From assembly GCA_004299485.1 (NCBI GenBank), contig SCQP01000014.1, positions 186,001 to 250,000 of the forward strand: a stretch of DNA of 64,000 bases, read 5' to 3'. Positions within the stretch are counted from its first letter, which is position 1, and the number at the start of each line of letters is the position of its first letter. A program made the translations under genes and the position numbers. The stretch comes from Acidobacteriota bacterium (lineage in GTDB: Bacteria; Acidobacteriota; Terriglobia; Terriglobales; SCQP01). Below are positions 1 through 64,000 of this stretch, piece after piece. The notes below the pieces were generated by a model. The model was not told the DNA's origin. It made no database searches and saw nothing but the letters and a program-made list of their open reading frames with translations.

Positions 1-301
1 CGAAGTACGCTGCCAGATGCACATCGCGGGTGTCGTCGCCGGCGTAGGACTCGGTGAGGTTGAAAAACAGATCGGCGTCCGATTTTGCCAGGCCCAGCAG
101 CGTGGCGTCGCGCCCGTCCAGCACGTAGTAGCTCGGCTCGTGCCCCAGCTTCGTCAGCGCCTCGAAGATTTCCTCCCGGTCGGGCTTGTCGCGCTTGCGC
201 TGCCGTTTGCGCACGGGACCGCGGCGCGGCGCCGGCTCGGCTGCCGGCTCCTCCTCTTCCCAGGTGTCGTACACGACCGCGATTTTGAGCTGACTGTTCA
301 C
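1..301 (-). CDS. ATP-grasp / D-alanine-D-alanine ligase-like protein, N-terminal part
   Basis: Only the first 100 codons lie in the window; the gene runs off its left edge. The GTG at 301 is chosen because it sits 5 bases after the stop of the upstream metallopeptidase gene and gives a beta-strand start (QLKIAVVYDTWEEE) typical of the N-terminal subdomain of D-Ala-D-Ala ligase-like ATP-grasp enzymes. A basic, proline- and arginine-rich insert follows (near residues 20-40). The segment SDADLFFNLTESYAGDDTRD resembles the conserved 'FN..ES' region of that family. The ATP-binding domains are outside the window, so substrate and activity cannot be judged. Organisation suggests cotranscription with the peptidase. 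Confidence 0.6.
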   Translation of the reverse strand, partial: MNSQLKIAVVYDTWEEEEPAAEPAPRRGPVRKRQRKRDKPDREEIFEALTKLGHEPSYYVLDGRDATLLGLAKSDADLFFNLTESYAGDDTRDVHLAAYF

Positions 302-306
302 AACGG

Positions 307-1425
307 CTAGCCCTGCGGCGGCGGTTTCTCCCGGCGGCGGCGCGCCCGCCGCCGGGCACGGAAATTCATCGCCATGGCGGTCGCGTAGGTAGCGACCTCG
401 GCCAGGTGTTCCTGGGCGCGCGCTCCGTCGGCCTGCAGCCCCAGCCCCTGCAGCCGGATTTCCATTGCCTTCATGAGCTTTCTCACCTGCGGACGCGGCA
501 CCCCGGTCCAGTACGCCACCTTGTCGGTAATCACCTTGCGATGCTCGCCCACGAGCGCCGCCGCCGGGCGCAGCCCGTTGCGCCGCCGGGGATGCACGTT
601 GAAGATATCGGCCAAATCCGCATCCAGCGTGAGTGTGCCCGCCGGTGCGCCCTCCCCGGCCGCCAGCACCCGGCTCCATTCGGCCGTAAATTGCCGCGCA
701 TCTATCTCCTCTTCCGCGCCTGCCTGGCGGTAGAACTCGGCCACCGTCTGCTCCATCTCGCCGGCGGTGATGTCGGTGCGGCCGCGGCGGCGCAGCGGCG
801 CTACGCCACGCAGGCGGCGTGCGATGCGGTCCATATAACGCAGCTTGCGCAGCGCCCCCCAGGCGCGGTACTTACGCCGCCAACGCGAGTCCGGCGTCAA
901 CCACACCGCGAAGGTCTCGGCAAAATCTTCGTCCGGATGCTTCTGCGCGTACCAGCCCGCGATGTGGCGCACGTAATCGCGCGAAAACGCCTCCGGCGCG
1001 TACTGCTCGCGGTAGGGACGGCGGTAGGGCCCGAACAGCTCCCGCCATTCCGGCGCGCGATACAGCCGGTAGGCGTAGTTGAAGGCGTGCCCGGCCTCGT
1101 GCCGCAGATACATCATGACCTCGCGCGGCGTCTCCAGATCGTTGGTTTCCCGCTCCAGCCACGCCAGCCGTTCGTCCGCCAGATAAAACGGAATGCCGAT
1201 CACCGGCTCTCCCGACGGACAGCCCCATTCATCGCTGAGGTAGCACGCCGGCCGGAATTCGCCCAGCCCCTTGCGCTCCAGTTCGCGATACAGCCGCGCC
1301 ACCGGCGCCGCCAGCGGCGAGCCCTCCAGTTTCAGGCCCAGCTCGCAGATCCGACGCTCGAGAATCGCCGCCACCGCCGGCGGCGCCAGCGCAAAGGACG
1401 AATCAGCAGTGGCATCCGGTGACAC
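307..1425 (-). CDS. putative zinc-binding metallopeptidase
   Basis: The 372-residue product carries a clear zinc-protease motif, RHEAGH, with the HExxH at residues 109-113, followed about 60 residues later by DEDFAETFAVWL, whose acidic residues could supply the third zinc ligand. It matches the style of the uncharacterised 'putative zinc-binding metallopeptidase' family. No signal peptide is visible, so it is probably cytoplasmic. The C-terminal end is strongly basic (RARRRARRRREK). The start is a GTG at 1425 with only a weak ribosome site. The next gene, an ATP-grasp protein, starts 5 bases after the stop, so the two probably work together, perhaps in peptide or cell-wall precursor metabolism; that role is a guess. 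Confidence 0.75.
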   Translation of the reverse strand: MSPDATADSSFALAPPAVAAILERRICELGLKLEGSPLAAPVARLYRELERKGLGEFRPACYLSDEWGCPSGEPVIGIPFYLADERLAWLERETNDLETPREVMMYLRHEAGHAFNYAYRLYRAPEWRELFGPYRRPYREQYAPEAFSRDYVRHIAGWYAQKHPDEDFAETFAVWLTPDSRWRRKYRAWGALRKLRYMDRIARRLRGVAPLRRRGRTDITAGEMEQTVAEFYRQAGAEEEIDARQFTAEWSRVLAAGEGAPAGTLTLDADLADIFNVHPRRRNGLRPAAALVGEHRKVITDKVAYWTGVPRPQVRKLMKAMEIRLQGLGLQADGARAQEHLAEVATYATAMAMNFRARRRARRRREKPPPQG

Positions 1426-1790
1426 GCAGCTTCGAATTTAGCATGGCAATATCCTCCGAGCCAGAACTGGCCGCGCGCACCGGTGACTCGCCACTTTTCC
1501 CTTAGTCGCTCTCGTCGGTCGCTTGGAGTGCGGCCTGCGATTTTTGACAGGGTCTGCCCGGTGGCGCTCGATGCTCCTCCAGGCTGCCGTCATCGGCGGC
1601 CTGAGACGACAACTGCACGGCGCCGAACACGCACAAGGGGTCCCTGTGTGCGCGCGGTTGGGCTGCGAATCCCGGGTTGCGGACCGAACGTGTGGGGTCC
1701 TGCTTCGCTGAGACGACTGGGCGAGTGGGGCTACCAGCAGGTGCGACGCTTTTGGCGGAGAGAAGCAGAGATTGGGGAGCTACGCAGGAC
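1426..1790. other. intergenic region upstream of the metallopeptidase operon
   Basis: No convincing gene is seen here. The segment holds copy A of the dispersed repeat (1483-1593). It also holds an imperfect hairpin near 1627-1651 (CGCACAAGGG / CCCTGTGTGCG, one bulged base) and a short direct repeat 'ctgagacgac' at about 1600 and 1709. Small open frames across it have no protein-like composition. Confidence 0.5.
1483..1593 (+). repeat. dispersed intergenic repeat, copy A
   Basis: This is the most diverged full-length copy of a roughly 110-base repeat found four times in the window. Shared blocks are 'gtgactcgccacttttccc', 'gtcgcttggagtgcgg' and 'gctcctccaggctgccgtca'. Like the other copies it is intergenic and in plus orientation. 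Confidence 0.75.
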
Positions 1791-1817
1791 ATTTCTCGCG
1801 CGCTAGCGCGCGAGAAA

Positions 1818-1818
<1 letters not shown>
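1791..1818. terminator. perfect 28-base palindrome at the 3' end of tRNA-Asp
   Basis: The 14-base arms ATTTCTCGCGCGCT and AGCGCGCGAGAAAT are exact reverse complements with no spacer. The palindrome directly abuts, and by one base overlaps, the CCA end of tRNA-Asp. It could be a transcription terminator or processing signal for the tRNA transcript. It lacks a T tract, so a protein-binding palindrome is also possible. Confidence 0.6.
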
Positions 1819-1894
<76 letters not shown>

Positions 1895-1995
1895 GCGCTT
1901 GCAGCAACGACGGGCGGTACACGGACCGGAGCCACGTGGCTCGCTCACCCTGCTTCGCGCGGTGCGCTTCGCAGGGCGCCCCACTTCGTGGGGCG

Positions 1996-2069
1996 TGGGC
2001 GATCACGGGCTCGAACCGTGGACCTTCTGCTTGTAAGGCAGACGCTCTAACCAACTGAGCTAATCGCCC
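1996..2069 (-). tRNA. tRNA-Val (anticodon TAC)
   Basis: The minus-strand acceptor GGGCGAT pairs with ATCGCCC, followed by discriminator A. The D-arm contains AGCTCAGTTGGTTAGA, the anticodon stem TCTGC/GCAGA encloses loop CTTACAA (anticodon TAC), and the T-arm contains CGGTTCGAGCCCG. CCA is not encoded. It lies 101 bases upstream of tRNA-Asp on the same strand, so they are probably cotranscribed. Confidence 0.93.
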
Positions 2070-2083
2070 TTGCGCAGAGTTTC

Positions 2084-2089
2084 ATTGTA
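2084..2089 (-). promoter_or_regulatory. candidate -10 box for the tRNA-Val/tRNA-Asp transcript
   Basis: On the minus strand TACAAT lies 14 bases upstream of the tRNA-Val 5' end, a good match to the vegetative -10 consensus at a sensible distance. No clear -35 box is seen at the usual spacing. Confidence 0.4.
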
Positions 2090-2139
2090 ACCGAAAATGC
2101 GGGCGCTACGCGGGAGACGGTTGCGGGTAGAATCGGGCC

Positions 2140-4617
2140 ATGCACGGGCTTGGGACTGATCTCGGGAGCGCCTGGCGCACCTTGCGGCAGCGGCCGTGGC
2201 TGAGCCTGGCGGCGGTGCTCTCGCTGGCGCTGGCGATCGGCGCCAATACGGCCATCTTCAACGTTTGGCGCGCGGTCATGGAGCACCCGATGCCGGTACT
2301 CCAACCGGACCGCCTTGCGGCCGTTTACAATCTCGCACCCACGGTGCCCGGGACTGGGTTCATGCCGGTATCCCACCTGGATTTTTTAGACTATGCCGGC
2401 GAGAAGCAGGTATTCAGCGGCGCCTACGCGCTGCGCCAGGAGCCGGTCGTGCTCGGCCTCCGCGGACAGGCGGTGCAGGTGACCGCCGACGTGGTTACGG
2501 GCAGCTATTTTGACGTGCTGGGCGTGCGCGCCGCCCTGGGCAACGTGTTTCACTCGCAGCAGACGCGCATCGAGGGCACGGGAGCGCTGGCGGTGCTGAG
2601 TCAGGATTTCTTCGAGCGTCATTTCAGGGGCAATCGCGGAATTGTCGGTACGTCGGTTCGCCTGAACGGCGTGCCGTTCATGGTCCTGGGTGTCGCTCCG
2701 GCGGGGTTTGGCGGCACGGGAACCCTGCAGGCGCCCGATCTGTGGGCGCCCATGAGCATGCACCGGGTGCTGCTCACCGGTGCTTTAGGGACTTACTTTA
2801 TGGCCCGCAACGCGCAGTTTTTCAGCGTGGTGGGCCGCCTCCGGCCGGGCGTGACCCAGGCCCAGGCCGAGACGGCGGTGCGTTTGGAGGGTGAGCGGCT
2901 GGCGCGCCAGTATCCAAAAACGGACCGGCTGCTGACGGCCACAACCCTGCCGCTGCTGCAAACCGGCATTGACCCGAATCAGCGGCCGGTATACTCCCTC
3001 GCCTTTACGGTGGTGCTGACGGTGGTGGGTATGGTGCTGCTGATCGCCTGCGCGAATGTTTCCCACCTGCTGCTCGCCCGAGCGCATGTGCGCCGGCACG
3101 AGATGGCGGTGCGCAAGGCGCTGGGGGCGAGCCCGGCGCGTTTGCTGCGCCAGTTGTTCGCCGAATCGCTGCTGCTCAGCCTCTGCGCGGGCGCGGCGGC
3201 GCTGGGCGTGGCGGCGATCACGCAGCAGGTGCTCTGGACCTACCGTCCGCCCGCCGTGCAACGGACCGTGTTTCATCTGGGACTGGGCAGCGCCGCGCTG
3301 TGGTTTGTCCTCGGCCTGGCGTTGCTCACGACGATCGCGGCCGGACTGGCGCCAGCGCTGCTGGGCGCGCGCGTGGAGCCGGCGCAGGTACTGCGGGGAA
3401 TGGCCGCAGCTGGTGGACACCGCTCGTCGTTGCGGAGTTGGCTGCTGGCGGGCGAGGCCGCGTTTTCGATCGCGGCCCTGATTTTGGCCGGACTATTTAT
3501 CGCCAGCCTGCGGCATTTGCAACACGCGGCGCCCGGGTTTGATGCGGCGCACGTGGCCAGTCTGCAATTTGACGCCGGCGCCGGCGGCTTCAATATTGCG
3601 ACGCCCGCGGCGGCGCAGCGGCTGCTGACGCTGGACCGAACCCTGCTGCAGCGGGTGCGCCAGCTTCCTGGAGTTGCCTCCGCCACGCTGGCTTCGGGAG
3701 CGCCGATGGCGCCGGGCGATGGGGCGCGCGGCTACCAATTGTTCGGGCAGGCGCCGGAGTCCGGCCGGGGAATGCGCGTGGTCAACATTGAATCGGTTTC
3801 TCCGGCGTCGTTTTTTGGGGCGATGGGCACCCGGCTGCTCGCCGGGCGCGATATTCAGACCAGCGATACCGCCGCGGCGCCGCGCGTGATGATCGTGAAC
3901 CAGACGATGGCCAACATCGCCTGGCCGGGACAAAACCCGATTGGCAAACGGGTCATTTTTCACGACGAGAGCGAACCGACGACGGTGATCGGTGTGGCGC
4001 AGAATAGCGCCTATACCTCGCTCAGCGAAGGCCCGGTCGCGCTGGCGTACCTGCCCCTGGCGCAGGAGCCGGCGACCGCCCTCGGGCTGACGGCGCGCAC
4101 GACCGGGGACCCGGCGGCGTTATTGCCGGAACTGCAGCAGGCTGTGGCGGCCGTGAACCCGGAACTGGCCGTGTCGCACTTGCAGACCGGAGCCGTTGCG
4201 GTGGCGCAGTCGTTGTGGGAAGCGCGGATGGGCGCGATCCTGCTGGGATTGCTCTCGGCACTGGCAACCCTGCTGGCCGCGATCGGTCTTTACGGGGTGG
4301 CGGCGTTCACCCTGCGTCAACGCTGGCGCGAGATGGGCATCCGGATCGCTCTGGGGGCGACACGCGGCAGAATCTTCGCGTCGGTGCTGCGCGATGGATT
4401 GTGGCCGGTGCTGGGTGGACTTGCGGTGGGAATCGCGGCGGCCATCGCCGCCGGCCGGTTTGCCGGGTCGCTGCTGTTCGGAGTGGGTGCGGCGAATGCG
4501 GGCGTGGTGGCCGGCTATGCAGGCCTGTTTGTCGCCATCGCGGTGTTGGCGCTGCTGCTGCCGGCGCGGACCGCCGCCCATGCCAATCCGGCTGATGTAC
4601 TCCGCGAGAGGCTGTAG
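2140..4617 (+). CDS. orphan ABC-type permease with duplicated MacB/FtsX halves (ADOP family)
   Basis: This 825-residue membrane protein has the acidobacterial duplicated orphan permease architecture. It has an N-terminal transmembrane helix after RQRPWLSLAAVLSLALAIGA, a MacB-like periplasmic domain to about residue 270 and an FtsX-type three-helix block at about 280-410. A second periplasmic domain (about 440-660) and second FtsX block (about 690-815) follow. The repeated signatures RRHEMAVRKALGASPARLLR and RWREMGIRIALGATRGRIF mark the two FtsX cytoplasmic loops. No ATPase gene is adjacent, which is usual for this family. The substrate is unknown; such proteins are thought to act in export or envelope mechanics. 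It converges on the next gene with only 3 bases between stops. Confidence 0.9.
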   Translation: MHGLGTDLGSAWRTLRQRPWLSLAAVLSLALAIGANTAIFNVWRAVMEHPMPVLQPDRLAAVYNLAPTVPGTGFMPVSHLDFLDYAGEKQVFSGAYALRQEPVVLGLRGQAVQVTADVVTGSYFDVLGVRAALGNVFHSQQTRIEGTGALAVLSQDFFERHFRGNRGIVGTSVRLNGVPFMVLGVAPAGFGGTGTLQAPDLWAPMSMHRVLLTGALGTYFMARNAQFFSVVGRLRPGVTQAQAETAVRLEGERLARQYPKTDRLLTATTLPLLQTGIDPNQRPVYSLAFTVVLTVVGMVLLIACANVSHLLLARAHVRRHEMAVRKALGASPARLLRQLFAESLLLSLCAGAAALGVAAITQQVLWTYRPPAVQRTVFHLGLGSAALWFVLGLALLTTIAAGLAPALLGARVEPAQVLRGMAAAGGHRSSLRSWLLAGEAAFSIAALILAGLFIASLRHLQHAAPGFDAAHVASLQFDAGAGGFNIATPAAAQRLLTLDRTLLQRVRQLPGVASATLASGAPMAPGDGARGYQLFGQAPESGRGMRVVNIESVSPASFFGAMGTRLLAGRDIQTSDTAAAPRVMIVNQTMANIAWPGQNPIGKRVIFHDESEPTTVIGVAQNSAYTSLSEGPVALAYLPLAQEPATALGLTARTTGDPAALLPELQQAVAAVNPELAVSHLQTGAVAVAQSLWEARMGAILLGLLSALATLLAAIGLYGVAAFTLRQRWREMGIRIALGATRGRIFASVLRDGLWPVLGGLAVGIAAAIAAGRFAGSLLFGVGAANAGVVAGYAGLFVAIAVLALLLPARTAAHANPADVLRERL

Positions 4618-4620
4618 CCG

Positions 4621-5796
4621 CTACGCGCGCAGGGCCTGGTTGAGATCTTCAATGATGTCGGCGGGGTCTTCGATGCCGACGCTGAGGCGAAGGAGGTTGT
4701 CGCGGATGCCGACACGCTCGCGCTGCTTGGGGGCCATGTCGCGGTGCGAAGAAAGCACCGGATAGAGCACCAGCGTCTGCACGTCGCCGAGGCTGGTGCA
4801 GGGGAGGCAGAGATGGAAGCGGTCCATGAGGCGGAGAATCGCCGCACGGTCGGCGCCTTTGACTTCAAACGACACCATGGCGCCAAAGTAGCCGCCGAAC
4901 TGGCGGGCGGCGGTGGCGTGGTCGGGATGGTCGGCGAAGCCGGGATAGTTGACGCGCTCGACGGCGGGATGGGCGCGCAGGAATTCGGCGACGCGGGCGG
5001 CATTGGCGCATTGGCGCTCCATGCGGAGGGGGAGGGTTTTGAGGCCGCGCAGGATGGTCCAGGCGGCGAAGGGCCCGAGAATGCCACCGACCAGCTTGCG
5101 GATGCCATCGAGGGTCGCCAGGTCGCCGGCGGCGGCGGCGACCACGCCGCCCATGGCGTCGCCGTGGCCGGACATATACTTGGTGGCGCTGTGAACCGAG
5201 TAGTCGGCGCCGAGCGCGAGCGCCTGGAGGAGCACCGGGCTGGTGAAGGTAGCGTCGACCAACAGCCTGGCGCCGGCGGCGTGGGCTTTTTCGGCAAGGA
5301 CGGTGAGATCAACGACGCGCAGCAACGGGTTCGAGAGGGACTCGACAATGACGAGGCGAACGCCGGGGCCGGAAAGCGCCGTGTCCACCGCTTGCGGGTT
5401 GTTGAAATCGGCAAAGCGGATTTCGATGCCGAGCGGCGCGAAGGCGTTCATCAGCAGACCGATGGTACCGCCGTAGATCTCCTGGGCGCAGACGATGACG
5501 TCTTTCGCGGTGACGCCCGAGGCGAGGATGGCGGCGTGCAGCGCGGCCATGCCGGAGGCAAAGCTCAACGCCCCGTCGGCGCCTTCGAGGGCGGCCACGG
5601 CCGCTTCCAGGGCGACGTTGGTGGGATTGCGGTAGCGGCCGTACATGTAGCCTTCGGCGCCCCCGGCCACGGCGTCGAGCTCGGCGGTGTGATCGTAATA
5701 GAAGGTTGCACTGGTGTGAATGGGGGCGCTGACGGGATGCGCGCCCGCGACGGTGTCGGGCTCGCCGGAATGGACGGCTTTGGTTGCCAGGCGCAT
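4621..5796 (-). CDS. PLP-dependent Cys/Met metabolism enzyme (cystathionine/methionine gamma-lyase type)
   Basis: The 391-residue product fits the usual length of the trans-sulfuration PLP family (cystathionine gamma-synthase/lyase, methionine gamma-lyase, O-acetylhomoserine sulfhydrylase). Visible markers are the N-terminal YGRYRNPTNVALE, the cofactor region FASGMAALHAAI, and SVHSATKYMSGHGD, whose lysine should hold PLP. The exact reaction cannot be assigned from the sequence. The gene is divergent from the acetyltransferase with only 25 bases between start codons, so promoters must overlap the coding regions or each other. Confidence 0.88.
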   Translation of the reverse strand: MRLATKAVHSGEPDTVAGAHPVSAPIHTSATFYYDHTAELDAVAGGAEGYMYGRYRNPTNVALEAAVAALEGADGALSFASGMAALHAAILASGVTAKDVIVCAQEIYGGTIGLLMNAFAPLGIEIRFADFNNPQAVDTALSGPGVRLVIVESLSNPLLRVVDLTVLAEKAHAAGARLLVDATFTSPVLLQALALGADYSVHSATKYMSGHGDAMGGVVAAAAGDLATLDGIRKLVGGILGPFAAWTILRGLKTLPLRMERQCANAARVAEFLRAHPAVERVNYPGFADHPDHATAARQFGGYFGAMVSFEVKGADRAAILRLMDRFHLCLPCTSLGDVQTLVLYPVLSSHRDMAPKQRERVGIRDNLLRLSVGIEDPADIIEDLNQALRA

Positions 5797-5821
5797 TGTG
5801 CAATCAGGCTACCATGGTGGC

Positions 5822-6796
5822 ATGGCGGATGTTCTTGATTTGCGGCAGTTTCGCGGCACGCAGCTCGACGGGCTGCTGCAGGCCGAATCTGCCGAATGGG
5901 ACCGGCTGCTGGATTGGGATTACCAGCCCTCGGCCGATCTCATACGCCAGTATGTGGACGCGCGCATCCTGCCCGGCTACGTGCTCGCCGAGCGCGGCTT
6001 CGGCCGGACGGCGCCGCTGGGCTACGGCTTTTTTGTGCATGAGGCGCGCAAGGGAATGATCGGGAATTTGTTTGTGGCGCCCGAACACCGCAACGGCACG
6101 CTCGACGGCGAGCATGTGCTGCTGGAACAGATGATCGCGACGCTGACGGCGACGCCGGGGGTGGAGCGCATCGAGGCACAGCTTATGGCGTTTGCGCCGC
6201 AGAAGCTGGGAGAGTGTTTTGCCGCGCACGGCTTCGCCAGTTTCCGGCGGGTGTTTCTGGAGCTGGGATTAGGCGGCGGCGAGCCGGCCAACGGGGCTGA
6301 AGGAACAACGCACCTGCAGGACATGCGGCTGGAGCCCTGGGGTGGCGCCAGTTACGAGGAAGCGGCGCGGCTGATTCAGCATGCTTACCGCGAGCATGTG
6401 GACAGCCGCATCAACGACCAGTACCGGAACTTTGCTGGCGCCATCCGCTTCATGCACAACATCGCGCATTATCCGGGCTGCGGCCAGTTCGATGCGTCGG
6501 CCTCGTTTATCGCGCGCTCGCTGCGGCGGGGGGCGCTGGAGGGGATGATCCTGGCGTCGCGCGTCAAACCCGACGTGGCGCACATCACCCAGATTTGCGT
6601 GCTGCCGGAACGGCAGGGGCACGGGCTGGGACGGGCGCTGCTGGAGCGGGCGCTCGGCAGCCTGCGGCGGCAGCGACTGCGGGCGGTGACGTTAACCGTA
6701 ACTGGAGAAAACGCGGGAGCCCTGGCGCTGTACCGGCGGGTGGGGTTTGTGGATCTGAACGAGTTTGACGCCTACGTGTGGGAGCGCACCGCATGA
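5822..6796 (+). CDS. GNAT family N-acetyltransferase with two GNAT-like halves
   Basis: The ATG at 5822 gives 324 residues; the open frame extends farther upstream but only by reading through the start of the divergent PLP gene. The C-terminal half has the acetyl-CoA motif QICVLPERQGHGLGRALLER and the closing NAGALALYRRVGFVDLNEF of classic GNAT enzymes. The N-terminal half (GNLFVAPEHRNGTLDG) looks like a weaker, perhaps degenerate second GNAT fold. The acceptor substrate is unknown. The stop overlaps the start of the next gene (ATGA), so the two are translationally coupled. Confidence 0.85.
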   Translation: MADVLDLRQFRGTQLDGLLQAESAEWDRLLDWDYQPSADLIRQYVDARILPGYVLAERGFGRTAPLGYGFFVHEARKGMIGNLFVAPEHRNGTLDGEHVLLEQMIATLTATPGVERIEAQLMAFAPQKLGECFAAHGFASFRRVFLELGLGGGEPANGAEGTTHLQDMRLEPWGGASYEEAARLIQHAYREHVDSRINDQYRNFAGAIRFMHNIAHYPGCGQFDASASFIARSLRRGALEGMILASRVKPDVAHITQICVLPERQGHGLGRALLERALGSLRRQRLRAVTLTVTGENAGALALYRRVGFVDLNEFDAYVWERTA

Positions 6797-7818
6797 GCGT
6801 TGACTGGGCGCGGTTGCGGCGCCGCACCCGCGAGCACTGGCACCTGCTGCGCGAAACCGCGCGCGTCATTGGGCCGAGCGCCCGGCTGCTGACCACGACG
6901 GAGGCGCATACGTATGCCTATTCGGTGGCGGCGAATACGCTGCTGGCTTCCCTGCCCTTTCTGTTCCTGATGCTGTGGACGGCGCGGCATTTTTTGCCGG
7001 GGCTGGCGACGCAGCAGATGGTGATTGCCGGACTCCTGGCCACCTCCCTGCCCGTAGGGCAGCATCAGTTGTTCGTGGACGCCATCCGGTTGGCGGACCG
7101 GGAGAGTGTGCAGATTTTTTCGCTGGTGATGCTGGCGGTCAGTAGCAGCGGCGTGTTTCTGCCGCTGGAGGTGGCGCTGAACAGCATTTGGGGGATCAAG
7201 AAAAACCGCGGCTATATCGGCAACATGCTGGTGGCGTTTTTTCTGGTAGTGGCGTGCGGCGTGATTGCGTATGCCAGCATCGTGCTGGCCAGCTTGGGGA
7301 CGGCGCTGGCAGAACTTGTTTTACCGGCGACGTGGACGGGCGTGCTCGGGTTAATCACACAATTTTTTCTGGTGATCTTTTCCGTACCGGCGGCGGTGCT
7401 GGTGTTTTTCCTCATTTACTGGAAGCTGCCGAACGGCAAGGTGCAGGCGGCGCAGGTGTTTCCCGCGGCGCTCTACACCGGGCTGCTGGCGGAGGTATTT
7501 CGCTACGTCTTTCCGGTGGTGATGCCCTGGTTCGATTTCAGCCGGGTGTATGCCAGCCTGACGCTGGGAGTGACGCTGTTGATCTGGGGGTATGTGGGTG
7601 CGCTACTGCTGCTGTTCGGGGCGAGCCTGTCGGCGCGGGGCGTGGCGCGCTGGCCGGCGGTGCATCTTCCGGTGCCGCATTACGAAGCGCTGCGGGCCTG
7701 GTATCTGCGCAGCGTGCATAGCCATGCGGAAAGCTCGGCGACTTTGACTGGCGCGGGGCCTGGCGTGGCTGCGCCACACCACCCGCTTGACGCTCGGCCG
7801 GGCTGGGGGCCCCGCTAG
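6793..7818 (+). CDS. YihY/virulence factor BrkB-like inner-membrane protein
   Basis: The 341-residue product has about six hydrophobic segments and an N-terminal amphipathic region, as in the YihY/UPF0761 family. The conserved SSSGVFLPLEVALNSIWGIKK segment and the helix IYWKLPNGKVQAAQVFPAAL are characteristic. It was once annotated as ribonuclease BN, but the family is membrane-embedded and its function is unresolved. The start overlaps the acetyltransferase stop by ATGA. The stop codon lies inside the loop of a strong hairpin (7796-7830). Confidence 0.88.
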   Translation: MSVDWARLRRRTREHWHLLRETARVIGPSARLLTTTEAHTYAYSVAANTLLASLPFLFLMLWTARHFLPGLATQQMVIAGLLATSLPVGQHQLFVDAIRLADRESVQIFSLVMLAVSSSGVFLPLEVALNSIWGIKKNRGYIGNMLVAFFLVVACGVIAYASIVLASLGTALAELVLPATWTGVLGLITQFFLVIFSVPAAVLVFFLIYWKLPNGKVQAAQVFPAALYTGLLAEVFRYVFPVVMPWFDFSRVYASLTLGVTLLIWGYVGALLLLFGASLSARGVARWPAVHLPVPHYEALRAWYLRSVHSHAESSATLTGAGPGVAAPHHPLDARPGWGPR

Positions 7819-7830
7819 CCCAGCCCGGCC
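7796..7830 (+). terminator. 12-bp perfect hairpin at the end of the YihY gene
   Basis: Arms GGCCGGGCTGGG (7796-7807) and CCCAGCCCGGCC (7819-7830) are exact complements with an 11-base loop that contains the TAG stop codon. There is no T tract, so it is a terminator or transcript-stabilising structure rather than a textbook intrinsic terminator. Confidence 0.6.
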
Positions 7831-7868
7831 TCCGCGTGGAGTCACGAACGTTGTAGAATGGCGGCAAG

Positions 7869-8285
7869 ATGAGTGTGAACCAGTTCCCGCCGGGCGCGCT
7901 GGGGCCGCTGGAAAGCGAGGTCATGGAACGGGTGTGGCAGAAGGGCGACTGCAACGTTCGCCAGATGGTGGAGCGGCTGCCGCAGGCATTGGCGTACACG
8001 ACCGTGATGACCACTCTCGACCGGCTCTACAAAAAAGGATTGCTGGAACGGCGGAAGCATCAGCGTGCCTTTGTGTATTCGGCGCGCGTCAGCCACGCGC
8101 AATGGCTGCGGCGGCAGGCAGGCGAGTTTCTGGCAGGGTTTTTTGGCGGCAGCGTGCCGGAGCGGACTGCGGTTCTGTCGTGTCTGCTGGAAGCGGTAGA
8201 AGCCTACGATGCCGAGCTGCTGGAGGAGTTGAACCGGCAGATCCGCGAGAAACAGCGGCAGTTGACCGCGAGGAGCGCTGAATGA
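7869..8285 (+). CDS. BlaI/MecI/CopY family transcriptional repressor
   Basis: The 138-residue protein has the winged-helix layout of BlaI-type repressors. The opening LGPLESEVMERVWQKGDCNVRQ is followed by the recognition region ALAYTTVMTTLDRLYKKGLLER, then RRKHQRAFVYSARVS (wing) and a C-terminal dimerisation helix. Such repressors are inactivated by cleavage by a partner M56 protease, and an M56-type gene follows directly with an ATGA overlap. No beta-lactamase or penicillin-binding protein gene is nearby, so the regulated target lies elsewhere or the pair controls itself. Confidence 0.92.
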   Translation: MSVNQFPPGALGPLESEVMERVWQKGDCNVRQMVERLPQALAYTTVMTTLDRLYKKGLLERRKHQRAFVYSARVSHAQWLRRQAGEFLAGFFGGSVPERTAVLSCLLEAVEAYDAELLEELNRQIREKQRQLTARSAE

Positions 8286-9277
8286 GCGGAGTGCACGGTT
8301 TGCTGTTGCCCTACTGGACGCGCTTGCTGCTGATAATGCTGGCGGCAGGGGCCGTGGCCTATGCGGCAGGGGCGGAGGCGGCGAGCGTGGCCGCGCCGGT
8401 GGTACTGCGGCGGCTCCGGCGCTGGCAGGCAGCCCCCGGGCGCGCCGGGAATATGGCGTTCACGCTGCGCCTGCTTCCACTGGTCGCGGCGGGACTGGCG
8501 AGCGTAGTCTTGTGCCTGCCGAGCTACATGTGGCTGGAGCCACGCTCGGGTCACTCCGAATTGGTCAGCCCCCTTTGCCTGCTGCTGGCGCTGGCCGGCG
8601 CAGCGGGATTGGGCTGCGTGCTGCTGCGCGGCGTGCGCGCAGGAATGAGTTCTTTGCGGTATGGGCGCCGGGCGCGCCGCCGCGGTGAACTCTGCGAGAT
8701 TCAGGGTCAGCGGGTACGGGTGCTGCAGGGCTTGGGCCCGTCGATGGCGGTGTCCGGGGTCTGGCGTCCGGTGCTGATGGTTTCGCAGGCTGCGCACCGC
8801 TGTCTCAGCAGCGAGCAACTCGCCCTTGGCCTGGGCCACGAACAGGCGCACCGCACCGCGCACGACAATCTGAAGCGGCTGCTGCTGGCGGCAACGCCGG
8901 TGGCCGGCGCGCAGGCGCGGAGGCTGACGCAGGCCTGGGCGCGCATGGCGGAATGGGCAGCTGATGATCGCGCCGTGGCGGGCGATGCGCAGCGCTCGCT
9001 GACGCTGGCCTCGGCGCTCGTGGCCGTCGCCAAACTGAACGGCAACGGCCAGACCTGCGGGCATCTGGCGCCGCTGGTTTCGACGCTGGAGTACGGGAGC
9101 GGGCAGGAGCTATCCGAGCGCATTGCGCGGCTGCTGGCGTTCGAAAGCGCACCGGCGGCGCCGAGGCCGCAGCGGCTCTGGATCGGCTACGCGGTGGCAG
9201 CGGCGGTACTCTGGTGCGCCCTGCAGCCGACGACGCTGCTGGCGGCGCACGCGGTGCTGGAACGGCTGGTGCATTAG
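8282..9277 (+). CDS. M56 family (BlaR1-like) membrane metallopeptidase, short form
   Basis: The 331-residue product has hydrophobic segments at both ends and the zinc motif HEQAH in LGLGHEQAHRTAHDN, followed by WAADDRAVAG, matching the 'E..AD' third-ligand region of M56 peptidases. It is shorter than BlaR1/MecR1 and lacks the extracellular penicillin-binding sensor domain, ending with a final membrane helix. It is therefore presumably a protease that cleaves its partner repressor in response to a signal other than beta-lactam acylation. It is coupled to the BlaI-type gene by a 4-base overlap. Confidence 0.85.
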   Translation: MSGVHGLLLPYWTRLLLIMLAAGAVAYAAGAEAASVAAPVVLRRLRRWQAAPGRAGNMAFTLRLLPLVAAGLASVVLCLPSYMWLEPRSGHSELVSPLCLLLALAGAAGLGCVLLRGVRAGMSSLRYGRRARRRGELCEIQGQRVRVLQGLGPSMAVSGVWRPVLMVSQAAHRCLSSEQLALGLGHEQAHRTAHDNLKRLLLAATPVAGAQARRLTQAWARMAEWAADDRAVAGDAQRSLTLASALVAVAKLNGNGQTCGHLAPLVSTLEYGSGQELSERIARLLAFESAPAAPRPQRLWIGYAVAAAVLWCALQPTTLLAAHAVLERLVH

Positions 9278-9358
9278 CACAGGGGCCGGGGGTCAGGTCC
9301 GAAGGCACGGAGTTCTGTGCTATAAACGAAAGACGGGACGGCATACCGGCCCGGGCAC

Positions 9359-10548
<1,190 letters not shown>

Positions 10549-10555
10549 CGTGGAT

Positions 10556-10705
10556 TGTGGCTATTGGGCAATTGTGACGGATGCAAAATCTCTAACCGTG
10601 AGCTTTCACACAGCCGCTGGAGGAGTCCCGAAGTTGCAGGACGTGGTCGCGGTGGATCTTGCGGCGGGAAAGATTGTGCGTAACGGCCTGCGGCGGCTCC
10701 CATGA
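10556..10705 (+). pseudogene. possible 3' remnant of an unidentified gene
   Basis: The plus-strand frame ending at 10705 reads WAIVTDAKSLTVSFHTAAGG then VPKLQDVVAVDLAAGKIV, which looks like the beta-rich C-terminal end of a real protein. Upstream of about 10556 the same frame turns into antisense of the S53 gene. Its stop codon overlaps the start of the next plus-strand fragment (ATGA), as in an operon. I cannot name the family. Confidence 0.3.
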
Positions 10706-10950
10706 AGAACCTGCAGCACCAGAAGCTGCCAGGCAGCGAGCGAACCCTGCCCGCAGAGGCGCAGTTACTGGGCCGCTGGCATCGTCCTGCGGAGGCATCT
10801 TTTCGGCCTGCGGCGGTGGTCTTCCAGACCTACTCCGCCATCCAGGTCGCGACCTTGTATGGCTTCCCGGTGGGAACCAACGGCGCGTCCGCCTGGGCCG
10901 ACCATATTGTGAGTCAATCTCCTCACCTTGGTTTGGTTCTCACTCATTAG
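10702..10950 (+). pseudogene. S53 peptidase propeptide remnant
   Basis: The ATG at 10702 begins MKNLQHQKLPGSERTLPAEA, matching the start of kumamolisin-type propeptides ('LPGSER..P'). After only about 20 more residues it jumps to FQTYSAIQVATLYGFPVGTN, the propeptide/catalytic junction ('Y.P.QVA.LY.FP') that normally lies some 150-180 residues later. The frame then degenerates and stops without a catalytic domain. So most of the propeptide is deleted and the enzyme is cut off. The missing catalytic domain is seen on the opposite strand at 9370-10548. Homology is by eye from known family patterns. Confidence 0.55.
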
Positions 10951-11061
10951 AGTCCGGAAACTAGCCGGCGGCGGCAACTGTTGCCCCGAGAGATCATTGA
11001 GCGGTGGTTCGGCTCGGGGCACAGGGTCCCGGGCGGCCGCGACGGTGGTAGCGTGCAGCCG

Positions 11062-14000
11062 TCAGGCGGGCAGCGGTGGCGGAGAGGCGGGGCGGGCGAA
11101 GCGGAGGTAGAGGGTGGGGAGGACGAGGAGGTTGAGCAGCGTCGAGGTGACAAGGCCGCCGAGGATGACGACGGCCATGGGCTGGGCCAAGGCGGCGCCG
11201 GCGCGGCCACCGGCGAGCACAATGGGAACCAGGGCAAGGCCATAGGCGAGGGCGGTCATCAGAATCGGAACCAGGCGTTCGCCGGCGCCGCGCAGGATCA
11301 TCGCAGCACCGAAGGTCTCCCCTTCACTGTGCTGAAGATGGCGGAAGTGTGTGACCAGCATGATGCCGTTGCGCAGCGCTATGCCAAACAGGGCAATGAA
11401 ACCGATGAGCGTAGCGACAGAGACCGGAGTAGCGCTCAGGGCTACCGCGACGATGCCGCCTATGAACGCAAGGGGAATGCTGACGATCACCAGCCAGGAG
11501 TCACGCCAGGAACGGAAGGCGTAATACAGCAGAAACAGGATGCCTGCCAGCGCCAAGCCTCCGATACCCAACAGGCGGCGGAGCGCGGCGGCGCGGCCTT
11601 GAAACTGTCCGGAGAGCGTGAGGTAATAACCCGGCGGCAGCCGCAGGGCGGCAAGGTGGCGGCGGATGACCGCGACCACGCTGGTGCCGGTGAGATCGGC
11701 CTGCACGGCCACCGTGCGCATGCCATTCTCGTGATTGATGATCGCCAAGCCGGGAACGATCGAGAGGCGCGCGACGGTGGAGAGCGGAACGAAACTCACG
11801 CCGCCGGGAGCGGCGGGCGCGGCTACGGGAATCCTTTGCAGGGCAGTCAGGCTGCCATGCACGTCGCGCGGCAGCCGGACCACGAGCGGAAAGCGTTCGG
11901 GTCCCTGATAGACGGTGCCGACGGCGGCGCCCAACAGCGCGGTTTGCACCGCGGTGGTTACGGTCTGGCTGGAGATGCCGTAGACGAGCGCGGCGCGGCG
12001 GTCAAATTGAATGCTGACCTGACGATCGGCGGCCTGGCGGGCGACGTGAACGCCTGCGGCGCCGGGGACGGTGGCGATGAGGTGCTGGGCCCGGGCTGCC
12101 AGGGATTGCAGTACGGCCTCGTCCGGGCCGAACAGTTTGGCGGTGAACGCCGAGGTGCTGCCCGCCAGCACTTCGTTGATGCGCTCCGAGGTGGGATCAT
12201 CTGCGGACCAGTCGAACTCGGGAAATTGCGCGGTTACGGCGTTCACTTCATACTGAAAGCCCGCTACCGATTTGCCGGCGCGGAAGCGGACGTCGAATTC
12301 GGAATAGTTCACCGGGGTGGTATCTTCGCCCAACTCGGCGCGGCCATCACGCTGCGCCACGGAGATGACCCCGGGCTGGCGAAGCATCTGGCGCTCAAAG
12401 GCTTCGCCGGCGCGCAGGTTGTCGCGCAGCGAAGTGCCCGGGGCACTGGCCATGTGAACAATGAGGTTATCCTGTGCGAAATTGGGCATGAAGGCACCGC
12501 CCATGAAGGGCAGCACCGCCAACGCCGCAATTGCGCCTACTGCCGAGGCAATTCCGAGCGCGCGCGGATGCCTGAGAGTGGCGCCGACAAGGCGGCGATA
12601 GGCCCGCTTTAACGCCTGGACAAAGGCGGTATCTTCTTTTTGGGCAAGGTCGGATCGAGCCAGCAGCCAGTAGGCCAGCACCGGCGTGACGGTGAGGGCG
12701 ACGAGGAGCGAGGAGAGCGTCGAGAGGATATAGGCTTCGCCGAGCGGCGCGAAGATCTTGCCATCGAGACCGGTCAGGAAAAAGATCGGCAGAAATACCA
12801 GCGCGACGGAGAAGGTAGCGTGTGCGACCGAATCGCGCACTTCGGCGGAGGCATGATACACAACCTCGGTCCCGGCGGACGAGGGGCGGGAGTGGCGAAG
12901 ACGGCGGGAGATGTTTTCGACGTCGATGATCGAGTCATCGACTACCTCGCCTAAAGCAAGCACGAGGCCGCCCAGGGTCATGGCATTGAGCGTGGCCCCG
13001 GCACCGGTGAGAATGAGGATGGCGGTCAGCAAGGAAAGCGGGATGGCGATGATGCTGATGACGGCCCCGCGCCAACTGCGGAGGAAGAGCAAGAGGATGA
13101 GCACGACCAGGATGCCGCCTTCCCACATGGCCGTACGCAGGCCGGAGATCGAATCGGCGATAAAATCGGCCTGGCTGAACAGATCACGCCGCAAAGTAAT
13201 CCCGTCCGGCAGGTGGGTGGCCAGACCGGCAAGGGCGTGCTGCACCGCTTGCGTGACGGGGACGGTGCTGGCGCCGGGCTGATCGAAGACCTGCATCACG
13301 ACCGCTGGGGCCCCGTCTATGGTAGCTCCGCCGATGGGCGGGGGTGTGCCGTATTGCACGCTGGCGATGTCGCCGAGGGTGATGGGGGTGCCATGGCGGG
13401 CGGTGACGACGCTGCTGCGGAGCTGCGCCAGGGTAGTCACCAGGCCACTGGCGTGAATCACCAGGTCCTGATTGGGCGCCTGGAAAAATCCGCCCGCGCC
13501 CTGGGAATTGGCCTGGCGCACGGCGGCGATGACCTGCTCCAGGTTGAGGCTGTACTGGCGCAGACGGTGGGGCTGCACGATGACGGCATATTGGCGGGGC
13601 AGGCCGCCGTAGACGGTCACGTTGGCGACGCCGGGCACGGCGAGCAGGCGCGGCCGGACGAGCCACTCGGCAAAATCGCGCGCGCGCAGTTGGCCCGCCT
13701 CTGAAAGGAAAGCCGGGCCGGTAAAGCCAAATTCGTAGACATAGCCAATCGCGTTGGTAGGCGGCGCGAGTCGTGCGGGTCCGGCGCCGGAGGGCAAGGG
13801 CGGCGCGGCACTCAACGCCTGCGCCACCAGCTCGCGGTCGACGGCCAGCACGGTGTGGCCGGAAAAGATCACGGTGATGGTGGACAAACCGGCGATGGAA
13901 GAGGAGCGGACATCGGTGATGCCGCGCAGGCCCAGTAACGCCGACTCGAGCGGAAAGGTGACCTGCTGCTCGACCTGCGGCGGCGCAAAGCCGCGCGCCT

Positions 14001-14154
14001 CGGTCTGCACCACGACCTGCGGAGGCGCAAAGCGCGGCAGCACGTCCACGGCCGCGCGCTGCGCCGTATAGGCGCCCCAGACCAGCAGGGCGGCGGCGAG
14101 GGCGAGCACCAGCGTGCGATTGCGCAGGGACCAGCGAATGATGGCGTTGAGCAT
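11062..14154 (-). CDS. heavy-metal efflux-type RND transporter (CzcA/CusA-like)
   Basis: The 1030-residue protein is full length for an RND pump. It has an N-terminal helix after LNAIIRWSLRNRTLVLALAA, two large periplasmic loops and two six-helix bundles, as the repeated membrane clusters show. The TM4 region reads MTLGGLVLALGEVVDDSIID followed by VENISRR, with acidic residues as expected for proton coupling. Its early segment (AAVDVLPRFAPPQVVVQTEA) follows the HME-RND pattern of metal pumps; a drug-type role cannot be excluded. It starts at the stop of the membrane fusion protein (TGATG). No outer-membrane factor gene is adjacent. Confidence 0.9.
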   Translation of the reverse strand: MLNAIIRWSLRNRTLVLALAAALLVWGAYTAQRAAVDVLPRFAPPQVVVQTEARGFAPPQVEQQVTFPLESALLGLRGITDVRSSSIAGLSTITVIFSGHTVLAVDRELVAQALSAAPPLPSGAGPARLAPPTNAIGYVYEFGFTGPAFLSEAGQLRARDFAEWLVRPRLLAVPGVANVTVYGGLPRQYAVIVQPHRLRQYSLNLEQVIAAVRQANSQGAGGFFQAPNQDLVIHASGLVTTLAQLRSSVVTARHGTPITLGDIASVQYGTPPPIGGATIDGAPAVVMQVFDQPGASTVPVTQAVQHALAGLATHLPDGITLRRDLFSQADFIADSISGLRTAMWEGGILVVLILLLFLRSWRGAVISIIAIPLSLLTAILILTGAGATLNAMTLGGLVLALGEVVDDSIIDVENISRRLRHSRPSSAGTEVVYHASAEVRDSVAHATFSVALVFLPIFFLTGLDGKIFAPLGEAYILSTLSSLLVALTVTPVLAYWLLARSDLAQKEDTAFVQALKRAYRRLVGATLRHPRALGIASAVGAIAALAVLPFMGGAFMPNFAQDNLIVHMASAPGTSLRDNLRAGEAFERQMLRQPGVISVAQRDGRAELGEDTTPVNYSEFDVRFRAGKSVAGFQYEVNAVTAQFPEFDWSADDPTSERINEVLAGSTSAFTAKLFGPDEAVLQSLAARAQHLIATVPGAAGVHVARQAADRQVSIQFDRRAALVYGISSQTVTTAVQTALLGAAVGTVYQGPERFPLVVRLPRDVHGSLTALQRIPVAAPAAPGGVSFVPLSTVARLSIVPGLAIINHENGMRTVAVQADLTGTSVVAVIRRHLAALRLPPGYYLTLSGQFQGRAAALRRLLGIGGLALAGILFLLYYAFRSWRDSWLVIVSIPLAFIGGIVAVALSATPVSVATLIGFIALFGIALRNGIMLVTHFRHLQHSEGETFGAAMILRGAGERLVPILMTALAYGLALVPIVLAGGRAGAALAQPMAVVILGGLVTSTLLNLLVLPTLYLRFARPASPPPLPA

Positions 14155-15359
14155 CAGTTCAGGTCCTCGATGGTGGAGCGGCGGAGATCACTCTCCAGCC
14201 AGGCGGCGCCTCGGGTGACGACGCGCGCGCCGGAGGTCAACCCGGCAGCGACCGCGGCGAGAGCGCCGCGCTCATACTCTACGGTGACTGCCTGACGGCG
14301 GTAGCGGCCGCCGCCGAGATCGACAAACACGGCAGCGCCACCGGGCGCGTACAGCAGTGCAGTGCGCGGCACGGTGACGGTGGGCGCCTGGCGGCGGCTC
14401 TGCAAGGTCAGCGTCCCTGCCATCCCCGGTTGCAGGCGGTTCGCGGAATTGGCGGTGGCGTAGATCACCGTCAGCGTGTGCGTCGCGGGGTCGACGACGC
14501 CGGTGGACGCGACGCGATGCAGCGGGAAATCGCGGTCCGGATAGGCGGTAACCTCGAGGCTGGCACGCACGGCTCCTGCGGCCAGGGGAATGTCGGCTTC
14601 CGGAACCGCTGCGGCCGCCCAAATCTGCTGTTCATTGACGATGGTGAACAGGGTTTGCCCCGGCTGCACCAGCTCGCCGGGCGTGGCATTCACGGCGGTA
14701 ATGCGACCGGCAATCGGGGCTAACAGAGAATAACGAGACGGTCCCGTGCCGCCGTCGAGCGCCTGGCGGTACAAGCTGTACTGTGCCTGATCTGCTTGCA
14801 GCGCCGCCTGAGCGGCAGCAGCGGCAGCCTGGTCCTGCTGCACCTGCTTGAGCGGCGCGGCGCCGTGCTGGTAGAGAATCTGGGAGCGGTGCGCCTGCGC
14901 GGTGGCGACGGTCAGGGCTTCGCGGGCGCTGGCGACGGCGGCGCGGGAGGTCCGCAGATTGATGCCCATCTGAATGCGTTCGCTGCCGGAGTAGGAGGCG
15001 CGAACCACCGCCAGACTTTGGCTTTGCCGCACCTGCGAACCAAGCGGCGGCAGGCCGTGGGCCGGTGGCCAGAGATAGCCGGCGACCGGGGCTTCGACCT
15101 GGGCGCTGGCGCCGGTCGGCGCTTCGACGGTAGCCGGGAGGGAGAGTACTTGCGGCAGCATTTCAAGCGCAACGGGTGCGGTTTGCAGTCCGGCGGCGAG
15201 CTGCTGCTTTGCGGTCAATTGCACTTCGCCCGGCGGCAGCGCCGGCGCCGACGATGTCTGCGGGTGGTCATCCGCATCGTATTGTTGGGCGCAACCGGCG
15301 AAGGCGAGTAAAACACCGATCGCCAGCAGTGCCAAAAAGAAATTTCGCCACCATCTCAT
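14154..15359 (-). CDS. RND efflux membrane fusion protein (HlyD-type), predicted lipoprotein
   Basis: The ATG at 15359 is chosen because it follows AGGAGGAATTCC, the best ribosome site in the neighbourhood; an upstream ATG would add 20 residues. The 401-residue product starts with MRWWRNFFLALLAIGV and has a lipobox at AFAGC, so it should be anchored by lipid in the periplasm. A barrel-sandwich domain flanks an alpha-helical hairpin rich in Ala and Gln (about residues 120-180), followed by the beta-barrel and membrane-proximal domains (VTAYPDRDFPLHRVASTGVV). It links the downstream RND pump to an outer-membrane channel and is cotranscribed with it. Confidence 0.88.
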   Translation of the reverse strand: MRWWRNFFLALLAIGVLLAFAGCAQQYDADDHPQTSSAPALPPGEVQLTAKQQLAAGLQTAPVALEMLPQVLSLPATVEAPTGASAQVEAPVAGYLWPPAHGLPPLGSQVRQSQSLAVVRASYSGSERIQMGINLRTSRAAVASAREALTVATAQAHRSQILYQHGAAPLKQVQQDQAAAAAAQAALQADQAQYSLYRQALDGGTGPSRYSLLAPIAGRITAVNATPGELVQPGQTLFTIVNEQQIWAAAAVPEADIPLAAGAVRASLEVTAYPDRDFPLHRVASTGVVDPATHTLTVIYATANSANRLQPGMAGTLTLQSRRQAPTVTVPRTALLYAPGGAAVFVDLGGGRYRRQAVTVEYERGALAAVAAGLTSGARVVTRGAAWLESDLRRSTIEDLN

Positions 15360-15459
15360 GGAATTCCTCCTTCGGGCTGCTGCTAGCGCAGTCAGAAAAA
15401 GATAAAGCAGGATAGGCACACAGCGATTTGGCCGTGCGCAGGAGGAGTGAGACGGAGGG

Positions 15460-15762
15460 CTAGACGCGAAGCGGGGCGGGCGGACTCGGCGGTGGACTGG
15501 GTGCTACGACACTGCCCAGCGTTCGCGTTATGGCCAAGCGCGGGGCCTCGAGCGAACGGCTGAGCCGGCGGCGGAGTTGCGGCGGGTACACGGTACGAAA
15601 GGCCCAAAAGCCCGCGCTAGCGACCACAACCAGGACGCAGAGGTTGGTTTCCACATCGCGAGGCGAATAGTGGTCGTGCCGGTCAAACGCCTGCGACAAA
15701 GGCGCGATCAGCAGAATCAATACGGCGGTGAGCAGCAAGAGCCGCACCAAGTGGCGGGCCAT
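15460..15762 (-). CDS. small membrane/exported protein upstream of the RND genes
   Basis: The 100-residue product has a hydrophobic N-terminus (HLVRLLLLTAVLILLIAPLS), a HDH motif, a second hydrophobic stretch (LCVLVVVASAGFWAF) and a proline-rich tail. I do not recognise a family. It precedes the efflux adaptor by 100 bases on the same strand and may be expressed with it. The histidine-rich spot could bind metal, but that is speculation. Confidence 0.55.
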   Translation of the reverse strand: MARHLVRLLLLTAVLILLIAPLSQAFDRHDHYSPRDVETNLCVLVVVASAGFWAFRTVYPPQLRRRLSRSLEAPRLAITRTLGSVVAPSPPPSPPAPLRV

Positions 15763-16155
15763 TCGGCTATGGTAGCACTCCGGCGGACGTAGGAGTGGCT
15801 CGCCACTTTTTACCCTGGTCGCTCCCGTTGGTCGCTTAGGGTAACGTTCGTTCCTATGGCTAAAGACTGAGCCCCTTACCTATCGCGCCGTGTCATTCCT
15901 GGAATGGCTTCCCGATCTGGTCAGGGCGCGTTGGGCTTCTGCGGCCTTCGGCCAAGGGGGCGGGCGAAGGAGACGGTTGCGGACGTGGGACGACAGGCGG
16001 AGAGACAACTGGCGGAAAAGCTAAGCGCGAGAACGGGTTGCGGCGGGTCGAATTGCCGAGCGCGGTACGGGGCGCGGGCGAGGCGGCGCGGCGGAATGGG
16101 TTTGGTCTCGTTCGTGCATTGGTCGCCTCGACGCCACTAGGCGCGAGGAGAATAC
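15763..16155. other. intergenic region upstream of the Tad operon
   Basis: The 393 bases separate the divergent small membrane protein and the pilin gene. They include a truncated copy of the dispersed repeat (15795-15840). Open frames in it on both strands look non-coding. The promoter and leader of the Tad operon must lie here, but no confident promoter is seen. Confidence 0.5.
15795..15840 (+). repeat. dispersed intergenic repeat, copy B (truncated)
   Basis: The first 46 bases of the repeat are present, beginning GTGGCTCGCCACTTTTT and ending GTTGGTCGCTTAGG. After this the sequence diverges from the other copies, so the 3' part of the unit is missing. Confidence 0.75.
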
Positions 16156-16326
16156 ATGACACAACTGTTAGCTCACATTTGGCAAGACAACAGCGGCCAG
16201 GACATGGCGGAGTACGCAATCATGCTGGGCGTAATCGCCGCGGTGACAATTGGCGCGATCACTTTGCTCGGACAGGGCATTCAAGGCATGTTCACGAAAA
16301 TCACCACTTTGATCACCACTCCGTAG
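16156..16326 (+). CDS. flp: Flp/Fap-type pilin
   Basis: A short frame of 56 residues follows a GAGGAG ribosome site. It begins MTQLLAHIWQDNSGQDMAEY, where the Gly followed by xDxxEY is the hallmark of the Flp pilin cleavage site and mature N-terminus. A hydrophobic helix (AIMLGVIAAVTIGAITLLG) and a short threonine-rich tail follow. After cleavage by the prepilin peptidase encoded next, it should polymerise into the Tad pilus. It is the first gene of a 12-gene pilus operon. Confidence 0.92.
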   Translation: MTQLLAHIWQDNSGQDMAEYAIMLGVIAAVTIGAITLLGQGIQGMFTKITTLITTP

Positions 16327-16365
16327 CTCACGAGCGGGGGCGGCAATCGCCCCCGTCCATTTCCC

Positions 16366-16869
16366 ATGCATAGCTGGACGTTGGCGGTGCTGGGGGCTGG
16401 AGCGGCGGCGGCGTTCTGGGATCTGCGCTGGCGCACGATTCCGCGCACGTTGTGCGTGCTGGCCTTCGGTGCGGGACTGATCTATCACACGCTTACGGGG
16501 GACTTGGGGTCCGCCGTAGCGGCCGCGGGCGCCGGTTTTGCGCTCGGCGCAATTCTGTTTCAAGTGGGCGCGGTGGGCGGCGGCGATGTTAAATGGCTGA
16601 CCGCCATGGGGGCGTTACTCGGGTGGCACTTATGGTTTTGGAGCGTCGAATTCGGACTGATCGCAGCCGCGCTGGGAGCGATAGGGCAAGTGGCGCTGCG
16701 GGGGCGGTTGCTGTTTCTGGGCCAGGATGTCGTGGCCATCGTGAGGGAGTGGCGGCGGCACGGTCTGCGGCCGCACCCGGAGCACAACGTGAACACGCCG
16801 GGCGCGGTGACGGCGCCGCTGGCGCCGGCGCTGGCGGTGGGGCTGCTGTGCGCGCTGCTTTGGCTGTAA
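16366..16869 (+). CDS. cpaA: prepilin peptidase (CpaA/TadV, A24 family)
   Basis: The 167-residue membrane protein has the two catalytic aspartates of A24 peptidases: D19 in FWDLRWRTIP and D74 in GGGDVKWLTAMG. It lacks the methylase-type N-terminal domain of type IV PilD, as is normal for the Tad version. It should cleave the Flp and TadE/F leader peptides at the inner face of the membrane. It lies 39 bases after the pilin stop, and the next gene overlaps its 3' end. Confidence 0.92.
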   Translation: MHSWTLAVLGAGAAAAFWDLRWRTIPRTLCVLAFGAGLIYHTLTGDLGSAVAAAGAGFALGAILFQVGAVGGGDVKWLTAMGALLGWHLWFWSVEFGLIAAALGAIGQVALRGRLLFLGQDVVAIVREWRRHGLRPHPEHNVNTPGAVTAPLAPALAVGLLCALLWL

Positions 16870-17285
16870 GGCGTCAGCGCGGCCAAACCATGGCGGAGAC
16901 TGCGCTGGTGCTGCCGCTGGTGTTGTTCCTGCTGGCGGCCACGTTTGCGGTGGGAAGGGTGGGTAACGTGGAGGAAACGCTGAAGAATGCCGCGCGGGAA
17001 GGGGCGCGTTACGCTTCCGTGCCGGCCGAGGGCACCTCGACGCTGCCAACCTTGACGGCGGTGCAGCAGCGGGTGCAGCAGTTTGCCGCCGGCAGTGGAG
17101 TGACGCTCAGCAGCAGCGACATCAGCGTCAATCAGGCGGTCTCGGTTCCGGAGGGAGGGCTGGCGACCACCTTCAGCAAGGTTTCGGTGAACTACAGCTA
17201 CACGGTATCCATTCCCCTGGTCGCTTCCCTGCTTCCCACCCTGACGCTCAGCGCCGACGCAACGATGCGCAACGAGACCAACTGA
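16848..17285 (+). CDS. tadE: TadE-like pseudopilin
   Basis: The protein (about 145 residues) has the TadE-like N-terminus RRQRGQTMAETALVLPLVLF, i.e. a basic stretch, a cleavage-type Gly with a nearby Glu, and one membrane helix, followed by an extracytoplasmic domain. The start is uncertain. A GTG at 16848 or TTG at 16860 would include the basic leader, while the ATG at 16890 would cut it off; I prefer GTG because pseudopilins need the leader. This makes it overlap cpaA by 22 bases. Confidence 0.8.
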   Translation: MRAALAVRRQRGQTMAETALVLPLVLFLLAATFAVGRVGNVEETLKNAAREGARYASVPAEGTSTLPTLTAVQQRVQQFAAGSGVTLSSSDISVNQAVSVPEGGLATTFSKVSVNYSYTVSIPLVASLLPTLTLSADATMRNETN

Positions 17286-17286
17286 C

Positions 17287-17751
17287 ATGCTTCGTCCTTA
17301 CTCCACGTTCTCCCGTACGGCGCACCGGCAAGGCGGCAACGCTCTGGTCGAATTTGCGGTGATGCTGCCCAGCCTAGTGCTGCTGCTGGCGCTGCTGGGG
17401 GAGGGGGCGGCGATGCTATCCAGCTATGAAGTGGTGGTGAATGCGGCGCGGGCCGGGGCGCGGCTGTCGGCGGTGCCGGGTGAGCTGGGCCGCACCAGCG
17501 ATGTTGTCAACCGCGTGCTGGCCTATGCGAGCGCCAATGGCATCACCTTGAGCGCCGGCAACGTCAGCGTGCAGCAAGCGGTACTGCTGCTGCCCGGCGG
17601 CGGGACGTGCGGCATCGGCAATCCCTGCATTCTGGCGTCACGGGTGGCAGTAACCGATCCCTACACGCTGCATTACCTCCCCAAACTGCCCTTCGGCATT
17701 CCTACCACGGCCCAGCTTGGCGCCGTGGCCATCATGAGGAACTTTTACTAA
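17287..17751 (+). CDS. TadE/TadF-like pseudopilin
   Basis: The 154-residue product has a short basic leader (HRQGGNALVEFAVMLPSLVL) with the Gly/Glu pattern of pseudopilins and a single membrane helix. The remaining part is predicted to lie outside the cytoplasm and contains one CGIGNPC pair that could form a disulfide. It starts one base after the preceding stop and its stop overlaps the next start (TAATG). Confidence 0.85.
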   Translation: MLRPYSTFSRTAHRQGGNALVEFAVMLPSLVLLLALLGEGAAMLSSYEVVVNAARAGARLSAVPGELGRTSDVVNRVLAYASANGITLSAGNVSVQQAVLLLPGGGTCGIGNPCILASRVAVTDPYTLHYLPKLPFGIPTTAQLGAVAIMRNFY

Positions 17752-18617
17752 TGAAACGGCAACGGCTTGTTGGCATCGCGGTGGTGGCGCTGGCCCTGGC
17801 GGGCCTGCTCAGCCTCGCGCTCTATCAACTCTTGCGGCGCAGCGTGGGCGCCGCGGCGGCGCCGCGCCTCACGAGCGTGGTGGCGGCGGCGGTGGCGCTG
17901 CCGCCGGGCAAGCGACTCCAAGGCAGCGACCTGAAGGTTCTGCGGCTGCCGGCCGGAGTCCTGCCGGCGCACGTGTACGCGCAGGAGGTGCAACTGCAGG
18001 GCAAGGTGCTGACCGTGGCGGCAGTTCCGAACCAGGTCATCGTCGGGGAAATGGTGGCAGCACCGGGTGCAGGCGTGGGGCTGCCACCACTGATTCCACC
18101 CGGCATGCGAGCGGTATCGGTCAAGGTGAACGACGTGGTATCGGTGGCGGGCTTTGCGGTACCAGGCACGCACGTGGACGTGCTGTTTACGGGCAATCCC
18201 AGTGTCAACCAGAATCCGCGCACGATCACCACGGTCACGCTGCTGGCGAACGTGCAGGTACTCACGGCGGGTCAACAGATGGAAAAAAGTCCGGACGGCA
18301 AACCGGAACAGGTTGCAGTGATTACGTTGCTGGTGACGCCGGAAGGAGCGGAGAAGCTGGCGCTGGCGGATGGATATGGCCGCATTCAGTTGGCGCTGCG
18401 CAATCCACTGGATGCGAAAGCGCAGTCCACGCCGCCGGTGCTGAATGCCAGCCTGTTCGACGGCGAGCCACCCCGGCTAGAGAGACGGAGACCGCGCGCG
18501 GCCGGCACCAAAGCGCGAGTGGCAAAGGCGCCGCAGCCCTGGGCGGTGAACGTGATCGTGGGCGGTCAGCACCAGAAGGTGGCATTTCCGCCGCTGGTGC
18601 GGGGAGGAGGCCAGTAA
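17751..18617 (+). CDS. cpaB: Flp pilus assembly protein CpaB/RcpC
   Basis: The ATG at 17751 overlaps the previous stop; a longer open frame upstream is an out-of-frame shadow of that gene. The 288-residue product has an N-terminal helix (RLVGIAVVALALAGLLSLAL) followed by an SAF domain and the conserved block PPGMRAVSVKVNDVVSVAGF, then PGTHVDVLFTG, which are CpaB hallmarks. It is a periplasmic partner of the secretin encoded next. A basic segment (RLERRRPRAAGTKARVAK) precedes the C-terminal end. Confidence 0.92.
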   Translation: MKRQRLVGIAVVALALAGLLSLALYQLLRRSVGAAAAPRLTSVVAAAVALPPGKRLQGSDLKVLRLPAGVLPAHVYAQEVQLQGKVLTVAAVPNQVIVGEMVAAPGAGVGLPPLIPPGMRAVSVKVNDVVSVAGFAVPGTHVDVLFTGNPSVNQNPRTITTVTLLANVQVLTAGQQMEKSPDGKPEQVAVITLLVTPEGAEKLALADGYGRIQLALRNPLDAKAQSTPPVLNASLFDGEPPRLERRRPRAAGTKARVAKAPQPWAVNVIVGGQHQKVAFPPLVRGGGQ

Positions 18618-20299
18618 TGACAACACAATGGATGAGACTGCCGCATGGACACGCAGCGATCTGGGTAGCCGTGAGTTTGGGAGCGGTGCTCGCCAACGCT
18701 CCAGGAGCGATGTTAGGCGCACAGACGCCGGCGATCCATGATCCGGCGTTGGTGGTGGCGAGGCCGGCGCTGGAAGTGCAGGGGCCGGCGCCGGTGGCGA
18801 TTGCCAAGCTGACGGTGGCACAGCCACCTTTTGCTGGAGCCGCCCTCCCGCGGGTCGGGCTGTGGCTGGGCTTCGCCCCCCGGCAACGGACGCCCGCAGG
18901 TGCTCATGGCGTCTCCAAGTTGCCGCGACCGGAGGCGCACGGGCCAGCCCTGGCGGCCACAGTTGCGAGTCCGGCGGCTGCCGCCGTGGGGCCGCCGGCG
19001 GCGAAGCTTGCGGTCGCGGACACCGCAGCGGGAATGGCCGCGCCGGAGAGCCTGGAGCTGGAGACGCATCACAGCCTGCTGGTGCAAAGCCGGGAGCCGC
19101 TGACCCAGGTTTCGGTCGCTGACAATGCCATCGCCGAGGTCACGGTGGTTTCGCCCTACCAGGTGCTGGTGCAGGGGAAAGCGCCGGGCGACGTTTCGAT
19201 GTTGCTCTGGGATGCGGATCACCACGTCCACCCCTACACGCTGCGGGTGAAGCTGGATCCGGCGCCGCTGCAGCAGGTGCTGGCCGGGCTGTTTCCGGAG
19301 CACACGCCGCGAGTGACGGCGAGCGGCGGCGCGCTGGTGCTGAGCGGCGTGTTGCCCGACAAGGCCACGGCGCAGCGGGCGCTGGAAGTAGCCGCGGGCT
19401 TTTCCGGCAAGGTGGTGAACGACCTGAAAATCGATGCGGCGCCCGACCCGCCGCAGGTGCTGCTGCAGGTGCGCTTCGCCGAGGTCAACCGCAGCGCGGT
19501 GTCACAATTGGGCGCAAACCTGATCTCCACCGGCAAGGGCATGGTGGGTTCGGTCGGAACGCAACAGTTCGGACCGCCGACGGGAGCGGTGGCGCCGCCC
19601 TCCGGTCAAGTTCCGCAAGGCACGACGAATCTCGGCGGCAATGGCGGCACCTTCGGATTGAACGATCTGCTGAACGTGTTTCTGTTCAACCGCAGCGCCG
19701 ATATCGGGTTGACGTTGAAAGCGCTGGAGCAGAAGAGCCTGCTGCAGATTCTAGCCGAACCGAACCTGCTGGCGATGGATGGCAAGCAGGCGAGCTTTCT
19801 GGCCGGGGGTGAATTCCCGTTCCCGGTGGTACAGGGGCAGGGGGCGGTCAACAGCGTCACCATCGAGTTCAAGCCGTTTGGTGTCAATCTGCATTTCACG
19901 CCGACGGTACTGAGCGACGGAACGATTGACCTCAAGGTTGCACCCGAAGTCAGCGCGCTGGATTTTTCCAACGGACTGACTGTCTCCGGTTTCCGGGTTC
20001 CGGCGCTTACCACGCGCCGGGCGGAAACCGAGCTGGAGCTATCGGATGGCCAGAGCTTCGTGATCGCCGGCCTGATGGACAACCGGGTGAGCCAGAGCAT
20101 GGCCAAGATTCCGGGCCTGGGTGACATTCCGATTTTGGGCGCGTTTTTCCGCAGCCACGACAACAACCGCAGCCGCGACGAACTGATGGTGGTGGTGACG
20201 GCCCATCTGGTGCAGCCGAGCACGGTGGCACCGAAGCTGCCGGCGATGCCGGTGCCGTTTATCAACCCCGCCAAATTTGATGGCAAGGACAAGGGGTAA
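18617..20299 (+). CDS. cpaC: Tad pilus secretin (CpaC/RcpA)
   Basis: The 560-residue protein has an N-terminal hydrophobic stretch, a Pro/Ala-rich spacer, the pilus N-domain (HHSLLVQSREPLTQVSVADN), a BON-like domain (TDKATAQRALEV form: DKATAQRALEVAAGF) and the secretin domain. The latter contains LLAMDGKQASFLAGGEFPFP and the closing VPGLGDIPILG-type segment (here IPGLGDIPILGAFFRS). It should form the outer-membrane channel for the Flp pilus. The start codon overlaps the CpaB stop (TAATG). Confidence 0.93.
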   Translation: MTTQWMRLPHGHAAIWVAVSLGAVLANAPGAMLGAQTPAIHDPALVVARPALEVQGPAPVAIAKLTVAQPPFAGAALPRVGLWLGFAPRQRTPAGAHGVSKLPRPEAHGPALAATVASPAAAAVGPPAAKLAVADTAAGMAAPESLELETHHSLLVQSREPLTQVSVADNAIAEVTVVSPYQVLVQGKAPGDVSMLLWDADHHVHPYTLRVKLDPAPLQQVLAGLFPEHTPRVTASGGALVLSGVLPDKATAQRALEVAAGFSGKVVNDLKIDAAPDPPQVLLQVRFAEVNRSAVSQLGANLISTGKGMVGSVGTQQFGPPTGAVAPPSGQVPQGTTNLGGNGGTFGLNDLLNVFLFNRSADIGLTLKALEQKSLLQILAEPNLLAMDGKQASFLAGGEFPFPVVQGQGAVNSVTIEFKPFGVNLHFTPTVLSDGTIDLKVAPEVSALDFSNGLTVSGFRVPALTTRRAETELELSDGQSFVIAGLMDNRVSQSMAKIPGLGDIPILGAFFRSHDNNRSRDELMVVVTAHLVQPSTVAPKLPAMPVPFINPAKFDGKDKG

Positions 20300-20303
20300 G
20301 GCG

Positions 20304-21413
20304 ATGCGACGGGCACAGCAGGGAGTGACGGCGGTTCTGGTGGCGTTGACGTTGACGGCAGTGTGCGGGATGGGGGCGCTGGCGCTGGACGTGGGGGTGC
20401 TGTTCGCCGCCAAAAACAGTGCGCAAAACGCGGCCGATGCGGGAGCGCTGGCGGGGGCGTTCACGTTCCTGAATCCGGCGGCGGTGCAGCCGGCGGCAGC
20501 GCAGACAACAGCGGTGGCGCTGGCGAACGCCAATTCGATTCTGGGCCAGCCGGTGCAGATCAACAGCGGCAACGTCAGCGTGGACATCGCCAATCAGATG
20601 GTCACGGTGACGGTGCCGCGGACCGGGAGCAACGGCATCCAGACGTTTTTTGCCCGCGTGTTCGGAGTAACACACGCCGATGTGCTGGCGACGGCGAGCG
20701 GGCAAACGTTGCCGTGGGCGAGCGGTACGGGCAATTTGCGGCCGCTGTTTGTGCCCAACACGATCCTGAGCAACCAGGCGCCGGTGGCGGCCTGCCTGGC
20801 CAATCAGACAATTCTTGACAGCCAAGGGAACCTGACGAGCTTTGCCCGCAGCCAGATTGGCGCAGCCCTGATCATGCGGCCGACGAGCCCGAGCGGGGCG
20901 CTGCTGCCCGGGCAGTTTTATTCGCTGGACTTTGGCAACGGCGCGCAGACCTACGCCTGCGCGCTCGGATCCAGCCTGACGACCTGCGGCATTTCGCCGA
21001 ACGTGGGCATCTGTGGCAACTCATACCCCACCGAGAACGGCAACATGGTGGGGCCGACGACGCAGGGAATTAACAATCTAGTCGGGAGCTTTCCAGACAT
21101 CTGGGAGGCACCGGGCGCTTACCTGCACTCCAACGGCACCATCACCGATACCAGCCCGCAGGTGGCGACGGTGGCCGTGTGGGATGATTGCTGTCCCAAT
21201 TGCGCGGTCGGAACCGGCAAGAGCATGGTGACGATCATTGGGTTCAGCAACTGGTTCATCGAGGGCATGACGAACAGTGGCGGCCCGGGGGTTTTGGCCA
21301 ATTTTCTGGATGGAGCGGCTTGCGGTGTCAACAATGCCAACGGTGGTAGCACGGGGACGGTGAGCAACGCTCCGTATGGCATCCCAGTGCGTCTGGTGAC
21401 GCCGAATCCGTAA
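20304..21413 (+). CDS. TadG-like pilus assembly protein
   Basis: The ATG at 20304 gives MRRAQQGVTAVLVALTLTAV, a pseudopilin-like leader with one membrane helix. It is followed by LDVGVLFAAKNSAQNAADAG, the diagnostic TadG/Flp-associated motif. The 369-residue product ends with a cysteine-containing extracytoplasmic domain (DDCCPNCAVG). No clear von Willebrand A domain is visible, so it is a TadG N-terminal type with its own tail. It lies directly after the secretin gene. Confidence 0.82.
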   Translation: MRRAQQGVTAVLVALTLTAVCGMGALALDVGVLFAAKNSAQNAADAGALAGAFTFLNPAAVQPAAAQTTAVALANANSILGQPVQINSGNVSVDIANQMVTVTVPRTGSNGIQTFFARVFGVTHADVLATASGQTLPWASGTGNLRPLFVPNTILSNQAPVAACLANQTILDSQGNLTSFARSQIGAALIMRPTSPSGALLPGQFYSLDFGNGAQTYACALGSSLTTCGISPNVGICGNSYPTENGNMVGPTTQGINNLVGSFPDIWEAPGAYLHSNGTITDTSPQVATVAVWDDCCPNCAVGTGKSMVTIIGFSNWFIEGMTNSGGPGVLANFLDGAACGVNNANGGSTGTVSNAPYGIPVRLVTPNP

Positions 21414-21432
21414 GGGCAGAGACGAACCTGTC

Positions 21433-22635
21433 ATGAAAACAAGCATTGTGGCCGCCAGCGAGGCGGAGCTGAAAACACTGGAAAGAGTACTGGAGCAAAG
21501 CGGGCGCGGCGGCGCGGCGGGACCAGGGATAGTGTTACCGGTACCGTTTCCCGGGACGCCGCTGGCGCTCCGGCCACTGCTGGCACAAGCGCCGGAGGCA
21601 GTGCTGGTGGATCTGCCCAGCGCGGAGGCGGCGCTGGAGGCGGCCCTGGCGCTGATGCAGTGGCTGCGCGAGGAGCTGCCCCTGTGCGCGGTGATGGCGG
21701 CGGGGCCGCTGGAGGCGCCGCAACTGATTGTGCGCGCGATGCGCGCCGGCGCGAGCGAGTATCTGGAGCGGCCGTTGCGGCCGGCGGCGCTGACGGAGGC
21801 GCTGGCGCGCTGCCGGCGCGCGCGCGCCGGCGGCGGAGGGGGAGGCAGCGCGCGGGGACTGCTGCTGGCGGTCCTGGGCGCGCGGGGCGGCTGCGGCGCG
21901 ACGACGGTCGCGGTCAACCTGGCGCTGTCCCTGCAAGCACAGCGCGGGAAGACGGACGGGCCAGTGGTGTTGCTGGACGCCGCGCCGCTGGGCCACGCGG
22001 CGCTGCACCTGAACCTTAAACCGCAATTCACGCTGCTGGACCTGCTCAGCCAGGCACAGCGACTGGATGCCACCCTGCTGCGGGGCATGCTGCTGCCGCA
22101 TGCCTCCGGGATTGCTCTGCTGGCGGGCACGCGGCAGCCGCTGACGCCCGAGCTGGCAGCGGGCGGAGCGCCGGCGGTGTGTCTGGACCTTTTGCTGCGC
22201 GCGTTTCCGTTGATCGTGGCGGATCTGTCGACGCGGCTCGATGAGCTGACGCGGGCGGTGATCGCGCAGGCCGGCCGCATTCTGTTGGTGACGCAGACGG
22301 ATGCGGTGGCGCTGTGGAGCGCGGCCATGGTGCGCCAGTACCTAGATACGGCGGCGCGGCTGCGGTTTGAGCTGGTGATCAACCGCGACCCGAGCACGCC
22401 GGTCAGCGATGTCGCAGCCCTGGAGGAATTGACGAAGACTCCGGTGCTGTGGCAACTGCCCTACGACCAGGCCGACGCGGCGGGGGCGATCGAACGGGGC
22501 GAGCCGGTGGTGTGCCAGCGGGATTCGGAGCTGGTGCGCAGTTTCCAGGCGCTGGGGCAAACGCTGTTGGGTCATGGGGAAAAGAAGCGGCCGCGGCGCT
22601 GGCCACGGCTATTCGGCGTGCGGGAGGCCGCCTAA
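21433..22635 (+). CDS. cpaE: Tad localisation ATPase CpaE/TadZ
   Basis: The 400-residue protein combines an N-terminal pseudo-receiver domain (residues about 1-125, no consensus phospho-Asp site) with a MinD/ParA-like domain. The P-loop reads GARGGCGATTVAVNLALS, lacking both lysines of the standard deviant Walker A, a known trait of TadZ/CpaE proteins. It helps place the pilus machine in the cell. It starts 19 bases after the TadG stop. Confidence 0.9.
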   Translation: MKTSIVAASEAELKTLERVLEQSGRGGAAGPGIVLPVPFPGTPLALRPLLAQAPEAVLVDLPSAEAALEAALALMQWLREELPLCAVMAAGPLEAPQLIVRAMRAGASEYLERPLRPAALTEALARCRRARAGGGGGGSARGLLLAVLGARGGCGATTVAVNLALSLQAQRGKTDGPVVLLDAAPLGHAALHLNLKPQFTLLDLLSQAQRLDATLLRGMLLPHASGIALLAGTRQPLTPELAAGGAPAVCLDLLLRAFPLIVADLSTRLDELTRAVIAQAGRILLVTQTDAVALWSAAMVRQYLDTAARLRFELVINRDPSTPVSDVAALEELTKTPVLWQLPYDQADAAGAIERGEPVVCQRDSELVRSFQALGQTLLGHGEKKRPRRWPRLFGVREAA

Positions 22636-22638
22636 GTC

Positions 22639-23955
22639 ATGGCTACCCTAGTAGAACGCTCCGGGTATCAGCAACTCAAAGGCGACTATCACCGCCGCGT
22701 GCTCGATCATTTGCACCTGGAGCAGCTCGACCGGATGCCGCGTGAGGAGGCAGAACGGGAAGTGGTGCGGCTGGTGCGGACGCTGCTGGCGCAGGAACAG
22801 GCGCCGCTCAGTCTGGCGGAACGGGACGTGCTGGCGGCTGATCTGGTGGACGAGATTTTTGGTTTTGGTCCACTGGAAACGCTGCTGCGCGATCCGGCCA
22901 TCAGCGACATTCTGGTCAACGGCGCGGATCAGATCTATGTAGAGCGCGGAGGGCGGCTGAGCAAGAGCGGCGTCACGTTTCGCGACGACGCCCACCTGCT
23001 GCGCATCCTTGATCGCATTGTCAGCCGGGTGGGGCGGCGCATTGACGAAAGCTCGCCGATGGTGGACGCGCGCCTGGCAGACGGCTCGCGCGTCAACGCC
23101 ATCATTCCGCCGCTGGCGCTGGATGGTCCGTGCGTGTCGATCCGGCGCTTCGGCGCCACGCCGCTGCGGGCCGAGGGCCTGCTGGCACAGCAAAGCCTGA
23201 CGCCGGCGATGCTGGCGGTGTTGGCGGCCTGCGTGCGCGGGCGGCTGAATATGCTGATTTCGGGAGGCACGGGCGCGGGCAAGACGACACTGCTGAACGT
23301 GCTCTCCGGCTACATTCCGGAATGGGAGCGGGTGATCACCATCGAGGACGCGGCAGAACTGCAACTCAAGCAGGAGCACGTGGTGCGGCTGGAGACGCGG
23401 CCGCCGAATGTGGAAGGCGAAGGGGCGGTACGGCAGCGGCAATTAGTGATCAACAGCCTGCGGATGCGCCCCGACCGGATCGTGATGGGCGAGTGCCGGG
23501 GCGAAGAGGCGGTGGACATGCTGCAGGCGATGAACACTGGCCACGACGGCTCGCTGACCACCATCCACGCCAATTCGCCGCGGGATGCCCTGGGGCGGCT
23601 GGAGACGATGGCGAGCATGGCGAATCTTCATCTGCCGGAGCGCGCCATCCGGCGCCAGATCGCCTCAGCGCTGCAAGTGGTGATTCAACTGGCGCGGCTT
23701 TCCGACGGGACGCGCAAGATTCTGAGCATCGCGGAAATCACCGGCATGGAAGGGGATGCGATCTGCATGCAGGAGCTGTTCCGCTTTGAGCGCATGGGAT
23801 TGAATGAGCGCGGCGGCGTGCGCGGACGATTCCAGGGCACGGGGCTGCGGCCGCAGTTTACCGAGCGGCTGGCGGCAATGGGCGAACACCTCAAGCTGGA
23901 GGCGCTAATGGATGGCGTCGAAGTGGGAACCGAAAGCCGGGAGAAACCATGTTGA
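22639..23955 (+). CDS. cpaF: Tad pilus assembly ATPase CpaF/TadA
   Basis: The 438-residue hexameric secretion ATPase has Walker [18 protein letters not shown], an Asp box, Walker B-type [20 protein letters not shown] and the His box [20 protein letters not shown]. The N-terminal domain (about residues 1-110) is the usual helical CpaF domain. It powers pilin extraction and assembly at the inner membrane. The stop overlaps the next start by 7 bases. Confidence 0.96.
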
Positions 23956-24911
23956 CTACACTGCTCCCCTTTGTCTTGCTGATTGTGATCCTGCTGGCGG
24001 GCCTGTGGCTGGCGCGGAACCATGAAGGCAAGCGGCTGCGGCAGTTGCGCGACCGCTTGCACCTGATCGAGGAGTCGGAGACACGGGCGGAACGGCCGAG
24101 CCTGAAGCTACTGCGCGACGACCTGCTCAGCGAGATCCCGATTTTGCACCGCTGGCTGAGCCAGCGGCGGCTGGGGGCGCGGCTGCGCACCTGGCTGCAG
24201 CAGGCGGGGATGACGCTGCGTCCGGGCAAATACCTGTTGTTGGTGGCTGGGGTAGGAGCGGTGGGAGGGCTGGTAGCGCGGCTGGCGCTGCCGGGCTGGG
24301 AGTTTCTGGTAGGGCTGGGGGTAGGGATGTGGCTGCCCTATGCGCTGGTGGCATACCGGCGCGGGCGGCGGCTGGCGCAATTTACCGCCCAGTTCCCTTC
24401 CGCCATTGATCTGCTGGTGCGCGCCAGCCGGGCGGGCCATCCGCCCAACGCCAGCTTTGAGCTGATCGCCAACGAAATGCCGGAACCGATCGCGGGAGAA
24501 TTCCGGCAGGTATTCGAGCAGCAGCGCTTCGGCTTGCCGCTGCGCGACTGTCTGCTGAACCTGGCACAGCGGGTACCGGTGGTGGACGTCCAGTTTTTCG
24601 CCATCACGGTCATTGTGCAGAGCGAAAGCGGCGGAAATCTGGCGGAAATTCTGGAAAAGCTGGCCGGTATCATCCGCGAGCGCTTCCAACTGCAGCGGCA
24701 GGTCAAAATCCACACCGCCCAGGGGCGGATGACGCTGTGGGTACTGATGGGGCTGGCGCCGTTGCTGCTGCTCACCATGCTCGGGCTCAGTCACGATTTT
24801 GTGATGCCGCTGCTGACGGATCCGCTCGGGCGGATGATGCTGACGGTGGGAGTTGTGCTGCAGCTCATCGGTCTGTACTGGCTGAAAAAGATCATTGCGT
24901 TTGAGGTGTAG
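23949..24911 (+). CDS. tadB: Tad inner-membrane protein TadB
   Basis: The 320-residue product has N-terminal membrane helices, a central GspF/T2SSF domain (FPSAIDLLVRASRAGHPPNA, then VQSESGGNLAEILEKLAGII) and C-terminal helices. It forms the inner-membrane platform with TadC for the CpaF ATPase. Its start overlaps cpaF by 7 bases. Confidence 0.93.
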   Translation: MLTTLLPFVLLIVILLAGLWLARNHEGKRLRQLRDRLHLIEESETRAERPSLKLLRDDLLSEIPILHRWLSQRRLGARLRTWLQQAGMTLRPGKYLLLVAGVGAVGGLVARLALPGWEFLVGLGVGMWLPYALVAYRRGRRLAQFTAQFPSAIDLLVRASRAGHPPNASFELIANEMPEPIAGEFRQVFEQQRFGLPLRDCLLNLAQRVPVVDVQFFAITVIVQSESGGNLAEILEKLAGIIRERFQLQRQVKIHTAQGRMTLWVLMGLAPLLLLTMLGLSHDFVMPLLTDPLGRMMLTVGVVLQLIGLYWLKKIIAFEV

Positions 24912-24913
24912 TC

Positions 24914-25816
24914 ATGTCACCCGTAGTTCTCGCCACTGTAATTTGCGGCATTTTGGCACTGGCGCTGTTCCTGATGGGCGCGGCGATGCTGCATACGGAC
25001 TTGCCGGCGGTAGAACGGCTGCGGCTCTATCTGGGGTTACCGGCACGGCAGCGGCCCAAGCTGGCCCAACAACTGGAGGCGGCGCTGGCGCCGGCGGCCA
25101 AACTGCTGCCGCCCTCGGCACAGGAATCCAGCCGTACCCGCCAACGGCTGATCCAGGCGGGTTACCGGGAGCCGCGCCATCTCCAGATTTATTTTGGAGT
25201 GAGGGCGGTGCTGGTGCTGGCGCCCTTCCTGCTGCTGCTAGCCGCCGGCATGGCGCGGCGCGCACCGCTGCTATTGATGGCGGCTCCGGCACTGGGGTTG
25301 GTGTTGCCGCGTTTTCTGTTAAAACGGCGGGTGGCGCGGCGGGCACGCCGCATTGGCCATAGCCTACCCGACGTGCTCGACCTGCTGGTGATCTGCGTGG
25401 AAGCCGGGCTCGGCCTCGATGCGGCAATTCAGCGCGTGGCCAAGGAGTTGAAGATGCTGCATCCCGAACTGTGCGGCGAACTGGAACTGCTGGAGTTGGA
25501 ACTGCGCGCCGGGGTATCACGGCGCGAAGCGCTCCAGCATCTGGGGGAGCGCTGCGCGGTGGACGACCTGCGCACGTTGTCCGCGGCCCTGATCCAGACG
25601 GATCAGTTTGGGACTAGTGTGGGACAGGCGCTGCGCGCACACTCGCAATCGCTGCGAATCGAGCGCCGCCAGAGGCTGGAGGAAGACGCCGCGAAGCTGA
25701 GCATCAAGATGCTGCCGGTGCTGGCGCTGTTCGTGTTCCCGGCGGTGATGATCGTGGTCATGGGGCCGGCGGTCATCGCGCTGGTTCGCCATCTCGGCCC
25801 GCTGCTCACACGCTGA
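24914..25816 (+). CDS. tadC: Tad inner-membrane protein TadC
   Basis: The 300-residue protein has the T2SSF domain pattern LPDVLDLLVICVEAGLGLDA and QTDQFGTSVGQALRAHSQSL, flanked by membrane helices, ending in a hydrophobic segment (MLPVLALFVFPAVMIVVMGP). It is the second platform protein of the Tad machine, 2 bases after tadB. Confidence 0.93.
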   Translation: MSPVVLATVICGILALALFLMGAAMLHTDLPAVERLRLYLGLPARQRPKLAQQLEAALAPAAKLLPPSAQESSRTRQRLIQAGYREPRHLQIYFGVRAVLVLAPFLLLLAAGMARRAPLLLMAAPALGLVLPRFLLKRRVARRARRIGHSLPDVLDLLVICVEAGLGLDAAIQRVAKELKMLHPELCGELELLELELRAGVSRREALQHLGERCAVDDLRTLSAALIQTDQFGTSVGQALRAHSQSLRIERRQRLEEDAAKLSIKMLPVLALFVFPAVMIVVMGPAVIALVRHLGPLLTR

Positions 25817-25823
25817 GAGTCCG

Positions 25824-26192
25824 ATGACGTCGGCGATCAATCGTACTCGTGGAATCACGCTGGCTACGAACATGACCATCGCGGTTACGTTCTTTACGCG
25901 GCTGCGGGGCCTGTTGGGGAGGCGCCCAGAGGAGTTCAGCACGGGCGAAGGGCTCTGGATCTTTCCCAGCAAGGGCGTGCATGCGCTGGGAATGCGCTTC
26001 GCCATCGACGCGGTGTATCTGGACCGCAACTACCGCGTGGTGCACTGCGAATGCGGCCTGCGGCCGGGACGCCTGGGCGCGGTATGTAAAAGAGCGGCGG
26101 GTGTGCTCGAATTGCCTGCCGGAACGGTGGTGTCGAGCCAGACGCAGGTGGGCGACCTGGTGGTGTTCGGCGGGGCAGGCGAGCTGCGTTAG
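25824..26192 (+). CDS. DUF192 family protein
   Basis: The 122-residue protein matches the DUF192 fold. It contains FFTRLRGLLGR, EGLWIFPSKGVHALGMRFAI (the conserved HT/HTxxM-like region) and DAVYLDRNYRVV, and ends with LELPAGTV. The function of the family is not established. It starts 7 bases after tadC and is most likely the last gene of the pilus operon. Copy C of the dispersed repeat begins right at its stop codon. Confidence 0.85.
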   Translation: MTSAINRTRGITLATNMTIAVTFFTRLRGLLGRRPEEFSTGEGLWIFPSKGVHALGMRFAIDAVYLDRNYRVVHCECGLRPGRLGAVCKRAAGVLELPAGTVVSSQTQVGDLVVFGGAGELR

Positions 26193-26304
26193 GTGGCTCG
26201 CCTCTTTTTGCCCTGGTCGCTCCCGTTGGTCGCTTGAAGTGCGGGCTTCGAGTCCCGGCAGGGTCGGCTCGCTGGCGCTCAGGGCTCCTCCAAGCTGCCG
26301 CCAT
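26193..26304 (+). repeat. dispersed intergenic repeat, copy C
   Basis: Full-length copy of about 112 bases, roughly 90% identical by eye to copy D. It starts GTGGCTCGCCTCTTTTTG and ends CAAGCTGCCGCCAT. It fills most of the gap between the convergent DUF192 and TPR genes. Confidence 0.85.
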
Positions 26305-26329
26305 AGGCTGAATTGGCCGTCCTGGGTTT

Positions 26330-28609
26330 TTAACGGGGGGCGGCGCGAAGAGCGGCCCGCGCCTGACCGGCTGCGGGCGGCGCGAGATCCAGCGACAGCG
26401 CCTCGCGGAGCTGGGCGGCGCCATCGTGACGCTGGCCGGCGGCGATTTGGGTCATGCCCAGATGAAAGTGGTAGATCGGCGTGCGGGGTGCGGCGGCGAC
26501 GCAGGCTGCGAGGATGGGAAGGGCGGTCTGATAGCTGCCGAGCTTGTAATAGACCCAGCCGAGGGTGTCTTGAACGGAGGGCTGGTGGGGAGCCGATTTG
26601 GCCGCGCGCTGCGCCCAGCTTAGAGCGTCATTGAGGTTTCGATTTTGCTGGGCTTCGACCCAGGCCAGATTGGCTTCGGCGAGGGCAAAATCGGGATGGG
26701 CCGTGAGAGCGCGGCGGTAATACGCCTGAGCCTGATCCCACTGGCGCTGCTGGAGGTAGAGATTGCCAATCAGCGTAAGTAGTGGAGCGAAATCCGGTTG
26801 CTGCTGGAGCGCCTGCTGATACCAATAGAGGGCGCGCTGCCAATTGCCCTGCTGCTGCCGTAACCGGCCCAGACCGAGCTCCGCCTGCAGGAAACCAGGC
26901 TGGAGGGTGAGTGCGCGGTGCAGGCTACGGACCGCGGCGGCATCCTGGTGCTGCGCGGTCGCGAGCGTGGCGGCAAGCCAAGGGCCGGCGGCGGCGCGCG
27001 GGTGGGCGGCGGCATAAGCCGCGATGGTGGCTCGCGCGACGGACCAATGCTGCTGGACGGCTTGCACGTGAACGATGTCGCCGGTAATCGCCGCAGAGCC
27101 GGGCTGCAACGTGAGAGCCTGTTGATATTGGCGCAAGGCCACGGACAATTGGCCTGCCGATTCTGCGGCCTGGGCCAGCAGGACGTGGTCAGCCGCACTG
27201 GAGGAGGAGGCGAGGCCGGCGGCGGTGAACTCTTGAACGGCCTGTTTGGGCGCACCGGCGCGCAAGGCGACTTCCCCCAGAAGGCGGTGGGCTTCGGCAT
27301 CGTTGACGGCGGACTGGCGGTAGAGATTGGCGAAATGGAGGGCAGAGCCGGTGTCGCCGGAGGCGAGCTCCATGCGGCACAACAGCTTGAGACAGGAGGG
27401 CTGATTCGGTTGCAACTGATTGGCGCGCTGTTCGTGCTGCAAACCATGAGCACGATCGCCGGTTTGCCACTCGGCCTGGCCCAAAGAGTAGAACACTGCG
27501 GCAGAACCGGGGTACTGCCGGGCAAGGGTTTGCAATACGGGAAGAGCTTTCGCGGTCTGACCGCGCACGATCTGAATGCGGGCCCCTGCGAGCAAAGCGG
27601 CCTCGTCGTCTGGCTGTTGGTGCAGGAGCTTCTGGCTGAGCGCCTGTGCTTGGCGCCACTGACCGGCGGCGAGATAGGTGTGCAGCATGGCCTGCTGCAG
27701 AGGGGCCGAGGCAGGGTTGGCGGCAAGCGCGGACTGGAAGGTAGCAAGGGCGGCAGACCCGTTGTCATGGGTGGCAAACCAGTTGCCGGCTGCGAGGGCG
27801 GCTTCGGGAGAATGAGGCTGGCGCTGCAACAATATGGCCAGATCGTGTTGTGCAGCGGCTGGGCGAGCGGGGTCGTAGTCGAGATCGGCCTGCTGCAGCC
27901 AAAGCGCGGCCGAGCCGGGGTTGGCTGCAAGGCCACGCTGTAGAGTAACGCGCGCGGCTTCCGCCTGGTGACTGGCCTGTTGCAGGCGCACGAGATCGAC
28001 CCAAGCCAGAGGCGCGTGCGGAGCGACGGCGATGGCGTGGCTGAGATCCGCGGCGGCTGCCTGGAGGTTGCCGGTACCGCGATCCGCGAGAGCGAGATTG
28101 ACCCAAGCGTTGGGGTCCTGCGGCTGAAGTGTGGTCACTTGCTGAAATTGCTTCCGCGCCGCCGCCGGATCGTGCTGGGCGGCAGCAGTGGTGGCGAAGA
28201 GCTGGTGCGCCGCGGCGCGTTCGGCGGTGCTGCTGCCGGCGGCGGTGAGCACGGTCCTGGCGGCTTTTTGCGCTTCCGTCCATTCCTGATTACGGACGTA
28301 AAGGCGTCCGAGATCGAGCCAGGCATCGAACTGCTGCGGATTGAGGTTGACAATTTCGCGCAGGGCGGCATAGGCGGTAGTCCAATGCTGCTGCTGGAGT
28401 TCAAGATTGGCGAGCGCGCGGTAAGCAGCGATAGATTGGGGTTGAAGCTGGAGGGCGCGGCGGATTTCAATCTCCGCGGATTTGAATTTGCCCTGCTGGC
28501 GGTAGGTCTGGCTCTCGGCGAGCAGAGCACGCGCCGCTTTCTGTGGATTGTGGTCGCAGCCGGCGAGCAAGAGGCAAACGGCAAGCAGCGCGAGAGAGGG
28601 GTGTTTCAT
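26330..28609 (-). CDS. TPR-repeat lipoprotein of the exosortase/PEP-CTERM system (PrsT-like)
   Basis: The 759-residue protein has a lipoprotein signal (LALLAVCLLLAGC) and then tetratricopeptide repeats almost to its end, e.g. ALLAESQTYRQQGKFKSAEI and FALAEANLAWVEAQQNRNLN. It matches the large TPR lipoproteins that accompany exosortase loci. It is very rich in Gln and Ala. Being the last gene of the long operon, right after epsI (12-base gap), it presumably helps export or assemble surface polysaccharide or PEP-CTERM proteins in the periplasm. Its molecular role is unknown. Confidence 0.85.
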   Translation of the reverse strand: MKHPSLALLAVCLLLAGCDHNPQKAARALLAESQTYRQQGKFKSAEIEIRRALQLQPQSIAAYRALANLELQQQHWTTAYAALREIVNLNPQQFDAWLDLGRLYVRNQEWTEAQKAARTVLTAAGSSTAERAAAHQLFATTAAAQHDPAAARKQFQQVTTLQPQDPNAWVNLALADRGTGNLQAAAADLSHAIAVAPHAPLAWVDLVRLQQASHQAEAARVTLQRGLAANPGSAALWLQQADLDYDPARPAAAQHDLAILLQRQPHSPEAALAAGNWFATHDNGSAALATFQSALAANPASAPLQQAMLHTYLAAGQWRQAQALSQKLLHQQPDDEAALLAGARIQIVRGQTAKALPVLQTLARQYPGSAAVFYSLGQAEWQTGDRAHGLQHEQRANQLQPNQPSCLKLLCRMELASGDTGSALHFANLYRQSAVNDAEAHRLLGEVALRAGAPKQAVQEFTAAGLASSSSAADHVLLAQAAESAGQLSVALRQYQQALTLQPGSAAITGDIVHVQAVQQHWSVARATIAAYAAAHPRAAAGPWLAATLATAQHQDAAAVRSLHRALTLQPGFLQAELGLGRLRQQQGNWQRALYWYQQALQQQPDFAPLLTLIGNLYLQQRQWDQAQAYYRRALTAHPDFALAEANLAWVEAQQNRNLNDALSWAQRAAKSAPHQPSVQDTLGWVYYKLGSYQTALPILAACVAAAPRTPIYHFHLGMTQIAAGQRHDGAAQLREALSLDLAPPAAGQARAALRAAPR

Positions 28610-28621
28610 AAACGCGTCTCC

Positions 28622-29263
28622 TTAATCGGGGATGAAGCCTTGCAGCCGAGGCATGACTTGGCGGATAAAGTCCGCGCCAACGGCGGCGGCCGAACGATTG
28701 TCCTGGATCGGGATGGCAACGCGCACCAGCGCGGCGTCGCTGCGGCCCTGGCGGAGGCCATCCCACACCTGATAGAACTTGCTCCAATATTCGCTGCGGA
28801 TCACCCGGCCCCGCTGCTGAAACCAATAGAGGATCAGCTCGCGCTGGCTGCCGCGCGCGACGAGATAACGATTGACACTGATGCGGCCACGCGGCAGAGT
28901 GAGCGTCAAGGCTCCGTTGGCAATGGGCTCCCAGCCAGAGCCGGGGAGACAATTTTTGGGCGAATGGATGTCGTCGCCGAAGGTCTGCTGCGGGTAATAG
29001 GCGATATAGAGGCCGGCCACCTGCTGACCGGGGCCAAAGTAGACGCGGTTGAGATAGTCATGTAAATCGAGGGCGGCGAGCGTCTTCCCGGACAGTGGCA
29101 GAGACGCGCCCTGCCAGGCGCCGACGCGCAGCGGGAACTGTTGCAGCGGACGGGAGGGGATGCGCGGCGCCTGACGCAGGATGACGTTCATGCTGAGAGC
29201 CGAGGCGAACAGAAGCGCGGCGAGAGCGCACAGGCGGCCGAACTGGTGATCGTGGTCAGACAT
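28622..29263 (-). CDS. epsI: EpsI domain protein (exosortase-associated)
   Basis: The ATG at 29263 is preceded by GGAGG five bases upstream and overlaps the exosortase stop by 8 bases. The 213-residue protein has one N-terminal membrane helix and the EpsI/DUF3485 signature HSPKNCLPGSGWEP, followed by NRYLVARGSQRELILYWFQQ. Family members are fused to or encoded beside exosortases and are linked to polysaccharide production. The invariant cysteine is present. Confidence 0.92.
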   Translation of the reverse strand: MSDHDHQFGRLCALAALLFASALSMNVILRQAPRIPSRPLQQFPLRVGAWQGASLPLSGKTLAALDLHDYLNRVYFGPGQQVAGLYIAYYPQQTFGDDIHSPKNCLPGSGWEPIANGALTLTLPRGRISVNRYLVARGSQRELILYWFQQRGRVIRSEYWSKFYQVWDGLRQGRSDAALVRVAIPIQDNRSAAAVGADFIRQVMPRLQGFIPD

Positions 29264-30140
29264 GAACCCTCCGAGGCTCCGGTCGGACGTGCAGGGCACG
29301 CTGCAGCAGCACCAGGCCGATGAGGGCTACAGCAAACACCTGCAGGCCGGTCAGCATGTGCCAAATGCCGTGGCTGGCGGCGTCGCCGAAACGAAAGGTG
29401 AGCAGGATGGTGAGCGCGATGCGGACGGCATTGCTGAGGACTGCGAGCGGAGGCATGGCGGCGATGAGCAGGGCACGGCGCCAGCGCGAGGGCTCGAGCA
29501 GGTAGCCATACGCGGTAGCGAGGGCGAGCAGGGCGAGCAACGAACGGATGCCGCTGCAGGCGGCGACCACATCGAGCATGGCAGCGGGCAGGATGATGAG
29601 ATTGCCTTCCCGCAGGATGGGCAGACCGGTCCAGGCGAGCAGGCCGACACCGGTGCGGGTGGCGATGTTTTTGAGCGGGATGGTGGCAAGGTTGTAAATC
29701 AGGGTGGGCCAGGGAATCATGAAGCCCAGGAACGCGAGCGGAAACGCCAGAGCCCGCAGCCAGCGCCAGCCGCGCAGGGTCACGATCAGCCCTGCCAGCA
29801 TGAGAAGGAACGAAGCACGCGTCAAGAGCAGCTCAGAACCCAACTTGCCGACGAGCAAAATCCCCAAGGCAGCGAAGACCAGCAGCAGGCCGGCAGCCCG
29901 TGGCTGCACGGCGAGGGCGCGCAAGCGGTGGCGCCGCTCGAAGACGAGCCATGCGCAGAAGGGCGGCACGAGAAAACCGTAGGCATAGTTGGGATCGGAC
30001 CACCATTGGGCGATCAAGCGGGCGAAAACGGGTGCATACAGCGCCAACAGCGAGGCGACCAAAAGACCGATGCCGAGCCAGTGGCGGGTGACGTTGTGCC
30101 GGGCCGCCACCGGGGCAGCAATCAGTACCGGCGAGCTCAT
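29256..30140 (-). CDS. exosortase (membrane transpeptidase for PEP-CTERM proteins)
   Basis: The 294-residue protein has about eight membrane helices and the three proposed catalytic residues: Cys195 in VVAACSGIRS, Arg240 in LSNAVRIALT and His261 in HGIWHMLTG. Exosortases cleave the C-terminal PEP motif of target proteins and transfer them to an envelope acceptor. The start codon overlaps the preceding stop by ATGA. Two likely substrates are encoded in this window at 55633 and 56640. I do not assign a subtype (XrtA or other). Confidence 0.95.
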   Translation of the reverse strand: MSSPVLIAAPVAARHNVTRHWLGIGLLVASLLALYAPVFARLIAQWWSDPNYAYGFLVPPFCAWLVFERRHRLRALAVQPRAAGLLLVFAALGILLVGKLGSELLLTRASFLLMLAGLIVTLRGWRWLRALAFPLAFLGFMIPWPTLIYNLATIPLKNIATRTGVGLLAWTGLPILREGNLIILPAAMLDVVAACSGIRSLLALLALATAYGYLLEPSRWRRALLIAAMPPLAVLSNAVRIALTILLTFRFGDAASHGIWHMLTGLQVFAVALIGLVLLQRALHVRPEPRRVHV

Positions 30141-32104
30141 ACGCTCATCCTCATGGCGCCTTGCGCGCCTGGCGGTGTGGCCGCACGGAGGACGAAACAG
30201 GTGTGCAGGCCGAAGTAACGCCAAGGGAAGCTGGCGCCGCGGCAGCGTTCGAGGTCAAATAACCAATCGTTAAGGCGCGCAGGGCCGCGGCCGGGGCCAA
30301 AGCGAGCATCGAGGCGTTCGCAGAAGGGCGGATGCAGGCGGATGGCGCGTTGTTCGATGATCTGGCCGTAGCGCGCAAACTGGGAACGCAGGCCGAATGC
30401 GAACTGCAGGTGATCGATGGGCTGGTGGGTCAGATAGCGACGGCACGCACGCGAGCCGGCATCGGCGAGCAGTTTGAGCGGCAGATAGAAGTTACTGTAG
30501 CTGGGAGTGGTCAGGACGACGGTCGCGCCGGGTGCGGCTACGCGGAAGATCTCTGCGAGCAAGGCCTGCTGGTGTGGGATGTGCTCCAGAACTTCGAGGC
30601 AGAGGATTACGTCGAAACAGGCGCGACGGAAAGGCAGGTGGCAGGCATCGGCCAGAACGGGTGTGCTGGCGGCAAGATTGCGGGGAAACTGGCGCAAGGC
30701 GCTCTCGGCCAGCTCCACGCCGACGTAGCGGGCGCCGGCGGCATCCAAAAGTGGCGCCAGCCAGCCGAAGCCGCAGCCAACCTCAAGCACCCGGCGGCCG
30801 GCGAGGTCGAGCCGCGGCAGCACGTGGCGCTCAACGGCGCGGTACCACATTTTGGTGAAGCGGCTGCCTGGCGCAGCGGGCTGGGCTTGGGGCTGCCAGC
30901 GCGGCTGCTGATAAGCAGTCTCGTAATAGTTGCGGACAACGGTAGATACGCCAGGGGTTGCTGAACGGACCAGGGCGGCATCGAGACGTGCGGCAGCCGG
31001 TCCCGGGGCAAATGCACGCTCGACCCACGCATGCGCAGTTGCGGCGCGAGCCCGCGCCTCTTCGCGATGCCGCAGGGCGTAGTCCATCGCGGCGGCCAAG
31101 GCTTCAGAGCCGGGGGCGGCAGCGGGGGCGGCGAGCAGGGGCAGCAGGCGCGGCTCACCAGCCAGAGCCACCTGGGTTGCGACCACTGGCACAGCCGCGA
31201 GCATGGCTTCGAGAACCGAGAGGGGCACCCCCTCCCAGCGCGAGGAGCAGACGAATAGATCGAGGGCGGCGAGGACGTTGGCACGATCGGAGGCAAAGCC
31301 GGCCAGCGCCACGCGCGATTCCAAAGAAAGCCGCGGGATGGCGGCAGCCAATTGCGGACGCTCCGCGCCTTCGCCGAAGATGACCAGGCGGGCGCGGGGA
31401 TGGCTGGGCAAAACGCGGGCGGCGGCTGCGATCAGCGCGTCATAGCCCTTTTGAACGTCAAGGCGGCCGAGCGTGCCAAGCAAGAGCCCGCCCTCGGGCA
31501 GCCATTGGCGGCGTATAGCTTCGGCGCGACAGGAAAGTGCCGGTGGCAACTCGATACCGTCCGGACAACGAACGATGCTGCCGTGCACGCCCAGGCGGCG
31601 CAACTGTTCTTCCTGGCCCGCGTGCAGGGGCAGAAATAACGTCGCAAATTTCGCCAGCCAGCGCTCGTAGGCACCCTCATGGAGCGGATTGCGAATGTGA
31701 GCAGCGACCGGCACGCCGGCCCAGCGGGCCGCCAGCAGCGTGGGGGCTTGATAGGTGAAGGTGTTGTTGCAGTGGATGAGATCGCATCCGGAAGCTCGAA
31801 CCATATGTGCGAGGCGGCGGGCAAGCGGCAGATGGGCGCCGAGTTTCATCCACGGCTCAAGGCCGCGCAGACATGTTGGCCGGCGAAGGGGGCTTGGCGC
31901 GTGCGGTTGCGGAGCACGCGGCTCCAGCACGTGCAGGCAGCGCACCAGCAGCCGCAGGCGCTCCATGCCTTCGACCGGATAGTAAAGCAGCAGGTCATGA
32001 CGGCAGCGGGCGCGATCGCAATACTTCAAGTACAGCTCCAGGGCGCGCAGCGAACCGCCGTAGTCGCCGCCGACTTCGACATGTAGAACCAAAGGCGGTT
32101 TCAT
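30137..32104 (-). CDS. fused glycosyltransferase (GT4) - SAM methyltransferase
   Basis: The ATG at 32104 overlaps the flippase stop (ATGA). The open frame continues upstream but only as a shadow of the flippase. The 655-residue product has a GT4 domain in residues 1-380, with acceptor-side start LVLHVEVGGDYGGSLRALEL, GTLGRLDVQKGYDALI at 210-225 and the donor-site SSRWEGVPLSVLEAMLAAVP near 287-306. A linker leads to a class I methyltransferase at about 390-655 with SAM motif VLEVGCGFGWLAPLL at 439-453 and the later DVILCLEVLEHIPH. It probably adds and methylates a sugar in the polysaccharide, possibly capping the chain. Its stop overlaps the exosortase start. Confidence 0.88.
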   Translation of the reverse strand: MKPPLVLHVEVGGDYGGSLRALELYLKYCDRARCRHDLLLYYPVEGMERLRLLVRCLHVLEPRAPQPHAPSPLRRPTCLRGLEPWMKLGAHLPLARRLAHMVRASGCDLIHCNNTFTYQAPTLLAARWAGVPVAAHIRNPLHEGAYERWLAKFATLFLPLHAGQEEQLRRLGVHGSIVRCPDGIELPPALSCRAEAIRRQWLPEGGLLLGTLGRLDVQKGYDALIAAAARVLPSHPRARLVIFGEGAERPQLAAAIPRLSLESRVALAGFASDRANVLAALDLFVCSSRWEGVPLSVLEAMLAAVPVVATQVALAGEPRLLPLLAAPAAAPGSEALAAAMDYALRHREEARARAATAHAWVERAFAPGPAAARLDAALVRSATPGVSTVVRNYYETAYQQPRWQPQAQPAAPGSRFTKMWYRAVERHVLPRLDLAGRRVLEVGCGFGWLAPLLDAAGARYVGVELAESALRQFPRNLAASTPVLADACHLPFRRACFDVILCLEVLEHIPHQQALLAEIFRVAAPGATVVLTTPSYSNFYLPLKLLADAGSRACRRYLTHQPIDHLQFAFGLRSQFARYGQIIEQRAIRLHPPFCERLDARFGPGRGPARLNDWLFDLERCRGASFPWRYFGLHTCFVLRAATPPGAQGAMRMSV

Positions 32105-33645
32105 AACCCTCCTGCGGCGGCCATGCCGGGCAGAAAGATGCGGAGATGGGAGCCGAGTTCGGAGCGCGAGTAGCCGGCGGCCATGAGGAAGACGGCCATG
32201 ACCAGCGTCCAGGCGCCGAGGCCCGCAGCGAACGACTGCGGCTGACCCCAGGACGCGACCACTACCAACAAGGCCAGTGCCGCCAGGAAGGCGGGATAGA
32301 GCCGGCGCCAGCGCAAAGGAAACGGCGCCAAGCGGCGGAGGTAAAAGAGGTTCAGCGCTTGATAGGGCAGTTCGGCGCCGCCCCATGCCAGAACGGCTCC
32401 TGTGAGTCCCCAGGCCTGCCAGAGAGGCCAGAAGAGAGCGACAAAGGCGGCTATGCGGACAACTTTGGCCACCACCTCCGCGCGTGGATGGCCCAGCGCC
32501 GATAACGCGCTGCCCAACAGATAGTTGAGACCGGCAATCGCCGCGCAAGGGCCGAGCCAGCGCAAGGCTGACTGCAGGCCGGCGTAGGCGGGGCCGTAAA
32601 CCGCGAGTAGCGGGACGGCCCAGCAGGTGAGGGCGGCATTGAGCGCGAGAATGAGTAGGAGGAGCAGACGGCTGGAGTGAACAAAAAGATCTCCCGTGAG
32701 CGCCGCATCGCCACGCGCGACACCATGGCTGAGTGCGGCCATGAAGGCATCGAGCAGCAGCTTCAGCGCAGCCGCCGCGAGGGTGGCCAAGCCCATGACG
32801 GCGACGTAGGCGCCGAGACGGCGCAGGCCTCCGGCATGCAGGACGAACAGCATGTCCAGTTGAGTCGCGAAAAAGCCCAACATGCTGGAGCCTTGTAGGC
32901 CCAAGGTGTAATTCCAGAAGCCGCGCGGCAGAAAGTACCGAGTACGCGTCTGCGGCCGCGGAGCGGCAACCCCACGCCAGCGCACCCAGGCGAGAGCACA
33001 GCCGGCAGCCATCAAGGCGAAATAGATGCCCCAGATAAGGGCGGCTGCGTGGAAAGCAAACCAGCTCCGCGCCGTGAGAAACAGAACCAAGACGCCGGCA
33101 AAGGTGCCCACGGTAACGCCACGATACAGCCCCTGCGCCCAAGCAAGGTCGAGCGAGCCCTTGAGCGCGGCGAGGAGTAAAGAAAACAGAATGGGTACGG
33201 GCGCCAGCGCCATGATGCAAATGATGAAGCCGGAACCGGCATCGGCGCCCAGCAGCCAGTGGAGTGCCTCCGGATAGGCAAGCGCCAGCAGCAGCCAAGG
33301 CAGCCAGGCAGCAACCACGATCGCGCCATAGGAACGCAAAAACGCACCGCGGCGGCCGGCCGCGACCAGGGGCAAATAGCGGATGGCCACCGCGTTGCCA
33401 CCCAGGAACAGAAAGCCCGCGACAAATGCGATGTAGACGAGCAACAGGCCATACCAGGCGAGGCAGGCGGGGCCGAGGCGTGCGAGCAATACGCGCGTGG
33501 CGTAGCTGAAGGGCACGCCGGCAATAGCCAGCCATAAGGTCCAGCGCATACCGGTGAGAATGGGACGGCGCAGGTCATCGGGGATCGTTTCCCAACCGGT
33601 AGCAATTGGCAAGCGCGGAGCGGGAATGGCGAGGGCGGATTTCAT
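32101..33645 (-). CDS. polysaccharide flippase-like membrane protein
   Basis: The 514-residue product has about 12-14 hydrophobic segments and the layout of the MATE/Wzx-like polysaccharide translocase superfamily, starting after a 35-residue cytoplasmic leader at MRWTLWLAIAGVPFSYATRV. It lacks sequence motifs that define a substrate. In this operon it is the natural candidate to flip lipid-linked repeat units across the inner membrane. It overlaps both neighbours by 4 bases. Confidence 0.82.
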   Translation of the reverse strand: MKSALAIPAPRLPIATGWETIPDDLRRPILTGMRWTLWLAIAGVPFSYATRVLLARLGPACLAWYGLLLVYIAFVAGFLFLGGNAVAIRYLPLVAAGRRGAFLRSYGAIVVAAWLPWLLLALAYPEALHWLLGADAGSGFIICIMALAPVPILFSLLLAALKGSLDLAWAQGLYRGVTVGTFAGVLVLFLTARSWFAFHAAALIWGIYFALMAAGCALAWVRWRGVAAPRPQTRTRYFLPRGFWNYTLGLQGSSMLGFFATQLDMLFVLHAGGLRRLGAYVAVMGLATLAAAALKLLLDAFMAALSHGVARGDAALTGDLFVHSSRLLLLLILALNAALTCWAVPLLAVYGPAYAGLQSALRWLGPCAAIAGLNYLLGSALSALGHPRAEVVAKVVRIAAFVALFWPLWQAWGLTGAVLAWGGAELPYQALNLFYLRRLAPFPLRWRRLYPAFLAALALLVVVASWGQPQSFAAGLGAWTLVMAVFLMAAGYSRSELGSHLRIFLPGMAAAGGL

Positions 33646-35351
33646 GCGCTCTGCCGCTTTTGACCGAGCTCAGCACGTAGTTGCCGGTAAATCTTGTTGT
33701 TGCAAGCGGCGATGGAGGAAAGACTATCGCCGTAGTCTCGCGCTTCACCGCCGGTAGGAAAACCCCAAGCATCGCGGCCATGGCGGCGGACAGCTTCGAT
33801 GCCATCGTAAGCGTTATCGCGGAAGCTGACCAAACCCCAATTCATCTTCTCGGCCCAGGAATCGGCAAAAGCCCAGAACTTGGTGCCGATGATGGGGCAG
33901 CAGCCCGCGACGGAGCGCGTGAATTCGGCCGCCATGGTGGAGGCATACGCCGCACCGCGTAATGACTGGGTAGCATAGAGGGGCGCGCCGGCGCCAGGAT
34001 CAGGAAAGGCGTAGAGATCGGAGTCCGAGTTGGCTATCATGCCGGTCCAGGTCACCAGAGGAACATCGCCACAGGCGGCAACGGTGCGGCGGAGAATGTC
34101 TTCGCTGGCAGCGTTCGCCTGGAGCACGTCCAAAGCAGCGCCGGCCGCGCGCAGGATGGGTGGGCGCGTGAGGCCGTTCCAGCCATTCAAAGTGGCCGGA
34201 CCGAACACCAGGAAGCCGGGAAAGGCGCGATGGAGCGCCGTGGTCGTGGCGCGGAAGTAGGTCTGGGCGTACTCGAACAGCATGGCATCGAGATCCTCGC
34301 GAACGGCGGCGCGCGCCCCGAGCATGTGGGTGCCGTCGCGGCCGAGCCAGGAGCTGCGTCCGCTTTCATCCATCAAGCCATGGCCGTGCGGCCAACCGCC
34401 ATCCGAGTCGAAACTGGTGTAGCGCGCACCCCAGGCCTCGTTCAGGCGTGTCACGGTGCCGTAGCGATGCCGCAAGGTATCGCGCAAAGCGAATTTGGAA
34501 TGCAGACGGATGTCGTGATAGTGCATGCCCAGTGCGAGGTTGTGGGTCTGGGCAAAGTTGGTGATGAGCACCATCCAGCCGAGATGGGGATGCAAGCGTG
34601 CGACGGCGGGAACCGGGCCGGGGCCAAAGCCGAACAGATCATCGGCGTCGTCGGTGGTGATACCAACCAGAAATGGCGAACGGCCGAGGTGGTAAGCGAG
34701 AGCAGCGGCTTCGGCGGCGGCATAGGCAGCAAAATTGGGATCATAGACGTCCGGCGCGGTACTGCCACGCCAGCCGCGATAGACGGCCGGATCGGTTCCG
34801 GCGACGATGTCTTTGACCGGACCGGGACCGAAATTCCAGCGGTTGGTCAGGCTAAAGGCCGATGGGCGGATCATGGCCATGAAAGGCAGGCGTTCGGCGT
34901 TGGCAGGCCGATCGTAGAGTGGCACCGGCAGCGCATATTCGCTTGTATACTCGCCCAAACAATTGAAGCCCCAGCGGCGCAGGCGGTGCACGGCCTGGCG
35001 CGCCCAGATGACGTCGCTGCCGTATTTGGCAAGGCTGAGTTCGCGCTGAGAAAAACGCCCTTGAAAACGTGTGGTCGCCAGATCGACATTGAACACGCCC
35101 AGCATCCAATAAGGGTTGCCGACGGGGGTGAGCAGCAGCCAGCGGCGATTGAGTTTTTGCGTGCGGAACCGGGCCGAACCGGCAGAGCGATGGTGATAGC
35201 CGCCGTTTACAATGATGCCGCCGTAGTGATCGAGGCGAGGTTCCGGTACAAGCATGTTCATGGGAAAGTGTCTCCAGCCCAGTCCGGCCCAGGCCGAACC
35301 GGCCAACCCAAGAAGCAGGATCTGGCGGCGCGTGAATTCATCGGGCGGCAT
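33642..35351 (-). CDS. Tat-exported glycoside hydrolase-like protein
   Basis: The ATG at 35351 gives MPPDEFTRRQILLLGLAGSA, a twin-arginine type signal; a TTG 30 bases upstream is the alternative. The remaining protein (569 residues in total) shows GNPYWMLGVFNVD, AKYGSDVIWARQAVHRLRRW and GFNCLGEY, which resemble the TIM-barrel start of agarase-like glycoside hydrolases. In that family a 'DNE' glutamate would be expected where this protein has TTDDADDLFGFGP, so the catalytic acid may be shifted or lost. It could trim or release the polysaccharide made by this operon. The family assignment is tentative. Confidence 0.55.
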   Translation of the reverse strand: MPPDEFTRRQILLLGLAGSAWAGLGWRHFPMNMLVPEPRLDHYGGIIVNGGYHHRSAGSARFRTQKLNRRWLLLTPVGNPYWMLGVFNVDLATTRFQGRFSQRELSLAKYGSDVIWARQAVHRLRRWGFNCLGEYTSEYALPVPLYDRPANAERLPFMAMIRPSAFSLTNRWNFGPGPVKDIVAGTDPAVYRGWRGSTAPDVYDPNFAAYAAAEAAALAYHLGRSPFLVGITTDDADDLFGFGPGPVPAVARLHPHLGWMVLITNFAQTHNLALGMHYHDIRLHSKFALRDTLRHRYGTVTRLNEAWGARYTSFDSDGGWPHGHGLMDESGRSSWLGRDGTHMLGARAAVREDLDAMLFEYAQTYFRATTTALHRAFPGFLVFGPATLNGWNGLTRPPILRAAGAALDVLQANAASEDILRRTVAACGDVPLVTWTGMIANSDSDLYAFPDPGAGAPLYATQSLRGAAYASTMAAEFTRSVAGCCPIIGTKFWAFADSWAEKMNWGLVSFRDNAYDGIEAVRRHGRDAWGFPTGGEARDYGDSLSSIAACNNKIYRQLRAELGQKRQSA

Positions 35352-36672
35352 CGGGAGCAAACTCCGGACTGCGGGTTGCAAATTGAGCTTGCGTCACGCG
35401 CGCGGCTGTGCCGGCGGGTTGGGCGAGCAAGTTCGCGGCAGTGGCGGCCACGGCGATCAACAGCCAGAACAGCTTGGTGTACTGCGCAGAAAGGAAAATG
35501 GCGCTGACGGAAAAGCCCAGAATCCCGGCTTGCATGCCCAGAGCGGCTTCCGCCAGCCAGGCCGGCAGAGCCGCCGAGGCAGGCGCAGTGAGCGCGGGCT
35601 TCTCACGCGCGGTGTCTTCTAAGAAGGCCAGCGGAGGGCGCGGCGGGAACGGTGCAGGCGTGGTGGCGGCCGAACGCAAGCGAGCCAGCGCAAACCAGGC
35701 GCCGGCCAGCATCGTTAGGTAGAGCAGCAGCGCCGGCAAGCCCATTTCGGCAGCCAGGGCGAGATAGGTGTTGTGGGCGATGTGATCGAGATCCTTGTGG
35801 CCGGCGGCATACCGCTCGACTTCCACCTTGAATTCGCCCAGACCAATGCCGTGCAGGGGATGTTGTGTGACCATGCTCACGCCTGCCTGCCAGAGCGCCA
35901 GGCGCGTATCGGAAGATTTGATATCGGAGGCATTGGGGTCGATGAGCCGATTGAGCGGCGAGCGCGACCAGAGCAACAGCGGCGGCGCGGCCAGCACGAC
36001 GAGCAGCACAAACGCACCCAGGTGTTTTTTTTTCGCGGCGTACCACGCGGCCATGACGACGAGGCCGATCATGCCACCGCGCGAGGCCGCGAAGGCGGTG
36101 GCCATGAGGGTCAACAGGGCGCAGCCGGCTGCGAGCAGCCGCTTCCAGGCAGGGAGCGAACGGCTGCAGAAGGCGAGCGCCAGAGGCAGACCGACGAGGG
36201 CGGAGGCGGTGAAGTAATTGGGATCCCCGGTGACCCATCCGGGCCGGAACTGGGCGTAGACGGCGTGATATTCCTGCCACTCACGCACGACGTAGAGCGA
36301 GGCAATGGAAACGGATAGGACGATGGCCCAAAGCACGTGCTCGAAGCGGCGCCAGTTGTCGACCACACTGGCGGTCACGACCAGCAGCAGGAGAAAGCTG
36401 GTGTAGCTCAACAACGGACTCTTATCCCAAGTAATGGGTGCGCCCAACGCAAACCAGGAGCCCGCCGCCCAGACACACAGCCCGGTCATGGCCAGCGCGG
36501 GCGCTGAGGTGTAAAGCTGAGGCAGCCGCCGGCGCACAAGGCAGTACCAAGCAGCGTAGAGGAGACAGGCGAGACCGAGATACTTGATGGCGGTGAGATC
36601 GCTCAGGAAGTGTTCCCAGAGCGGGTCGCGCACCAGCGGCATGGCCGAGATCAAAAGATAGAACAAGACCAT
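35338..36672 (-). CDS. O-antigen ligase/polymerase-like membrane protein
   Basis: The ATG at 36672 lies 5 bases after the upstream stop and gives 444 residues; the longer frame is a shadow. About ten membrane helices surround a periplasmic loop with the family pattern SSDTRLALWQAGVSMVTQHP, LHGIGLGEFKVEVERYAA and IAHNTYLALAAEMGLPALLL. This is the Wzy_C/WaaL-type block with its key Arg and His. It should join polysaccharide units or attach them to an acceptor. Its 3' end overlaps the hydrolase start by 14 bases. Confidence 0.88.
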   Translation of the reverse strand: MVLFYLLISAMPLVRDPLWEHFLSDLTAIKYLGLACLLYAAWYCLVRRRLPQLYTSAPALAMTGLCVWAAGSWFALGAPITWDKSPLLSYTSFLLLLVVTASVVDNWRRFEHVLWAIVLSVSIASLYVVREWQEYHAVYAQFRPGWVTGDPNYFTASALVGLPLALAFCSRSLPAWKRLLAAGCALLTLMATAFAASRGGMIGLVVMAAWYAAKKKHLGAFVLLVVLAAPPLLLWSRSPLNRLIDPNASDIKSSDTRLALWQAGVSMVTQHPLHGIGLGEFKVEVERYAAGHKDLDHIAHNTYLALAAEMGLPALLLYLTMLAGAWFALARLRSAATTPAPFPPRPPLAFLEDTAREKPALTAPASAALPAWLAEAALGMQAGILGFSVSAIFLSAQYTKLFWLLIAVAATAANLLAQPAGTAARVTQAQFATRSPEFAPDAAR

Positions 36673-36677
36673 CGCCG

Positions 36678-37919
36678 CTAGCCCTCGCACCGCACGGGTC
36701 CGGCGGACGCGGTGGCCGGCGCTTCGCGGTTTTTCGTCAAGGCACGAAGGCCCGCCTGGATGCTGCGGCACAGCGCGGCAAAATCATACTCTGCGTAGAT
36801 GCGCGCCTGCGCGGCGGCACCCATGCGGCAGCGCAGGTCGGATGATCCGAGCAGGTGCAGGACAGCGGCCGCGAAGGCCGCCGGCTCGAGGGCAAGAAGA
36901 ATCTCCGTGCCTGGCGTGAAGGCGAGGCCTTCGGCGCCTAACGGCGTGGCGACGGTAGGCTTGCCCAGAGCAGCGGCTTCGAGAATTTTCAACCGCGTTC
37001 CACTGCCGATGCGTAAAGGGGCCACGGCGACGGCAGCGCGGGCGAGGTAGGGGGCTGTCTCCGGCACGGTGCCGGTGAAGCTCACGTGTGGAGCCCGGCG
37101 GTGGCGTGCCAGGAAGGCCGCGGGAGGGTTACGGCCGACGATCAGGAAGCGCGCCGTGGGCCGCGCCTGCAGGATGCGGGGCCAGACCTCGGCCAGGAAA
37201 AACTGCACGGCATCGCGATTGGGAAACCAGTCCAAGGCACCCTGGAAGACAACCAGATCGTCTTCGGCGTCCACACTCGCTGGCTCTTCCGGAGCGACGT
37301 TGGGCACGACCTGAATACGGGCGCCAGGTTGCTGTTGGCGCAGGCCGTCTTGATCGACACGGGAACAGACCCAGTTGAGCGCCGTGCGTTGCCCCACCTT
37401 GATCTCCCAGCGCCGCACCTTGGCGGCTTCCCAAGCGGCCAGGGCCCGTTTCCAGCGACCGGTTTCGGTCTGACAATAGGTATCGAAGATGCGGTGTTCG
37501 AGATTATGATGATTGATGATGAGCGGCGCCACCGTGATGGGGAGATCCACGGCGCTGTAGACGGTGTCGCAGAGGATCGCATCCCAACCGGGACTGGTGC
37601 AAAGCTGCTGCAGAAGTCTGCGCGACGAGGAGGAGCGGAAGCGCCAGGCGGCGTAGGGCAAAGAGGACAAGGCGGCTCGGAGGCGGCCGCCCCAGCCGCC
37701 GCCGTGGCTGAGGCTGCTGATTTGGTTCTCCAGCAACCAGTAGGCGTCACAGAGATCCTGCAGCTCCACCGGATCCTGCAGGCCAGCGGGGGATTGTAAG
37801 CAGAGCAAAGAGACCCGGCAGCCGTGCGCCCGCAGGGCGCGGAGGGTCATCGAGGTACGCAGGCGCAGGCCATTGTTGGCTGGCACCGGACAATCGAGCG
37901 CGATGTAGAGCAAGCGCAT
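36678..37919 (-). CDS. GT4 glycosyltransferase (PEP-CTERM/exosortase-associated sugar transferase type)
   Basis: The ATG at 37919 starts MRLLYIALDCPVPANNGLRL, the characteristic opening of sugar transferases linked to exosortase loci; the longer frame upstream is not coding. The 413-residue GT-B protein has a nucleotide-sugar binding half with VVFQGALDWFPNRDAVQFFL, APLRIGSGTRLKILEAAALG and KPTVATPLGAEGL. It likely adds one sugar to the growing repeat unit. It lies 10 bases after the preceding gene. Confidence 0.88.
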   Translation of the reverse strand: MRLLYIALDCPVPANNGLRLRTSMTLRALRAHGCRVSLLCLQSPAGLQDPVELQDLCDAYWLLENQISSLSHGGGWGGRLRAALSSLPYAAWRFRSSSSRRLLQQLCTSPGWDAILCDTVYSAVDLPITVAPLIINHHNLEHRIFDTYCQTETGRWKRALAAWEAAKVRRWEIKVGQRTALNWVCSRVDQDGLRQQQPGARIQVVPNVAPEEPASVDAEDDLVVFQGALDWFPNRDAVQFFLAEVWPRILQARPTARFLIVGRNPPAAFLARHRRAPHVSFTGTVPETAPYLARAAVAVAPLRIGSGTRLKILEAAALGKPTVATPLGAEGLAFTPGTEILLALEPAAFAAAVLHLLGSSDLRCRMGAAAQARIYAEYDFAALCRSIQAGLRALTKNREAPATASAGPVRCEG

Positions 37920-37929
37920 AGGAAACCCT

Positions 37930-39081
37930 TCAGGCACGGGTCTGGGCCACGAGGCGTTGATAGTTAGCCAGCACCGCAGACGCCATCCCGGCCGTACCCG
38001 GCGGTTGCGGCAGGGGCAGCCGCGCTGCGGCACAGGGTGGGAGATCCCGCTGGTCGCGCCAGAGCAAGGCCCACGCGGCCTCGTACACACAATGGCGAGG
38101 GCTGGCGTGCGCGGCCAGGAGCAGCCAGCGCGGCCAATAGCGCGGCGAAGGCAGGCCGTCGTGCCGCACCGCACTCGCCCAGCCGCGCAGGCGTCCGGCG
38201 AGGGAGTGCTGGTGCAGCCAACGCCGCCACAGCACCGAGGCGTCGGCTGCGGGCGAGCCGGTGAGTTGCTGGAGCTCCCAGAGCCAGAGCTGGCGAGCCG
38301 CGGCCAGCGCGTGAGCGCGGAAACCGCTACGGAAGAGCGTCGTGATGCCGGCGTGAGGATTCAGTTTCCAGGCAGTGCAGGCTTCCACCTGGGCGACCAG
38401 CGCGGAGGTTATACATCCGAGAGGATCCCCTCCCTGCGCGTCGAACTGCACGCGCATTTGTTGGGAGCGGGCGCGGTAGCTGGGGGCGTAAGCGCCAGCA
38501 AACAGAAGGTAGGACGTCGCCATGTCGAGATACAACTTGACCCAGGGATAGACCTGCTGTGGCGTTTGGGGCGGCGCGGCGGCCACGGCCGAGGGCACCA
38601 GTTCCATGAGCCGGTTGGCGAGCAGACGCCAGGCATCCTCGCGGGGCAGATCGGAAATCTGGAACTGGGGCGTCTCGTCCAGCACGTGGGGATCGCCCCA
38701 GAGCACGCGACCGGTGGTGCGCAGTTCGTAGCCGAACAGATGAGGCGGCAGCCTGCGCAGGTAGCGCGCACGCACGGGCGTAAGGCTCACGCTGGCCTGC
38801 AGGCCTTCGCGCCGCAGACGCGCTTGCAGGCGCTCGTGCCAGGCCATGCGTTGAGCGGGCTGCGGCCAGCGATCTCCGTCCTGCAGGACGCAGAGCAGCT
38901 CTGCATCGCCCAGCAGAATCGCACCGCCTGTGCCCAGCAGCCAGCCGCTTTCGCGCCGCGCCATGCTGCCCGCGAGCACCAGCGCTCGCAGCGGTGGGTG
39001 CTGGCGCCGGTCGTCCGTAACTAAGGCCGCTACCACGGCCTGCTCCAGTTGTGCGGAAAACCAGCCGCCGTCCAGCGGCAT
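37930..39081 (-). CDS. nucleotidyltransferase-like protein of unknown function
   Basis: The 383-residue protein shows a possible nucleotidyltransferase-fold start, LRALVLAGSMARRESGW, with the G-S motif, followed by GDAELLCVLQDGDRW where an Asp/Glu pair could bind metal. The rest is helical, with a central hydrophobic patch (YLDMATSYLLFAGAYAP). I recognise no named family. Placed between two glycosyltransferase genes, 13 and 10 bases from its neighbours, it may activate or modify a sugar, but this is inference from position. Confidence 0.5.
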   Translation of the reverse strand: MPLDGGWFSAQLEQAVVAALVTDDRRQHPPLRALVLAGSMARRESGWLLGTGGAILLGDAELLCVLQDGDRWPQPAQRMAWHERLQARLRREGLQASVSLTPVRARYLRRLPPHLFGYELRTTGRVLWGDPHVLDETPQFQISDLPREDAWRLLANRLMELVPSAVAAAPPQTPQQVYPWVKLYLDMATSYLLFAGAYAPSYRARSQQMRVQFDAQGGDPLGCITSALVAQVEACTAWKLNPHAGITTLFRSGFRAHALAAARQLWLWELQQLTGSPAADASVLWRRWLHQHSLAGRLRGWASAVRHDGLPSPRYWPRWLLLAAHASPRHCVYEAAWALLWRDQRDLPPCAAARLPLPQPPGTAGMASAVLANYQRLVAQTRA

Positions 39082-39094
39082 TGTTTTGGCCGGC

Positions 39095-40300
39095 TCAGCC
39101 GTGGCGCCCTCCCATTACCGGACGGACCGGCGTTAGCCTGGACTGAGTGGCCGCCGGCGCCAGGCCATGCATCACGGCAAGTTCGGCGTAGTAATCGGCG
39201 GTGGCGGCAATCTGGCGCTGCTGATCGAACTCGCGCAGGGCGCGCTGCCGCCCGTGCTCGCCCAGTTGGCGGCGCAACTGCGGATCGGCGATCAGGCGGC
39301 CCAGCGCCTGGGCGAGCGCCCCGGCATTGCCGGGAGGAACGAGCAAGCCGTTGCGTCCATCACCGACGACCTCGGGCGTGCCGTCGACCGCCGTAGCGAC
39401 GATGACGCAACCGGCCGCGGCGGCTTCCATCGCGGCCAGGGGCAAGCCTTCATAGTGCGAGGGCAGCACGAAAAGGTCAGCAACGGCGAGCCAAGCCGCG
39501 ACGTGAGTGCAATAGCCCGGAAACAACACCTGCGCGCCCAGGCCTAAGCTTTGTGCCTGTTGCTGCAGGCGCGCATGCAAGGATCCCTCGCCCAGGCAGA
39601 CCAGACGGAACGAGGCGCCACCCGCAGCCCGGAGGCGTGCCAGCGCCTCGAGCAGAAGGGCGTGCCCCTTCTGCGGCTCCAACCGTGCGGCGCAGACCAA
39701 GAGAACTTCGCTGGGCGGGATACCGAGCTCCGGGCGCGGGTCGGACTGCACCGCCATCGCCTGCTGCAGAGCCTGCAGGTTAATGCCATTGCGGATGAGG
39801 CGGATCTTGTGCTCCGGCAGTCGGCGATCCTGGCGGAGATAGATGGCATTGGCGGCCGAGACCGCAATATATCCGGCAACGCCGCAGCCGGCGGCACGAT
39901 CGAGCCAGGAGCTGCGCTTCCAGCCCCGGCGCCAGTCTTCGCGTACGTGCGGTGTCTCTACCAACACGGCGCCGGGTGTCAGCGCCACCCAGGGCATGAC
40001 GGCGCGGCTGGCGCTGGACAGATGCGCGTGAACAATCTGGATGCGCTCGCGGCGCAGGGATTGCCGCCAACGCCATCCGGCCGCCGTGCGCCAGGCCTGA
40101 CGCGGAGGTGGAGGGGCGAGCCGGACATGGGCCGGCAAATCCGGCAGGTGCGACAGCAGCGCCGGGGGGCAGCTCAGATTAAGTTCAAAGCGTCCGGGGT
40201 CGAGGCCGCGCAGCAGCGTCAGCATGTGCTCTTCGGCGCCGCCGCGCACCTGCGACAGGCTGCAGTGCAAAACCCGGAGCCGGCTTGTGCGTGTGGTCAT
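39095..40300 (-). CDS. GT4 glycosyltransferase
   Basis: The ATG at 40300 overlaps the preceding stop (ATGA). The 401-residue GT-B protein has the N-terminal glycine-rich site SLSQVRGGAEEHMLTLLRGL and the donor-site segments VCAARLEPQKGHALLLEALA and LPSHYEGLPLAAMEAAAAGC. It belongs to the large family of retaining glycosyltransferases that build surface polysaccharides. The specific sugar cannot be read from the sequence. Confidence 0.9.
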   Translation of the reverse strand: MTTRTSRLRVLHCSLSQVRGGAEEHMLTLLRGLDPGRFELNLSCPPALLSHLPDLPAHVRLAPPPPRQAWRTAAGWRWRQSLRRERIQIVHAHLSSASRAVMPWVALTPGAVLVETPHVREDWRRGWKRSSWLDRAAGCGVAGYIAVSAANAIYLRQDRRLPEHKIRLIRNGINLQALQQAMAVQSDPRPELGIPPSEVLLVCAARLEPQKGHALLLEALARLRAAGGASFRLVCLGEGSLHARLQQQAQSLGLGAQVLFPGYCTHVAAWLAVADLFVLPSHYEGLPLAAMEAAAAGCVIVATAVDGTPEVVGDGRNGLLVPPGNAGALAQALGRLIADPQLRRQLGEHGRQRALREFDQQRQIAATADYYAELAVMHGLAPAATQSRLTPVRPVMGGRHG

Positions 40301-41520
40301 GCCGTCTGCTCCTCCTGTAACGGCTCGCACAGGCAGGTGTAGAGGTCATCGATGCGGGTCAGCCGCGCATCCGCCGGCACGTTGCTGAGCAGAACGGCGT
40401 CCGAATCCGGATCGGCGGGATCGTAGCCATGCATGCCGCTCGGGTTCCAGCCCCGGCCGTTGAATTCGCCCTCGCGCACCATGCAACCGGCGTCGAGCAG
40501 GAAAATAACCTCGCCGAAGCGGCCATCGGGAAACCAAACTCCCTGACGCCGCAGTTCGGCCTCGTCCAGCACGCGACCGCAGTCGAGTGTCCGCAGCCAA
40601 GCCTCGATGTCGTGCCGTGCCTGCTGGTTCAAGAACCACAGGCGCAACATGGTGGAATCGAACACGGCGAGATAGTCGCGCTGAAGCTGCCAGCCGCGCT
40701 GCTGCAGCGCAGCCCGCAGGGGCACGCGGCGGCTCACCGGCGCCATGCCATGGTCGGAAAAGACGCGGAAGCGGCAGCGGGGATCACCGGCGCAGGCGGC
40801 GGCATACAGACTTTCGAGCGCTGTGGCGTAACGCGTCAGATCGGCGCGCAGAGCGGCGGGATTGTCGCGATGGCAATGCAAGCTGTGATCCAGTCCACAA
40901 AGATAGAGGAAGATGACCCTGGTCTTGCCGCTGGCAATCGCCAGGCGCGCGCGCTGCAGCAGGCGCCAGTCATCGCCACTGCGGTAGGAGTAAATCGCAT
41001 AGGGCAGGCGCGCCCGCTCCCAATTGTCAAAGGCGGAAGGATACGGCGCCAGACTGCCAGGCTGATACAGATGCCTCTTTTCCGCCCAGTTGAACCAGGG
41101 CAAATCCGCGGGCCGCACGGCACACTCGAAACTCGGCCCAAGACCCAGCAGATGCCGGCCGATCCAGCCCAAGGCAAAGCGGCCGTAGCGGCCATCCAGG
41201 CGTTGCAGCAACGCCGGAGGCAGATGCCGTAACCGTCGAAACGGCGAGCCCTGGGGATCGTAGTAGAGCAAATTCCAGTGGCCGTGAACGCTGGGAGGCA
41301 CGCCGGTCAAAATGGTGGGGATGGCGCCGGAGCTATAGCCGAGCGTAGTGCGAAGCGGGGCGCGAACGGGCAGGGCCGAGCGCAGAAAGCCGTAGGCATC
41401 GGCGACGCGCCAGCCGAGCGCATCCACTAGAACGTAGACGCTGAGTGATCGCCCGCTGGAAGCGGTACTACGTGCTGCCGCAGGGAGGGACAATGCATCA
41501 GGATGTATTTGGGTGTCCAT
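40297..41520 (-). CDS. alkaline phosphatase superfamily / phosphodiesterase-like protein
   Basis: The 407-residue product looks like the nucleotide pyrophosphatase/phosphodiesterase branch of the alkaline phosphatase superfamily. It has a first metal Asp in VYVLVDALGW, a nucleophile region TTLGYSSGAIPTILTGVPPS, a His-rich centre CGLDHSLHCH and VFSDHGMAPV for the second metal site. The ATG at 41520 produces a 94-base overlap with the deacetylase gene; a TTG at 41493 is an alternative. It might add, move or remove phosphate-linked groups on the polysaccharide. Confidence 0.78.
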   Translation of the reverse strand: MDTQIHPDALSLPAAARSTASSGRSLSVYVLVDALGWRVADAYGFLRSALPVRAPLRTTLGYSSGAIPTILTGVPPSVHGHWNLLYYDPQGSPFRRLRHLPPALLQRLDGRYGRFALGWIGRHLLGLGPSFECAVRPADLPWFNWAEKRHLYQPGSLAPYPSAFDNWERARLPYAIYSYRSGDDWRLLQRARLAIASGKTRVIFLYLCGLDHSLHCHRDNPAALRADLTRYATALESLYAAACAGDPRCRFRVFSDHGMAPVSRRVPLRAALQQRGWQLQRDYLAVFDSTMLRLWFLNQQARHDIEAWLRTLDCGRVLDEAELRRQGVWFPDGRFGEVIFLLDAGCMVREGEFNGRGWNPSGMHGYDPADPDSDAVLLSNVPADARLTRIDDLYTCLCEPLQEEQTA

Positions 41521-42236
41521 AACAGGTAATCACGGCTGATCGGCCAGACAAAGCTACCCGGGCGGCCCGCCAGCCAGCGTTGCAATTGCCGGGCCGAAGT
41601 GTGGGCGAGAATGCCGTTGCGCGCCAGCCGGGGCGCGCGAGGCGATGCCAAGCCGGGATGCGAGGTGCAGAGCGCGCTAAAGCCAGCCTGTAGCGCGGCG
41701 CGGAAGACATGCCGATTCCACAGGCCATAGGGTGCGGCGAGGAAGTGCACGGGCGTACCGGCATGATCCTGCAACATATGCCGGGAGGTGCGCAGTTGTT
41801 CGGCCAGCACGGCAGCCGGGAATTGCGTGAAGGGGCGGTGGTCATGGCCGTGGGACTCGATGCCCATACCTGCGCGCCGGAGGGCTTCGACCCCGTTCCA
41901 GGTGAGATAGCCGGGTTTGCCGATGTGGGCGGTGCTCAAGAAGAAGCTGGCCGGCATGCCAAATTTCACCAACGCCGGCAGCGCGACTTCGGCGTCACTG
42001 CTCCTGCCGTCATCAAAACAAAGCACCACGGGGCGGCCTTGGCAGGCTTTTCCCTGCCACCACGAAGCCAGCGACACCACCGTGATCTCACCCCTTTGCT
42101 GCCGACGGCGTAAGAGCCAGAGGTGGTCATAGAAGGCCGCGCAGGAGAGGGTAAAGCGCGCGTCGCAGGGTTGCTGCGCACGCTCGAGACCGTGATAGAG
42201 CAACATCAAGGCGGGTGCTAGCGTACTTGCTGCCAT
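41427..42236 (-). CDS. polysaccharide deacetylase (CE4/NodB-like)
   Basis: The ATG at 42236 gives 269 residues; the upstream extension is a shadow of the GT2 gene. Metal-binding motifs are present: D75-D76 in VLCFDDGRSSDAE and the His pair of ESHGHDH (H129, H133). The catalytic-base region AAPYGLWNRHVF follows. The enzyme probably removes acetyl groups from amino sugars of the polysaccharide. There is no signal peptide, so it may act in the cytoplasm or need another route. It overlaps the GT2 gene by 19 bases and the phosphatase-like gene by 94. Confidence 0.88.
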   Translation of the reverse strand: MAASTLAPALMLLYHGLERAQQPCDARFTLSCAAFYDHLWLLRRRQQRGEITVVSLASWWQGKACQGRPVVLCFDDGRSSDAEVALPALVKFGMPASFFLSTAHIGKPGYLTWNGVEALRRAGMGIESHGHDHRPFTQFPAAVLAEQLRTSRHMLQDHAGTPVHFLAAPYGLWNRHVFRAALQAGFSALCTSHPGLASPRAPRLARNGILAHTSARQLQRWLAGRPGSFVWPISRDYLLWTPKYILMHCPSLRQHVVPLPAGDHSASTF

Positions 42237-43384
42237 GCGGTCTCCCTTCGATCGAACAGGAAGAGCATGAACCCCCAGAGAAAAGCGGCGTTCATGGCAA
42301 GGAAGAAATAGATTCCCCGCGCCAGTTTGTGGCGGCGGTTTCCGGCCCAGGCCAGCCAGTAAACTCCAAGCTGTGCCAGCGCCAGGCAGCGGTAAAACGG
42401 CAGAGACCACAAAGCCAGACTGCCGGCGAGGGCAAACAAAAGGAAAAACGGCACGCCCCAGCGCAGTAATTTGTGAGAGAGCAGCGCCCAGCGGGTGAGG
42501 CCATCGAGGGGCGTGCGCAGGAGTTCGTTCAAGCCGCGAAAGCTACCCACGGCGAGGCGGACGCGGCGGCGGAACTCGCCGCCCAGCGAGGGCGCCGGGA
42601 CCTCCCAGGCCCAGGCGTCCGGATCATAGAGCACGGCGAAACCGGCGCGGCGGGCCTGCATGGGGATCAGGAAGTCTTCGATCCAGGCCTCGGGGCGCAG
42701 GCGTGGAAAACAGGAGCGGCGCACGGCATAAAGAGCGCCACTGGCGGTGAGGGTGGCTCCGAGCCGGCCCTCCATCAGCCGCAGCAGGCACTCGTAGCTC
42801 CAGTAGACGCCTTCAGTCTGCCGCGAGCCGGCGTGATGGCGGAAGCGCAAGGCGCCGCAAACGACGCCGACCTCGGGGTGGGTGAAATGACGTGCCAGGC
42901 GGCGGACGGTATCGTGTTGTGGGCGGGTGCTGGCGTCGAGCAGAACCAGCACTTCGTGGCGGGCGCAGGCGGCGCCGGCATTCAGGGCACTGGCCTTGCC
43001 GGCGCGCACGGGTTGGCGCAATAGATGCATCCAAGGCTCGCACAACCGCTCAAAGCAGGCGTCGGTTCCATCGGTCGAGCCATCGGAGACCAGAATCATC
43101 TGGAGCCGATCGCGCGGATAGTCCAGCGCGCGCAAGCTGGCGCAAAGGCCGGCAATTTCTGCCTCTTCGTTGTGGGCGGCAATGACGATGCTCACGCCCG
43201 GCAGTGGGACTGAGGCCGGAGCGGCAGCGGGACTGTCGCGCAGCAGATGCCACCAAGTACGCCGCAGCTCGATAGCCGAAGAGGCCAGAAACAGCAGCAA
43301 CGGATAGCCGGCGTAGGTATACAGCACCAGACCGCAGGCCGTCCAAAAGAGAGCTTGCAGGGTGACCTGCACGGCGGCGCTCAT
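42218..43384 (-). CDS. GT2 glycosyltransferase, membrane-bound
   Basis: The 388-residue GT-A protein has an N-terminal membrane helix, the GT2 start GVSIVIAAHNEEAEIAGLCA, the SDGSTDGTD site, the metal-binding region VLVLLDASTRPQ, and a C-terminal pair of hydrophobic segments. A RRRVRLAVGSFRGL segment stands where processive enzymes have QxxRW, so single-sugar transfer is more likely than a synthase. It overlaps the priming transferase gene by 4 bases. Confidence 0.88.
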   Translation of the reverse strand: MSAAVQVTLQALFWTACGLVLYTYAGYPLLLFLASSAIELRRTWWHLLRDSPAAAPASVPLPGVSIVIAAHNEEAEIAGLCASLRALDYPRDRLQMILVSDGSTDGTDACFERLCEPWMHLLRQPVRAGKASALNAGAACARHEVLVLLDASTRPQHDTVRRLARHFTHPEVGVVCGALRFRHHAGSRQTEGVYWSYECLLRLMEGRLGATLTASGALYAVRRSCFPRLRPEAWIEDFLIPMQARRAGFAVLYDPDAWAWEVPAPSLGGEFRRRVRLAVGSFRGLNELLRTPLDGLTRWALLSHKLLRWGVPFFLLFALAGSLALWSLPFYRCLALAQLGVYWLAWAGNRRHKLARGIYFFLAMNAAFLWGFMLFLFDRRETAWQQVR

Positions 43385-44712
43385 CGTCCCCCCCGGCCGA
43401 AGCAGACCACCTTAAAGGTTTCGAACAGAATAATGGCGTCGAACCAGAGCGACAGATGGCGGATGTAGAACAAATCGTAGGCGAGCTTTTCCTGATTATC
43501 GGCGAGCGTGGCGCAGTAGCCGCGATTCACCTGCGCCCAACCGGTAGCGCCGGGCGGGACCTGCCAGCGCTGGGTATAACCGGTTATCGAGCGGCAGCAG
43601 TCCTGCTCCTGATCGGGCACAAAGGGACGGGGTCCGACCAAGCTCATCTCCCCGCGCAGAATGTTCCACAGCTGCGGCAGCTCGTCCAGCCGCAAGCGCC
43701 GCAGCCAGCGGCCCACGCGCGTACAGCGAGGATCGTCGTGGGCGGCAGGAGCGTTCTTCAGCGCCGGCGCGCCGTGCACCATGGTGCGGAACTTGAAGAT
43801 CGTGAACGAGCGGCCGTACTGCCCAATGCGCGGTTGGCAGAAAATCACTGGACCGCGCGAGTCGAGAGCAATGAGCGCAGAAAGCAAGAGCAACAGGGGC
43901 CAGCACAACAGGAGGGCCATAGCCGCGACGAATACGTCGAAACAGCGTTTGGCCGTGCGGGTGAGGTGCGAGCGGCGGCAGACGCCCAGGGGAGCCGGCA
44001 GCGCCGCTTTGCCGCTCAGGCGCTCATACCAGGCCACGCCATCCTCGAGACTACAGCCGGCGCGGGTGAGCCGGCTGCGCAGGCCGGCATCAACGCTGGC
44101 CCAGCCGCCGGGAAAGGTAGCCAGCAGGCGCTGGCGCCAACCGCGGGCACCGGCGCCGGCCAAAGCCAGCAGACTCTCCGGCTCCGGGGCGCTGAGGCAG
44201 CCGGTCAGACGCCAGCCGAGCTCACCATGGCGGCGCAGCTCACGATGCAGGGACTGGGTGAGCGCGCCTGAGCCGATCACGACAGCAGCCTGCCGCAACC
44301 GGAAGAGGCCCACGCAGCCCTGCCACAGAGCGCGCAGACCAGCGACGGCAAGGAACGCCGCGGCAAGGCTCAGAAGCGCCAGCCGCGGTCCGGGGATGAG
44401 AGCGGGATGAAGCCATTGCCAAACCGCCAGTGCCAGCGCCATGGTGCCAAGAGCCAGCGGCAATCGCCGCCAGAGTTCACGCCAGTCTCCCAGGACCGGG
44501 CACTCGTACAAATCGCAGATATACAAACACAGAACCCCGAGCAGGCAGATGAGCGCGATGCGCCAGCCGCCGTCTTCCTGCAAAACCAACAAGGCGTCAC
44601 GGCCGAAGCGGACGAGGAACCAGGCACTGAGCGCGAGCACCATGACACCGGCTTCACTGAGCGCGAACTGCCAGCCGCGGCGGCGCGGAAGGTAAACGGT
44701 GGGCCTGGCCAT
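43381..44712 (-). CDS. polyprenyl-phosphate sugar phosphotransferase (priming enzyme)
   Basis: The 443-residue protein has several N-terminal membrane helices and a C-terminal bacterial sugar transferase domain. The latter begins LTRTAKRCFDVFVAAMALLL and contains GPVIFCQPRIGQYGRSFTIF, then KFRTMV and the closing SLVGPRPFVPDQE. It transfers the first sugar phosphate to undecaprenyl phosphate and so starts each repeat unit. Its start touches the kinase stop (TGATG). Confidence 0.93.
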   Translation of the reverse strand: MARPTVYLPRRRGWQFALSEAGVMVLALSAWFLVRFGRDALLVLQEDGGWRIALICLLGVLCLYICDLYECPVLGDWRELWRRLPLALGTMALALAVWQWLHPALIPGPRLALLSLAAAFLAVAGLRALWQGCVGLFRLRQAAVVIGSGALTQSLHRELRRHGELGWRLTGCLSAPEPESLLALAGAGARGWRQRLLATFPGGWASVDAGLRSRLTRAGCSLEDGVAWYERLSGKAALPAPLGVCRRSHLTRTAKRCFDVFVAAMALLLCWPLLLLLSALIALDSRGPVIFCQPRIGQYGRSFTIFKFRTMVHGAPALKNAPAAHDDPRCTRVGRWLRRLRLDELPQLWNILRGEMSLVGPRPFVPDQEQDCCRSITGYTQRWQVPPGATGWAQVNRGYCATLADNQEKLAYDLFYIRHLSLWFDAIILFETFKVVCFGRGGR

Positions 44713-45503
44713 CAGTCTTCCCTGCCCTGTTTGGAATCGCCGGGATAGTAGCGGCGGTAGTAGCTGTGCTCACGCGCCGAACACTCATTGAGGACAACGC
44801 CCAAGAACTTCTTGCGTTCGAGCTGGCGAACAGCCAGTTGCAGATCCGCAAGGCGGGTACGATCGGCGCGGATGGTCAGAATCACGCCATCGACAGCGCA
44901 CGCCCAATGGGCGGCGTCGGCCATGGGCAAAAGCGGAGGGGAATCGACGATAATCCAGTCGAAATGCGGCGCCAGCAGTTGCAGAATGCAGGCGGGCGTC
45001 CAGGTCTGGAGCAATTCGAGCGGCAGGCGGCGGCGGCGGCCGGCGGGCAAAAGCCAGAGCGGCAGACCGCTCCAGCGCGCCATGCATTGCGCCAGTGGCA
45101 GGCGTTGCTCGAGCCAATCCGCCAGCCCACGCTCGCGCTTCACACCCATGCGGGCCAGCAGCGCCGGACGGTGCAAGTCACCTTCGAGCAACAGAACGCG
45201 TTCGCAGCCTGGGCGCGCCAGCGTGTAAGCCAGATTGGCGGCACTGATGGATTTGCCTTCGGCCGGCGCGGCGCTGCTGACCAGCACCGTGTGCAGCGGG
45301 CGCTGGGCGCGGATGTGCTGCAGCGTGACGGCCAAGCGGCGGAATTGCTCCGCGCCCACACTCTGCGGATCCGCGCAGGCGGCAAGGCGCCCTGGAACCG
45401 GCAGCGGCGGCAGCAGGCTGGTGACACGCTCCAGATCTATGGCCTGCAGGGGGAGGGGGGAAAGACTAATCAGCGTAGCCGTAGCAGTTTCCGTCATGGC
45501 CAT
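44712..45503 (-). CDS. bacterial tyrosine kinase-like ATPase (CpsD/EpsG type)
   Basis: The 263-residue cytoplasmic protein has Walker A SSAAPAEGKSISAANLA, Walker A' VLLLEGDLHRP and Walker B WIIVDSPPLLPMADAA. A C-terminal tyrosine cluster (HSYYRRYYP) can serve as the autophosphorylation tail. It pairs with the separate chain-length protein encoded just upstream (3-base gap), as in Gram-positive-style two-protein kinases, and should control polymer length. Confidence 0.9.
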   Translation of the reverse strand: MAMTETATATLISLSPLPLQAIDLERVTSLLPPLPVPGRLAACADPQSVGAEQFRRLAVTLQHIRAQRPLHTVLVSSAAPAEGKSISAANLAYTLARPGCERVLLLEGDLHRPALLARMGVKRERGLADWLEQRLPLAQCMARWSGLPLWLLPAGRRRRLPLELLQTWTPACILQLLAPHFDWIIVDSPPLLPMADAAHWACAVDGVILTIRADRTRLADLQLAVRQLERKKFLGVVLNECSAREHSYYRRYYPGDSKQGRED

Positions 45504-45506
45504 AGT

Positions 45507-47045
45507 TCAACCCCGCAGCATCCACACATTGCCCGCGATGAGCACCAGCAGCAGCGCCGCGCCGGCCGCCCACTCGAAGCGTGACTGCCAGCGGCGCCGC
45601 CTCATCTCACTGAGGCTGCGCAGACTGGGCACGCGCGCCAGAATGGGCGTGAGCCCTAACGCGACGATTTCAGCTTCACCACGGATGCGATCCTGCAGCA
45701 GTTCGGCGGCCGCACTGACGGCCAGGCCGAGAATCAACCCCACGACTACCCCCAGCAGGCTCAACACGCCGGGCTTGGGCGAGATGGGTTTTTGCGGCAG
45801 TGCCGGCGCATCCAGCAACCGGAACTGCGCGCCGCCTTGCTGAGCTTCGAGCTGACTGGCCATCTGCGACGCGTTGCGCTTGCCTAACAGATCCTGGTAG
45901 GCTGTCACCGCCAGTTGCTCCTGCCCTTGCAGGCTGGCCAACTGGGTTGCCGGCAGAGGTGCCAGCGACAGGCGGCGCTGGTACTCGCCGGCCTCGCGCC
46001 GTAACGCACTCACTTGTTTTTGCTGCTCCGGCAGGAGGGCTTCATCGGCCTGCAACTGGCTGCGCACCTGGCTCAAGGCCAGCGAACTCTGGGCGGCGGG
46101 AATGGAGGAGCCGGAAGCACCAGCCGCGGCGGCCGGGTGTGGGGAGTGCTGCAGCGCTACGATCTGCTGCTGCAGTGCGACAACCGCTGGATAGCGATCG
46201 GTATAGCGACTGCGCAACTGCTGTAACTGCGCTTCGAGCGCCGCCAATTGTTGTTGCTGCGCCTGCTGCGCGGGGGTGGGCGCCTGCGCCAGCAGCGCGC
46301 GATCGGAGGCAATTTCCTGCTTGGTGCTATGGATCGCGGCGAGGCTCGACGCCAGTTCGGTTTGCAGACTCATGGCCATAGCCAGATTGGTCTGCGTCTG
46401 ACCGGGCAGGGTACCCAGATGCGCGTGCTCGAAGCTCTGCACCTGAGCCCGCGTCTGTTGCAGTTGTGCGGCGGCTTGCTGCACTTGTTGGTCGAGAAAG
46501 GACGTAGTCTGGGCCGAGGCTTGCTGCGTGGCCTGCAGGTTGTCCTGAATGAACAGGGTGGTGAGATCGTTGGCGACAGCCTGGGCGAGCGCAGGCGAGG
46601 GCGCCTGGAAGGCGATGGTGATGGCGCTCCAGTCGCCGCTTTGGGGATGGGGCAAGCTGGCGAGACTCACCGGCTGGATGGAGATCGCCTTGCGCAACTT
46701 GAGAATCGCAGCGTCGAGACCTTGGCGCGCCTCGACGGCGGGATACAGGTGATACTGCCGTACGACCTGCGCCAAGCGGTCGTGACTGAGCACCTGCTGG
46801 CCAAGACTTTGCAGCATTTGATCTGCATTGAAGGTGACGTTGGGCTGCACGTAGGTATGCGGAACGGATTGCTGCTCGATCAGCAGCAAGGCCTGCGACT
46901 GATACTGAGCCGGCAGCACGTAGCGGAGCGAGGCTACGGCGGCCCAGCCGCACAGCAGCGGCAGCAGCAGCCACCAGCGCCGGCGGCGAAAGATGGCGCC
47001 GACGGCCTGCACACTCATGGTCGAAGTCGAACCCCCCAGGGACAA
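45507..47045 (-). CDS. polysaccharide chain-length determinant (Wzz-like)
   Basis: A TTG start at 47045 is favoured because it follows GAAGGAGGAG at ideal spacing; an ATG at 47018 is the alternative. The product (512 residues) has a membrane helix after FRRRRWWLLLPLLCGWAAVA, a long periplasmic Gln-rich coiled-coil region (about residues 170-380) and a second membrane helix near 430 (VLSLLGVVVGLILGLAVSAA). A third hydrophobic stretch lies at the C-terminus. It is the membrane partner of the kinase-like ATPase. Confidence 0.9.
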   Translation of the reverse strand: MSLGGSTSTMSVQAVGAIFRRRRWWLLLPLLCGWAAVASLRYVLPAQYQSQALLLIEQQSVPHTYVQPNVTFNADQMLQSLGQQVLSHDRLAQVVRQYHLYPAVEARQGLDAAILKLRKAISIQPVSLASLPHPQSGDWSAITIAFQAPSPALAQAVANDLTTLFIQDNLQATQQASAQTTSFLDQQVQQAAAQLQQTRAQVQSFEHAHLGTLPGQTQTNLAMAMSLQTELASSLAAIHSTKQEIASDRALLAQAPTPAQQAQQQQLAALEAQLQQLRSRYTDRYPAVVALQQQIVALQHSPHPAAAAGASGSSIPAAQSSLALSQVRSQLQADEALLPEQQKQVSALRREAGEYQRRLSLAPLPATQLASLQGQEQLAVTAYQDLLGKRNASQMASQLEAQQGGAQFRLLDAPALPQKPISPKPGVLSLLGVVVGLILGLAVSAAAELLQDRIRGEAEIVALGLTPILARVPSLRSLSEMRRRRWQSRFEWAAGAALLLVLIAGNVWMLRG

Positions 47046-47046
47046 T

Positions 47047-48321
47047 TTAGACTCCTCCTTCGGGTAATGGCGGCCATTGCCAGCGCAACCGGATGCCGCC
47101 GAGACTGCGGTTGAGGGCGGGAGCCAGAGGCATCAGGCCGGAGCTGCGCTGCAGAAAATACTCGTAATCGAACTCCAGGCTGAGCTGCCGCCCCAAGCGG
47201 CGCGCGAGGGCGGCATCGATCGCCGCAAGACGCACGTGGCCGACCAAGTCCGCCCCGCCGTCAAGGGCGTTGAATTGTGAGGCGTTCAGGCCGAATTGCG
47301 CACGCCACTGGGGCGAAATCTGCCGTGCGATGGAACCCGAGGCGGTGAACAGCGAAGTGGGAAACGGCAGGGCGCCGCCGCCATTGCTGATTTGCTGGCC
47401 CAGGGTCAGGCGCCAGGGCCAGCCGCGGCCCTGATGGGTAATGCTCGCGGTCAGACGGGGATAGGTGCGCACGCGGTAGAAGCGGTCGGTGAGCGTGAGC
47501 GGCAGACCGCCGATGTTCAGATGAAGCTGATCGGTCTCGTGGACCTGGCTGTACTCGGGTCCGCCAGAAAACTGAACCGACGTTACCGGCGTGAAATCGT
47601 GCTGAAAGTGCAGCAGCAGGCTGGCGGCGGCGAGATGGGCGTCATGGCCGATGCCGAAATTCTGCTGGTCCAGTTCGAGTCCCCAGGTGGTGCGTGGGGT
47701 AGCGGTGAAGCTGTAGCGCAGGCCGCTGTTTTCGCCTTTGACGCCACGCAAGGTCTGCGCCCATACGCCGGCGCCGGGAAAACGGCGTTCGGTAAACTCG
47801 CCGAAGGCCTGCAGCGAGCTGCGCGCGCTCATGGCGTAGCCAAGCTGAAGCTGGGCATCTCCCGAGACGGCGCGGGTGCGCGGCAGTAAGGGCAGAGGCG
47901 CCACGCCGGCGAGGCCGGTGACCGAACCGACGCCGGTCGTGGGCATGCGCTCCAAGTAGCTGCCGTCGGCACTGCCTCCCAGAGTCCAACGCGGGCTGGG
48001 CTTCATCCTGAGGTTGGCAACGGCGGTCTGGTTGAAACTGTTCAGGCCAGGATAGGCGGTGACGATTTGCATCGCCGGGCGATATTGCAGCTGCAGGCGG
48101 TGGGTGGGCGACAATTGCTGCCACTGCAGCAGACCGTTCAATTCCTGCTCCCAGCCGGCGATGGTCTGCTGGTTGTCCTGCAGCAGGTTGCTGTCATAGC
48201 TGGACTGCGCGGTGGCCGCGATACTCCAGGGACTGGGCGCTGCCGGCGGCGCCTGTGCCGCCGCTGCACAGCTCAACGCGGTGAACACGGCCGCGAGCCC
48301 TACGAGGCGCTTACGGGACAA
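47047..48321 (-). CDS. outer-membrane beta-barrel protein of the polysaccharide locus
   Basis: The most plausible start is the TTG at 48321, which follows GGAG and overlaps the export gene stop by 11 bases. It gives a signal peptide (RKRLVGLAAVFTALSCAAAA) cut near AAAQA. The remaining part (424 residues in total) alternates short polar/aromatic strands, as in DSNLLQDNQQTI and LEFDYEYFLQRSSG, with turns, and fits an outer-membrane barrel of the kind found in exosortase-linked polysaccharide operons. It may form or assist the export pore. Confidence 0.75.
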   Translation of the reverse strand: MSRKRLVGLAAVFTALSCAAAAQAPPAAPSPWSIAATAQSSYDSNLLQDNQQTIAGWEQELNGLLQWQQLSPTHRLQLQYRPAMQIVTAYPGLNSFNQTAVANLRMKPSPRWTLGGSADGSYLERMPTTGVGSVTGLAGVAPLPLLPRTRAVSGDAQLQLGYAMSARSSLQAFGEFTERRFPGAGVWAQTLRGVKGENSGLRYSFTATPRTTWGLELDQQNFGIGHDAHLAAASLLLHFQHDFTPVTSVQFSGGPEYSQVHETDQLHLNIGGLPLTLTDRFYRVRTYPRLTASITHQGRGWPWRLTLGQQISNGGGALPFPTSLFTASGSIARQISPQWRAQFGLNASQFNALDGGADLVGHVRLAAIDAALARRLGRQLSLEFDYEYFLQRSSGLMPLAPALNRSLGGIRLRWQWPPLPEGGV

Positions 48322-48964
48322 TGAGGGTATCTCCGGGCTGGAGCAGGCGATCCTGCTGCAGGCGATGGCCGTGGATAACGTCAGAGTAGTTGAAATGAAA
48401 ACGCTCCTGTTGGCCGCCGGCATCCCAGTGCAGCACCAGGATGTGATCGCGGTCGGCAAAGGGCGTAAAGCCACCCGCCAGGGCCAGCGCTTGCAGAACG
48501 TGCGTGGGCCGCACCAGCGGATAGCTGCCGGGACGGAGCACGGATCCCAGCACCTGAAACGCACGGCTGACAACTTTGTCGACCATAACGGTCACGTCCG
48601 GGTGGGCGATGTAGGCTGCCAGTTTGGTTTCGATCTGCTGGCTCAATTCGGCCGGCGTAAGGCCGCTGGCGCGCACCGCGCCGACAAGCGGCAGGGTGAT
48701 GTTGCCGTCCGGGCGAACGGGTTCGGTTTGCGAGATCTCGGCTTCTTTCCAAACGTCAATGCGGAGCACGTCGCCAGGACCGATGCGATACCCGGTCTCC
48801 GAGCCATCCGCGCCGTCACGCCGCCCGGCGCTCGGAGCGGGCGCCTTCTGCGCCGCATGACCGTGCCAAGGCATGAGCCAATGCAGGGGCGTCTGGGCTG
48901 AGGCGGCCAAGAGGCCGGCCAGTACCACGGCGCCGCCAAGGAGCGATAGCCGCCCGAAGTTCAT
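48311..48964 (-). CDS. polysaccharide export protein (Wza/OPX-like, short form)
   Basis: The 217-residue protein has an N-terminal signal (LSLLGGAVVLAGLLAASA). It then has the export domain start YRIGPGDVLRIDVWKEAEIS, RPDGNITLPLVGAVRASGLT and an SLBB-type repeat (VLGSVLRPGSYPLVRPTHVL). It lacks the C-terminal helix of Wza and no lipobox cysteine is seen, so a separate barrel, probably the next gene, may be needed in the outer membrane. The ATG overlaps the regulator stop by 4 bases. Confidence 0.9.
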   Translation of the reverse strand: MNFGRLSLLGGAVVLAGLLAASAQTPLHWLMPWHGHAAQKAPAPSAGRRDGADGSETGYRIGPGDVLRIDVWKEAEISQTEPVRPDGNITLPLVGAVRASGLTPAELSQQIETKLAAYIAHPDVTVMVDKVVSRAFQVLGSVLRPGSYPLVRPTHVLQALALAGGFTPFADRDHILVLHWDAGGQQERFHFNYSDVIHGHRLQQDRLLQPGDTLIVP

Positions 48965-50007
48965 ACGTCCTCCTCGGGGCTGGGAATCGGAACGGGCCCG
49001 GAGTCGACGTGCAAGCCGTTTTCCTTCAGCTTGTACAGCAGCGCGCGGTAACTGATCTGCAGCGCCGCGGCGGTGCGCTTGCGGTGCCAGTGATGCGCGG
49101 CCAGCGCTTGCAGAATGATGTTGCGCTCCAGCTCGCGCGTCGCGCGCCGCGTGAGGGCTTTGAGTGACACGTTGTCACCCAAGTCGGTCTCGGAGGCGGT
49201 GCAATCGGCCAAGGGGGGCAGCAGTTCCATGGCGCTGCCCAGCACGACGTACCGCTTCATCATGTTTTCCAGTTCGCGGACGTTGCCGGGCCAGCGGTAC
49301 CGTTGCAGCAGGCTCACAAGCTCGGGCGCCAGCGACGGCACCTTGCGTTCGAAGTGGCGGCTGTAGACGTCAATGAAGTGGCGCGCCAGGCGAGGAATGT
49401 CTTCGCGCCGGTGGCGCAGCGGCGGCAGTGCAATGCCCACCACGTTGATGCGGTAGTACAGGTCGCTGCGCAGCCGGCCCGCGGCGACTTCGGCATCCAG
49501 GTCTCGATTGGTGGCAAACAGCATGCGCGTCGAGGCGCGCAGCTCGGTGCGCCCGCCCAGCCGCATGAAATGGCCGTCCTGGAGCAATTGCAGCAGCTTG
49601 CCCTGCAGGCTCAATTCGAGCTCGCCGATTTCGTCCAGAAACAGCGTGCCGCCTTCGGCCTGTTCGATGCGCCCTGGCTTGCAGAGATGAGCGCCGGTGA
49701 AGGCACCCTTTTCAAACCCAAATAGTTCGCTCTCGAGCAAGCTGCCGGGGATGGCGGGGCAGTTGAGCTTCACGAACGGACCGGGCACAGTCGCCTGCCG
49801 GTGCAACAGCCGCGCCACCAGTTCCTTGCCTGTGCCGCTTTCGCCGGTGATGAGCACCGGGATGGGCGTAGAGCTGAGGAGATCGAGCTTTTCGCGCACG
49901 CGCTGCATGGCGCGCGAGCTGCCGAACAAGATTTCCGGCTCCGCCAGGCCATGGCAGGGCGATCCGCTCGCCCCGCTTGCCGCCTCGTCCATCGCAGTCG
50001 AAGTCAT
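48961..50007 (-). CDS. sigma-54-dependent activator without receiver domain (first gene of polysaccharide operon)
   Basis: The ATG at 50007 is chosen; the much longer frame upstream is antisense to rsbR. The 348-residue protein has an AAA+ domain with Walker A GESGTGKELVARLLH, the sigma-54 contact loop GAFTGA, and Walker B TLFLDEIGEL, then RYRWPGNVRELENMMKRYVV. The Fis-type helix-turn-helix TAAALQISYRALLYKLKENG closes the protein. Only about 30 residues precede the AAA+ domain, so no sensory or phosphorylation domain is present. It heads the 19-gene operon and probably regulates it or the PEP-CTERM genes. Confidence 0.92.
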   Translation of the reverse strand: MTSTAMDEAASGASGSPCHGLAEPEILFGSSRAMQRVREKLDLLSSTPIPVLITGESGTGKELVARLLHRQATVPGPFVKLNCPAIPGSLLESELFGFEKGAFTGAHLCKPGRIEQAEGGTLFLDEIGELELSLQGKLLQLLQDGHFMRLGGRTELRASTRMLFATNRDLDAEVAAGRLRSDLYYRINVVGIALPPLRHRREDIPRLARHFIDVYSRHFERKVPSLAPELVSLLQRYRWPGNVRELENMMKRYVVLGSAMELLPPLADCTASETDLGDNVSLKALTRRATRELERNIILQALAAHHWHRKRTAAALQISYRALLYKLKENGLHVDSGPVPIPSPEEDV

Positions 50008-50268
50008 TGTCTTCACTGCTTGACTACTTGCACGCCGGCGGCCATTCGTGCCAGAGCCAATTTTCAATCCCCACGCGGAAAAACACGCGCTGCCACGGGC
50101 ACGGCTATGCAACCTCGTGCAGATTGGCGCGCGGTTGGCTGCATCAGGGTTTTTCGCCACGCAAGTCCGGGTAAACCATGAGCGGAAAGCCTTGACAGCG
50201 CAGCCGCCCACCGCGCTAAGCTGACCTTCCGCCCAAAGTTGTGCATTTCCCGGGCGGCGAGGCGCCAC
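50008..50268. promoter_or_regulatory. divergent promoter region between the polysaccharide operon and the stressosome operon
   Basis: The 261 bases must hold promoters for both divergent operons. On the plus strand TTGACA at 50192-50197 lies 17 bases before GCTAAG (50215-50220), a weak sigma-70 type pair. I found no convincing -24/-12 sigma-54 site reading toward the polysaccharide operon. Confidence 0.4.
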
Positions 50269-51180
50269 ATGCCCACACGCGGAACCCCTACCCCGAACAT
50301 TTCCACCGCGACCGCCACCGCCACCGCGGAAGCTGCCAGCACGCTGCTGCGCGAGCTGGTGGCCCACCTGCGGCAAAACCGCACCCAATTGCGCGAAGAA
50401 TGGGCGCGGCGCATCACCGAAGCCGAACTGCTGACGGCGATGACCAAGGAAGAAATCTTCGCCGAAGCCACCTCGGTGTACGACAACTACGTCGAGGCGC
50501 TGGAAACCGGCACTTTCGAGGCGCTGCAGGCCTATGCCCGCAACCTGTCGGAGCGCATCATTCCGCGCGGCGTCGAAACGCACGAAGTCGTCGGCATCGT
50601 GTTGCTGCTGCGCGACGTGCTGGCGCGGTCGCTCTTTGCCAAGTACCAGACCGACTTCACCAAACTGAACCGGATTCTGGATGCCTACGAACCGGCAGCG
50701 AATCGCATCGCCAACACCGTGGCGGTCGGCTTCGTGCAGGAGCGCGAGCGCATCATCCGCGAGCAGCAGGAAGCCATCCGCGAGCTGTCCACGCCGGTGT
50801 TACAGGTGCGCGAGCGGCTGCTGATTTTGCCTATCATCGGCGTCATCGACCCACAGCGCGCGCGCCAGCTTACCGAACAACTGCTGCGCGGCATCCGCAC
50901 CAACCGCGCCAAGGTGGTCGTGATTGATATTACGGGCGTGGCGGCGATGGATGCCACGGTCGCCAACCACCTGGTGCAAACGGTGGAGGCGTCGCGCCTG
51001 CTGGGCGCCACCGTCATCGTCACCGGCCTATCGCCGGAAATTGCGCAAACGCTGGTTACGATTGGGGTGGATCTGGGTAAGATGACCACCGTTGGTGATC
51101 TGCAGGGTGGCATTGAAGAGGCGGAGCGTTTGCTCGGCTATAAGGTGGTGCCGTTTGTGGAAGGGGCGGTAGAAGCGTAA
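50269..51180 (+). CDS. rsbR: RsbR-like stressosome protein (sensor domain plus STAS)
   Basis: The ATG at 50269 follows GAGG at good spacing; a TTG 30 bases upstream is less likely. The 303-residue product has an N-terminal helical RsbR domain (about residues 25-170, containing REEWARRITEAELLTAMTKE) and a C-terminal STAS domain (about 175-290) starting LSTPVLQVRERLLILPIIGV. The STAS region includes VVIDITGVAAMDATVANHLV, where the threonine after DA marks the phosphorylation site used by RsbT. RsbR and RsbS form the stressosome core in the cytoplasm. Confidence 0.92.
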   Translation: MPTRGTPTPNISTATATATAEAASTLLRELVAHLRQNRTQLREEWARRITEAELLTAMTKEEIFAEATSVYDNYVEALETGTFEALQAYARNLSERIIPRGVETHEVVGIVLLLRDVLARSLFAKYQTDFTKLNRILDAYEPAANRIANTVAVGFVQERERIIREQQEAIRELSTPVLQVRERLLILPIIGVIDPQRARQLTEQLLRGIRTNRAKVVVIDITGVAAMDATVANHLVQTVEASRLLGATVIVTGLSPEIAQTLVTIGVDLGKMTTVGDLQGGIEEAERLLGYKVVPFVEGAVEA

Positions 51181-51213
51181 GGTAAGCCTCAGGACCATTA
51201 TTAAGGACAAGGC

Positions 51214-51639
51214 GTGGATGTACCCGTACTCAAACAGGGCCATTTTCTCATTGCCACCGTACAGTCGGCGCTGACGGATGCGGATTTGGCGCAACTGCGC
51301 CGCTCGCTGGTGGAGCAGGTGGGAAAGTTCCGCTCGCGGGGCGTGATTGTGGACGTGACGGCGGTGGACGTGCTCGATTCCTTCGCCTGCCGCACGCTCC
51401 GCGACATTGCCCACATGGCCGGTTTTCGGGGCGCTGAAACTGTCATCGTGGGTATCCATCCGGAGCTGGCGTTCACTATGGTGCAGTTGGGCCTGTCGCT
51501 GGAGGGGGTAGCGACGGCGCTGGATTTGGAAGAAGGCCTGGCCTATCTGCAAGAGCGAACCACCCCTGCCGCACGGAAAAGCTCCCCCCTTGCCACGCGT
51601 GGCGCCGGGCGCGGTCCGGTGAGCCGTGGCCAGCGCTGA
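51214..51639 (+). CDS. rsbS: RsbS-like stressosome scaffold (STAS domain)
   Basis: The GTG at 51214 follows AAGGACAAGG. The 141-residue protein is a single STAS domain starting VPVLKQGHFLIATVQSALTD. DVTAVDVLDSFACRTLRDIA contains the serine that RsbT is expected to phosphorylate (DS). A short arginine-rich tail follows. It lies 33 bases after rsbR and overlaps rsbT by 14 bases. Confidence 0.92.
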   Translation: MDVPVLKQGHFLIATVQSALTDADLAQLRRSLVEQVGKFRSRGVIVDVTAVDVLDSFACRTLRDIAHMAGFRGAETVIVGIHPELAFTMVQLGLSLEGVATALDLEEGLAYLQERTTPAARKSSPLATRGAGRGPVSRGQR

Positions 51640-52030
51640 GCGCATCCGCATCCGCACGGACCGGGACATCCTGCTGGCGCGGCAGCGCGGCCGCGAGATG
51701 GGGCAGACGGCTGGCTTTGTGGCGACCGACTTGACGCTGATTGCCACTGCCATCTCCGAGCTGGCACGCAACATTGTGCTCTATGCGCGCGAAGGCATGC
51801 TGGAAATCCACCTGGTCGCCGAGGACGCACGCTGCGGGCTGCTCATTGTGGCGCGTGACCACGGACCGGGGATTGCCGACCTGACGCGCGCCATGCAGGA
51901 CGGCTTCTCGACCTCCGGCGGCCTCGGTCTGGGACTGCCGGGCGTGAAGCGGCTGATGGACAGCTTTGAAATCGATAGTTACCCCGGCCTCGGAACCACG
52001 GTCCGGATTGCAAAGTGGCGCCGCTCATGA
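51626..52030 (+). CDS. rsbT: RsbT-like serine kinase (GHKL ATPase)
   Basis: The GTG at 51626 gives 134 residues. Motifs of the anti-sigma-factor-like kinase fold are present: TAISELARNIVLYAREG (N box), ARDHGPGIADLTRAMQDG (G1) and SGGLGLGLPGVKRLMDSFEI (G2). In known stressosomes it phosphorylates RsbR and RsbS, is released, and activates a downstream partner. It is coupled to both neighbours by overlaps. Confidence 0.93.
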   Translation: MASAERIRIRTDRDILLARQRGREMGQTAGFVATDLTLIATAISELARNIVLYAREGMLEIHLVAEDARCGLLIVARDHGPGIADLTRAMQDGFSTSGGLGLGLPGVKRLMDSFEIDSYPGLGTTVRIAKWRRS

Positions 52031-52653
52031 AACCGGCAGCGCCAATCTGCCGCGTGCGTTGGGGCATCGCCGAACATCCCCTCGCCGGAGAAACGCGCAG
52101 CGGCGATGCGGCGCTGGTGGTGGAACAGGAACAGGGTTGCTTGCTGGCCGTGGCCGACGGCCTCGGCCACGGGGCGGAGGCGGCCGAGGCGGCCGAGGCC
52201 GGGATGAAGGCGTTGCGGCACGCGGCACAGCATTCGGTTCTGCAACTGTTACGGGACTGCCACGAAGCCTTGCGAGGCACACGCGGCGCGGTGATGAGTC
52301 TGGCGTGGATCGACTACCGCGAGGCCCAGCTCACCTGGGCTGGCGTCGGCAACGTGAACGGCATGCTGTTACGCGCCCGGGAGACCGGCGAAGGCGCGCA
52401 CGAATATCTGCTCTGCCGGGGCGGAACTCTGGGGTTGCAACTGCCGCCGCCCTATGCCGCTATCACCACCGTTGCGCCCGGCGATACGCTGGTGTTGTTC
52501 ACCGACGGTCTCGACCAGGCCGCCGTGTCGGGGTTCAACGACCTGATTTCGCCCCCCGACCGCGCCGCGGCGACGCTGCTGCGCACGTGCGAGCGGGGCA
52601 AGGACGATGCGCTGGTGCTGGTGGCCCGCTACGCCCTGGAGACGGGGTCATGA
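52027..52653 (+). CDS. rsbX: RsbX-like PP2C phosphatase
   Basis: The ATG at 52027 overlaps the rsbT stop (ATGA). The 208-residue protein is a compact SpoIIE/PP2C domain with GDAALVVEQEQGCLLAVADG, LGHGAEAAEAAEAG, and later DTLVLFTDGLDQAAV and GKDDALVLVARY, supplying the metal-binding aspartates. RsbX-type enzymes dephosphorylate RsbS/RsbR and reset the stressosome. It overlaps the kinase gene downstream by 4 bases. Confidence 0.9.
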   Translation: MKPAAPICRVRWGIAEHPLAGETRSGDAALVVEQEQGCLLAVADGLGHGAEAAEAAEAGMKALRHAAQHSVLQLLRDCHEALRGTRGAVMSLAWIDYREAQLTWAGVGNVNGMLLRARETGEGAHEYLLCRGGTLGLQLPPPYAAITTVAPGDTLVLFTDGLDQAAVSGFNDLISPPDRAAATLLRTCERGKDDALVLVARYALETGS

Positions 52654-53627
52654 GCGCGCCGCCCTGGACGCTCCCGGCAGAGGACAGGACGGCGGCCTAT
52701 GCCCGGCTGCTGGAGCAACATTGGAGCGCAGCCGGCGACGAGACCGAAGAGGTATTGGAGGCGGCCTACCAAATGGGCCGGGCGCTGCTCGGCGCTGGCG
52801 TCACGCTGCTGGAGTTGAGCGAGATGCATCACCGCGCGCTGGCCCAGCTTGCCACTCGCATGGAAGCCGGCGCGCCGCGTCTGCTTGCCGCGGGAAGGTT
52901 ATTGCAGGAAGTCGAGGGCGGCTATGAAATGTTGCTGCGCGGCTATCATGACGCCAACGCGGCACTCCGGCGGGCCAATGAACATTTGGAAGATCAGATC
53001 GAGCAGATCGCGCGCGCCCTGCACGATGAATCCGGACAGCTTCTGGCGGCGGTGATGATACGGCTGGATCAGGCGGTGCACCGCCTGCCGGCGGCGCAGC
53101 AGGAGGAATTCGCCGCGGTGCGGAAACTGCTGGACGACGTGGAATTCGGCATCCGCCGGCTGGCCCACGAGATGCATCCGGCGCTGCTCGCCGACCTGGG
53201 TCTGCGACCGGCGCTGGAATTTCTTGCCGACGGCGTCGCCGGCCGTTCGGGATTACACATTTCCGTCGAGGGCGAGCTGCCGCAGCGGCTGCCGCGCGCG
53301 GTGGAGCTGTGCCTCTACCGCTGCGCTCAGGAAACGCTCAACAATGTGGTGCGGCATGCCCAGGCTTCACGCGTCCGCATGCACTTGCAGCAGCGTGGCG
53401 GCACGGTGGAACTACAGGTGAGCGATGACGGCCGGGGCTTCGCGCCGCCGCCTTCGCAGGAAGGCGGCGAAGGCATGGGCCTCAACGGCATGCGCGAGCG
53501 GTTGCGCGGCGTGGAGGGTGAACTCGAGATCGAGACCCAGCCGGGCGCAGGCGTGCAGGTACATTTGCGCATTCCCGTGCCCGAGAAAGGAGGGCTGCAT
53601 GGCGATTCGGCTGCTGCTGGCCGATGA
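52650..53627 (+). CDS. NarL-family histidine kinase with RsbU_N-like domain
   Basis: The ATG at 52650 overlaps the rsbX stop; the longer upstream frame is a shadow. The 325-residue soluble kinase has a phosphoacceptor His125 in IARALHDESGQLLAAVMIRL, a second box AHEMHPALLADLGLRPALEF, N box QETLNNVVRHA (227-237), G1 DDGRGF (259-264) and G2 GMGLNGMRERL. Residues about 15-75 (LLEQHWSAAG, then LGAGVTLLELSEMHHRALAQ) resemble the RsbU N-terminal domain that binds RsbT. It therefore could be the direct output of the stressosome. That link is inference. No membrane segment is present. Confidence 0.88.
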   Translation: MSAPPWTLPAEDRTAAYARLLEQHWSAAGDETEEVLEAAYQMGRALLGAGVTLLELSEMHHRALAQLATRMEAGAPRLLAAGRLLQEVEGGYEMLLRGYHDANAALRRANEHLEDQIEQIARALHDESGQLLAAVMIRLDQAVHRLPAAQQEEFAAVRKLLDDVEFGIRRLAHEMHPALLADLGLRPALEFLADGVAGRSGLHISVEGELPQRLPRAVELCLYRCAQETLNNVVRHAQASRVRMHLQQRGGTVELQVSDDGRGFAPPPSQEGGEGMGLNGMRERLRGVEGELEIETQPGAGVQVHLRIPVPEKGGLHGDSAAAGR

Positions 53628-54231
53628 TCACGAAATCGTGCGCCAGAGCCTGCGCCTGCTGCTCGAACACGAAGGCTTTCAGGTGCTGGCGGAAGCCAGC
53701 GACGGTCACACGGCGGTGAAACTGGCTACCACCTGCCATCCGCAGGTTGCAGTACTGGACCTGAACATGCCGCTGCTGAATGGCCTCGATGCCGCACGAG
53801 AAATCGTGCGCCAGGCGCCGAACACGCGCTGCGTCTTACTGACCATGCACAGCGACGAGCGCTACGTGCTGGAAGCTCTGCAGGCGGGAATCTCCGGCTA
53901 CGTGCTCAAGAGCAAGAGCAGCGCCGATCTAGTGCGCGCCATCAACGAAGCGGCCTCGGGCAGTATGTTCCTGAGCCCGGCCGTTTCCGGCACGCTTGTT
54001 CATGCCTATCTCAACCGGGCCGACCCGAACCCGGAGGTACTGGGCGCACGCGAACGGCAGGTGTTGCAACTCGTCGCCGAGGGGAAAACCACGAAAGAGA
54101 TCGCCAGCCTGCTCGGCATCACGCTCAAGACAGCCGAATCGCACCGCACCCACATTATGGACAAGCTGGGGGTCCGCAACGTGGCGGGCCTAGTGCGCTA
54201 CGCCATCCGGCGGGGCTTGATCCAGCCGTAA
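53599..54231 (+). CDS. NarL/FixJ-type response regulator
   Basis: The ATG at 53599 follows AAAGGAGGG, a strong ribosome site, and overlaps the kinase gene by 29 bases. The 210-residue protein has a receiver domain with the acidic pair in LLLADDHEIV, phospho-Asp54 in AVLDLNMPLLNGLD and Lys in GYVLKSKSSADLV. A LuxR-type helix-turn-helix follows (LGARERQVLQLVAEGKTTKE and LGITLKTAESHRTHIMDKLG). It is the natural partner of the preceding kinase and the likely DNA-binding output of this module. Confidence 0.95.
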   Translation: MAIRLLLADDHEIVRQSLRLLLEHEGFQVLAEASDGHTAVKLATTCHPQVAVLDLNMPLLNGLDAAREIVRQAPNTRCVLLTMHSDERYVLEALQAGISGYVLKSKSSADLVRAINEAASGSMFLSPAVSGTLVHAYLNRADPNPEVLGARERQVLQLVAEGKTTKEIASLLGITLKTAESHRTHIMDKLGVRNVAGLVRYAIRRGLIQP

Positions 54232-54361
54232 AGACCCCTTACCCCATCCGGCATTTTTCGAGGCACGTTCGAGAGTTCCCCGGATTGTCGCCTTCCGCAC
54301 GCGCTGCCAAGCTGAAAAAAGTCGCCTCTTTGTCGAAAACTGTTAGTCAAGGGAGAGCTGG

Positions 54362-55423
54362 ATGCCATATTTGTCGGCTGCGTTTGCTGCTGTACCTGAA
54401 GTGACACCTGTGCCCCAGCCTCTGCAGCAGCAGTTAGGACTGCAGCGCTGGATGGTGGCGCAGAGCCCGGCCATGATCGCCCTGGGCGCACGGGCGCAAC
54501 AGTTGGCAGGGTTCAACCTGCCGGTTCTGCTTCTCGGCGAAAGCGGGACGGGCAAAGAGGTACTGGCGCACATCGTCCACGACTGTTCGCCGCGGCGATC
54601 GCATCGATTTTTGAAGATCAATTGCGCCGCTCTGCCCCACGATCTACTGGAAAGTGAGTTGTTCGGGTATGAGGCAGGCGCGTTTACCGGCGCCACACGG
54701 ACCAAACCAGGCCATTTCGAGAGTTGCGACAAGGGGACGCTGTTTCTGGACGAAATTGGAGAACTACCACTGGCGCTGCAGGCAAAACTGCTGCACGTAC
54801 TGCAAGATCATCGCTTCACACGCCTGGGCGGACGGCAGGAGCTGTTTGCAGATGTGCGGATCCTGGCCGCTACCAATGTAGATCTGCCGCGCGCGATGGC
54901 GGAACGGCAATTTCGCGAGGATCTGTTCTTCCGGCTCAACGTATTCTCGCTGCATCTGCCACCGTTGAGGGAACGGCAGGAGGATATTCTGCCGCTAACC
55001 GAGTATTTTCTGGAGCGGTACGCGGCGGAGCTGCGTTGCCCCCACCGGCCGCTGAGTCCGGCGCTACGGGAATGCTGTGTGCGGTACGCCTGGCCGGGGA
55101 ACGTGCGCGAACTGGAAAATTTTGTGAAACGATACCTGATCTTTGGCGAACAGGCATGGCTGGACGTGTCCCCCTCCGCAGCGCCGCCGTCTGGGAATCA
55201 CGCCGAGGCGGCCTCCCAGCCGGGCGAAGGCTTAAAGGATGTGGTCCATCGGGTGGCGAGCGAGGTCGAACGCCAAACCATTGCGCGGGCTCTCGAAGAC
55301 TGTCACTGGAACCGGACGGTTGCGGCACGCGCGTTGAATATCAGCTATCGGGCACTGCTGAATAAGCTGCAGCTCTATCAACTTGGGCCCAGTGCGGCGG
55401 CGGCCCGTCCCATCGCCCACTAG
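54362..55423 (+). CDS. sigma-54-dependent activator without receiver domain, upstream of PEP-CTERM genes
   Basis: The 353-residue protein has an AAA+ domain with Walker A GESGTGKEVLAHIVHD, the GAFTGA loop, Walker B TLFLDEIGELPLAL and RYAWPGNVRELENFVKRYLI. It ends with the Fis-type helix TVAARALNISYRALLNKLQL. No receiver or sensory domain precedes the AAA+ part. The helix ISYRALL-KL is the same as in the activator that heads the polysaccharide operon. It lies 130 bases after the response regulator and just before two genes with sigma-54 promoters, so it is the prime candidate activator for them. Confidence 0.92.
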   Translation: MPYLSAAFAAVPEVTPVPQPLQQQLGLQRWMVAQSPAMIALGARAQQLAGFNLPVLLLGESGTGKEVLAHIVHDCSPRRSHRFLKINCAALPHDLLESELFGYEAGAFTGATRTKPGHFESCDKGTLFLDEIGELPLALQAKLLHVLQDHRFTRLGGRQELFADVRILAATNVDLPRAMAERQFREDLFFRLNVFSLHLPPLRERQEDILPLTEYFLERYAAELRCPHRPLSPALRECCVRYAWPGNVRELENFVKRYLIFGEQAWLDVSPSAAPPSGNHAEAASQPGEGLKDVVHRVASEVERQTIARALEDCHWNRTVAARALNISYRALLNKLQLYQLGPSAAAARPIAH

Positions 55424-55551
55424 CCGGCTGCAACGGATTCGACGCATGCTCGCAAGCGATTGCGCTTTTCGCCGCGGCAGAAACCGGGACGATCCCCACC
55501 ACCGAAGCGCACGGCGTTGAGGACGCGCTCTTTACCTCCCTTCATCCGGAT

Positions 55552-55567
55552 TGGCCCTGGAGTTGCA
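55552..55567 (+). promoter_or_regulatory. sigma-54 (-24/-12) promoter of the first PEP-CTERM gene
   Basis: TGGCCCTGGAGTTGCA matches the consensus TGGCACGnnnnTTGCW in the TGG, C and TTGCA elements, with correct GG-N10-GC spacing. It lies 66 bases before the ATG at 55633. The almost identical element before the second PEP-CTERM gene supports it. Confidence 0.85.
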
Positions 55568-55632
55568 CATAAAGAGAGCGGTTGCGCTGCTTGCAGGCAG
55601 ACTACCTACTCTACGTCGGTAAGGGAGAGCGC

Positions 55633-56352
55633 ATGAAACCAAGGCCTTCACTGGCAGCTATTGCCGGACTCGCTATGATCGCAGCCCTGAGCGCTACGGG
55701 CGCGGCGCAAAGCACGATTCAATTAAATGCAGGACCGGGCCAGGTGGTGACGTTCACCGGGCAAGGCTCGACTTCACGGACGATCGGCGTCACGCTGGGT
55801 GCCTGTAGCTGGAGCGGAGACTGCAGCCTCGGCGGCGCAGGCACGGGCAGCGGTTCGCTTGCCTCTTCGGGCACGTTCAACATCCGATCGAGCGCCAACA
55901 GCATCGTCTTAACGCCCAACGGCGGTGGCAGTTACACCGCGTCCGCATCCTCCCCCATCTACCTCACTCTCACCGGTTCGGCCAACGGACAGAGCGGGAC
56001 GTTACTCGCGGGCACGCTGACTCTGCTGAATTTTGTGCAGACGAAGAGCGCCAGTCAAGGAAGGTTCAACACCAGTATCAGCGCCAATCTGAACGTGACG
56101 GAAGGGATGCTGGCCAGTTGGTTCGGATCGGATAGCGCGGTCCTCGGCTTGAACGTAGAGTTTCCCTGTGGGGGCAGTCTGTCGGGCCTCACGGGAACGA
56201 ATCGCTCATTGGTTTCGAGCTTGTCGGCGAGCGGCGCGGGAGGGATTTCACCGGCGCCGGAACCCAGCACGCTTGCCTTGGTGGGTGCGGGCCTGCTGGT
56301 GCTGGGCGTGGGGTTGCGCATCCGCCATCCCCACGCAGAGATGCCGGCATAA
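55633..56352 (+). CDS. PEP-CTERM surface protein 1
   Basis: The ATG at 55633 follows GGGAGAG. The 239-residue product has a signal peptide (LAAIAGLAMIAALSATGAAQ), a Ser/Thr/Gly-rich beta region, and a C-terminal exosortase sorting signal: PAPEPSTLALVGAGLLVLGV, then a basic RIRHPH end. It should be exported, cleaved by the exosortase at the PEP motif and placed on the surface. It is a clear paralogue of the next gene. It contains four cysteines, possibly paired in the mature protein. The function of the mature domain is unknown. Confidence 0.93.
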   Translation: MKPRPSLAAIAGLAMIAALSATGAAQSTIQLNAGPGQVVTFTGQGSTSRTIGVTLGACSWSGDCSLGGAGTGSGSLASSGTFNIRSSANSIVLTPNGGGSYTASASSPIYLTLTGSANGQSGTLLAGTLTLLNFVQTKSASQGRFNTSISANLNVTEGMLASWFGSDSAVLGLNVEFPCGGSLSGLTGTNRSLVSSLSASGAGGISPAPEPSTLALVGAGLLVLGVGLRIRHPHAEMPA

Positions 56353-56381
56353 TTGCAAAGAAGACGGGCAGAAGCACTCAC

Positions 56382-56416
56382 GGGGGCTGCGTTGAAGGCG
56401 CAGCCCCCTTTGTTTT
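56382..56416 (+). terminator. intrinsic terminator after PEP-CTERM gene 1
   Basis: Perfect 10-bp stem GGGGGCTGCG / CGCAGCCCCC with a 7-base loop, followed by TTTGTTTT. It separates the two PEP-CTERM transcription units. Confidence 0.9.
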
Positions 56417-56547
56417 CCGGCGTGCTGAACAGCCAGCGGCACTCTACCGCAAGCGATTGCATGTTTCCAGGGGCTACAACCTGCGCCGGGGCGCGGTGTG
56501 CAGCCGCCTATGTTGAGCGCACAGCACTTGCGGTCGAGGCCCAGGTT

Positions 56548-56563
56548 TGGCCCGGGAGTTGCA
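56548..56563 (+). promoter_or_regulatory. sigma-54 (-24/-12) promoter of the second PEP-CTERM gene
   Basis: TGGCCCGGGAGTTGCA matches the -24/-12 consensus with right spacing and differs from the first promoter at only two bases. It lies 77 bases before the ATG at 56640. Downstream, both leaders share 'gctgcttg' and 'caggcaga' and an 'aagggaga' ribosome site. Confidence 0.85.
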
Positions 56564-56639
56564 GTACAGAAGCTGCGGATGAGCTGCTTGTGCGCAGGCA
56601 GATCTTCCGAATTCATTGGCAAGGGAGAACAACACAACC

Positions 56640-57365
56640 ATGAGACGAAGAATTACGCTCGCAATGACAACTGGCCTGGCCGTGATCCTGGCCCTGGGTG
56701 TCGCTGCGGCCGCGCAAAGCACCATTCAGTTGACGGCCGGCGCCGGCCAGACAGTGACGTTTACCGGACAAGGCTCAGGCTCGCAGAACATCGGCGTGTC
56801 GCTGGGTTCGTGCGGCCTGTTGGGGAGCTGCACGCTCACGGGCTCAGGGACCGGCAGCGGAACGCTGGCCTCGTCCGGCTCGTTCACCATCACCTCTAAC
56901 CCCAACTCCATCGTGTTGAGCCCGAACGGCAGCGGAGGGTTCAATGCCTCGGCATCGGCGCCGATCAATTTTAACCTCACAGGTTCAGCGAACGGTCAGA
57001 CCGGGACGTTGCTGTCGGGCACGCTGAACCTGCTCAACTTCACGCAGGCGCAGGGATCCAGTCAAGGAGCGTTCAACACCAATCTGGGCGCGAACCTCAA
57101 TCTGACGGGGGGACTGCTGGCCAGCGCCTTTACCTCGAGCGGCGGCATCCTTACGCTCAACGTGCAGTTCCCAACCAACACCAATGTTTCGACGCTGGTG
57201 GGCACGAACCTGTCGCTGACCTCGAGCCTGTCGGCAAGTGGCGCCGGCGGCATTTCGCCCACGCCGGAGCCGAGCACGCTCGCGCTGGTGGGCGTGGGTC
57301 TGCTGGTGCTAGGTCTGGGATTGCGGATGCGTCGCCGTCCCGCTATGCCTGCCCTGGCTGCCTAG
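56640..57365 (+). CDS. PEP-CTERM surface protein 2
   Basis: The ATG at 56640 gives 241 residues. It has a signal peptide (LAMTTGLAVILALGVAAAAQ), a mature start STIQLTAGAGQTVTFTGQGS nearly the same as in protein 1, and the sorting signal PTPEPSTLALVGVGLLVLGL with RMRRRP at the end. Threonine, serine, glycine and asparagine dominate the mature part. The two genes are tandem duplicates that kept promoter, leader and terminator. Predicted substrate of the exosortase encoded at 29256-30140. Confidence 0.94.
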   Translation: MRRRITLAMTTGLAVILALGVAAAAQSTIQLTAGAGQTVTFTGQGSGSQNIGVSLGSCGLLGSCTLTGSGTGSGTLASSGSFTITSNPNSIVLSPNGSGGFNASASAPINFNLTGSANGQTGTLLSGTLNLLNFTQAQGSSQGAFNTNLGANLNLTGGLLASAFTSSGGILTLNVQFPTNTNVSTLVGTNLSLTSSLSASGAGGISPTPEPSTLALVGVGLLVLGLGLRMRRRPAMPALAA

Positions 57366-57388
57366 GAGGTCGCGAGCCATGACTGCTA

Positions 57389-57418
57389 GGGGCTGCGCTA
57401 GAAGGTGCAGCCCCTTTG
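57389..57418 (+). terminator. intrinsic terminator after PEP-CTERM gene 2
   Basis: Stem GGGGCTGC / GCAGCCCC extended by a G-T and a C-G pair, followed by TTTGCTT. It resembles the terminator of the first paralogue, as expected from duplication. Confidence 0.8.
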
Positions 57419-57421
57419 CTT

Positions 57422-57532
57422 GTGGCTCGCCACTTTTTGCCCTGGTCGATCCCGTTGGTCGCTTGGAGTGCGGGCTTCGATTCCCGGCAGGATCCGCCCG
57501 CTGGCACTCAGGGCTCCCCAAGTTGCCGCCAT
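57422..57532 (+). repeat. dispersed intergenic repeat, copy D
   Basis: Full-length copy starting GTGGCTCGCCACTTTTTGCC and ending AAGTTGCCGCCAT, roughly 90% identical by eye to copy C. It lies between the PEP-CTERM terminator and the reductase-like gene. Confidence 0.85.
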
Positions 57533-57548
57533 CCGCTAGTCTGGAACC

Positions 57549-58268
57549 ATGGACTGGCGGTTGCGGCTGCTGGCGCGCGAGGAGATCGCGGAGCAGACCA
57601 CGGCGTTCTATCTGGAGAAGCCACCGAATCTGAGGTATGCGCCGGGACAATTTGTCGACCTCGGCCTGGTCGACCTGCCGGAATGGGACGAGGAAGGCAA
57701 GAGCCGCAGCCTGACGATTGCCAGCGCACCCTGCGAGGGGCGGCTGCTGTTCGCCATGCGCATGCGGAATACGCCCTACAAACGGCGGCTGGGGGCTTTG
57801 CCGCTGGGCAGCGAACTGATCATTGACGAACCCGAGGGGGCGTTTACGCTGCAGAACGACGCTCGGCGGCCTGCGGTCTTTCTCGCCGGCGGAATTGGGG
57901 TGACGCCGTTCCGCAGCATGATCCGGCAGTCGGTTCACGAGAGGCTTCAGCGGAGGCTATTCCTGTTTTACTCGAACCGGCGGCCGGAGGATGCGGCATT
58001 CCTGGAGGAACTGCGCGCCCTTGCCCGTGAACACGAGTGGTTCCGGTTCATTCCCACCATGACGCAGCCCTGGCAATCGCGGCGGGGCTGGACGGAAGAG
58101 ACCGAGTATATTGGCCCGGAGCTGATCGGACGGCACGTGGGCGCGCTCGCTGAGCCGGTCTACTATCTCGCCGGGCCACCAGCGATGATTCAAAGCGTGA
58201 ACCAGGCGCTGGTGGAGGCCGGCGTGAATCGCAGCGACATCAATGCTGACCCGTTTGATGGTTATTGA
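57549..58268 (+). CDS. ferredoxin-NADP reductase-like flavoprotein
   Basis: The 239-residue protein has the FNR-superfamily layout. An FAD-binding beta barrel carries SRSLTIASAP (the RxYS-like flavin motif), followed by an NAD(P) domain with FLAGGIGVTPFRSMIRQ and the closing YYLAGPPAMIQSVNQALVEA. No iron-sulfur or haem domain is attached, so it must pass electrons to a separate partner. The start is 8 bases after the visible end of the region following repeat copy D; its promoter may lie in or near the repeat. Confidence 0.9.
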   Translation: MDWRLRLLAREEIAEQTTAFYLEKPPNLRYAPGQFVDLGLVDLPEWDEEGKSRSLTIASAPCEGRLLFAMRMRNTPYKRRLGALPLGSELIIDEPEGAFTLQNDARRPAVFLAGGIGVTPFRSMIRQSVHERLQRRLFLFYSNRRPEDAAFLEELRALAREHEWFRFIPTMTQPWQSRRGWTEETEYIGPELIGRHVGALAEPVYYLAGPPAMIQSVNQALVEAGVNRSDINADPFDGY

Positions 58269-58377
58269 GACTGCGGACGACATTGGGCCTGGACGACGCC
58301 GGGCAACAGCGGAGGCACGCACCTGCTGGAGCAACTGCCGCGGCGCCTCTGCGGCGGGTTAAAATGGAAGAACTTGC

Positions 58378-60162
58378 ATGTTGCTGCGGCGAGCGGGCTG
58401 GATACTGTTTTTTGCACTGCTGGCAATCGCCGCGGTGGCGTGGGGAATCACCGAAAGCGCGGTGAGCACCGCCGGCTTCCCGGCAACGGCGAGCTCGCAC
58501 TCGAGCGTACCCGCCTCGGAGCGGCCGCTGGCGATCGCGCGGGCGATGTCGGGCCTGGCAGACACGCCGGCCGAAACCCAACTCGCGGGCCAGGCGGAAT
58601 CGCTGGCGCAGACGCTGGTCCACGACGCCCTGCGGCAGCAAATGGCTGAAGCCGCCCAAGCGCACCACAACCATACCGGGCCGCTCTGGGACCGGGCCCG
58701 AACGAATGAGGCCGAGCTACAGGGGGAGCAGGCCGAGCTTGCGGCCCTGCAGCTAAAGCTCGCGCATGCCACGCCTTTGAACCGGCCGCAGTTGCTGGCA
58801 CAAATTCAGTTAAACCAGGCGCAGCTTGCGCTCGATCAGGCGCGGCTGGCGGATGCCCAGGAAGATCTCGCCCGAGCCGGACGCAGCGCGCCCAACGCCA
58901 GCAGCGCCGAGGCACAACAAAAGGCGGCCCAAGCGGCGGCGGATGCGGCGGGGCGGAAGTGGCGGACGCAGTGGCAGCAACAGTCGACGGACCGGAATCC
59001 GGAAAGTTCGCATGGCCTGGTGGCGTTGGCGAAGAGCTGGCAGCTTCTGCGGGCGAAAGAAAAGGCGCTGAGCTGGTCGCAAACGGAGGCGGCGGGCGCC
59101 GCGGCGGCAGCACAGAACGCGCACAACCAGTTGCACACGCAGCTGGCTCGAGCCGAGTCCCAAAACCTGCAACAGATGTCGGGAGCGATGGGGCAGCTCC
59201 AAAAGCTACATGCGGGGGGCGCCGCTGATCAGCAAGCGGCGCAGGTCGCCGCCAGTGCTCAGGCGCTCGCCGCCGGGCAACGGCGACTGATCGGGTTCGA
59301 TCATGCGGCGCAACTCGATGGCGACTTGGCCCAAGTCTACGAACGATGGGCGGGGATCGGGCAGTCGCAGGAAGAGTTGGCGCTGCACGATGCCCTGGGC
59401 ATGCTGCTGGGAGTTCTGATCGGGGTTGCGGTGTTGTTCCTGCTGGACTGGCTGGTGGGCGGCGTCCTCGGCAAAACGCGGACGGAACGGCGGCGGCGGC
59501 ACACGCTGCGGCGCATACTGCGCTTCACGCTGGAGGTGATCGGCGTGATCTGGGTGCTGTTGACGCTGATCGGAAGCCCGGCGCAATGGATGACATTTTT
59601 GGGCCTGACCGGCGCCGGTCTGGCGGTGGCGTTGCAGGATCCGATCCTGAGTTTCGCGGGCTGGTTCGTGCTGATTGGCAAGCGCGGCCTGGCGCCGGGA
59701 GACTGGGTCGAGATTGACCACATCAGCGGCGAGGTGGTGGAATTCACGCTGCTGCAAACGACGCTGCGGGAAGCCGGTAATTGGACCGAGCCGGGTCAGA
59801 CGACCGGCCGGCGGGTGATGTTTCCGAACCGATTCGTCTTTACCGGGCCGTACCTCAAGCTGGCTTCGCGCGGCCAATGGCTCTGGGATGAAATCCGCAT
59901 TCCGCTGCGGGACGGCGCCGCGCTGCCCAACCTGCGCGAAATCGAAAAACTGGTGGAACACGAAACAAAAGAAGACGCCGAAAAGGCCGCGCACGAATGG
60001 AAGTCGGAAGTTTCACTGGCGCCTACAGCGGTGGTTAAGCCGGGCGGGTACGAGCTGATGGATCTGTGCGTGCGCTTCGTGACCAGCGCCTCGGCGCGCG
60101 CCGAGAGGCGGGAGCGGCTGTACCGGCGCCTGTATGAAGCCCAAGCCGCCGCTGCGCAATAA
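58378..60162 (+). CDS. MscS family mechanosensitive channel with long N-terminal helical domain
   Basis: The 594-residue protein has an N-terminal hydrophobic segment, a long Ala/Gln-rich coiled region (about residues 80-310), then membrane helices and the MscS core. The pore-lining helix is LGLTGAGLAVALQDPILSFA, followed by the beta domain start GWFVLIGKRGLAPGDWVEID and the GRRVMFPNRFVF segment. The coiled N-terminal part is larger than in small MscS channels. The protein probably responds to membrane tension or has become a regulated channel. It lies 109 bases after the reductase gene. Confidence 0.9.
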   Translation: MLLRRAGWILFFALLAIAAVAWGITESAVSTAGFPATASSHSSVPASERPLAIARAMSGLADTPAETQLAGQAESLAQTLVHDALRQQMAEAAQAHHNHTGPLWDRARTNEAELQGEQAELAALQLKLAHATPLNRPQLLAQIQLNQAQLALDQARLADAQEDLARAGRSAPNASSAEAQQKAAQAAADAAGRKWRTQWQQQSTDRNPESSHGLVALAKSWQLLRAKEKALSWSQTEAAGAAAAAQNAHNQLHTQLARAESQNLQQMSGAMGQLQKLHAGGAADQQAAQVAASAQALAAGQRRLIGFDHAAQLDGDLAQVYERWAGIGQSQEELALHDALGMLLGVLIGVAVLFLLDWLVGGVLGKTRTERRRRHTLRRILRFTLEVIGVIWVLLTLIGSPAQWMTFLGLTGAGLAVALQDPILSFAGWFVLIGKRGLAPGDWVEIDHISGEVVEFTLLQTTLREAGNWTEPGQTTGRRVMFPNRFVFTGPYLKLASRGQWLWDEIRIPLRDGAALPNLREIEKLVEHETKEDAEKAAHEWKSEVSLAPTAVVKPGGYELMDLCVRFVTSASARAERRERLYRRLYEAQAAAAQ

Positions 60163-60254
60163 CTGGCGCGGGGCCCTGCGCGGCTTCGCCGCGCAACCCG
60201 CTTTTGCTCGCAGCAGCTTGGGACCCAGTGGCCCAAGCCGCTGCTGCGCAATAA
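60139..60254 (+). repeat. 24-base direct repeat of the MscS 3' end
   Basis: GCCCAAGCCGCYGCTGCGCAATAA occurs at 60139-60162, as the last codons and stop of the channel gene, and again at 60231-60254 with one mismatch. The spacing is 92 bases. Between the copies is a perfect 7-bp hairpin GCGCGGC/GCCGCGC (60178-60194), and the second copy pairs with GCAGCAGCTTGGG (60210-60222), giving a terminator-like hairpin. Confidence 0.7.
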
Positions 60255-60269
60255 GCGACAATAGGGAGA

Positions 60270-61166
60270 ATGGGACCGAAGGGGACTTGGCATTTAGCGC
60301 GGATTCTGCGCATCGATCTGTACCTGCACTGGAGCTGGTTTCTGGTGCTGCTGCTGGAGTTTGAGGACCGCGCGCACGCGTACTCGAGCCCGATCTGGCC
60401 GGTGCTGGAAATTCTGGCGCTGTTTGCCATCGTGACCCTGCATGAATTTGGACATGCGCTGGCGACACGGCAGGTCGGCGGCCATGCGGACCGGATTCTG
60501 CTGTGGCCGTTCGGCGGCATCGCCTATGTGGATCCGCCGGTGCGTCCGGGCGCGACACTGTGGGCCATTTGCGCCGGTCCGCTGGTGAATGTGGTGCTGA
60601 TCCCGATCCTGTACCCGCTGCTGCGGGTGCCCTGGACGAGTCTGGATATGTTCCGGTTCGTGCACGCGGTGTATCTGATTAACATCGCACTGCTGCTGTT
60701 CAACATTCTGCCGGTGTACCCGCTCGATGGCGGACAGATACTGCGGTCGCTGCTGTGGTTTCCGCTGGGGCGGGCGAAGAGCCTGGTGGCGGCGGCGGTC
60801 GTCGGTTTCATCGGTGTGGCCGGCCTGTTTGCGCTGGCGTGGATGCTGGGCGACCTGTGGCTGGCGGCGATCACCGTTTTCATTTTGTTTTACTGCTGGC
60901 GCGGGCTGCGCAGCGGGCAGGTGCTTTGGAAGCTGTCGAAGCTGCCACACCATGAGGGTTGGGCGTGTCCCTGGTGCCAAGCGCCGCCGCCGGCTGCGCC
61001 GCTATGGCGCTGCAACGGCTGCGGGAACGGCTATGACATCTTCGCGCACGGCGGTATTTGCCCCAACTGCCACGTGCGGGCGCAGAATGCCCAGTGCCCC
61101 GAATGCGTACATGCCTACCCGCTACAGGATTGGAACCGGCAGGCGGTAGCCGCCCCGAGCCGCTAA
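60270..61166 (+). CDS. M50 site-2 protease-like membrane metallopeptidase with C-terminal zinc ribbons
   Basis: The 298-residue protein has the intramembrane zinc motif HEFGHA (residues 58-63) and the second site LPVYPLDGGQILRSLL, typical of M50 peptidases, set among about six membrane helices. The C-terminal 70 residues contain CPWC, CNGC, CPNC and CPEC pairs, i.e. two zinc-ribbon modules in the cytoplasm, which are not part of the classic M50 core. The substrate is unknown. It converges on the M16 gene with 3 bases between stops. Confidence 0.9.
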   Translation: MGPKGTWHLARILRIDLYLHWSWFLVLLLEFEDRAHAYSSPIWPVLEILALFAIVTLHEFGHALATRQVGGHADRILLWPFGGIAYVDPPVRPGATLWAICAGPLVNVVLIPILYPLLRVPWTSLDMFRFVHAVYLINIALLLFNILPVYPLDGGQILRSLLWFPLGRAKSLVAAAVVGFIGVAGLFALAWMLGDLWLAAITVFILFYCWRGLRSGQVLWKLSKLPHHEGWACPWCQAPPPAAPLWRCNGCGNGYDIFAHGGICPNCHVRAQNAQCPECVHAYPLQDWNRQAVAAPSR

Positions 61167-61169
61167 ACG

Positions 61170-63836
61170 CTACTTCGCCGGCGCAGGACCCTGCACCACC
61201 TGCACCAGCCGCTGCGGATTGACCCACTTGCGGAAGGCCGCCTGGACTTCGGGAGCGGTCAGCTTCAGGTAGGCTTGCGCCGCCATTGAGGGTTCGTCGA
61301 GGGGCAGGCCGAGGCTGGTGCGCGACAGCCAGCCGCGGGCGATACTGCCGATGCTGGCGGAGGCGAGAGGAATCTGGCGCAGTAGTTCCGCCTTGGCTTC
61401 GGTGAGATGGAAGGCGGGGACCGGCTCGCTCTGCATCTGTTGCAAGTCACGCACAACCATGGCATGCGCGCGCGCCGTCTTGTCGGGATCGCAGCCGAAG
61501 TTGACGCTATAGGTTGCGCGGGAGCGGCCGGCGCTGAAGGAAGAGTTCACAAAGTAAACCAGGCCGCCATTCTCGCGCAGATCGCGGTAGAGGCGGCTGG
61601 CATAGAAACCGCCACCGAGGACATAGTTGCCCAACTGCAGAGCATAGTAGTCCTGGTTGTAGCGGTTCATGCCGACGGTCTCGGCCAGGGTGACGCTGTC
61701 CTGCACGCGGCTGGGATCAGGCACAACGCTGGAATTGGGCTTATTGGCGGGCACGGCGGGCAACACGACGTTGGGGGTTGGGCCCTGGCTGTGCCAACCG
61801 CCAAAGTATTTCTTGACTTCAGCTTCGGCTACGGCGGGGGAGATGTTGCCAATCACGACGATGGTGGCGAGATCGGGGCGGTAGACCTGTTGGTAGTAGG
61901 CTTGGGCCTGCGCCAAGGTCAGTTTCATGAGGTTGGCGGGCAGGCTTTGGCGCAGCGTGGGATCACCGGCAGGCACCAGCGCCTGCTGCAGGGAGCGGCC
62001 GGCGAGATAACCGGGACTGCGAAGCTGACCGGCAGCGAGACCCGCCATTTGCCGCTGGGTGACCGTAAAAGCGCGCGCGGGCATCGCCGGATGCAGCTCG
62101 TTGTCGGCCAGCAATTGCAGACCACGATCAAAATGCGAGGCCAGCACTTGCAGGGAGAAAGAGGTGCCGGCGGATTCGTTGGCGCCGATTTCGTCGAGCG
62201 CCTTTTGGTAGGCCAGGCGGTCGAGGGTGGTGGTGCCGTAGGTGAACAAGCCATCGACGATCTCACCGATGCCCTTTTGATGGGGCGGCGACTCGAGATT
62301 GGATTCGCTGCGGATGTCGCCGAAGATGCTCACAGTGTCGTTGATCTTTTCCGGCTGGATGATGAGCTTCAGGCCGTTGCTCAGCGTGGTGACCACGGGA
62401 TGGGTGGTGGGTGCGGGGGCGGTGAGCTGGAACAGGGTGGCCGAAGCCCACTTGGGCAGCGTCACCGTCTTGACGGTCTTGGGGGTAAACGATTCGGCGC
62501 CGCCGAAGGAGGCGTGGGAGAGCGGTTTGCCCGAGGGTTGCGGCACGAGCAGCGCCTGAATTGCGTGCGCGGGCTGCAGATACTTTTTGGCGACGGCGTT
62601 CACCTGTGTAACGGTGACTTTCTGGATGGCGTCGAGATCGTCCTGAGGCGAGTTGCGGCCCTCAATAGCGACCGCTTGCGACCACGCATCGGCCAGGCCG
62701 CTGATGGAATTTTTATTCAACTCGGCAGCGAGCAGCTCGTCACGCTTGGCGGCTTCGACCAGACTGGGATCGACACCGTTTTTAACGTCGGCGGCAAGGA
62801 TGGCCTGCATTTCCTGCAGCAGCGTGTCGCCGCCCTGCGAGCCGGGATAGGCGGCAAAGGCCATGCCGACGCTGGCCTGCGCCTGCGGAATCATCTCGAA
62901 GGTCGCAAACAGGGCCTTGCCTTGCGGGACCAGGCCAAACAATGCGGCGCGCTGGCTGGCGAGCACATCCGCGAGCACGTCGGCGGCAGCGTAGTCGGGC
63001 GAAGAGGTGCCGGGCATGCGAAAAGCAACGTAGGCTGCGCCATAGGGGAAATCGCTGGTGAGATGGAGGGTGGCGGGGGTCACGGGCTGCAGATGAATGA
63101 CCGGGCGCGCCGGCAATTTCTTCGCGGGAATCGAAGTGAAGAGCGATTTGACCTGAGCCAGGGTCGCGGCCGGATCCAGATCGCCGGCAATGACCAGGAC
63201 GGCATTGTTGGGGGCGTACCAGTCGCGGTAAAACTTCTGCATCATGACTGCGGTGGTTTTATCGAAGCTGGGGCGGGTGCCCAGGCCGGAGTTCTCGAGC
63301 GGCGTACCCTTGTACATCGCCTTCAAGAGCTGGAGATAAAACTTGTAGCTCGGGTTGGAGTGATCGGCGGCAACCTCCTGCTCGATGGCGCCGCGCTCCT
63401 GCTCCCATTGCGCCTGGGAGTCGTCCACCGCGTTCATACGCGCCGCGGCAATGTGCAGCGCCAGGCTGACATCCTCCGCGGGAACGGTGAAGAAGTATTG
63501 GGTTACCGTCTGCTGGGTATCCGCGTTGAAGTTGCCGCCCATGGCGGCGGTGATTTCGCTGAGCTGGTCCTTGGTCAGGCCGGGACTGCCGCGGAACATC
63601 ATGTGTTCCTGCGCGTGGGCAAGGCCGGGAAAGCCGGCTGGGGTCTCGTTGGAGCCCACCTGATAATTGACCATGGTAGTTACCACAGGCGCGAGCGTGT
63701 TGCGCACGATGATGACGCGCAGGCCGTTGGAGAGCCGGGCGCGGAGAACGCCGCCAGGTGCTTGCGCCAGAAGACTCGCCGATCCCATTGCCACGGCAAC
63801 GGCCACGAGCAGGACAGCCAATCGTGAGTTCCGCAT
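61170..63836 (-). CDS. secreted M16 family zinc metallopeptidase, two-domain
   Basis: The 888-residue protein starts with a signal peptide (LAVLLVAVAVAMGSASLLAQ). The inverted zinc motif HAQEH lies at residues 74-78, with downstream glutamates in RGAIEQEV as third ligand. The second half is a non-catalytic M16 repeat (VTTLSNGLKLIIQPEKINDT and onward). Such periplasmic or outer-membrane peptidases degrade peptides in a clam-shell chamber. No partner gene is close by. Confidence 0.93.
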   Translation of the reverse strand: MRNSRLAVLLVAVAVAMGSASLLAQAPGGVLRARLSNGLRVIIVRNTLAPVVTTMVNYQVGSNETPAGFPGLAHAQEHMMFRGSPGLTKDQLSEITAAMGGNFNADTQQTVTQYFFTVPAEDVSLALHIAAARMNAVDDSQAQWEQERGAIEQEVAADHSNPSYKFYLQLLKAMYKGTPLENSGLGTRPSFDKTTAVMMQKFYRDWYAPNNAVLVIAGDLDPAATLAQVKSLFTSIPAKKLPARPVIHLQPVTPATLHLTSDFPYGAAYVAFRMPGTSSPDYAAADVLADVLASQRAALFGLVPQGKALFATFEMIPQAQASVGMAFAAYPGSQGGDTLLQEMQAILAADVKNGVDPSLVEAAKRDELLAAELNKNSISGLADAWSQAVAIEGRNSPQDDLDAIQKVTVTQVNAVAKKYLQPAHAIQALLVPQPSGKPLSHASFGGAESFTPKTVKTVTLPKWASATLFQLTAPAPTTHPVVTTLSNGLKLIIQPEKINDTVSIFGDIRSESNLESPPHQKGIGEIVDGLFTYGTTTLDRLAYQKALDEIGANESAGTSFSLQVLASHFDRGLQLLADNELHPAMPARAFTVTQRQMAGLAAGQLRSPGYLAGRSLQQALVPAGDPTLRQSLPANLMKLTLAQAQAYYQQVYRPDLATIVVIGNISPAVAEAEVKKYFGGWHSQGPTPNVVLPAVPANKPNSSVVPDPSRVQDSVTLAETVGMNRYNQDYYALQLGNYVLGGGFYASRLYRDLRENGGLVYFVNSSFSAGRSRATYSVNFGCDPDKTARAHAMVVRDLQQMQSEPVPAFHLTEAKAELLRQIPLASASIGSIARGWLSRTSLGLPLDEPSMAAQAYLKLTAPEVQAAFRKWVNPQRLVQVVQGPAPAK

Positions 63837-63865
63837 TTAGAGATTATAGGCGGCTCGCGCGCGTT

Positions 63866-64000
63866 TCAGTTTCGGGTTTCGAGCAAGGCGGCGAGATAGC
63901 CGGCGATGGCCAGCGAGGCGGTAGCGGCGGGTGAAGGGACATTGATGACGTGGGTAAAAAGGCCGTCGCGCAGGACATGAAAATCATCCAGAAGTTTGCC
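63866..64000 (-). CDS. FAD-dependent oxidoreductase, C-terminal end (L-2-hydroxyglutarate oxidase-like)
   Basis: Only the last 44 codons lie inside the window. They read KLLDDFHVLRDGLFTHVINV and then PSPAATASLAIAGYLAALLE, which resembles the C-terminus of L-2-hydroxyglutarate oxidase/DAO-type flavoenzymes ('H..N.PSPAATASLAI'). The rest of the gene lies beyond the right edge, so function is provisional. It ends 29 bases upstream of the M16 start. Confidence 0.6.
   Translation of the reverse strand, partial: GKLLDDFHVLRDGLFTHVINVPSPAATASLAIAGYLAALLETRN

Follow-up and report, generated by a model that had tools for sequence, protein, structure and literature searches.

A six-gene operon on the forward strand at positions 50269-54231 of the window, the 64,000-nucleotide stretch of Acidobacteriota DNA analysed here, encodes a stressosome that probably signals through a two-component system, with freed RsbT docking on the RsbU_N head of a soluble histidine kinase. 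Direct docking is the best reading, since RsbU_N and rsbT co-occur across the phylum, RsbU_N is kept in front of changing kinase architectures, and one genome carries an rsbT-kinase-regulator trio. These observations support the RsbT-kinase link put forward in an earlier note on this DNA; the physical contact is what we infer from them.

Open reading frame calls place rsbR, rsbS, rsbT, rsbX, the kinase gene and the regulator gene in that order, with overlaps of 14 nt (rsbS/rsbT), 4 nt (rsbT/rsbX), 4 nt (rsbX/kinase) and 29 nt (kinase/regulator) and a 33-nt gap between rsbR and rsbS. The coordinates bear out the gene order and short overlaps, rsbR-rsbS excepted, described in the earlier note, and Pfam domains agree with its six gene assignments. 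The stressosome genes are grouped, each with the correct domains: rsbR (50269..51180) has a STAS domain behind an RsbRD_N-like sensor head that falls below the Pfam cut-off, rsbS (51214..51639) is a single STAS domain, rsbT (51626..52030) is a GHKL serine kinase by Pfam (HATPase_c/HATPase_c_2) and by its residues, and rsbX (52027..52653) is a single-domain SpoIIE-type PP2C phosphatase, its nearest solved structures being 3zt9 (annotated SpoIIE) and RsbX 3w40. The kinase (52650..53627) has the marks of the NarL family, namely HisKA_3 and HATPase_c domains, an acceptor histidine and a NarL-type regulator as partner (53599..54231; Response_reg and GerE, that is, a receiver and a LuxR/GerE HTH), in which Asp54 is the phospho-acceptor. 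A promoter scan found nothing.

Besides its catalytic domains, Pfam finds in the kinase an RsbU_N domain and no other input domain. This head, the proposed RsbT dock, spans residues 17-92 (52698..52925), scores 29.0 bits against the PF08673 cut-off of 25.5 and is the sole RsbU_N match genome-wide, confirming the resemblance earlier suggested for residues of about 15-75. Although single-sequence phmmer with the kinase N-terminus found no match in the PDB, a profile built from 18 related kinase N-termini matched B. subtilis RsbU alone at significance (2j70, 1.1e-9; 1w53, 1.4e-7; the following matches had E values from 0.29 upwards), and the alignment extends into the RsbU linker. AlphaFold predicts a head of four helices (pLDDT 92). 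In Foldseek, the only coherent structural neighbour of this predicted fold is KaiA-C, a known relative of N-RsbU, at weak E-values (above 0.1, with probabilities of 0.57-0.85); RsbU was absent from the top 50; the full-length kinase matched DesK best, through its catalytic core only. A continuous helix is predicted from residue 75 to 143 (52872..53078), comprising the last RsbU_N helix, the linker and the first DHp helix. The phospho-acceptor His125 (53022..53024) lies in HDESGQ, a DxxxQ-type motif read by eye, and does not vary among 13 aligned kinases. Position E33 of the kinase, which corresponds to RsbU E24 in the alignment, is also invariant. RsbU Y28, I74 and I78 are not conserved, which counts against docking. 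The salt bridge between RsbU R91 and RsbT D92 is not generally preserved either, a further point against docking: about seven relatives have another residue in place of D92 yet keep the kinase arginine. For this reason, and because the LRxxNExLE stretch is a common kinase linker motif, a counterpart of that contact was dropped as evidence.

Across 297 genomes of the phylum, the head and the stressosome genes are inherited together: RsbU_N occurs in 14 genomes, rsbRST in 14, and both in 11 (Fisher p about 4e-15), and the three rsbRST loci without an RsbU_N match stop at contig ends. The RsbU_N domain is constant while the output behind it varies among HisKA_3, PAS-PAS-HisKA_3, HisKA, PAS-GAF-HisKA-REC and a PAS protein truncated by the contig end. 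Genome G153 carries an rsbT-kinase-regulator trio with rsbR, rsbS and rsbX absent nearby, and RsbR was not found anywhere in that genome. A search of named genomes with the kinase as query gave a single distant kinase. The proposed wiring is not universal, as in plasmid stressosomes of four other genera the kinases lack RsbU_N or RsbX has an additional ATPase head.

The RsbS phospho-acceptor Ser56 (DSF) is kept and aligned in all loci (S59 in B. subtilis, S56 in Listeria monocytogenes), and RsbT conserves its N-box (ELARN) and the contact residues R19 and R23, both invariant across 19 RsbTs. RsbR, whose clade shows 83-96% identity phylum-wide, lacks both canonical phospho-threonines, with P195 and A229 at the positions of Listeria T175 and T209 (T171 and T205 in B. 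subtilis); its relatives have P or S at the first position and A, S, N or T at the second. Without them, some of the classical release cycle must work differently here, which counts against the proposed mechanism. These threonines belong to the classical cycle and lie outside the gene-content definition of a stressosome.

RsbT release and RsbT-RsbU docking are known from relatives, and docking has been proposed for kinases. In the mechanism we propose, RsbR and RsbS would form the core, RsbT the switch kinase and RsbX the reset phosphatase, with the two-component system as output. Without stress, the core would hold RsbT; upon stress, RsbT would phosphorylate RsbS on Ser56 and be freed, and could then bind the dimeric kinase at its RsbU_N head and linker. 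With the last RsbU_N helix predicted to run unbroken into the His125 helix, docking may set or stiffen the coiled-coil, shifting the kinase/phosphatase balance and thereby the phosphorylation of the NarL-type regulator. Activation is the more likely sign of this effect. Dephosphorylation of RsbS by RsbX would reset the system.

RsbT might instead phosphorylate the kinase or regulator on Ser/Thr through a transient contact, as suggested in Heinz 2022 for downstream kinases lacking RsbU_N, and RsbT does keep its kinase motifs; the kinase here, however, has RsbU_N, a known non-catalytic dock retained across swapped kinases, and we consider this route unlikely. Slightly less probable still is that the head merely dimerises the kinase or docks something other than RsbT, with operon membership reflecting co-regulation. 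N-RsbU is dimeric, KaiA-C, to which its fold is related, has another binding partner (KaiC), and two RsbU_N-like kinases (L047 and L048), both weak matches, have no rsbT nearby; against this stands the near-perfect co-occurrence with rsbT, which extends to the G153 trio without nearby rsbR, rsbS or rsbX.

The main target of RsbT could also lie elsewhere, either in one of the other SpoIIE phosphatases or in a partner-switch module close to an RsbW-like gene, leaving the kinase an accessory. The operon has no sigma-B, RsbW, RsbU or RsbV, in line with the claim in the earlier note that sigma-B, RsbW and RsbU are missing; the absence of RsbW also holds for the window but fails genome-wide, as a single gene for an RsbW-like ATPase is present about 3.4 kb past the window end. 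The genome further encodes three SpoIIE phosphatases, with GAF, HAMP or FHA-GAF heads. RsbU_N is found in none of these proteins, and genome-wide searches with sigma-B models matched other sigma factors, all below cut-off, the best two RpoD-like and FliA-like, which makes such a target very improbable. Docking of RsbT on the RsbU_N-headed kinase is our preferred reading.

The operon has the genome's single exosortase/polysaccharide cluster on one side and two PEP-CTERM genes on the other. On the reverse strand lie the only exosortase found in the genome (EpsH family; 29301..30056), XrtA/PEP-CTERM-like exopolysaccharide genes (35338..48964) for ligase-like, glycosyltransferase, sugar transferase, tyrosine autokinase, chain-length and export functions and, adjoining the export genes, a divergent sigma-54 activator with AAA+ and Fis HTH domains and no receiver (48961..50583). 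The latter is a mechanical ORF that overlaps rsbR on the opposite strand, so translation probably begins at a more internal position. Downstream, on the forward strand, are a second receiver-less sigma-54 activator, a conserved neighbour (54362..55423), and two PEP-CTERM proteins, possible exosortase substrates (55582..56352 and 56616..57365). Several relatives share this arrangement, which suggests extracellular matrix as the output, and, judged by position only, the neighbouring exosortase, polysaccharide and PEP-CTERM genes are a likely one. More tentatively, the stressosome may control an exosortase/PEP-CTERM matrix, with RsbT freed under stress acting through the kinase and regulator on the polysaccharide, sigma-54-activator and PEP-CTERM genes to either side, and RsbR working without reliance on canonical threonine phosphorylation.

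RsbU_N kinases beside stressosome genes have been described in Proteobacteria (Heinz 2022, PMC9237108; Baral 2025, PMC12143880, with an NreB-type model), where rsbRSTX likewise precedes an RsbU_N-headed kinase and RsbT docking is proposed; the idea is therefore not new. What we add is its conservation across a phylum and its location inside the genome's only exosortase/polysaccharide locus. The published set, from another phylum, is defined by globin-coupled RsbR, whereas RsbR here matches RsbRD_N weakly, and the present system adds a NarL-type receiver-HTH regulator. The sigma-B operon of B. subtilis and Listeria (rsbRSTU-V-W-sigB-X) shares RsbR, S, T, X and the RsbU_N domain, but here a kinase output replaces the RsbU phosphatase, RsbV, RsbW and sigma-B, and RsbR lacks the phospho-threonines. 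In Moorella thermoacetica, as relayed in PMC12143880 from Quin 2012, RsbT also works through RsbU_N on an effector other than a phosphatase, the diguanylate cyclase MtG (RsbU_N-GGDEF). Vibrio vulnificus places rsbRSTX beside a two-component system (D1/D2), and RsbT-D1 binding was not detected there, which speaks against docking, though D1 lacks RsbU_N. DesK/NarL-type HisKA_3 kinases share the catalytic core, with a membrane sensor as input in place of RsbU_N.

For stressosome signalling without sigma-B, the one well-studied two-component case, Vibrio, offers neither RsbU_N nor demonstrated RsbT binding. The six genes described here make up a compact and soluble system, whose clear docking domain, together with the swapped outputs and the G153 trio, makes control of a kinase by RsbT testable in vitro, and its location in an exosortase/polysaccharide locus offers a concrete output to measure.

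The amino-terminal head of the kinase was compared with known domains. The earlier note had read the kinase N-terminus as resembling the RsbU N-terminal domain, and this reading held: residues 17-92 matched Pfam RsbU_N with 29.0 bits, above the cut-off of 25.5, and no other RsbU_N match was present in the 3.3 Mb genome. Searching the PDB with the kinase N-terminus as a single sequence gave no match; a profile built from 18 related kinase N-termini retrieved two structures of the RsbU N-terminus from B. subtilis (2j70, 1.1e-9; 1w53, 1.4e-7), followed only by hits with E 0.29 or worse, and its alignment with RsbU extends into the RsbU linker. AlphaFold predicted four helices for the head (pLDDT 92) and, in the full-kinase model (pLDDT 84), a single helix (residues 75-143) that takes in the final helix of the head, continues through the linker, and bears the acceptor His125. 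The kinase core matched DesK. Foldseek with the head returned the KaiA C-terminal domain as the sole coherent cluster, with weak E-values; according to a 2024 paper (PMC11372060), this fold type had been observed only for KaiA and N-RsbU, on which KaiC and RsbT occupy equivalent sites.

The positions and overlaps of the six plus-strand genes were confirmed by gene coordinates as previously claimed, and Pfam identified STAS domains in rsbR (50269-51180) and rsbS (51214-51639), a GHKL ATPase in rsbT (51626-52030), SpoIIE in rsbX (52027-52653), RsbU_N, HisKA_3, and HATPase_c in the kinase (52650-53627), and REC and GerE in the regulator (53599-54231). Among solved structures, RsbR and RsbS matched RsbR and RsbS chains, RsbT matched anti-sigma F (SpoIIAB), and RsbX matched 3zt9 and RsbX 3w40. 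A lone RsbW/SpoIIAB-like ATPase gene was observed about 3.4 kb beyond the window end (9343-9867 of stretch L049).

RsbU_N was present in 14 of the 297 phylum genomes and window-type RsbR in 15, with rsbT alongside in 14 of these 15. RsbU_N and rsbRST occurred together in 11 genomes, with <1 expected by chance (Fisher p about 4e-15, merely indicative because related genomes are not independent). All three loci carrying rsbRST without RsbU_N (L089, L090, L091) were interrupted just downstream by a contig end, and genome G289 carried rsbS-rsbR with no detectable rsbT. The R-S-T-X-kinase order was found within the window's own family (G305, G300, G302, G298), followed by the regulator in the first three; in G304 and G306, gene order was visible only as far as their short contigs reach. 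Behind RsbU_N lay HisKA_3 kinases in most genomes, PAS-PAS-HisKA_3 in G095, HisKA in G066, PAS-GAF-HisKA-REC in G188, and a PAS protein cut by a contig end in G208. In G153 (L037, 4708-6981), an orphan rsbT directly precedes genes for an RsbU_N-bearing kinase and a regulator; the examined stretch lacks rsbR, rsbS, and rsbX, and RsbR was found nowhere in that genome. The RsbU_N head is what is co-inherited with RsbT, regardless of the attached output.

Other arrangements were also observed. In stretch L092 (9596-11526), rsbS precedes an rsbR with 82% identity and the gene of a lone receiver protein; neither rsbT nor rsbX is detectable there, leaving a stressosome core that lacks its kinase. A further RsbU_N kinase of G092, accompanied by a regulator, scores weakly and has no adjacent rsbT (L047, 6091-7858). 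Plasmid-borne stressosomes show fusions of an RsbT-like ATPase domain, either with the N-terminus of the kinase (Alloyangia, Deinococcus) or, as read from sequence, with RsbX (Variovorax), representing alternative wirings of RsbT-like domains to outputs (L083 9548-10687; L084 8621-9652; L086 9661-11016).

RsbT R19 and R23, implicated in binding RsbU (PMC12143880), were invariant in 19 of 19 RsbTs, including the orphan RsbT of G153; N24 was not. Kinase E33, which aligns with RsbU E24, was likewise invariant. RsbU Y28 has no kinase counterpart, a near-invariant tyrosine (Y40) lying approximately one helical turn later on a face shared with R44, and RsbU I74/I78 are not conserved. A bridge equivalent to RsbU R91-RsbT D92 was not supported by co-variation: D92 is absent from several RsbTs although their kinases retain the arginine, and is retained in two whose kinase linkers lack it. 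The putative dock is therefore homologous to that of RsbU in domain and face, with a residue chemistry not simply copied from Bacillus. In the best-supported model, whose contact and sign we infer, released RsbT would dock on the RsbU_N head and linker, which would shift the kinase/phosphatase balance; each element either has a precedent in RsbU (PMC12143880) or is a consequence of the anatomy.

RsbR (window 50269-51180; L035-L046, L062-L066) showed 83-96% identity across families of the phylum, compared with 65-87% for RsbS, 54-78% for RsbT, 42-64% for RsbX, and 28-65% for the kinase. Its four-fold degenerate sites had diverged considerably (identity of 35-71%, in most cases near 50), indicating strong purifying selection on the protein and not recent transfer. 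Both threonines that RsbT phosphorylates in Bacillus/Listeria RsbR are missing from the window protein (P195, A229), and in relatives the first position is mostly P and the second mostly A/S/N. RsbS Ser56 is retained despite this loss, and the phospho-switch probably acts through RsbS alone.

The operon is enclosed (29301-57365) by exosortase, XrtA-like polysaccharide, sigma-54-activator, and PEP-CTERM genes, partly conserved in relatives. The sole exosortase of the genome (29301-30056) accompanies a run of XrtA/PEP-CTERM-like polysaccharide genes, most below equivalog cut-offs, ending with an export gene (48311-48964); a receiver-less sigma-54 activator stands on each side of the operon, with two PEP-CTERM proteins beyond. 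These flanks are kept in G305, G300, and G302, and the export gene adjoins the truncated locus of G309. A second family (G019, G169, G201), as well as G119, has polysaccharide export, chain-length, or sugar-transferase genes at most a few kb from the locus. The neighbourhood was absent from the stretches examined of G298, G137, G066, G095, G092, and G188, and therefore represents a lineage trend. The exosortase/polysaccharide genes are a possible output of the stressosome; none of the papers in the collection searched combined 'stressosome' with 'exosortase'.

RsbU_N has been reported on signalling proteins 3' of rsbRSTX in alpha-, beta-, and gamma-Proteobacteria (Heinz 2022, PMC9237108), the same placement as in the window, and an RsbU_N NreB-type kinase has been modelled and an identical mode of activation proposed for it (Baral 2025, PMC12143880), so that the RsbU_N-kinase wiring itself had already been proposed. 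To this, our analysis adds the phylum-wide co-inheritance, the swapping of outputs, the rsbT-kinase trio, the loss of RsbR phospho-sites, and the exosortase-locus context.
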